Positions 1 to 23,892 of a stretch of DNA of 23,892 nucleotides are shown in pieces. Both the position numbers and the translations under genes were made by a program. The notes beneath the pieces are model-generated. The model did not search any database and was not told the DNA's origin. It saw nothing but the letters and a program-made list of their open reading frames with translations. Source of the DNA: a virus; the IMG/VR virus record IMGVR_UViG_3300047667_000722, positions 1 to 23,892 of that record; one strand, given 5' to 3'. How positions within the stretch are numbered: position 1 is the first letter of the stretch; the number at the start of each line of letters is the position of its first letter.

Positions 1-170
1 AGTTGGCCCATAGTGCCGAAGTGATACTGGATCGCAGGCCCTTTGATGGTTATAGCGGCCGCGATAGCCTCCCGCGTTACGCGTGTATAGTGCGTTGAGG
101 CGGCCAGCACTAGCGCGGCGGCTATGATTTCGTCCTTTCGGATTTCTGGTTTAAGTCGTTTTGTTTTCAT
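1..170 (-). CDS. TetR-like HTH-only small regulator (3' end outside window)
   Basis: The gene starts at ATG 170 and runs off the left edge after about 56 codons. The visible part reads as an N-terminal TetR-type helix-turn-helix: a helix with I-I-A-A-A-L-V-L-A-A, then V-T-R-E-A-I-A-A-A, then a recognition helix ending in Y-H-F-G-T-M, the usual end of a TetR DNA-binding domain. Small phage proteins of this kind generally lack a ligand domain; whether that holds here cannot be seen. It has its own promoter-like sequence just upstream (179-207) and a weak AAGG ribosome site, so it may begin a separate transcription unit. A related protein lies at 3184-3441. Role as a DNA-binding regulator is inferred. 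Confidence 0.7.
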   Translation of the reverse strand, partial: MKTKRLKPEIRKDEIIAAALVLAASTHYTRVTREAIAAAITIKGPAIQYHFGTMGQ

Positions 171-178
171 AGCCTTAT

Positions 179-207
179 AAATTAAAGCTTATTTTCTAAC
201 TTGTCAA
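179..207 (-). promoter_or_regulatory. Sigma70-type promoter for the TetR-like gene
   Basis: On the minus strand a perfect TTGACA (-35, 207-202) is followed after 17 bases by TAATTT (-10, 184-179), nine bases before the ATG at 170. The -35 hexamer begins next to the stop codon of the methyltransferase gene. The same hexamers and a shared spacer core, GAAAATAAG, occur at 10536-10564 in front of the whole leftward operon, which makes this more than a chance match. Confidence 0.65.
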
Positions 208-1548
208 CTATATTTTAGACCTAGCCTCCGCGATCGCGTGATAGTCCGGATCGATCTCCCAGCCGATAAACGAAAAGCCCTCCAAAGCGCACGCGCGAGG
301 CGTTGAGCCGCTACCGACAAAAGGATCCGCGCATAGTCCGCCCGGAGGCGTTACCAGGCGTACAAGCCAGCGCATAAGCTCGGTAGGCTTGACGGTCGGG
401 TGAATGTTACGACTCCCGCCCGTGCGGCCTGCTCCGGCTCTTGGCGAGTTGAGGCCGTCGGATCCTTCCGTGCGTTCGGTACACTCGGCCGCGCTCGACA
501 TGTTGAACGACTCGAGGCCCGCTTCGCGATCAGCTTTTGAGGCTTTGGCGCAATAGAAATACGTCGCCATTGGCTCAGGTAGGCCGCCGTCGTGCCATAC
601 GTTACCGGGCCATCGCTCACCGATCCGGCATTCGTCGATATTTAAAGCGCCGCAGCCGTGCGTCATAACGTTGTTAGCGTAGGTTCCTTCTAACGGCTTG
701 CGGGCAAATATGATCGGCTCGTGGCATGGCTTGAGGGCCGTCCCGAAGCCCTCCCAGCGTTTGGCCTCCTCGCTGTAGGCGGCCGTTATGTCTTGCGGCT
801 CGCTACGCTTTGATCCGCTCACGTTTGCGCGCCACTCCGACGCCTGAGCGGGGTCCTCATGCTTGCCGATCACCGGGCGCCGCTTTAGGTTTTGACTTTC
901 AACGGTGCGCGCGGCTACCGCTAGTTCGATCGTGATCGGCGGTTGCGTCTTGAAGTGAGGGCGCAACGCTTCAAAGTGCTCGCGGACGGCGATCTCGGGT
1001 TGCTTGCCGCCTGGAGGTACATCGGTATAGTGTCGGCCCATGCCGTTGGTCCCGAGGAGCTTGTCGATCCCCGTACTAGACAGCGCGCAGTTTCCGCGGA
1101 TCCAGCGGGTAAACGCGTATTGTTGCTCGCGTTGCGGCCCTAGTTTGTCGAGCGTGTCAATATGCTTTGAGACGTCTAGAGACTTTGGGAAACCGGACCC
1201 GTAAAGCCAATGGCCCATATCAAAAATTTCAAAGCCCGCTAAGCGAAGCGAGGTCGCCATAAGATCAACCGTTCGCGATCCTGCAAAGACAGCCGCAACG
1301 CCTCCCGGTTTTAATATCCGATAAGCCTCCGCCCAGGTAGCCGGACCGGGTACGAACGAGTCCCACGACTTACCCATAAAGCCCGAGCCGGTCGCCTTGT
1401 AGTCGTCCCCGTTAAGCCAGTGTGTAAGGACTTCGCGGATCTTGGGTTGTTTGCTCAGGCCGTACGGCGGATCTGTTACGATGGAGTCGATCGAGTTCTC
1501 GGGCATGAGGCGCATCCCGGCGCGACAGTCACCTAGTAAAATTGTCAT
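208..1548 (-). CDS. DNA methyltransferase, N6-adenine type (N6_N4_Mtase family)
   Basis: A 446-residue protein with the beta-class order of methyltransferase motifs. The catalytic TDPPYGLS lies at residues 25-32. The AdoMet-binding DPFVGSGST lies near the C-terminus (408-416), followed by G-W-E-I-D, and is preceded by a conserved H-P-T-V-K-P. DPPY is typical of adenine-N6 enzymes, but N4-cytosine activity cannot be excluded. The central 150 or so residues would hold the target-recognition part; specificity cannot be read. No restriction enzyme lies beside it, so it is an orphan methylase that probably protects phage DNA or marks it. The start overlaps the stop of the upstream gene as ATGA. 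GATC is strongly over-represented in this gene and elsewhere in the window. Confidence 0.9.
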   Translation of the reverse strand: MTILLGDCRAGMRLMPENSIDSIVTDPPYGLSKQPKIREVLTHWLNGDDYKATGSGFMGKSWDSFVPGPATWAEAYRILKPGGVAAVFAGSRTVDLMATSLRLAGFEIFDMGHWLYGSGFPKSLDVSKHIDTLDKLGPQREQQYAFTRWIRGNCALSSTGIDKLLGTNGMGRHYTDVPPGGKQPEIAVREHFEALRPHFKTQPPITIELAVAARTVESQNLKRRPVIGKHEDPAQASEWRANVSGSKRSEPQDITAAYSEEAKRWEGFGTALKPCHEPIIFARKPLEGTYANNVMTHGCGALNIDECRIGERWPGNVWHDGGLPEPMATYFYCAKASKADREAGLESFNMSSAAECTERTEGSDGLNSPRAGAGRTGGSRNIHPTVKPTELMRWLVRLVTPPGGLCADPFVGSGSTPRACALEGFSFIGWEIDPDYHAIAEARSKI

Positions 1549-1787
1549 TTTCCGTTCACCGCCATTTGAACCTCCTTAAGGTGCTTGATCTCGTGGAGGA
1601 TCTCCTCCCTCATGCCGTCGCGTACCGTCGTTCGCAAAGCTAAAGCCCCTAAAATCTCTAAGCAAAAATTAACGCCGCCCTGCCTTTGCGCGCTAAGCGA
1701 TCTTGATAAGTCCACGGTTTCTCTCTCAAGTGCTTGTATTTTTAAAGTCATGCGCTTAAATCCCGCGCGTTGTTGTGTGGGCGTCAT
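1545..1787 (-). CDS. Small hypothetical protein with coiled-coil character
   Basis: An 80-residue protein not recognised from any family. Residues about 10-35 are rich in K, Q, E, R and L and could form a helical coiled coil; the C-terminal third is also charged and helical. It lies between two genes with ATGA overlaps on both sides and has a good ribosome site (GGAGGGG), which supports it as a real, translationally coupled gene. No cysteines or catalytic signature are obvious. No function can be assigned. Confidence 0.6.
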   Translation of the reverse strand: MTPTQQRAGFKRMTLKIQALERETVDLSRSLSAQRQGGVNFCLEILGALALRTTVRDGMREEILHEIKHLKEVQMAVNGK

Positions 1788-2212
1788 GACCCCTCCCCTT
1801 TTCCGTCTATTAGATCCTGAGCTTGGATCAGCAAACCCGATACTTTCTTAGCCCGCTCTAAGCATTTTACCTGCGAGACGTCGGGCTGGAGGCCAAAAGC
1901 TTTTGATATGTCCGCTAAAGACGCTTCGTACTCCGCCTTCGCCTCCCTCTCGCACCCCGCGATCGTCCGTCTCCCCAGCCCCCAGAGGGGGCAGTCGCCC
2001 TTTCGGTAGATGTTGTACCCTTCGCCTATAACCATTCCGTCGGTCTTCCGGTATCGGCCCGACTCGGTCACAAACTGCGACTTGGTGACCCTTTGGACGT
2101 TACATGAAATGAAAAACTCGCCGGGAAAGTACACCGTGCGCCACCTTTGTATCCCTGTTTTTACGCGGTAGAACAACTCGTCCCCCACCTTAACATTATC
2201 GTAATTATTCAT
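1784..2212 (-). CDS. Hypothetical protein, beta-rich N-terminus
   Basis: A 142-residue protein. The first 75 or so residues alternate hydrophobic and charged residues and begin with V-K-V-G-D-E-L-F-Y-R, which resembles an SH3-like beta barrel as seen in many small phage proteins. The C-terminal half (C-E-R-E-A-K-A-E-Y onward) is helical and charged. It starts at ATG 2212, overlapping the nuclease stop as ATGA, and ends in an ATGA overlap with the next gene. Not recognised; the fold statement is an impression from the residue pattern. Confidence 0.6.
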   Translation of the reverse strand: MNNYDNVKVGDELFYRVKTGIQRWRTVYFPGEFFISCNVQRVTKSQFVTESGRYRKTDGMVIGEGYNIYRKGDCPLWGLGRRTIAGCEREAKAEYEASLADISKAFGLQPDVSQVKCLERAKKVSGLLIQAQDLIDGKGEGS

Positions 2213-2712
2213 AGTTTTACGTCTCCAGTACTAAAGCAGGCGAACCCGTTTATACGCTTGATCAGCGTGGCCCATGCCGCCTGAGCGACTTGGGCGGGGT
2301 CGTTTGGGTTAAAGTGCCAGCCGGGCTTCTTGACCTCAACGCTCCCGAATTGGGCGATCGTCGTGCCAACGTGGCGCGGCTCAATCTTGCGCGGAATGGC
2401 TAGGATCAGGTCGGCGCTTTTAAATTTTTGGTTTAGTTGGTGGCTATCGTTCGCGAGCCCGTAGCGGATCGGCGGCTTTTCAACTATAAAATTAAAAGAG
2501 CATTTCGGGCAGTGGTGCGTCTCTTTGGTCTTAGTCGCCCCGACGTTATTCCGCCAGCTAAACCCGCCCTGAGCGCCAATCGACTTACGCGCGGCGTTTT
2601 GTGCCCATGCTTCGCTCTTGCCGTTCGTCTTGGCTTGCGCGTCGACAGTTAGCAGGGCGTCAAGCTCTTGCGCGGCTTCGGGCCAGCGCGCCCGCCACTC
2701 AGACCAGTGCAT
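2209..2712 (-). CDS. VRR-NUC-like PD-(D/E)XK nuclease
   Basis: With the start at ATG 2712 the product has 167 residues and begins M-H-W-S-E-W. A longer open frame exists upstream, but it lies almost wholly inside the HD gene and is low-complexity, so the shorter start is preferred. A nuclease core is visible: E34 in S-E-A-W-A-Q, D101 in S-A-D-L-I-L-A, then V-E-V-K-K-P with E126 and K128, and a following helix with Q-A-A-W. This order matches the VRR-NUC/Holliday-resolvase-like group. A C-P-K-C pair (residues 68-71) with preceding histidines may add a small zinc knuckle. Likely acts on branched or recombining phage DNA. It overlaps the HD gene by 14 bases. Confidence 0.75.
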   Translation of the reverse strand: MHWSEWRARWPEAAQELDALLTVDAQAKTNGKSEAWAQNAARKSIGAQGGFSWRNNVGATKTKETHHCPKCSFNFIVEKPPIRYGLANDSHQLNQKFKSADLILAIPRKIEPRHVGTTIAQFGSVEVKKPGWHFNPNDPAQVAQAAWATLIKRINGFACFSTGDVKL

Positions 2713-3193
2713 AATACACCGCCAGCCATGCCGCTTTCGCTTGCTCAGCGGTCCAGCGTCGCACCGTGAAGTTGTAGGGCTCAGCGGTGGGGCGTTCAAA
2801 CGCGCCAAAGCTTATAAGCTCGGTAGTTAACATTCGTAGATCAGCTTCGCGGACAAACTCGTGGCGCGTTTCAACTTCCCACCGCTCGTCTACTTGCTTT
2901 AAGTATTGCGCTTCTAGGTGCCCGGCGGGTAGGCCCAAATAATTCTTAACGGGTGTTATTATGTCACCGGTCCAGACTTCACAAACGTCGTGCATAAGCC
3001 CCGAAAACTTAAGCGCTTGCGGAAGTTGTTCGGATACGTGGACACAGTGCTGGGCTACGCTGTAGGCCCCGAACGCGCCGTTAAAACGGTTTATGTGTGC
3101 GAGAGAATGCGCGATAGTCTCAGGCGTTATCTTGTCGCCTATCGATCCACCGACCGTATGGATCGAAAAGTCCCCTAGCATACTTACTGGCAT
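2699..3193 (-). CDS. HD-domain phosphohydrolase (YfbR-like)
   Basis: A 164-residue protein from ATG 3193, chosen because a G-rich ribosome site (TGGGGGC) lies about nine bases upstream and the gene then overlaps its neighbour by only 10 bases. ATG 3181 is an alternative. The metal site is clear: Y-S-V-A-Q-H with H49, then L-M-H-D with H68 and D69, and a second acidic cluster at T-G-D-I. The leading segment I-A-H-S-L-A-H-I-N-R-F-N-G is typical of phage HD proteins related to 5'-deoxynucleotidases. It probably hydrolyses deoxynucleoside monophosphates and so shifts the nucleotide pool. Substrate is inferred from the family. Confidence 0.82.
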   Translation of the reverse strand: MPVSMLGDFSIHTVGGSIGDKITPETIAHSLAHINRFNGAFGAYSVAQHCVHVSEQLPQALKFSGLMHDVCEVWTGDIITPVKNYLGLPAGHLEAQYLKQVDERWEVETRHEFVREADLRMLTTELISFGAFERPTAEPYNFTVRRWTAEQAKAAWLAVYYALV

Positions 3194-3441
3194 AATAAGC
3201 GCCCCCAGGCTTGCGCGTACCCTAGGCGCTCGGCTTCGATCTCGACGGCTAACCGGTAGCACTTAGCCGGGTCGATGATCACCTCGGCGCGCATCTCTTC
3301 GCGAAGTTGTGCGGCGCTGATCTGCTTTACGACGGTACGCAAGCCAAAGCCCACGATTGGCGCTATCGCTTCAAACGTGACTTGCTTCCCTGCAGCGTGT
3401 AAGGCTAACGCCGCCTCAACTATTAGTTGTTTTTTATTCAT
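3184..3441 (-). CDS. Second TetR-like HTH-only protein
   Basis: An 85-residue protein whose first 55 residues follow the TetR helix-turn-helix pattern: I-V-E-A-A-L-A-L-H-A-A-G, then V-T-F-E-A-I-A-P-I-V-G, then a third helix and Q-L-R-E-E-M-R-A-E-V. It aligns by eye with the partial gene at 1-170. The usual Y-x-H-F-x-T-M after the recognition helix is replaced by K-Q-I-S-A-A, so DNA contacts may have changed. There is no room for a ligand-binding domain. A ribosome site (AGGAC) precedes ATG 3441, and the gene overlaps both neighbours by 8-10 bases. Regulatory role inferred. Confidence 0.65.
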   Translation of the reverse strand: MNKKQLIVEAALALHAAGKQVTFEAIAPIVGFGLRTVVKQISAAQLREEMRAEVIIDPAKCYRLAVEIEAERLGYAQAWGRLLCQ

Positions 3442-3961
3442 CGTCTTGTCCTGTTAGTCTTGCGAATTCTAAGGCGCCGATCTCTACCCACCCTTTCGGC
3501 ATAACAAATTCTTTTTTGTAAGGGATAGCGCCGAATATCAGAGAGCCCTCCCCCCCGAAAGACGCTCGGCGGATTGTGAACCCTCGGCGGCTTGACTCCT
3601 TGACCTCGCCTAAGAACTCGAGAAACTCCGCGGCCACTACCGTATCAAGATCCGGCGTACTGTTTGCTAAGATTACGGCCCACTCTATAGAGCTGGCAAT
3701 TTCGCCCCTTTTGCAAGTGTGGATGTAGTGCCCCGCCGCGTACTCCTTTTTTTTGTGGTAGATTGGATCGTCTTGTTTTGTTTTAAATCCGAGGTGTAGA
3801 TCCGTTCGGCCAAAAGATCGGGAAACTAAGACCTCGTCGCACCCGCTAGATTTTTTAAGAGTTTCCATTGCGGCATTCCTAGTCGTTTGGTGCACCCTGG
3901 CTTTTTTCATCAATTCGCGAGCTTTCTCGCCTTCGAGTTTTACATGTACTGTAATATTCAT
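3434..3961 (-). CDS. Hypothetical protein
   Basis: A 175-residue soluble protein I do not recognise. The N-terminus (M-N-I-T-V-H-V-K-L-E-G) looks like a beta strand followed by a basic helix with K-A-R-E-L-M-K-K-A-R. The middle has a short H-x3-C-K-R and several aromatic residues; the C-terminus is acidic (Q-D-D-E). No membrane segment or known catalytic motif was seen. It starts at ATG 3961 in an ATGA overlap with the SLOG gene and has an AAGGGC ribosome site, so it is probably co-translated with it. Confidence 0.6.
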   Translation of the reverse strand: MNITVHVKLEGEKARELMKKARVHQTTRNAAMETLKKSSGCDEVLVSRSFGRTDLHLGFKTKQDDPIYHKKKEYAAGHYIHTCKRGEIASSIEWAVILANSTPDLDTVVAAEFLEFLGEVKESSRRGFTIRRASFGGEGSLIFGAIPYKKEFVMPKGWVEIGALEFARLTGQDDE

Positions 3962-4410
3962 CTTAAAGCCCTTGTTATTAGCTCGCGCGTGGCGATAGTT
4001 ATGCCGGGCGAGACGCTTTCGCGGTTGCCGGCAACGTTTAAAACTTCGATATTTTGCACAAATCCCCGAAGCGACTTCTCAAAGGCTACCGCGTCAGTTG
4101 GCAGCAGAAAGATCGGCTTATTAAATCGGTTACAAAATGCGATCGTTTGGAGCGTGCCCTTGCTATTGAAGTCCGTCGCGACGATTAAAGTCGCATCGGA
4201 GTTGACCACGTTGTTCATTGTGCGAAGCGAATAATTAAGGCTTACGCCCTCGTGGAGCCCAAAGCGCGACTGGAGGGTCATCTCGCGCCCCCGCTCAGTA
4301 CGGAAGCCGAGCGGCGCCTCGCCGCCCGTCTCAATGCCTAACGCCTCGGCGGCGAGTAGCCCGCCAAGGTCAGCGCCCGATTGTCCGCCGCTAATGATCA
4401 GCTTTAGCAT
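3958..4410 (-). CDS. YpsA-related SLOG protein (annotated in databases as 'putative molybdenum carrier')
   Basis: A 150-residue single-domain protein with the pattern of the cpYpsA/MoCo-carrier branch of the SLOG superfamily. It shows I-I-S-G-G-Q-S-G-A-D at the N-terminus (nucleotide-binding loop), then G-G-E-A-P-L-G-F-R-T-E, Y-S-L-R-T-M-N-N-V, S-D-A-T-L-I-V-A, and a late N-V-A-G-N-R-E-S. The whole protein is one Rossmann-like domain of normal length. SLOG domains bind nucleotides or nucleotide-derived ligands and are often found in conflict systems; the 'molybdenum carrier' name rests on weak evidence. In a phage it may bind or destroy a host signalling nucleotide, or act in nucleotide salvage beside the HD protein. 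That role is inference. Confidence 0.82.
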   Translation of the reverse strand: MLKLIISGGQSGADLGGLLAAEALGIETGGEAPLGFRTERGREMTLQSRFGLHEGVSLNYSLRTMNNVVNSDATLIVATDFNSKGTLQTIAFCNRFNKPIFLLPTDAVAFEKSLRGFVQNIEVLNVAGNRESVSPGITIATRELITRALR

Positions 4411-4610
4411 GACAACGACTCCGCGGTGACTTTAGCGGCTAGCGCGACCATCTCGGCGCAACGATTGCGAAGCTCGTCGTTAGTCTCAAGTTGTGCGACT
4501 AGCGTTGAAAAGCTGATCCCTGATTTGTCGGATAACAAGCGGATCGCGTCGCCAAGTGCTAAGGCTTGAAAAGCTGGACTTGCTGCTACTGCTAATGGGG
4601 TGAGGTTCAT
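4404..4610 (-). CDS. Small hypothetical protein
   Basis: A 68-residue helical protein starting at ATG 4610, chosen because an AAAGGG ribosome site lies 10 or so bases upstream and a promoter lies just before that; the longer open frame would read through the promoter. The sequence is rich in A and L with a short S-G-I-S-F-S-T-L-V-A-Q-L segment that could be a helix-turn-helix-like hairpin, but nothing diagnostic. It overlaps the SLOG gene start by 7 bases. Function unknown. Confidence 0.6.
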   Translation of the reverse strand: MNLTPLAVAASPAFQALALGDAIRLLSDKSGISFSTLVAQLETNDELRNRCAEMVALAAKVTAESLSC

Positions 4611-4619
4611 GTCGTTTTT

Positions 4620-4680
4620 GCCCTTTCGTTTAGTTAGTAAGGCTATTATGCACGCGTGCGCGTTATAGCGCAAGCGTTAT
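4620..4680 (-). repeat. Direct repeat b, downstream copy (gene-end plus promoter leader)
   Basis: A 61-base stretch that matches 5607-5667 at 52 of 61 positions by hand count. It carries the promoter and ribosome site for the 68-residue gene. Read in the appropriate frame on the minus strand it encodes A-C-A-I-T-R-T-R-A-stop, which resembles the end of the winged-helix gene (A-C-T-I-A-R-N-H-A-Q-stop) located 1 kb upstream, so it is a relic copy of that gene's 3' end. Confidence 0.8.
4645..4673 (-). promoter_or_regulatory. Promoter copy 2 with tandem operator-like repeats
   Basis: On the minus strand TTGCGC (4673-4668), a 17-base spacer and CATAAT (4650-4645) lie upstream of ATG 4610. Two related 11-mers, TGCGCTATAAC starting at 4672 and TGCATAATAGC starting at 4652, are exactly 20 bases apart, so a dimeric repressor could contact the -35 and -10 regions from one helix face. 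The whole leader is a diverged copy of 5607-5667. Confidence 0.6.
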
Positions 4681-4683
4681 TTT

Positions 4684-5442
4684 TTAATTAATTTCACGAC
4701 TCCAGCCAATCGCGATCAGCTCTTTGGGTCCCAAGCCTTTGGCGAGGTCGGCGCGCATCGTTTCGGCTAACGAGCTTTTGAGCTTCTCGGCTTGTACCAT
4801 GCCGTGGATCTCGTCCTCCGAGTTGTACCAAAAGACGATCCCCCGATCGAGGTGCAACACTTCGACCTCAACGCCGTCAAGGATTACGGTCTGCCCAGCT
4901 TGCGGGAACGGTTTCGCGCTTTCGACCTTTGGGCGGTAAATATCGCCCGCGCTACAGGACCAAACGCGATGGAATATAGTGATCTCTTGTTCAAAGTGTA
5001 CCCCCGTGATCCGAAGTTCTTCCAGTAGGTTAAAACGTTGAAGCCGATCTAGGTCCGCCCCATTAGCCTCATAAAGAAAGCCGTCGACGCTTATTTTTAC
5101 AAGAGGTTTTGGGGAGGGGTGCGCTCTTAGCTCGAAGGGCATTTCGTTTATGGTAATAATTGTGGTCGGGTCTTGCTGGAGATCAAGCTTTCGGCTGTAG
5201 GTGCCGTTTTCGTCATACTGCCAAACCCGATCAAGTACCGTGACTTGGTGAGGGAGAGGGCGCTTATTGTCAAGCCAGCGGAACGTTAGACGGTGCGCTT
5301 TTTTAGGCGCCACCATGTGCAGGCGCTTATTGTCGTCAACGTTGTACGACGTGCCCTCTATGATTACCGCGGCCGGCGTAAGGCCTGGCAGAGAGCCGCG
5401 CGCGGTAAGTTTAAACTCGGTGCCATTTATAAAGATGTTCAT
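4684..5442 (-). CDS. Hypothetical beta-rich protein with an internal repeat
   Basis: A 252-residue protein with many beta-type strands and no signal or membrane segment. Two segments align by eye: V-T-V-L-D-R-V-W-Q-Y-D followed by G-T-Y-S-R-K, and I-T-I-F-H-R-V-W-S-C-S followed by D-I-Y-R-P-K about 85 residues later. Each is followed by a further strand pair (T-I-I-T-I-N-E-M-P-F-E-L and T-V-I-L-D-G-V-E-V-E-V). The protein is therefore probably two or three repeats of one small beta domain. The start at ATG 5442 has a GGAGGG ribosome site and an ATGA overlap with the DUF1391 gene. With that gene it is enclosed by direct repeats. Function unknown. Confidence 0.65.
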   Translation of the reverse strand: MNIFINGTEFKLTARGSLPGLTPAAVIIEGTSYNVDDNKRLHMVAPKKAHRLTFRWLDNKRPLPHQVTVLDRVWQYDENGTYSRKLDLQQDPTTIITINEMPFELRAHPSPKPLVKISVDGFLYEANGADLDRLQRFNLLEELRITGVHFEQEITIFHRVWSCSAGDIYRPKVESAKPFPQAGQTVILDGVEVEVLHLDRGIVFWYNSEDEIHGMVQAEKLKSSLAETMRADLAKGLGPKELIAIGWSREIN

Positions 5443-5600
5443 GCCGCATCCCTCCGATCTAGCCAGCGACGCGCGCCCGCTTCGGTCTTGAAGGTTTTAG
5501 AAGCGGAGTACGTAAGCGCCAAGAAAGTGCCGTCGTTTTGTGGAAAAACACCACGCGATAAGCTCTCGTTGTTGCCTAGGTCTAAAGTTTCGTTTTTCAT
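5439..5600 (-). CDS. DUF1391-family small phage protein (YdfA/YdaF-like)
   Basis: A 53-residue protein starting at ATG 5600, after an AAAGGGCG ribosome site and its own promoter. It begins with L-D-L-G-N-N-E-S-L-S-R-G-V-F-P and ends with S-K-T-F-K-T-E-A-G-A-R-R-W-L-D-R. From memory this is nearly the whole DUF1391 signature, as in the E. coli Rac and Qin prophage proteins of about the same length. Function of the family is unknown; members sit in early or immunity regions of lambdoid prophages. The gene together with the following beta protein sits between two copies of a duplicated junction, which suggests it arrived as a cassette. Confidence 0.85.
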   Translation of the reverse strand: MKNETLDLGNNESLSRGVFPQNDGTFLALTYSASKTFKTEAGARRWLDRRDAA

Positions 5601-5606
5601 TTTGTC

Positions 5607-5667
5607 GCCCTTTCGTTTAGTTAGTACGGCTATTGTGCATGGTTGCGCGCTATTGTGCAAGCTTTAT
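5607..5667 (-). repeat. Direct repeat b, upstream copy
   Basis: Partner of 4620-4680 (52 of 61 bases the same by hand count). This copy contains the true 3' end and stop codon (5630) of the winged-helix gene, plus the promoter and ribosome site used by the DUF1391 gene. Confidence 0.8.
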
Positions 5668-5911
5668 ATAAAAAGAATTTACCACCGGTCGGATCGTCTT
5701 TCTGCTCTCGCGTTAGGTAGCCCTTTGATCGGCATTTCTCCAAAGTCGCGAAGGCGCTCTGGACGCTCGTGTCGTAGCGCTTAGCGATGATCGCCGTGGT
5801 GACGGGAGAGACGGCCGCGGACAGTACGATCGCCGCTTGGCGCTTGCTTAACAGCAGTTCGCGGGCGGTTTCGGGGTGTAACAGTATGTAACGTCTTATT
5901 TGTTCCGTCAT
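5630..5911 (-). CDS. Small winged-helix DNA-binding protein
   Basis: A 93-residue protein. After a short N-terminal helix, residues about 30-85 read as a winged helix: V-S-P-V-T-T-A-I-I-A-K-R-Y-D-T-S-V-Q-S (turn and recognition helix), A-F-A-T-L-E-K-C-R-S-K-G-Y-L (second helix), then a wing of T-R-E-Q-K-D-D-P-T-G-G-K-F-F-L-Y. This is MarR/ArsR-like in shape, but no family is certain. It starts in an ATGA overlap with the primase-helicase stop and has an AGGAG site. Its 3' end overlaps a promoter with operator-like repeats, so it could regulate that promoter; this is a guess from position. Confidence 0.7.
   Translation of the reverse strand: MTEQIRRYILLHPETARELLLSKRQAAIVLSAAVSPVTTAIIAKRYDTSVQSAFATLEKCRSKGYLTREQKDDPTGGKFFLYKACTIARNHAQ
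5632..5660 (-). promoter_or_regulatory. Promoter copy 1 with tandem operator-like repeats
   Basis: On the minus strand TTGCAC (5660-5655), a 17-base spacer and CACAAT (5637-5632) precede the DUF1391 start at 5600. The 11-mer TGCACAATAGC occurs twice, beginning at 5659 and 5639, exactly 20 bases apart and overlapping both promoter boxes. The -35 half is also inside an imperfect palindrome TTGC-N10-GCAA. The promoter overlaps the last codons of the winged-helix gene. Confidence 0.6.
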
Positions 5912-8661
5912 TTGTCAAAAGCTCCTATTATTTTGATCCCATCGTATCCAGTCGATACGGTCCCGTTGATCTTAATGCTTCCGTTAGCGCGTACCGGCGT
6001 GCCGAGTAGGGTCCGTTTAAACGAGCGTAAAAAACTATTACGGCCCGGTAACTTGATCCCCGCGTCCATACAGTACAGCCGATACGCCTCATACACCGCC
6101 GCGGAGTGGCACCGGTGATCGTTCCCCACTTCGCAGCGCTCCGCGATAAATTCGCGTAATGGCTGATTAGCGTCTCGCATGTCGGTTTCAGCTTCTCGGG
6201 TAGTGGCGGGCGTTGTAAAGCGCTTTGTGTGTAACAGTCGGATAAGGCCTTCAAGCGCCCACATCGCCACGCCTTCGGCCTCAGTTTTTAAACGTTCTGT
6301 TAAAGTGGTGTCTTCAATGCCCTCAAACGAGCGATCGAAGTGTAGGACGTGCAAACGGTTAGAGCTTGCGCCGCTGTCGTCAATAAGCGTCGGGACGCCA
6401 TTACAGCCGATCAACATCTTGCAATTAGGGCGCCCGACCCACGGGTCTTGATTGTGCAAAAGTGGGATCGTTAGCTCCTCGTTGCTCGATATTTTGTTTA
6501 ACACTCCGATCGTCTCGGCTATAAGTTGGCGTTGTGGGGGCTTGGCTTCCTTGTCCATCATCACGTCATAATATCGAAAAGCGCTCTGGATCTTGCCGTC
6601 GCTCAGCTTAGCGAAGGTGGTCTGGCCACAAATAGCCATACCTAAGATCGATTGTATAACCTCAAGTATGACGCCTTTGCCCCCTCTGGTTACGCCGTCA
6701 AAAGCTATAGACTTTTGGATCCCTAGGCTATCGCGGACCATTGTCCAGCCGATGATCTCTCGCAGTAGCGCGATCCGCTCGGCCCCGTCAGCACTTCCGC
6801 CAAAAATTCGCCCGAGAAACTCAAACCACTCAGGACACAATGCCTTCGGGTTAAAAGCGGTTGACAGCGTGCCAGTGTTGCGGTTGTGCGGGTGGTGCGG
6901 CGCTAGGCTTCCATCGGCGGGATCAAACACTCCATTACTAAAATACACAAGGCGGTCGCGTGCGGCGGCGGGGCTTGAAGGCGCTAGGATTTTAAGAGCG
7001 GCCACGGTGCCCGACACGTTTGGCGTCTTGCTTTGTCCGGGGTGGAGCGCTAGGTAAGTCAAAAGCTTTAACCGGTCTTCGTCTACACGGTCCCAGCTTA
7101 TGCCCGACCACCAGCGGATCGTCCCGTCAATCGTCGCTAACCTCCCTTGGAACACTTCTTTGAGCATCATGTAGGCGTTGTCGCCATGATCTCCGCTTGC
7201 GCCGGGGATCCGTTTGCTAGGGATCTGGTTTACGTGCACCACCTCAGGCAACGGGACCACTAGGCCCTCGTGTTTGGCTTTGGCCGGCGACTCTAAGAGC
7301 TTACGGACTGCAGGCGTTAACACGCCCGCGGCTTTAAGTTGCGCGGTCAGTTCTGCTAGTAAGAGTGCGCGTTGTAACTCGTTCCCTCCTTCGTCCTCAA
7401 TACGAGTTAGTATCCCCTCGGTACGCCCAGTGTCACTTCCAAACTCTAGGATCGTATCTTTGAGCCTTATCGTTTGCTCGGGCGCAACAGCGGTCCGCGC
7501 AAACGCTTTCGCGGCGTCAATACCTAGGGAAAACGTCCGATCACCGTGCGCCCGGCTGAATATGTTCGGTTGCCCATCCAAATGGATGATCGCGACGACA
7601 GCGCCGCCACGGTAGTCAGGCTCCAACGGATCTAAACACTTGCGGCCGTGGTACGTGTTGCGATCCGCTAACATTTTTTCGACTGTTACGGTCGTCTTAT
7701 CGTCTAAGTGGATCGGGTAGTCACCACAAAGCACGCTATGGGAGTCAGCAACGTTTAGCAAGTCGGCCGCTTGCTCTGGAGTGATCCCCCAGTCTTTAGC
7801 CTTAGTGTGGGCATACTCAGTGCGAACGCTTGCAGCCTCCCCGGTTGCGTCGTGCTTAGCGCGCGCGACCAGCTCAAACCATGCCCGATCCTCAGCGTCG
7901 GTCAGGTCTGGGATCGCTTGCGTAGTGTCTACCGGTGGCGCAGGGTTTATCATTGCCGGGGTAGGGCGTCGCACTAGTCCAGGACCACATATCGCACCGG
8001 CCGCAAAGTCTAGGCGGCTTGGTTGCCACACGCTCCCGTCAATAGCTGATCGCGTAAGCAGTGAGCCGCTAGACGAGACCTCAATGCGGCCAAAGCCGGC
8101 CAACCATAGGCGCTTGAACAGTACTTCGCCCGCCCGTTTGATGTCGGTCGCGCGTTTGACGTGAAAATATACGCGCTGGCCCGATACGCCGATCAGTTGC
8201 TCACCGGTCGTCGTGTCAATTATGCAACTAGACGCACTAGGGCGCCAAGCCCAGCCCCCCGCAAAGAGCAAAGGCGCAGCGGTGGCGAGTTGTGCGATCA
8301 AATGCTCCCGGCTAAGCGGCGTTTGGCCCTTATCGGGATCGTAATCCAGCATAAACACGCCGTCGCCCTTACCCCAGCTAAAAAACTTATCAGAACGCGC
8401 AACGGCTCCAGGCGTCTTGCTTAAGTCGTCGGCGCGCACAACGGCCACATCGGGCAGATCGCAAACGCCATACCCTACAGCCTGGGAGGGCGCGAGACTA
8501 TCAAGCAGGCTTACCAGATCCGTTACGTTCGCAACGTCCACGCACTCGGCGCGCCCCTTGCTCATGTTCGCACTAGTAGACGTGGTCAGCTTGCCGGCTT
8601 GTAAGTCTATACGTTTAGATAGGACTTGCGGCTTTTCGGACGTGTAGCGCGTTAGAAGCAT
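5908..8661 (-). CDS. Primase-helicase (AEP-type primase plus SF3/D5-type helicase)
   Basis: A 917-residue protein, the largest in the window, and the probable replication initiator/helicase. The N-terminal third looks like an archaeo-eukaryotic primase: an acidic metal-binding motif F-M-L-D-Y-D-P-D at 103-110, followed by a basic segment and a S-S-S-G-S-L-x-T-R-S pattern. The C-terminal third is a superfamily 3 helicase: a Walker A variant G-V-T-R-G-G-K-G (656-663), Walker B near Y-Y-D-V-M-M-D-K-E (about 697-705) and motif C near M-L-I-G-C-N (749-754), ending in a winged helix. Glycine replaces the usual S/T after the Walker A lysine. It overlaps the M15 gene by 10 bases. No separate DNA polymerase is present, so the phage probably uses the host enzyme. 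Confidence 0.88.
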   Translation of the reverse strand: MLLTRYTSEKPQVLSKRIDLQAGKLTTSTSANMSKGRAECVDVANVTDLVSLLDSLAPSQAVGYGVCDLPDVAVVRADDLSKTPGAVARSDKFFSWGKGDGVFMLDYDPDKGQTPLSREHLIAQLATAAPLLFAGGWAWRPSASSCIIDTTTGEQLIGVSGQRVYFHVKRATDIKRAGEVLFKRLWLAGFGRIEVSSSGSLLTRSAIDGSVWQPSRLDFAAGAICGPGLVRRPTPAMINPAPPVDTTQAIPDLTDAEDRAWFELVARAKHDATGEAASVRTEYAHTKAKDWGITPEQAADLLNVADSHSVLCGDYPIHLDDKTTVTVEKMLADRNTYHGRKCLDPLEPDYRGGAVVAIIHLDGQPNIFSRAHGDRTFSLGIDAAKAFARTAVAPEQTIRLKDTILEFGSDTGRTEGILTRIEDEGGNELQRALLLAELTAQLKAAGVLTPAVRKLLESPAKAKHEGLVVPLPEVVHVNQIPSKRIPGASGDHGDNAYMMLKEVFQGRLATIDGTIRWWSGISWDRVDEDRLKLLTYLALHPGQSKTPNVSGTVAALKILAPSSPAAARDRLVYFSNGVFDPADGSLAPHHPHNRNTGTLSTAFNPKALCPEWFEFLGRIFGGSADGAERIALLREIIGWTMVRDSLGIQKSIAFDGVTRGGKGVILEVIQSILGMAICGQTTFAKLSDGKIQSAFRYYDVMMDKEAKPPQRQLIAETIGVLNKISSNEELTIPLLHNQDPWVGRPNCKMLIGCNGVPTLIDDSGASSNRLHVLHFDRSFEGIEDTTLTERLKTEAEGVAMWALEGLIRLLHTKRFTTPATTREAETDMRDANQPLREFIAERCEVGNDHRCHSAAVYEAYRLYCMDAGIKLPGRNSFLRSFKRTLLGTPVRANGSIKINGTVSTGYDGIKIIGAFDK

Positions 8662-9068
8662 TCTAAGTGTGCACCGTCAAAAATACTCGTGAAGTTGCCA
8701 CCCCATTTCCATTTCAGATCAAGCGAGTCCGCGGCCTCAGCGAAGCACATAGCGATCAAAGCTAAGTTGCCCGCGTCGTAGTTAGCGGCCCCGTCAATGT
8801 ATGCGAAAATGTCGACCGCCATACCGCTTTGGTGCGTGCTTTCGACTATGTACCCGTCGCGGTACGTTATGATCGGGCCGGGCGTCGTGCGGCCTTGATG
8901 CCATTTGACACTTTGCTCAATGGCCGTGCGGCGTCCTGAGCTGATCCCAAAATCTAAGGGGTCGATATGGCGCCGGTTCATTATGCCGATCGCCTTAAGG
9001 CAAACCTCTTGCATTGGCGCTTCTAGTGTTGCGATGTTCGCTAGGCTTGTCTTACCGTATTTAATCAT
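8652..9068 (-). CDS. M15-family peptidase, probable endolysin
   Basis: A 138-residue protein starting at ATG 9068 with an AGGGAGA ribosome site and an ATGA overlap with the upstream gene; the longer open frame upstream is unlikely. The zinc site is clear: S-G-R-R-T at 44-48, S-T-H-Q-S-G-M-A-V-D (H79 and D86), W-G-G-N-F at 122-126 and D-G-A-H-L-E (H134). This is the D-Ala-D-Ala carboxypeptidase / L-Ala-D-Glu endopeptidase fold used by many small phage endolysins. It has no signal peptide, so it would need a holin; a two-segment membrane peptide lies about 1 kb upstream in the same operon. Its place directly before the replication gene is odd for a lysis gene. Confidence 0.87.
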   Translation of the reverse strand: MIKYGKTSLANIATLEAPMQEVCLKAIGIMNRRHIDPLDFGISSGRRTAIEQSVKWHQGRTTPGPIITYRDGYIVESTHQSGMAVDIFAYIDGAANYDAGNLALIAMCFAEAADSLDLKWKWGGNFTSIFDGAHLECF

Positions 9069-9478
9069 GTGTCGGTTCTCCCTAAAGTTAACAACGCAAA
9101 CTCTTTGAGGTCTTCCCAGCGCTGCCCCGCCTCGTCTGAATCTTGCTCGCAATCGTCCGCGTCAAGTATATTGCCCGCCGTTTTAACGATTATTGTTTTA
9201 AGATTGGCGATCTTTTCATCTCGTTCAATAACACGGATCCCCTCCTCTTTAGCGTTTAAATCGTCTTCTTCCTTAGCCTCGCGCATTGCTAGGATCTCGG
9301 CTTCAAGCGTGGCGATACTCTCGCAGGCGAAAAGGACCATGTCAGGGCAACCGGTCAACGCCCCGACCTTAAAGTTATTACCTTCGATCGACAGCCCGTC
9401 TGCAGTAGCGGCAACCGTCGCCATTTTTTGCATAAAGTCTAATTTGTATTTACCTTCAGATTTACGAACATTTGACAT
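9065..9478 (-). CDS. Hypothetical coiled-coil protein
   Basis: A 137-residue protein. The N-terminal 50 residues end in a segment with A-L-T-G-C-P-D-M-V-L-F-A, and residues about 50-100 are a long charged helix (heptad-like A-T-L-E-A-E-I-L-A-M-R-E-A-K-E) likely to be a coiled coil. The C-terminus is very acidic. The start at ATG 9478 has an AGGAGC site inside a repeated leader. Its first residues, M-S-N-V-R-K-S-E-G-K-Y, resemble the first residues of the neighbouring cargo gene (M-S-D-V-K-G-K-Y), a sign of the duplicated junction. Function unknown. Confidence 0.65.
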   Translation of the reverse strand: MSNVRKSEGKYKLDFMQKMATVAATADGLSIEGNNFKVGALTGCPDMVLFACESIATLEAEILAMREAKEEDDLNAKEEGIRVIERDEKIANLKTIIVKTAGNILDADDCEQDSDEAGQRWEDLKEFALLTLGRTDT

Positions 9479-9508
9479 TATTTTAAGCTCCTAGGCTTTA
9501 AGAGTTGG
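9473..9508 (-). repeat. Direct repeat a, downstream copy
   Basis: A 36-base sequence matching 9925-9960 with two mismatches. Read on the minus strand it encodes Q-L-L-K-P-R-S-L-K-stop, a relic of the end of the zinc-ribbon gene (Q-L-L-K-P-G-G-L-K-stop), and then the start of the coiled-coil gene. Confidence 0.85.
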
Positions 9509-9531
9509 TTTCTTTATGTGTGATGGTATTT

Positions 9532-9930
9532 TCATCGCATACTTACCTCATTTTTTGATTTGTACAATTTATTAAAATTAACAACAAAATCAGACTCGGT
9601 TAAGCAATTATTTCCCTCCCAGTATGACCCGCCTGGACTGTACGGTGAGCCATAAAAACTGCAATGTGTTGCCTTTAACATTCTAATTACGGACTTAAAA
9701 TCAACGTCGTTATTTTCAACAAAAATCAAATAGCCCGATTTGGTTGGAAATGCCCACTGGTTTGATCCTGTTTTTACGCAGTGTTGCATCTTCCTGTTAG
9801 AGCATTTTACTATTCGAGAAGGGATTATTTTCCCCGCCCGTAAAAACTCGCCCCTACGCTTGATGTCCGCAATGCTTTTAAATTCATTATAGATAACATT
9901 CATCGGATACTTACCCTTTACGTCTGACAT
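9532..9930 (-). CDS. AT-rich orphan cargo gene
   Basis: A 132-residue basic protein if started at ATG 9930. An alternative start at ATG 9903 (M-N-V-I-Y-N-E-F) has its own AAAGGG site and would drop nine residues that look like a leftover of the coiled-coil gene's start. The gene is clearly more AT-rich than its neighbours, with many AAA, AAT and ATT codons, which suggests recent arrival. It has about three cysteines, a basic middle (R-I-V-K-C-S-N-R-K) and an aromatic C-terminal half with S-F-Y-G-S-P-Y. I recognise no family. It sits exactly between two copies of direct repeat a. Confidence 0.6.
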   Translation of the reverse strand: MSDVKGKYPMNVIYNEFKSIADIKRRGEFLRAGKIIPSRIVKCSNRKMQHCVKTGSNQWAFPTKSGYLIFVENNDVDFKSVIRMLKATHCSFYGSPYSPGGSYWEGNNCLTESDFVVNFNKLYKSKNEVSMR

Positions 9931-9960
9931 TATTTTAAGCCCCCAGGCTTTAAGAGTTGG
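9925..9960 (-). repeat. Direct repeat a, upstream copy
   Basis: Partner of 9473-9508 (34 of 36 bases the same). This copy holds the real 3' end of the zinc-ribbon gene and the start codon region at 9930. Confidence 0.85.
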
Positions 9961-10130
9961 CCGGCGCAAGCCGGGCAGGGTGCGAAGGCGACCCAGTCGT
10001 CGTCCACGTAGACGAACAGGTCTAAGCGTGGATGCCCCACGACAGCGCCGTACCATTGGTCGTCGCCAGCAAAGGGCAGCTTTTCGGCGTCAAGTACGGT
10101 CGCGCAGTTGTCGCAGCTAATTAGGACCAC
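9930..10130 (-). CDS. Small zinc-ribbon-like protein
   Basis: A 66-residue protein with two cysteine pairs, C-D-N-C near residue 6 and C-P-A-C near residue 52, spaced as in a one-zinc ribbon. The middle is beta-type and acidic (L-D-L-F-V-Y-V-D-D-D-W). It starts at GTG 10130, since no in-frame ATG is available and GGAGA lies eight or so bases upstream. The start overlaps the membrane-peptide gene by 14 bases. Its last nine codons lie in direct repeat a. Possible roles include DNA or protein binding; none is proven. Confidence 0.65.
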   Translation of the reverse strand: MVLISCDNCATVLDAEKLPFAGDDQWYGAVVGHPRLDLFVYVDDDWVAFAPCPACAGQLLKPGGLK

Positions 10131-10278
10131 GGAACATTCTCCAAGTTGTGCGGGTCATACTTATGAGTAAATAGGCCACAATAACAGACAGGACGGCCGG
10201 CGTCGTGTCGTCTGATAAAATGGACAGTATAAGCGCTAAGGCTATCGCGACTTTCGCGAGGCGTAAAGGTGGTTTCAT
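10117..10278 (-). CDS. Small membrane protein, holin-like
   Basis: A 53-residue open frame running from ATG 10278 to TAG 10117. It has a basic N-terminus (M-K-P-P-L-R-L-A-K), a first hydrophobic stretch (V-A-I-A-L-A-L-I-L-S-I-L, about 10-21), a short turn with D-D-T-T-P, and a second hydrophobic stretch (A-V-L-S-V-I-V-A-Y-L-L-I-S, 28-40), then a basic tail. Two short membrane spans joined by a tight turn suit a class II holin, and an endolysin-like gene follows in the operon. The start overlaps the previous stop as TGATG, supporting coupled translation. Holin function is inference; a generic small membrane peptide is the alternative. Confidence 0.6.
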   Translation of the reverse strand: MKPPLRLAKVAIALALILSILSDDTTPAVLSVIVAYLLISMTRTTWRMFRGPN

Positions 10279-10469
10279 CAGTAATCTATCCCTTTAAGTT
10301 GAATGAAGTGCGTAACTAATGGATCGTTTTGGCATTGTAGTAAATAGTCGGCTTTATCTTTAAAATGAAAGAGCGTTTTACCTTCGCCGTCCTGTACAAG
10401 CACGGGCCAAAGAAGGCCGAAATCTACCCCTTGATATTTGTTTATATCTTCATCTAAAAAACTCGGCAT
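10278..10469 (-). CDS. Small hypothetical protein, first gene of the leftward operon
   Basis: A 63-residue protein beginning M-P-S-F-L-D-E-D. It has an excellent ribosome site (AAGGAGG, about nine bases upstream) and lies about 60 bases downstream of the predicted leftward start site, so it should be the first and possibly best-translated gene of the operon. Residues are mixed aromatic and acidic with no known motif. Function unknown. Confidence 0.65.
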   Translation of the reverse strand: MPSFLDEDINKYQGVDFGLLWPVLVQDGEGKTLFHFKDKADYLLQCQNDPLVTHFIQLKGIDY

Positions 10470-10535
10470 TAAATACGCCCTCCTTCGTTAAAACGTGCGA
10501 TTGTTTCGCCGTGGGTCTATAGTGTAATTGTAAGT

Positions 10536-10564
10536 AAATTAGGCCTTATTTTCTCAATTGTCAA
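10536..10564 (-). promoter_or_regulatory. Main leftward promoter
   Basis: On the minus strand TTGACA (10564-10559), a 17-base spacer and TAATTT (10541-10536). The spacer shares the core GAAAATAAG with the promoter at 179-207, and both are preceded by TTAG or ATAG. It points into the leftward operon, whose first start codon is at 10469. Confidence 0.7.
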
Positions 10565-10575
10565 CTAATTTACGA

Positions 10576-10701
10576 GGTGATCCAAAAAAACTACCAGGCG
10601 CTAAAACGCTACAACACAAAAAAACGTGCTATAGTGCGCGCAGTAGCGGGGTAGTAGTTATTCGTCGTGGTAGTTTTTAAATCGGCGCTCAGGGGATCAC
10701 C
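10576..10701. repeat. Two-block inverted repeat in the divergent control region
   Basis: Outer arms are GGTGATCC (10576-10583) and GGATCACC (10694-10701). Inner arms are AAAAACTACCA (10586-10596) and TGGTAGTTTTT (10668-10678), both perfect. On the right side 15 extra bases separate the two blocks. A third AAAAACTACC lies at 10848-10857, just before the first virion gene. Between the arms are CGCTAAAACGCTA (a short direct repeat) and CGTGCTATAGTGCG, which resembles the operator-like motif at 4645-4673. Likely a regulator-binding region, replication origin or recombination site; the sequence alone does not decide. Confidence 0.6.
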
Positions 10702-10737
10702 GGAGGCCATAAGCTCAAAGGCCTGTAGTTCTTTTAG

Positions 10738-10767
10738 TTGTTTTTATTTAAAAAAGTAAAGTATATA
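10738..10767 (+). promoter_or_regulatory. Candidate rightward promoter for the virion operon
   Basis: TTGTTT (10738-10743), an 18-base spacer and TATATA (10762-10767) on the plus strand, about 100 bases before the first virion gene. An alternative -10, TATAGT at 10630-10635, lies within the operator-like motif but has a poor -35. A late promoter recognised by a phage factor would not look like either. Confidence 0.35.
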
Positions 10768-10868
10768 AAAGAAAGGTAAAAGAGAGAGAAGAGGAGAGCG
10801 TATAGACGCGTAAGAGAGATATAGAAAGATAATAGGAAAAAAAAACTAAAAACTACCTTTTGGAGGCG
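10747..10868 (+). promoter_or_regulatory. Purine-rich leader before the virion operon
   Basis: About 120 bases that are almost entirely A and G on the plus strand, with only a small hairpin-like GCGTATAGACGC (10798-10809) breaking it, ending in a GGAGG ribosome site at 10862 or so. Such a leader would be poorly structured in mRNA and favour strong translation; as DNA it is a polypurine-polypyrimidine tract. No gene is present here on either strand. Confidence 0.5.
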
Positions 10869-10870
10869 AC

Positions 10871-11575
10871 ATGCTAGACATCGACACGACGGACGCGAAA
10901 GCGTTAGAAAGACACCTAAGAGCAATAAAATCTAAAGCGATCCCGTACGCGATCCGCTTTACTCAAAACGCCTTAGCGTTCAAAGGTATGGAGCTCGCAA
11001 AAGAGACGGTAAAAAACAACATGATTACGCGAAATAAGTTCGCTATTCAAAGTATTCAGTTTGATAAAGCTAGACCCGGACAGAATTACTCGGTTTTAGG
11101 CTCAACACAGGGATTCATGAAAGATCAGGAATTCGGCGGCGTGGTGCGTGATCCTACCATCACAACTCAATACGCATCAGGCGAGGGAGTGGGCAGTGGT
11201 ACGCCACGTAAGCGGTTAGCGCGGGGTGATAACATTCTTAGGAAGATCAGGCTAAGAAAGGGCAGTGGTAAGGGCAAGAGCCGCAAACAGCGCAACCTAA
11301 TCAAAATCATTGACGCGGTCAACACCGGCAAAAAGTACATATTTCTAGACACAGACAAGAGTGAGGGGATCTTTAAGGTCGTCGGAGGTAAAAAGAATTC
11401 TAAGAAGGGGGGGCCTAAGGGGGCTAAACTCCGAATGGTACACCGCACAGACATTAAGACCGTGACTATTAGGCCTAACCCATGGCTACAGCCCGCCGTT
11501 GAAAAGCTTCGGCCGCTAGCACAAGGGATCTACGCAAAACAACTGCAGCGACAGATCAAAAACGTCAGGCTGTAG
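10871..11575 (+). CDS. Minor tail protein Z-like (gpZ / tail completion family)
   Basis: A 234-residue very basic protein. The N-terminus (L-E-R-H-L-R-A-I-K, then A-I-P-Y-A-I-R-F-T-Q-N-A-L-A-F-K) matches the opening of lambda gpZ-type proteins, which begin with a helix, a conserved proline and 'A..A.N..A'. The centre is a K/R/G-rich region, and the C-terminal part has V-T-I-R-P-N-P-W-L-Q-P-A followed by a helical Q-L-Q-R-Q-I-K, the typical family ending. gpZ helps complete the tail and connect it to the head. Here it lies upstream of terminase instead of after the capsid gene, an unusual order. A GGAGG site precedes ATG 10871. Family call is by pattern, moderately sure. Confidence 0.65.
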   Translation: MLDIDTTDAKALERHLRAIKSKAIPYAIRFTQNALAFKGMELAKETVKNNMITRNKFAIQSIQFDKARPGQNYSVLGSTQGFMKDQEFGGVVRDPTITTQYASGEGVGSGTPRKRLARGDNILRKIRLRKGSGKGKSRKQRNLIKIIDAVNTGKKYIFLDTDKSEGIFKVVGGKKNSKKGGPKGAKLRMVHRTDIKTVTIRPNPWLQPAVEKLRPLAQGIYAKQLQRQIKNVRL

Positions 11576-11771
11576 GCCGCGCCGCGCGTGCCCTGCAGGG
11601 CTCACCGCAACAGAGAGCGCGGCTCCTGCTCTCCTGCTACCAGATAAAAAAGGTACTGTGGAGGCCCTCCCCCCGCCATGCCGTTTTGATTCAGCCGCGC
11701 GCCCCTCGCCCAAATTCTGACTTTTGCGTGGCTATTGCACAGGGAGTCTAGCGCGTGGTAGCATCCAGCCC
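11576..11771 (+). other. Non-coding GC-rich gap upstream of terminase; candidate cos region
   Basis: This gap of about 196 bases has no convincing gene. It holds a perfect 12-base palindrome GCCCTGCAGGGC (11590-11601), a direct repeat of CTCCTGCT (near 11631), a C-rich run and several GC-rich dyads. In lambda-type phages the packaging site cos lies just before the small terminase gene, so this is where a cos site would be expected. No cosN can be pinned from one sequence. Confidence 0.4.
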
Positions 11772-12611
11772 ATGCAAAAAATCGTCAGTAAATCCAAGTT
11801 TAGCCAGCTAGCAGGCGTTAACCCTTCTACAGTGACACGGGTCTGCAAAACGATCCTAGCGGCTGCAGTAGTGGGGAAACAGATAGACAGCGCCCACCCC
11901 GACGCGGTCGCTTACCTTGAAAAGCAGCAGCACGCAGCGACGCCGCCCGCAGCGCCAGGACTTGATCCGCTATACCAAGAGGCGATCGAGTCTTGCGCTA
12001 GTCTTAACCGGTGGACGCCCTCAAATATTCAGCGCTCTTGTGGCGTTGGATATAACAGGGCGGTAGCGATATTTGAAACTATGAAGCGCCTCGGCGTGGT
12101 CCCGAACGTCGTCGACGGGGAAGAGTTCACCCAAACGATAAAAACTTTTATAGAAAAAACACGGAAGCCCGTCGGCGCGGCTGCAGTCAAAGAAGCAAAG
12201 AAGCACGCGCACCATGAAGACCGGCTGATCGAGATACCGGAAGACATTCAAGAATTTGCGGACATGACGCTAAGAAATTTGATCGGCCAGTTCGGAACGG
12301 ACTCCCGCCTTGTTGATTGGCTAAAATCCACTCAGTTGATCGAAGCGATAAACGAGAAACGCTTGAAGAACGCGCAAACAAAAGGCGAGCTAGTGTCGCG
12401 CCACTTGGTAAAGATTGCGATCATTGAGCCCATAGAGTCGGCGCATATCAAACTTATGACCGACGGCGCAAAGACGATCGCCAGGCGTGCGGCTGCAATG
12501 GCTCAAGCAGGAAAGCCAGTGGCCGAGATCGAAGCGTTCGCAATAGATCAGATCTCCTCGTTCATCAAACCAGTAAAAGCGAAAGTCGATCGGGCACTTC
12601 GCAATGTTTGA
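11772..12611 (+). CDS. terS: Terminase small subunit with FtsK-gamma-like domain
   Basis: A 279-residue protein from ATG 11772. An in-frame TTG at 11724 exists, but the ATG fits the HTH start. Residues 6-50 resemble the lambda Nu1-type DNA-binding domain: K-S-K-F-S-Q-L-A-G-V-N-P-S-T-V-T-R, then I-D-S-A-H-P-D-A-V-A-Y-L. Residues about 65-111 read like the FtsK gamma winged helix: D-P-L-Y-Q-E-A, then S-N-I-Q-R-S-C-G-V-G-Y-N-R-A, then M-K-R-L-G-V-V. In FtsK this domain reads polar DNA motifs. The rest is helical and charged, probably for oligomerisation and TerL binding. It overlaps TerL by 8 bases, which supports the terminase call. It would recognise the packaging site. Confidence 0.75.
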   Translation: MQKIVSKSKFSQLAGVNPSTVTRVCKTILAAAVVGKQIDSAHPDAVAYLEKQQHAATPPAAPGLDPLYQEAIESCASLNRWTPSNIQRSCGVGYNRAVAIFETMKRLGVVPNVVDGEEFTQTIKTFIEKTRKPVGAAAVKEAKKHAHHEDRLIEIPEDIQEFADMTLRNLIGQFGTDSRLVDWLKSTQLIEAINEKRLKNAQTKGELVSRHLVKIAIIEPIESAHIKLMTDGAKTIARRAAAMAQAGKPVAEIEAFAIDQISSFIKPVKAKVDRALRNV

Positions 12612-14592
12612 GATTATCGACATTGGTCGCGACTGGGTGGCCGAAGAGATAAGCGGGCTAACCGATACGATCACCCACATCTCGCCGTCAGTGTTTAACG
12701 AGCAAACCCGATACTTGCCGGAGTCTGTGACATCGATCCCCGGTTTTATTCGCTACGACGTTAATCCGTTTATGAGAGAGATCATAGATTGCGCAGACAT
12801 AGAAAGCTCAGTCCGTGAAGTCAATCTTATGAAAGGCGTTCAGATCACGTACTCGACCGCTCTGGAATCCATTGTGCTCTATTGTGCGGCTAAAGTGCGA
12901 ACGTTGCCCATGATGTACATGACGGCGGACAAAGACCTCGCAGCGGCGCGCATAGAAAACAATTTTATACCGATGTTTAACCAGTCCGACCTCGGCCACA
13001 TAATACGATCAAGCGACGAGGGGAACTCGCGCAAGACGGGTAAGACTGCAAACCATTTGCAATTTGCCGGCGGCGCTTACCTCGTCCCGTTCGGGGCGAT
13101 CAACGCTTCAAAAATGCGGTCTTTCTCGATCGCGGTAATGCTTAAAGACGAGATCGACGCATGGCCGGACACCGTCGGGCGAGGTGGCCGCGACGGTTGC
13201 CCCGATAAGCTCAGCGACGGCCGACTAAAAGGGTACTGGGAACGGCGGAAGATTTTTCGCGGATCAACTCCTTTGGAGTGGAACAACTCAAAAATTTTCT
13301 ATCAATACAAGCTAGGCGATCAACGTCAATATATGGTTTCATGTCGTGCGTGTAAATTTTCTCAGGTTTTAAAATGGGAGACCCTAGACAAAGAAACGGG
13401 AGTCGTGGGTGGCTTTACCTGGAAGATTGTCGATGGGACTCTGGACCACGAGTCGGTCCGCTATCATTGTCAGAAGTGCGGCCACGCGCACGAAGAACAC
13501 GACAAAGAGGTTCTATTTTCGGCGGAGCACGGCGCGCACTGGAAACCGACGGCGAAACCCTCCGAACCGGGGATCAGGTCTTACCATTTGCCGGCGATGT
13601 ATTCGCCCATCGGAATGGCGCCGTGGTACTCGCTCGTCGCGGATTATATCCAAGCGTACGATCGAGATACCCGCAAAGTAAAAGATATTACAAAGTATCG
13701 CGTTTTTTACAATAACGTTTTAGCTATGCCGTTCAAGACTACGGGCGCAAAGATTCAATTTACTCAAGTGTCCGCGCACCGTCGATCGGCGTATATGCTC
13801 GGGCAAGTACCGAACAAGTACGCGACCGAGTACGCGGGATCACCGATTCTATTTTTAATGTGCACGGTCGACGTTCACAAATCAAACTTAGCGGTTAGCG
13901 TTTTCGGGTGGTGCCAAGACTCCAAGCCGTTTTTGATAGATTACGATCGCTATGAGGCGGAGGACTGCACAGACATCGACAGCCCGGTATGGGGTCGTGT
14001 GCAAGAACTAGTCGAAGAAAAGATATACACGGCGGACGACGGGCGCCAGTATGGTATTTTAATGACGTTAATCGACGCGGGCTACGCTAATGATACCGTG
14101 ACGTCGTTTTGCTCGGGCTATGCCTCGGGAGTCTATCCGATCCTCGGTAGGGACCGCGCAGCAAAAAACCAGACGATCAAAGAATTTGCGGAGTTTGCAA
14201 CGCAAGCGGGGACGACGGGATTTAGGATCCTAGTCGACCACTATAAAGATCGGATGTCTCCCGTTTTGCGCAGGGTATGGAGCGAGGACGACGGGCCGCA
14301 AAAAGCGTACCACTTTAACGCGCCGATCGACGTGACGGACAAACAGCTTAAAGAATTGACGGTCGAGAGCATCAAAGAGAAGATCGACCCGAACGGAAAC
14401 GCGAGTTATTCGTGGGAGCGCCCGCAAGGCGTACCGAACGAGCTTTGGGATCTTCTCGGCTATGGCTATGCGGCGGTGGAGATCTACGCGTGGCAAGTGT
14501 GTATACAGCACTTTAAGTTAGAGACGATCGACTGGGAGCAGTTCTGGACGTGGGCCCTTAACAATCTAGTTGACCCGATTAAAACTAGCTAG
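12604..14592 (+). CDS. terL: Terminase large subunit (lambda gpA family)
   Basis: A 662-residue packaging motor and nuclease, close to lambda gpA (about 640). A gpA-type deviant Walker A lies at K-G-V-Q-I-T-Y-S-T (77-85), Walker B at M-L-K-D-E-I-D (179-185), and the two-pair zinc motif at C247/C250 and C289/C292. The nuclease begins at C-T-V-D-V-H with D423 and continues with L-I-D-Y-D and L-I-D-A-G-Y. ATP drives DNA into the prohead; the nuclease cuts at the packaging site. The last codons, A-L-N-N-L-V-D-P-I-K-T-S-stop, occur again as a non-coding relic 335 bases downstream. Start overlaps the terS stop. Confidence 0.93.
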   Translation: MFEIIDIGRDWVAEEISGLTDTITHISPSVFNEQTRYLPESVTSIPGFIRYDVNPFMREIIDCADIESSVREVNLMKGVQITYSTALESIVLYCAAKVRTLPMMYMTADKDLAAARIENNFIPMFNQSDLGHIIRSSDEGNSRKTGKTANHLQFAGGAYLVPFGAINASKMRSFSIAVMLKDEIDAWPDTVGRGGRDGCPDKLSDGRLKGYWERRKIFRGSTPLEWNNSKIFYQYKLGDQRQYMVSCRACKFSQVLKWETLDKETGVVGGFTWKIVDGTLDHESVRYHCQKCGHAHEEHDKEVLFSAEHGAHWKPTAKPSEPGIRSYHLPAMYSPIGMAPWYSLVADYIQAYDRDTRKVKDITKYRVFYNNVLAMPFKTTGAKIQFTQVSAHRRSAYMLGQVPNKYATEYAGSPILFLMCTVDVHKSNLAVSVFGWCQDSKPFLIDYDRYEAEDCTDIDSPVWGRVQELVEEKIYTADDGRQYGILMTLIDAGYANDTVTSFCSGYASGVYPILGRDRAAKNQTIKEFAEFATQAGTTGFRILVDHYKDRMSPVLRRVWSEDDGPQKAYHFNAPIDVTDKQLKELTVESIKEKIDPNGNASYSWERPQGVPNELWDLLGYGYAAVEIYAWQVCIQHFKLETIDWEQFWTWALNNLVDPIKTS

Positions 14593-14594
14593 TA
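14557..14594 (+). repeat. Direct repeat c, upstream copy (end of terL)
   Basis: A 38-base repeat matching 14892-14929 with three mismatches. This copy is the functional terL 3' end and stop codon, and also carries the -35 of the promoter for the PapB-like gene. Confidence 0.88.
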
Positions 14595-14598
14595 CGAT
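14570..14598 (+). promoter_or_regulatory. Candidate promoter for the PapB-like gene
   Basis: TTGACC (14570-14575), a 17-base spacer and TACGAT (14593-14598), overlapping the terL stop. The -35 lies within direct repeat c and the -10 just after it, so only this copy has a reasonable -10 (the downstream copy reads TAAGCT). An insert with its own promoter is typical of a moron gene. Confidence 0.5.
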
Positions 14599-14629
14599 AA
14601 TCAGAAATCAGTTAAGTGATGTTAAAAAA

Positions 14630-14896
14630 ATGATATACGCACTTGTACAAGGCCAAGAGTCCGCAGAACGTTTAAGCCTGCTTTTAGAACTAACCCGCAT
14701 AGACAGCGACGAAGTAAGACGGGCCTTACGGCAACACCTAACAGAAGGCATGAGCCTTAAGGACGCGCCCATACTTAATGGCATTAAGCAACAGAATTTT
14801 AATCGTTCGCTAAAACGGCTTAACGAGATAGCGGCCACGGTTGAGCAAATAAAAGAGATTGACTGGTCAATGTTTACCGGTAACACAGGCGCTTAA
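14630..14896 (+). CDS. PapB-family transcription regulator, inserted between terL and gpW-like gene
   Basis: An 88-residue protein from ATG 14630; an upstream TTG start would overlap terL and the promoter. It matches the PapB/FocB fimbrial regulator pattern from memory: R-L-S-L-L-L-E-L-T-R-I-D-S-D-E-V, then A-L-R-Q-H-L-T-E-G-M-S-L-K-D-A, then a helix-turn-helix with Q-Q-N-F-N-R-S-L-K-R-L-N. PapB proteins bind AT-rich minor grooves cooperatively and control phase-variable fimbriae. In a phage it may regulate late genes or alter host surface genes; both are inference. No virion gene would be expected here. Its stop codon uses bases of direct repeat c, so the gene and the repeat boundary coincide. 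Confidence 0.8.
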   Translation: MIYALVQGQESAERLSLLLELTRIDSDEVRRALRQHLTEGMSLKDAPILNGIKQQNFNRSLKRLNEIAATVEQIKEIDWSMFTGNTGA

Positions 14897-14929
14897 TAAT
14901 CTAGTTGACCCTGTTAAAACTAGCTAGTA
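14892..14929 (+). repeat. Direct repeat c, downstream copy
   Basis: Partner of 14557-14594 (35 of 38 bases the same). In the terL reading frame it encodes A-L-N-N-L-V-D-P-V-K-T-S-stop with one conservative change, although it is no longer attached to terL. It is therefore a relic of another terL allele's end. Confidence 0.88.
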
Positions 14930-14962
14930 AGCTAGCAGTAATTAATAAATTAGGGCCGCATA

Positions 14963-15220
14963 ATGAATCGTACTTTCTTACAAGCTCGGATCGTCGCGAC
15001 TCAAGAGCAGATCGTAGCGTTCGAAACCGCCTTGACGGCCTTCGCAGATAACGGCGCGCTGCAGTCGTACACGATAGACACAAGCCAAACAACGCAAACG
15101 GTCACGCGCGCGAACCTTACGCAATTACGCAACACAGTCACGTCGTTATACAATCAATGTGCTACTTTGGAAGTTAGGCTAAACGGTGGCGGCTCGACTC
15201 AGGTGATCCCCGGATGGTAA
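14963..15220 (+). CDS. gpW-like head-tail joining protein
   Basis: An 85-residue protein between terminase and portal, the place of lambda gpW. It has two helical segments (A-T-Q-E-Q-I-V-A-F-E-T-A-L and N-L-T-Q-L-R-N-T-V-T-S-L-Y-N-Q) around a beta hairpin with S-Y-T-I-D-T-S-Q-T-T-Q-T-V-T-R. This is the alpha-beta-beta-alpha pattern of gpW and of small DUF6148-type phage proteins. gpW plugs the portal after packaging and prepares it for tail joining. The stop overlaps the portal start by 7 bases. Family assignment by size, pattern and position. Confidence 0.7.
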   Translation: MNRTFLQARIVATQEQIVAFETALTAFADNGALQSYTIDTSQTTQTVTRANLTQLRNTVTSLYNQCATLEVRLNGGGSTQVIPGW

Positions 15221-16896
15221 AAACTAAGCCAAAATTTAGGGCAAATTTAGATGGAAGTTTCGCGCACATATCGGGACCGCTCCCGCTATCGGTTGATAAT
15301 TTGACGCCGAGCGCCTACGCGGGCCAGAATTACTCGTCGCCGTGGGAAAATTCGATTTATGACGGCGGGAAGTTCGCCGGCGGTTTCGGTCTTACACAAA
15401 TCCAAGACGTTGACTACTGGACACTTCGCGCCAGGTCTTCGCAGCTATTTAACGAAAACATGTACGCCCGCGGTATCGTTCGACGGTTAGTGACTAACGA
15501 GATCAACACCGGACTTATGCCCGAAGCCTGCCCAGACGAGGCGGTGATCGGCGTGCCCGAGGAAAGTCTAAACGACTGGACGGAATCAACGGAGACCCGC
15601 TTCGGTATTTGGGGAAAAAACTCGGACGTATGCGATTTTAAAAAGAAACACACTTGGGGGGCGTTACAGCGCCTCGCGCGTATGGAGGCCCTAGTAAGTG
15701 GGGACGTTCTAGTAGTCGTGAGACAATCACAACAGACTAAACTCCCCATGATCCAACTGATCAGCGGTAGCAAAGTACGGACGCCGCTCGGCGGATCGGA
15801 GGGTTTACGCAAAGGCAACAAGATCATACACGGCGTCGAAGTCGATAGCGTCGGCCGCGTCGCGGCGCACTGGGTAAAGCAGGACGACGGAAATTTTAAA
15901 CGGCTCGCGGCGTATGGTGAAAAGACCGGGCGGAAGATCTCATGGTTGATCTATGGAACAGATAAAAGACTAGACGAATTGCGCGGTCAGCCGTTGCTCT
16001 CGATGGTAATGCAGTCTTTAAAAGAGATCGATCGCTACCGAGACTCAACACAGAGAAAAGCCGTTAATAATTCTATGCTCGCTATGTTTATTCGAAAAGG
16101 CGAGGACAAAATGGGGACCTTACCGGTAACGGGGGGCGCAGTTCGCCGGGGTCAAGTCATAACAAACGACACGGACGGCACTAAAAGGACATTTAACCAA
16201 GCCAGCCAGATACCGGGCGCAGTAATTGAAGAACTGCAGACCGGAGAGGAGCCAGTACTCTTGGGCGGACAGGGTACGGACGTCAACTTCGGAACGTTTG
16301 AAGAATCGATCATTCAAGCGGTCGCTTGGGCTTTAGAGATCCCGCCAGAAATTTTGCGCCTAACATTTTCAAACAATTACAGCGCAAGCCAAGCAGCTAT
16401 AAACGAATTTAAGATCGCGATCAATCGTACTTGGGGAGACTTCGGGGAGACCTTTTGTTCTCCGATTTATATTGAGTGGTTGATCAGTGAGACCTTGCTA
16501 CAGAACATTAATGCGCCGGGCTTTTTGCAGGCGTGGAGAAACCCGAGAGAATACGCGGTCTTTGGCGCCTGGACTGCGACGGATTGGTACGGGTCGATCA
16601 AACCCTCAACCGATATGTTAAAGCAGGCTAAAGGCTCTAAAATCCTAACGGACGAGGGCTGGTCTAATAACGCCCGCGAGGCCCGTCTCCTTACTGGCAC
16701 AAAATTCAGCAAAAATATGAAACGGATTAAGAGAGAAAACGAACTCAAAGTCGAGGCCGCCCGCCCGCTTGCAGAATTTAAGCAAGAATTTGGCGAACAA
16801 GTGGACGAGGAGCCGATCAACGCATTGGATAACATGGAAGAACTCGAAGCTATGCTGGACGACTATCTAGAAGAAAAGGGATTAAGCCAATGCTAG
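15214..16896 (+). CDS. Portal protein (lambda gpB family)
   Basis: A 560-residue protein of normal family length (lambda gpB about 530). Family features include R-S-x-Q-L-F-N-E-N-M-Y-A-R-G-I-V-R-R near residues 74-91, the conserved N-T-G-L-M-P-E, the G-D-V-L-V-V-V segment, R-Y-R-D-S-T-Q-R-K-A-V-N-N-S, and the crown-adjacent E-I-P-P-E-I-L-R-L-T-F-S-N-N-Y-S-A-S. The ring of twelve copies forms the DNA entry pore. The C-terminal 60 residues are acidic and helical. The stop codon overlaps an ATG as ATGCTAG, which originally must have been the start of the next gene. That junction is now duplicated. Confidence 0.93.
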   Translation: MVKTKPKFRANLDGSFAHISGPLPLSVDNLTPSAYAGQNYSSPWENSIYDGGKFAGGFGLTQIQDVDYWTLRARSSQLFNENMYARGIVRRLVTNEINTGLMPEACPDEAVIGVPEESLNDWTESTETRFGIWGKNSDVCDFKKKHTWGALQRLARMEALVSGDVLVVVRQSQQTKLPMIQLISGSKVRTPLGGSEGLRKGNKIIHGVEVDSVGRVAAHWVKQDDGNFKRLAAYGEKTGRKISWLIYGTDKRLDELRGQPLLSMVMQSLKEIDRYRDSTQRKAVNNSMLAMFIRKGEDKMGTLPVTGGAVRRGQVITNDTDGTKRTFNQASQIPGAVIEELQTGEEPVLLGGQGTDVNFGTFEESIIQAVAWALEIPPEILRLTFSNNYSASQAAINEFKIAINRTWGDFGETFCSPIYIEWLISETLLQNINAPGFLQAWRNPREYAVFGAWTATDWYGSIKPSTDMLKQAKGSKILTDEGWSNNAREARLLTGTKFSKNMKRIKRENELKVEAARPLAEFKQEFGEQVDEEPINALDNMEELEAMLDDYLEEKGLSQC

Positions 16897-16910
16897 CTAA
16901 ACTAGTTAAG
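16871..16910 (+). repeat. Direct repeat d, upstream copy (portal end plus next-gene start)
   Basis: A 40-base repeat matching 16990-17029 with one mismatch, 119 bases apart. It holds the portal's last codons (E-K-G-L-S-Q-C-stop) and an ATG that begins M-L-A-K-L-V-K. Confidence 0.9.
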
Positions 16911-17015
16911 CCCCCTAAGGTCCTAACGTACGAACAGTCAAGGGCCTTCACCAGCACAAAATTTAACAAAAATGTAAAACGGATTAAGCAAGAAAAGGGA
17001 TCAAGCCAATGCTAG
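16890..17015 (+). pseudogene. Relic of a second portal 3' end
   Basis: From ATG 16890 a 41-codon frame begins M-L-A-K-L-V-K like the next gene. It then switches to K-V-L-T-Y-E-Q and T-S-T-K-F-N-K-N-V-K-R-I-K-Q, ending E-K-G-S-S-Q-C-stop. The second part aligns with the portal's own C-terminal region (K-I-L-T-D-E-G, then T-G-T-K-F-S-K-N-M-K-R-I-K-R, and E-K-G-L-S-Q-C) but lacks about 45 residues between them. It is a shortened piece of a diverged portal allele, probably not functional, although it could be translated as a small peptide. Confidence 0.8.
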
Positions 17016-17029
17016 CTAAACTAGTTAAG
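16990..17029 (+). repeat. Direct repeat d, downstream copy
   Basis: Partner of 16871-16910 (39 of 40 bases the same). This copy supplies the ribosome site (AAGGGA) and start codon (17009) of the fibre gene. Confidence 0.9.
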
Positions 17030-18625
17030 TCGTTCGGATTATTGCGTCAAGATTTTACGGCGCTTAGAACTGACTTTAAAAGACTAGAGCAAGTCCGCCA
17101 AGTTGTGAAGCATGGCAAAGACGGCGTTAGCCCAGACTTAGAAAAGATCGTCATTTCAGTACTTGAGAGGATCCCGCCCGGTAAAGACGGCGTCAGTCCA
17201 GACATTAACGCTATCGCGGAAGCGGCGGCCAAACTTATACCCGACCCAAAGCCCGGACGCGACGCGGTATCCCCATCTATTAGAGACATCGCGGACGTAG
17301 TACTGGCGAACATCGAAAAGCCGAAAGACGGCGTGAGCCCCGATCCTAAGATATTAGCAGCAGCCGCGGCCAGGTTGATCAGGGTGCCCAAAGACGGCGA
17401 AAGCCCAACGCCGGAGTCCGTAGCGGCTAGGCTTCCGACGCCTAAGCGCGGACCGCCCGGTAAAAACGGCGTTAGTGTTACCGACGTACAGCTAAACGAC
17501 AACGAGCTTTTTGTATTTTTAGACGGCAAGAAGAAAAGCGCCGGCAAGATTAAGGTCCCCACAGCTAAGACGACCACGGCAGCCGCGGCGCCGTTTAGTC
17601 CGGGCGGTGGTGGTGGCGGAAGGCAAGCGGCTTCTAAAAAATATTATGAAAGTAATTCCGTGGAGGAGTCGAACTTCCCGACGGGTCCGCAGGCTATAAT
17701 ACCGGCACTTTCTTTAGTTACCGCGGGCGAGTCGACGCCGTACCAAGTCCAAACTAAAATACAGTTTACGACGTTCCCCGAATTTGCCACGCCGATCCTT
17801 TTGACAGATTTAGCCGCACTTAGAGCCGAGTTAAACGCGTTGCCCGGCGGCGTAGCTCACGGCGCGGACTTTGGCGAGGGCGAGGTCTTGCAGGCGGGAG
17901 TCTATACCGTGGCGTCGGCCTCAACGCACACGGGGCTTTTAACTTTTGACGGTGATGGTGACGCCGACGCGCTTTTTGTTATTATAGTAAACGGCGCCGA
18001 GGCTATATCGACGCTCGCCACAACTTCGGTAATCAACGGCGCCCAATCTTGTAATATTTTTTGGGTCGTTGTCGGCGCGCTAACTATTGGCGACGGCTGC
18101 AGCCTAAAAGGAACTTACATAGGATCGGGCGCGATAGGCGCGAACACTTTAACGCTTGACGGCCGCATACTTACGCCGACGGGCGCGCTCGCGTTAACTT
18201 CGAGTACTGTTACAGTACCTACAGGTTTGAATACGTCTTTAGATCTAGGCTATTTGACGACGATCATATTATTTACGGGTGCGGGTGCGGTATCAAATAC
18301 CGTTGTTACCTCGGGGATCATAGGCAGTGTAGCCAGTAACTTGGGCACGGTGACGGGCTTCCCTAATTTACAAGGTATAATATACACGGCTAACAGTCGG
18401 GTGATCGACGCCGTTTTTGAATTGACTTCAAACGGGGTAGTGATCCCCAGCTCGACGGTCCGGTTTACAATGACCGAAGGCGCCGAATTTAGAGAATTTT
18501 TTCAAAGAGTATATCTTTTTGGCGTGGCTTTAAAGCCGGGGCAACAGGATATCGATATTAGGGTGACCGTCGCGCTTGGCGCACTTACAGTCGGAAACAG
18601 AAACATATTGGCGGCGGAGCTTTGA
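17009..18625 (+). CDS. Collagen-like fibre protein with DUF3494 (ice-binding-like) module
   Basis: A 538-residue virion-type protein between portal and protease. Residues 1-35 are helical. Residues 36-157 hold six G/P-K-D-G-V-S-P-D-type motifs (36, 58, 83, 105, 127, 151), roughly every 22 residues, each followed by a short amphipathic helix. Residues 150-185 resemble the small beta domain often found after phage collagen-like stalks, and a glycine linker follows (199-204). Residues 265-404 match the second half of DUF3494: L-Q-A-G-V-Y-T-V, L-T-F-D-G-D-G-D-A-D-A-L-F-V, I-N-G-A-Q-S-C-N-I-F-W, L-D-G-R-I-L-T-P-T-G-A-L-A-L. Residues 415-455 match its first half (I-I-L-F-T-G-A-G-A-V-S-N-T, V-T-G-F-P), so the order is reversed. 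Residues 465-538 look like a beta-sandwich cap. Probably a capsid-surface fibre that binds a sugar, surface or ice; the ligand is unknown. Confidence 0.75.
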   Translation: MLAKLVKSFGLLRQDFTALRTDFKRLEQVRQVVKHGKDGVSPDLEKIVISVLERIPPGKDGVSPDINAIAEAAAKLIPDPKPGRDAVSPSIRDIADVVLANIEKPKDGVSPDPKILAAAAARLIRVPKDGESPTPESVAARLPTPKRGPPGKNGVSVTDVQLNDNELFVFLDGKKKSAGKIKVPTAKTTTAAAAPFSPGGGGGGRQAASKKYYESNSVEESNFPTGPQAIIPALSLVTAGESTPYQVQTKIQFTTFPEFATPILLTDLAALRAELNALPGGVAHGADFGEGEVLQAGVYTVASASTHTGLLTFDGDGDADALFVIIVNGAEAISTLATTSVINGAQSCNIFWVVVGALTIGDGCSLKGTYIGSGAIGANTLTLDGRILTPTGALALTSSTVTVPTGLNTSLDLGYLTTIILFTGAGAVSNTVVTSGIIGSVASNLGTVTGFPNLQGIIYTANSRVIDAVFELTSNGVVIPSSTVRFTMTEGAEFREFFQRVYLFGVALKPGQQDIDIRVTVALGALTVGNRNILAAEL

Positions 18626-18677
18626 CGAACATAAAATTAGGGGGTAGTATGCAGAACATAACAAGAGGTTCAATTTT

Positions 18678-19838
18678 ATGTGGTTACTAGAAGCCAGCGT
18701 CCGAAAAGCGCTAGAACATGCCGAAAAATCGGGGTTCACTCCTTCGGCCGAGCAGGTTTCGCGATTTGAAGCGCGCTTCGGCGGTGACATCTCGGCACAA
18801 GAAAACCGGTTGCTCACTATCGCAGGCGAGAACGCGGCGATCTCGATCAAAGGCGTTATTACTCAAACCCCCAGTTTTATGGCTATGATCTTCGGCGGCG
18901 GCAACACCACCTACCCAGAGATCAACGCGGCTATAGCAGCGGCGGAGCAAGACGACAGCATTACAAATTTAACTTACGAAGTTGACAGCCCCGGCGGTAG
19001 CGTCGACGGCCTTTTTACTACGTTAGCCGCTATGCAATCAGCTAAAAAGCCTAGTAAAGCGGTAGTCGGTAGCCTCGCGGCGTCCGCGGCGTATGCTTTA
19101 GTAAGCCAAACAGACGAGATCGTCGTCTCAAATATTGCGGCTCGGCTCGGCTCGATAGGCATTGTACAAACATTCTACGACGACGAAAACGAGATAAGTG
19201 TAACTAGCACCAACGCGCCACGGAAGCGGCCGGACGTTCGCACGGAAGAGGGCGTCGCGATGGTACGCGAGGAGCTTGACGCGTTGCACGAGATTTTTGT
19301 CGAAGCCATCTCACAGGGCCGAGGGGTGACACCCGAAAATATTAACGCGAATTTTGGTCAGGGCGGAACGTTCTTGGCTAGAGAAGCATTAAAACGCGGT
19401 ATGATCGACGCGATAGCGGCTCCACCGCTTAAAGCAGTCAAGACTACCAAAACAACCACCGCCAACAGCGGAACCCAACCGGAGGCCATTAACATGGACT
19501 TAAACACACTAAAAGCCCAGCACCCCGAGACCTTCGCGGCGGCGGTGCAACAAGGCACAACAGAAGAACGCGATCGCGTTCAAGCTCATCTTATGATGGG
19601 CGAGAGTTCGGGCGATATGAAAACCGCCAGCACTGCGATCAAAGACGGGTCGGGCATGACCGCCACTTTGCAAGCTACGTATATGACCGCGGGCATGAAT
19701 CGTAGCGACGTATCAGGCAGGCAGAAAGACGACCTGGACGCGAACGCGGGGGACAACGCGAACAACGAGGACGATATTAACGACGCTTCGGACGCGGTCG
19801 CTAGTATCATCGAAGCAAAACTAGGCCTAGGGGAGTAA
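18678..19838 (+). CDS. S49-family prohead protease (lambda gpC-like) with C-terminal scaffold
   Basis: A 386-residue protein. The protease domain shows V-D-S-P-G-G-S-V-D-G (oxyanion region), G-S-L-A-A-S-A-A-Y with the likely catalytic serine in A-S-A-A-Y, and A-R-L-G-S-I-G-I-V, all typical of SppA/S49 proteases. Residues from 273 onward form a different, charged, low-hydrophobic domain that is also made separately from an internal start (see the nested entry). In lambda, gpC matures the prohead and then is itself cleaved. Start chosen at ATG 18678 with AGAGG upstream. A 52-base gap after the fibre gene contains a very short frame from ATG 18649 (13 codons) with its own G-rich site, of doubtful meaning. 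Confidence 0.9.
   Translation: MWLLEASVRKALEHAEKSGFTPSAEQVSRFEARFGGDISAQENRLLTIAGENAAISIKGVITQTPSFMAMIFGGGNTTYPEINAAIAAAEQDDSITNLTYEVDSPGGSVDGLFTTLAAMQSAKKPSKAVVGSLAASAAYALVSQTDEIVVSNIAARLGSIGIVQTFYDDENEISVTSTNAPRKRPDVRTEEGVAMVREELDALHEIFVEAISQGRGVTPENINANFGQGGTFLAREALKRGMIDAIAAPPLKAVKTTKTTTANSGTQPEAINMDLNTLKAQHPETFAAAVQQGTTEERDRVQAHLMMGESSGDMKTASTAIKDGSGMTATLQATYMTAGMNRSDVSGRQKDDLDANAGDNANNEDDINDASDAVASIIEAKLGLGE
19494..19838 (+). CDS. Nested scaffold protein (Nu3-like), in frame inside the protease gene
   Basis: An in-frame ATG at 19494 (residue 273 of the protease) is preceded by GGAGG at 19481-19485, eight bases upstream, a near-ideal ribosome site inside a coding region. The 114-residue product begins M-D-L-N-T-L-K-A-Q-H-P-E-T-F-A-A-A-V and is charged and helical. 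This has the same layout as lambda Nu3 within gene C. It would guide capsid assembly and then be removed. Strongly suggested by sequence and family precedent. Confidence 0.8.
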   Translation: MDLNTLKAQHPETFAAAVQQGTTEERDRVQAHLMMGESSGDMKTASTAIKDGSGMTATLQATYMTAGMNRSDVSGRQKDDLDANAGDNANNEDDINDASDAVASIIEAKLGLGE

Positions 19839-19845
19839 AGATACT

Positions 19846-20247
19846 ATGTCAAATTTAACAATAACTAATGTCGATTTAGGCAGCGTAATTCTTAAAGACG
19901 CGCAACTCCGAGACGAGACTCTCACCCTAGCCGGTGCGGTGACTGTTAAAGAGGGTACTATTTTGGCCCGTGACTCCGCAACGCTTAAGCTTATTCCGTA
20001 CGTTAAAGGCGGCTCAACTAATGGCGACGGGATTCCTAAAGCGATCTTAACGTATCAGGTCGTCTCTACAGGCGCCGGAGATACTCCGATCCGTGCGATG
20101 GTCTCAGGCGAAGTTAAGGCAGGTCGTTTAGTGATCTTCGCAGACGGTAACGCGAGCAACGTGGACAGTGTCGTACTTGATGAATTACGCGACTATTCTC
20201 TTATTTCAATCAGTGTTCAAGAATTAAACATTCTTGACAACCAATAA
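19846..20247 (+). CDS. Head decoration protein (lambda gpD-like)
   Basis: A 133-residue beta-rich protein between protease and major capsid genes, the place of lambda gpD (110 residues). It has the pattern of the HDPD family: an N-terminal extended strand region, V-T-V-K-E-G-T-I-L-A-R-D, then K-A-I-L-T-Y-Q-V, P-I-R-A-M-V-S-G-E-V, and V-L-D-E-L-R-D-Y. gpD trimers sit on the expanded capsid and hold it against DNA pressure. A GGGGAG ribosome site precedes ATG 19846, seven bases after the protease stop. Confidence 0.87.
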   Translation: MSNLTITNVDLGSVILKDAQLRDETLTLAGAVTVKEGTILARDSATLKLIPYVKGGSTNGDGIPKAILTYQVVSTGAGDTPIRAMVSGEVKAGRLVIFADGNASNVDSVVLDELRDYSLISISVQELNILDNQ

Positions 20248-20259
20248 GGAGCTTATAGC

Positions 20260-21357
20260 ATGAGTGGTTCACCTACTAAGACCATGTTGCGGGCATATTA
20301 CAGCATGGCACAGCCGATGTTGTTTCTCTCGGGATTTTTTCAAAGCCCAGCGGAGAACTTCCATTCTTCGGAAGAAGTACAATTCGATATTGTACGATGT
20401 GACGAGGACATCGCGGTCGCGATCCAAGATTTATCCACAGGCTACAGGATGAACTCCGAAGACCTGTACACTAACAAAGGTTTTAAACCGCCAATTTTTA
20501 AAGAAGCTTTGCCTCTTAACTCGTTTGATTTAATCAAACGTATGCCGGGTCAAAACCCTTTTGAGTCGCCGGACTTTAGAGCTAACTTGATTTTGCGCAT
20601 GTTTAACGGTATGACGAAAATCGAAAGAAAGATCCGTCGTTCTATTGAGCTTCAAGCGTCTCAAGTACTGCAAACGGGGGTCGTAACGTTGTCAGACTCG
20701 GCGGGCGTTGCGCTTTACACGTTAGACTATAAGCCTAAAGCGTCGCATTTTCCGACAGCGGGGGTTTCTTGGGCTACTGCTACGGGCGTGCAAAAGCTTG
20801 CGGACATCAGCGGACTTGCGGAAGTAATACGGAACGACGGATTGACCGATCCGGATCAGCTGATCATGGGGATCGACGCGTTTGAAAATTTCATTTCTGA
20901 CACGGCGATACAGGCGCGCTTTGATATTAGGCGCATAGACCTAGGCACTATTGCACCGATGGAAATGAGAGGCAACGGCGGGAATTACCGCGGCATTGTC
21001 GAGATCGGCAACTATCGCTTTGACGTTTGGACTTATGGCGGAAGATATACGAACCCGTCGGACGGCGTAAAAACTCAGTTTATTGATCCGGGTAAAGTTA
21101 TTGTACGTTCATCTACCGCGCGTTTAGACGCTACGTTCGGCGCGATCCCTAACATCGGATCTATGATAGGCGGACAAGCTACCGGGTTACTCCCTGAGCT
21201 ACCGGGGCGCCTCAGTAATGCCGCGGGCGGTATGGATCTGTTTACCAACGCTTGGTTATCAAATGACGGCGAGCAGTTGTTCGGGGGCGTCGGCGCTAGA
21301 CCGCTAATGATCCCGACAGCGATCGACACTTACGGATGTTTAAACACTCAACTTTAA
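20260..21357 (+). CDS. Major capsid protein (lambda gpE family)
   Basis: A 365-residue protein, close to lambda gpE (341). It carries family segments such as F-F-Q-S-P-A-E-N-F-H-S-S-E-E-V near residue 27, the F-K-P-P-I-F-K-E-A-L-P-L strand, a long helix with R-K-I-R-R-S-I-E-L-Q-A-S-Q-V-L-Q-T-G, and late R-S-S-T-A-R-L-D. This is an HK97-type fold. Upstream AAGGAG supports the start at 20260. Base composition is slightly more AT-balanced with T-ending codons, as expected for a highly expressed phage gene. A terminator follows directly. Confidence 0.92.
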   Translation: MSGSPTKTMLRAYYSMAQPMLFLSGFFQSPAENFHSSEEVQFDIVRCDEDIAVAIQDLSTGYRMNSEDLYTNKGFKPPIFKEALPLNSFDLIKRMPGQNPFESPDFRANLILRMFNGMTKIERKIRRSIELQASQVLQTGVVTLSDSAGVALYTLDYKPKASHFPTAGVSWATATGVQKLADISGLAEVIRNDGLTDPDQLIMGIDAFENFISDTAIQARFDIRRIDLGTIAPMEMRGNGGNYRGIVEIGNYRFDVWTYGGRYTNPSDGVKTQFIDPGKVIVRSSTARLDATFGAIPNIGSMIGGQATGLLPELPGRLSNAAGGMDLFTNAWLSNDGEQLFGGVGARPLMIPTAIDTYGCLNTQL

Positions 21358-21372
21358 ACATTTAACATTAGA

Positions 21373-21398
21373 GCGCCCCTTTTTTAGGGGCCTTTTTT
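21373..21398 (+). terminator. Rho-independent terminator after the major capsid gene
   Basis: The stem GCCCC (21375-21379) pairs with GGGGC (21387-21391) around a T-rich loop and is followed by a run of six T residues (21393-21398). It lies 16 bases after the capsid stop and 17 before the next ATG. The stem is only five pairs, so read-through is likely, lowering but not stopping expression of the next genes. Confidence 0.75.
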
Positions 21399-21414
21399 AG
21401 GGCAAAAGAATATC

Positions 21415-21717
21415 ATGGCTAGTAATAAAGTTTTAATTGAAAGCATTTTAGCGTTAGCGTTAGCGGCGGCAATTGAGCCACCAGAAACAGAAGACAAAAC
21501 CAACACAGAGCTAGCGGCCATTCTCAAAGACTTGAAAGCTTCCGCAGAACAGCCAGAGCCAGAGCCAGAGCTAAAGTTTTATATTGTTGCAGGAAAGGCG
21601 CTCACAACTAAACGCGGCATTTTGTCGGATGGTGACGAGATCAAAGAAGGCGATCTACCCGACGGACTTAAAGCGTTAAAAGCGTTTGTTAAGTCGGGCC
21701 ACGTAGTTAAAAAGTAA
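21415..21717 (+). CDS. Small head protein, possible gpFI-like packaging accessory
   Basis: A 100-residue protein after the major capsid gene, the place of lambda gpFI. It has an N-terminal helical part (V-L-I-E-S-I-L-A-L-A-L-A-A-A and N-T-E-L-A-A-I-L-K-D-L), a P-E repeat linker (Q-P-E-P-E-P-E), and a C-terminal beta part (K-F-Y-I-V-A-G-K-A-L-T-T-K-R-G, then K-A-F-V-K-S-G-H-V-V-K). gpFI also has an N-terminal helical region and a small C-terminal domain that touches the capsid, but no sequence match is claimed. Position-based suggestion only. Confidence 0.5.
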   Translation: MASNKVLIESILALALAAAIEPPETEDKTNTELAAILKDLKASAEQPEPEPELKFYIVAGKALTTKRGILSDGDEIKEGDLPDGLKALKAFVKSGHVVKK

Positions 21718-21739
21718 CTTACATATAAAGGCGTAAATC

Positions 21740-22018
21740 ATGGCTATAGCTAGCGCGCGGGTCGAACTCGGCGACACATACACAAAGATAGTAGACTCCG
21801 CCGAAGCCGATTTTTTAGTTCAAAACGTAGGGGTCACCCCCTGCTTAGTAGTAATTACGGCCGCGGCGGCGGCGGTCCCTATTCCGGGTTTTGCGGGGTA
21901 CTTTGTTTTATCTCCAGGAGTAGGACTAACGCGCACGGGCTTAGGTGTCTCGGACATCTACGCGAAGTCAGGAGCGGGAACCGGTAAAAAATCTTATGTC
22001 ACCGCGGCTTCAAGTTAG
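21740..22018 (+). CDS. Small beta-rich virion protein
   Basis: A 92-residue protein with alternating hydrophobic strands: A-R-V-E-L-G-D-T-Y-T-K-I, F-L-V-Q-N-V-G-V-T-P-C-L-V-V-I, G-Y-F-V-L-S-P-G-V-G, S-D-I-Y-A-K-S-G-A-G-T-G. This resembles very common short phage proteins next to capsid genes ('I.N....V.V......G..L.....D.IYA......G.V.V') that probably form a jelly-roll decoration or plug. The domain name is not recalled. Two bases separate its stop from the next gene. Confidence 0.6.
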   Translation: MAIASARVELGDTYTKIVDSAEADFLVQNVGVTPCLVVITAAAAAVPIPGFAGYFVLSPGVGLTRTGLGVSDIYAKSGAGTGKKSYVTAASS

Positions 22019-22020
22019 AC

Positions 22021-23868
22021 ATGAAACTCCTAAACAACGGCCCCTCTTTTTTGCTTAACCCTATAGCGCGAGCGATTACAAAGGTGCTTATTAGGCTTGA
22101 AAACCCAACAGCTAATGCTTTTTACTCGCTAGGTACTGATTTTGTAGTTGGCAGCGCAGAGGATTTTTCGGCAAGCGGTTATTTTGTTTTTGACGATGAC
22201 GAGGGCCATTTATTTAGTGACACGAACGGCGCATCAAGAATTGCAATATTTGCTGGGGACATTTACGCCCCAAATCTTGTGGGCTCTCTTAGCTCTACAG
22301 CATTCCTAACTGACAACAAGCAGCACTTTATATTTGCAAGCAGAATTTCGGGGTCTTTTGTGTTTAAGGTTGACGGAGCTGCATTACTCACGGCACCTAA
22401 TAGCGACAGTTTTAGGTTTAACTCAATAGCACAAATTAGAGGGACGTCGACTCCGTTCCCAATGTTTGCAGGCAGGGTAAGCGATGTTTCACTTACTCAT
22501 ATTACAACACCCGCAAACAGCTTAGAATTTACTCTTAATCAGCTTACTAAGAACTACGAGTTACCGATTAATAACGTGTTTGGTAGTGAGTTGGTAGATT
22601 GGAGCAATACAGGACAGTCAACACAAGGCGCTTGGATTTGGGACGGAGTTTCTGCCTTGTCTAAATCAAGTTCAGACGGTAGAGTTTACCAGTTTGGTGG
22701 TGATGATTTGGTCACAGGTGATATCTATGAGATTACATACACTAAGAGTAACCACACGGCAGGCGACCCGGCTTTTACTGTTAATAGTAATGGAGGGGGT
22801 TTTGAAGACGGACTTAAAAGGATTTTTGAAGTTGACCCTAGCGGTACATATTCAATAATAGTCACACCAACTGAAGATGGGGCTTTAGGTATTATAGGTT
22901 TAGCGGCGCTCTTAACCCTGAGCGACATGTCAATAAGGCAAGTAGCCAACGCGCTAACATACAACAACATAGCAACTACAAATGATGTACGTGTTACGTA
23001 CACTTTAACCGGCGCAAATTTAATTAGCGAGCAGTTGTGGCCATACGGTGGTTACACGTACACAGGCTCGGAAGGAGCCTTTCAAGTTTTAACGTCAGTT
23101 TTAACCGTTAATATTGGCAGTAATTACAAATGGTCATGGAGTCATGATGTAGTAGGCACAGCGGAATCAAGATTTAGAATTGCTGGAGATACTAACACAC
23201 AGACTACAACTGGAACTTTTACCGGAATAAATTATAATGCGACTGCTACAAATATGTTTTTTCAAGCGGGTCCTAACCCAGAGCTATCAGCAGGTACAAC
23301 GGTAACAGGCGTTTCAGTAAAAGAAGTAATTGACATAGCGGCGCAAGTCACCCCTGTTACTGATGGTATGACTCTTACGGCCTCTTGGGTAACAAGGGGT
23401 ACAGCTTACGACACGCTAAGCAATGCAGAATCTGCGAGCGTGCGTGTTGACGCAACTATATCTAACACAGACGCCGGCATACTGATGGAGGCTGGCGGCG
23501 TAGGCGAGGGGTTAGTTTTATACGTATTTGCGGGAGTTGTTTATTTTCAATGCGGTGACGGCACAGCATTTGGCTCTTCTGCTGCAACAGCAGAGACTTC
23601 TTACGCACTTCCGGCTGGTGAATACGATTATATAATTGAGGGGTCTGCAAATATCAGCAATTCTGTTTTATATATCAACGGTGTAGAAGTTGACTCACAA
23701 ACATTTTCTAATTCCAAAATATCAGGCGCGAACGACGGGACTATAGGCCAAGTAATGAGTACAGTGGCGACAAACCGAGGCAGTTGGTCTGCAGATGCAT
23801 CAGGCGGCTTCTCAGGTGCAATAGCATTATGCAATATATTTGACGGTCAAGTTACACCAGATGTTTAG
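22021..23868 (+). CDS. Large LamG/CBM-like virion appendage protein
   Basis: A 615-residue beta-rich protein, AT-richer than the genes before it, which suggests a different history. Four parts can be seen. Residues about 30-175 look like a LamG/concanavalin-type sandwich. Residues 190-312 look like a carbohydrate-binding module ending in L-S-D-M-S-I-R-Q-V. Residues 313-437 look like a second such module ending in T-G-V-S-V-K-E-V. Residues 445-615 form a second LamG-like domain with V-L-Y-I-N-G-V-E-V-D. Such proteins form capsid or tail fibres that bind glycans. There is no signal peptide or catalytic motif. The domain names are judged by pattern; ligand unknown. Confidence 0.65.
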   Translation: MKLLNNGPSFLLNPIARAITKVLIRLENPTANAFYSLGTDFVVGSAEDFSASGYFVFDDDEGHLFSDTNGASRIAIFAGDIYAPNLVGSLSSTAFLTDNKQHFIFASRISGSFVFKVDGAALLTAPNSDSFRFNSIAQIRGTSTPFPMFAGRVSDVSLTHITTPANSLEFTLNQLTKNYELPINNVFGSELVDWSNTGQSTQGAWIWDGVSALSKSSSDGRVYQFGGDDLVTGDIYEITYTKSNHTAGDPAFTVNSNGGGFEDGLKRIFEVDPSGTYSIIVTPTEDGALGIIGLAALLTLSDMSIRQVANALTYNNIATTNDVRVTYTLTGANLISEQLWPYGGYTYTGSEGAFQVLTSVLTVNIGSNYKWSWSHDVVGTAESRFRIAGDTNTQTTTGTFTGINYNATATNMFFQAGPNPELSAGTTVTGVSVKEVIDIAAQVTPVTDGMTLTASWVTRGTAYDTLSNAESASVRVDATISNTDAGILMEAGGVGEGLVLYVFAGVVYFQCGDGTAFGSSAATAETSYALPAGEYDYIIEGSANISNSVLYINGVEVDSQTFSNSKISGANDGTIGQVMSTVATNRGSWSADASGGFSGAIALCNIFDGQVTPDV

Positions 23869-23881
23869 CCTAGGGGGTACT

Positions 23882-23892
23882 ATGAAGACTAT
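23882..23892 (+). CDS. Start of a further gene (cut by window end)
   Basis: An ATG at 23882 follows a G-rich ribosome site (AGGGGGT) thirteen bases after the previous stop and encodes only M-K-T before the window ends. The leader TAGGGGGTACTATG closely resembles the one at 18638-18651. Product unknown. Confidence 0.45.

Follow-up and report, generated by a model that had tools for sequence, protein, structure and literature searches.

How the tightly packed operons of phages gain genes without harm to the neighbours is a long-standing question. It is raised by a stretch of viral DNA (IMG/VR record IMGVR_UViG_3300047667_000722, positions 1 to 23,892, hereafter called the window) in which an initial annotation had noted four gene junctions that occur twice, as diverged repeats, and had proposed that each cargo gene brings along the end of the gene beside it in a foreign copy.

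Four repeat pairs in one phage

A tailed phage of the lambda-packaging type is the source of the window, a linear fragment with genes for a GpA terminase, a lambda-type portal, a gpW-like adaptor, a D5-type primase and an N4/N6 methylase. The phage is small and of marine type. Among named phages it is nearest, as judged by the terminase, to Shewanella phage SppYZU01 (67%) and to Acinetobacter phage Scuro (60%), and a near-identity search against named phages found no match to the window. Two scans of bacterial genomes for TerL returned none in one case and two metagenome-assembled contigs in the other. The same phage is also represented by a second contig, IMGVR_3300046534_000473 (here L003), which is 99.96% identical to the window over 12522-23892 (11.4 kb), and the contig L099 is a relative of the left arm, whose primase protein is 92% identical to that of the window.

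A scan of the window for direct repeats (ungapped score of at least 20, spacing of 60-1300 bp), made without the coordinates of the initial annotation, recovered exactly four pairs at the places claimed, termed J1 to J4, and nothing else, and 20 codon-block shuffles of the window gave no such direct repeats. The J1 and J2 pairs lie on the minus strand (leftward) and the J3 and J4 pairs are oriented rightward. Every repeat copy sits at, or directly upstream of, a gene start. The J3 and J4 pairs are also carried by L003 and are therefore not assembly artefacts of a single contig; both J1 copies are present in L099 at homologous places.

As had been claimed, the second copies keep nearly the same C-terminal residues before a stop codon (QLLKPGGLK and QLLKPRSLK, ALNNLVDPIKTS and ALNNLVDPVKTS, EKGLSQC and EKGSSQC), but the resemblance at J1 is incidental. 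The proposed architecture of gene insertion at junctions is supported at J2 and J3; J4 has no cargo, and J1 is a dispersed leader module. Comparison with relatives, which the initial annotation had suggested as a check, revealed empty junctions in single copy at three of the sites: J2 (in L099), J3 (in most relatives) and J4 (in all).

J1 is a dispersed promoter-and-leader-like module

In the J1 pair (4615-4680/5602-5667, minus strand, 83% identity), copy A (5602-5667, minus strand) consists of a promoter-like match, TTGCAC-17-CACAAT, a 5′ leader and a putative ribosome site, ACTAACTAAACGAAAGGGCGAC, and precedes a gene of the DUF1391 family (PF07151; 5439-5600, minus strand). Copy B (4615-4680, minus strand) is the same module, with TTGCGC-17-CATAAT and the leader, and precedes an ORF at 4404-4610. 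The copies enclose the DUF1391 gene and a gene for a 252-aa protein with an internal domain duplication (4684-5442, minus strand). Copy A overlaps the final codons of an ORF at 5630-5911, and in L099 the stop codon of the ORF upstream of this copy is the TAA of CATAAT. The C-terminal residues thus appear to be repeated because the reading frame upstream continues into copy A.

The module occurs in five copies, two in the window and three in L099, ahead of unrelated genes. Its layout runs from TTGC over a 17-nt spacer to a CATAAT-like hexamer, which is followed by ACTAACTAAACGAAAGGGCGA and a start codon, and the five copies score 35-48 bits, while the next best place scores 12.5. One of the L099 copies is on the opposite strand, where it covers the stop of a helicase gene and precedes an unrelated gene. 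Dispersal of this kind contradicts the claim that J1 is a copied gene end; to judge from its sequence, J1 is a dispersed promoter-and-leader-like module that includes no copied gene end. A consensus promoter scan did not pick up J1. The J1 leader AACTAAACGAAAGGGC is found directly ahead of ATG in three unrelated phages; occurrence of the whole leader module in these phages was considered and rejected, as just the ribosome-site part recurs and the promoter part does not. At the J1 locus, L099 has a one-domain homologue of the 252-aa protein and a different extra gene, and the enclosed genes are not the same as in the window, which fits an exchange of cargo between fixed signals.

Local gene junctions at J2, J3 and J4

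The J2 pair (core 9468-9508/9920-9960, minus strand, 90% identity) involves a gene for a zinc-ribbon-like small protein (gene A, phrog_35648; 9930-10130, minus strand), whose 3′ end, encoding QLLKPGGLK and stop, overlaps the next start (AAATAATG). Copy 1 (9893-9960, minus strand) comprises this 3′ end, a putative ribosome site, and the start and first codons of the cargo (MSDVKGKYP). Copy 2 (9440-9508, minus strand) comprises the detached end of gene A (QLLKPRSLK and stop), a putative ribosome site, AGGAG, and the start (MSNVRKSEGKYK) of gene B (9065-9478, minus strand). The pair is therefore present as claimed, but extends further than initially described, with about ten codons of the next gene's start included; in the region of the start codon the copies differ by a 9-nt gap (MSDV–––KGKY in the cargo, MSNVRKSEGKY in gene B). 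The cargo ORF (9532-9930, minus strand) is fused in frame to the copy of gene B's start, and its GC content is 37.6% (9512-9915), as compared with 51.3% in the window. It has no family match, and a search for its relatives gave one marginal local match. The N-terminal half of gene B is conserved in two unrelated phages, L111 and L112. In L099, which has neither the cargo nor gene B, gene A overlaps another gene (gene C) directly, and the junction is single.

J3 (14553-14599/14888-14934, plus strand, 87% identity) lies between the large terminase gene (terL, GpA type; 12604-14592, plus strand) and the gene for the gpW-like head-tail adaptor (14963-15220, plus strand). Copy 1 (14553-14599, plus strand) is the 3′ end of terL, encoding ALNNLVDPIKTS and stop, with a promoter-like match, TTGACC-17-TACGAT; copy 2 (14888-14934, plus strand) is a detached terL end upstream of the gpW-like gene. 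In a consensus promoter scan of J3, copy 1 alone was matched, at no more than chance frequency. The cargo (14630-14896, plus strand) encodes a PapB-like regulator (PF03333, phrog_10566), with a GC content of 43.4%, again compared with 51.3% in the window.

We compared the terL-gpW junction in about four dozen distinct relatives. Most are empty, commonly with TATACT in the leader right after the terL stop, and about a quarter have an insert; none of these relatives has a bare duplicated terL-gpW junction. The states seen are empty, PapB-like, T5orf172-domain and DHH-type, so that different cargo between the same two genes does occur in other phages. The terL-gpW junction is a natural insertion site common to many phages. 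In L041 and SppYZU01 it holds a gene with a T5orf172/MUG113 domain but no duplicated junction, so duplication is not required for insertion. Moreover, comparison of L024 with SppYZU01 and L041 reveals a swap of cargo at this site that went through flanking homology without repeats; the suggested role of the repeats in later excision or swapping of cargo is conjectural.

In L009, the terL-gpW junction holds a PapB-like gene, 66% identical to that of the window, followed by a second leader with terL end and TATACT. Both the terL and the portal tree need a minimum of two changes to account for PapB in the window and in L009, and its presence in the two may thus reflect parallel gains or losses. 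PapB relatives found elsewhere (L114-L118) have no repeats on their flanks, and the repeats therefore do not travel with PapB, although a short leader, AAATCAGTTAAGTGATGTTAAA, does accompany the gene in the window, L009, L114 and L115. The possibility that the J3 repeat is a wider mobile element was rejected, as its exact pattern is confined to this phage.

J4 (16871-16910/16990-17029, plus strand, 98% identity), with a second piece at 16697-16739/16954-16996 (plus strand, 86% identity), lies between the portal gene (15214-16896, plus strand) and a gene whose product has an ice-binding-like C-terminal domain (PF11999; 17009-18625, plus strand). Copy 1 (16871-16910, plus strand) holds the portal end and a putative ribosome site, followed by the next gene's start codon and its first 7 codons. 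It is followed by a relic (16911-17015, plus strand) of the portal C-terminus with internal deletions (KVLTYEQ...TKFNKNVKRIKQEKGSSQC and stop), and copy 2 (16990-17029, plus strand) joins the portal end of the relic to the true start of the next gene. The order is thus portal, next gene's start, portal-end relic and next gene, with no cargo. In all relatives that have the downstream gene, its overlap with the portal gene is single, and its start is usually about 10 bases upstream of the portal stop. The relic is closest to the portal of its own phage, and J4 looks like a tandem duplicate of the portal end that has since decayed.

Duplicated junctions in other lineages

The initial annotation had considered reuse of gene ends at several sites unusual for one small phage. 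The architecture is also seen in other lineages: a survey of 700 kb from 45 non-redundant relatives counted 11 junction-type pairs, spread over five contigs. Nevertheless, the window has four such pairs (five if J4 is split) where 0.38 would be expected (Poisson P ~6e-4, with clumping ignored), a rate about 10 times that of the relatives. This phage thus shares the duplicated-junction architecture with others, but the window contains unusually many examples. In L044, which belongs to a distant branch, about 95 nt of the terL end, with a ribosome site and ATGAAAA, are duplicated at the terL-gpW junction around an 84-aa ORF, and the stranded terL copy encodes DEFWQFAESSENDELFGRLTLIKKG and stop. 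In the early region of L007, a 140-aa ORF is flanked on both sides by IKETL, stop and MSRETG, the same stop-start design as at the window junctions. Repeated promoter-like elements are present in L022, L040 and L052, and the window itself has a further promoter-like repeat at 178/10535.

Origin of the duplicated junctions

The repeat pairs are probably duplicated junctions that provide the cargo and the resident gene each with their own putative start signals. The start signals (promoter or leader, ribosome site and often the start codon) would lie within or across the 3′ end of the preceding gene, and an insertion must therefore leave them before both newcomer and resident. Copy 1 would serve the cargo and copy 2 the resident gene. 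Since the signals overlap the last part of the upstream gene, any copy of them would have to take in some of that part, and a scrap of no use would come along with the second copy. The doubled junction, if the start signals within the repeats work as presumed, could be kept by selection for expression of both neighbours. J1 would then represent a dispersed promoter-and-leader module of older date; J2 and J3 would be local junctions duplicated around a captured gene, and J4 a duplicated junction without cargo. Such junctions would likely have come about in one of two ways: by recombination between related phages, with a homologous crossover within gene A and an illegitimate one shortly before the signals of gene B, or by a local duplication of the junction, in which cargo landed later.

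Foreign gene ends are thus one of two routes within the explanation that we prefer. They become a rival to it when taken as the sole mechanism, in which cargo would always come with the end of the neighbouring gene from a related phage, by a homologous crossover in gene A and an illegitimate join to the right, with the native end stranded before gene B. We regard this stronger version as possible but rather improbable. In its favour, the stranded terL end of L009 matches the terL ends of L033 (score 23) and L008 (22.5) better than its own phage's terL end (13), and the terL and portal trees of L009 conflict across the site; L009 is too diverged from L033 and L008, at about 75%, for the crossover to be mapped. 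Free drift after local duplication should also leave about 40-50% of the differences between copies synonymous, while the shares are 6/8 in L044 and 3/4 in J3 (pooled P 0.015-0.07 against local duplication, depending on transition bias and with small numbers). However, the shares are 0/2 in J2 and 2/6 in J4, the window copies are nearest each other in all pairs among the loci compared, and J1, as a dispersed module, does not fit. The claim that a foreign gene end came with the cargo thus has indirect support at terL-gpW, but none at J1, J2 or J4. At terL-gpW in L009 and L044, the sequences lend some support to a second gene end of foreign origin, and the sites may differ from one another in whether the second copy is foreign or local.

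Alternatively, every junction could have been tandemly duplicated first and have received cargo second or never, such that J4 is a bare intermediate and J2 and J3 were later filled. The tandem portal-end copy at J4, with its deletions and no cargo, agrees with this order of events, as do a 163-bp tandem duplication in another gene of the same phage (L109), the internally duplicated 252-aa protein and the closeness of the copies to each other. The synonymous bias in L044 and J3, the pattern in L009 and the lack of bare duplicated terL-gpW junctions among the relatives do not, and we consider this order, too, rather doubtful as a general account. It is unlikely that the repeats are dispersed regulatory motifs only (promoters, leaders and starts), with a coincidental resemblance to gene ends. 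While this does describe J1, the 178/10535 repeat and the promoter-like repeats in L040, L052 and L022, the J2, J3 and J4 repeats have no further copies in the phage, and they take in particular codons of gene A and, for J2 and J4, also of gene B. Finally, assembly artefact or chance can practically be dismissed, as no point in favour was found, the copies differ by 2-17%, shuffles lack such pairs, and J3 and J4 recur in the second contig and J1 in L099.

Comparison with known systems

T4-type promoter-stem-loop (PeSL) mobile regulatory cassettes are reportedly short repeated sequences that bound small variable genes and may help in their shuffling. The window resembles them in that small variable genes are bounded by repeats of a regulatory kind, but most of its pairs are a specific local junction in two copies, with upstream codons included. 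They also lack the PeSL arrangement of a promoter and then a stem-loop terminator in each repeat: no stem-loop terminator was found on the transcribed strand at J2-J4, stem-loop-like matches at J1 are on the opposite strand, and the numbers are within those of shuffles. Lambdoid morons are extra genes of differing GC content between genes that are neighbours in relatives, and classical ones bring their own promoter and terminator. The J2 and J3 cargo likewise lies between genes that are adjacent in relatives, and its GC content (37.6% and 43.4%) contrasts with that of the window (51.3%), but here the resident junction is duplicated. Insertion by a homing endonuclease was rejected, as the J2 and J3 cargo has no homing-type nuclease domain, and so was a transposon or insertion sequence, as there is no transposase among the cargo genes and no inverted-repeat pair bounding the cargo.

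The best parallel for J1 is the start-associated sequences (SAS/ESAS) of Cluster K mycobacteriophages, which occupy the ribosome-site position before start codons, sometimes include the stop codon of the upstream gene, and have a 13-bp consensus in 11-19 copies per genome (PMC3203893). J1 shares with them a short consensus before starts (at five sites in two phages, and in three unrelated phages), but it is not found in many dispersed copies (two in the window, three in L099), and the J2-J4 repeats are local, measure 40-68 nt and occur twice each. The repeats of Cluster O mycobacteriophages are 17 bp, palindromic, present in more than 30 copies per genome and not linked to starts; two of them enclose a segment of about 550 bp in Catdawg, while in the four remaining genomes the segment is missing and the repeat is single (PMC4351075). 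This one-copy/two-copy pattern recalls the window junctions, although J2-J4 are two-copy start junctions rather than numerous palindromes that are not tied to starts. J2-J4 differ from these published patterns because the repeated unit is a specific local gene junction. They are a variant form of phage moron and regulatory-cassette mosaicism, and J1 fits the Cluster K kind.

Implications

A wider generalization, which could be called strand-the-end capture, seems to us speculative and on balance doubtful: in compact phages whose start signals lie within the 3′ end of the gene upstream, each newcomer would bring a foreign version of that end, through a crossover with homology on just one flank; the native end would stay, along with its signals, before the resident gene, and the same sites would be reused for gain and clean loss. 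If the foreign-end route is true, each stranded scrap would be a record of the phage's earlier gene end. The preferred reading of duplicated junctions predicts that the repeat marks the position of the downstream gene's start signals, and a gene end left stranded at a duplicated junction would provide a countable footprint of gene entry.

Repeated promoter-like elements and the PapB leader

A further dispersed promoter-like repeat, TAGTTGACAA..GAAAATAA....TAATTTA (TTGACA-17-TAATTT), lies ahead of leftward operons. It occurs in the window at 178-210 and 10535-10567 (minus strand), in the left-arm relative L099 at 1077-1109 and 10485-10517, and at 9372 (minus strand) in L109, from a second contig of the window's phage (IMGVR_3300046534_000473).

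Other phages also carry repeated promoter-like elements. The terL-gpW insert of L022 (2940-4540) consists of two two-gene units in tandem, directed leftward, both carrying the same set of promoter-like element, hairpin and ribosome site; this insert is the most similar to T4-type promoter-stem-loop cassettes among the cases seen. In L040, the promoter-like element TTGAC(A/G)GTGACGTGTCACCGGCTATACTTA, whose core is palindromic, is found in four copies (at 3070, 3747, 4946 and 5352) ahead of small early ORFs.

The leader AAATCAGTTAAGTGATGTTAAA is retained ahead of PapB-like genes across unrelated phage contexts: in the window (14601-14629), in L009 (about 2930-2953), a relative with such a gene at the same terL-gpW junction, and in L114 (about 2968-2990) and L115, where the genes lie elsewhere. 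This leader is possibly an autoregulatory site.

Protein architecture and ancestry

A glutamine-rich protein of the window's own phage contains an in-frame tandem duplication of a 163-bp unit (L109 6542-6704 and 6707-6869; 99% identical). The 252-aa protein encoded at window 4684-5442 (minus strand) has one domain in two weakly similar copies (E 0.001 between copies, 1e-9 against the L099 homologue), which is single in that homologue. The gene after the portal (17009-18625) encodes a protein whose N-terminal part carries collagen-like KDGVSP repeats and is joined to an ice-binding-like domain (PF11999).

Since the window terminase (12604-14592) has a long tree branch (0.45 versus 0.18 for the portal) and a C-terminal tail that differs from those of its relatives, the segment around terL-gpW may have an ancestry other than that of the portal.
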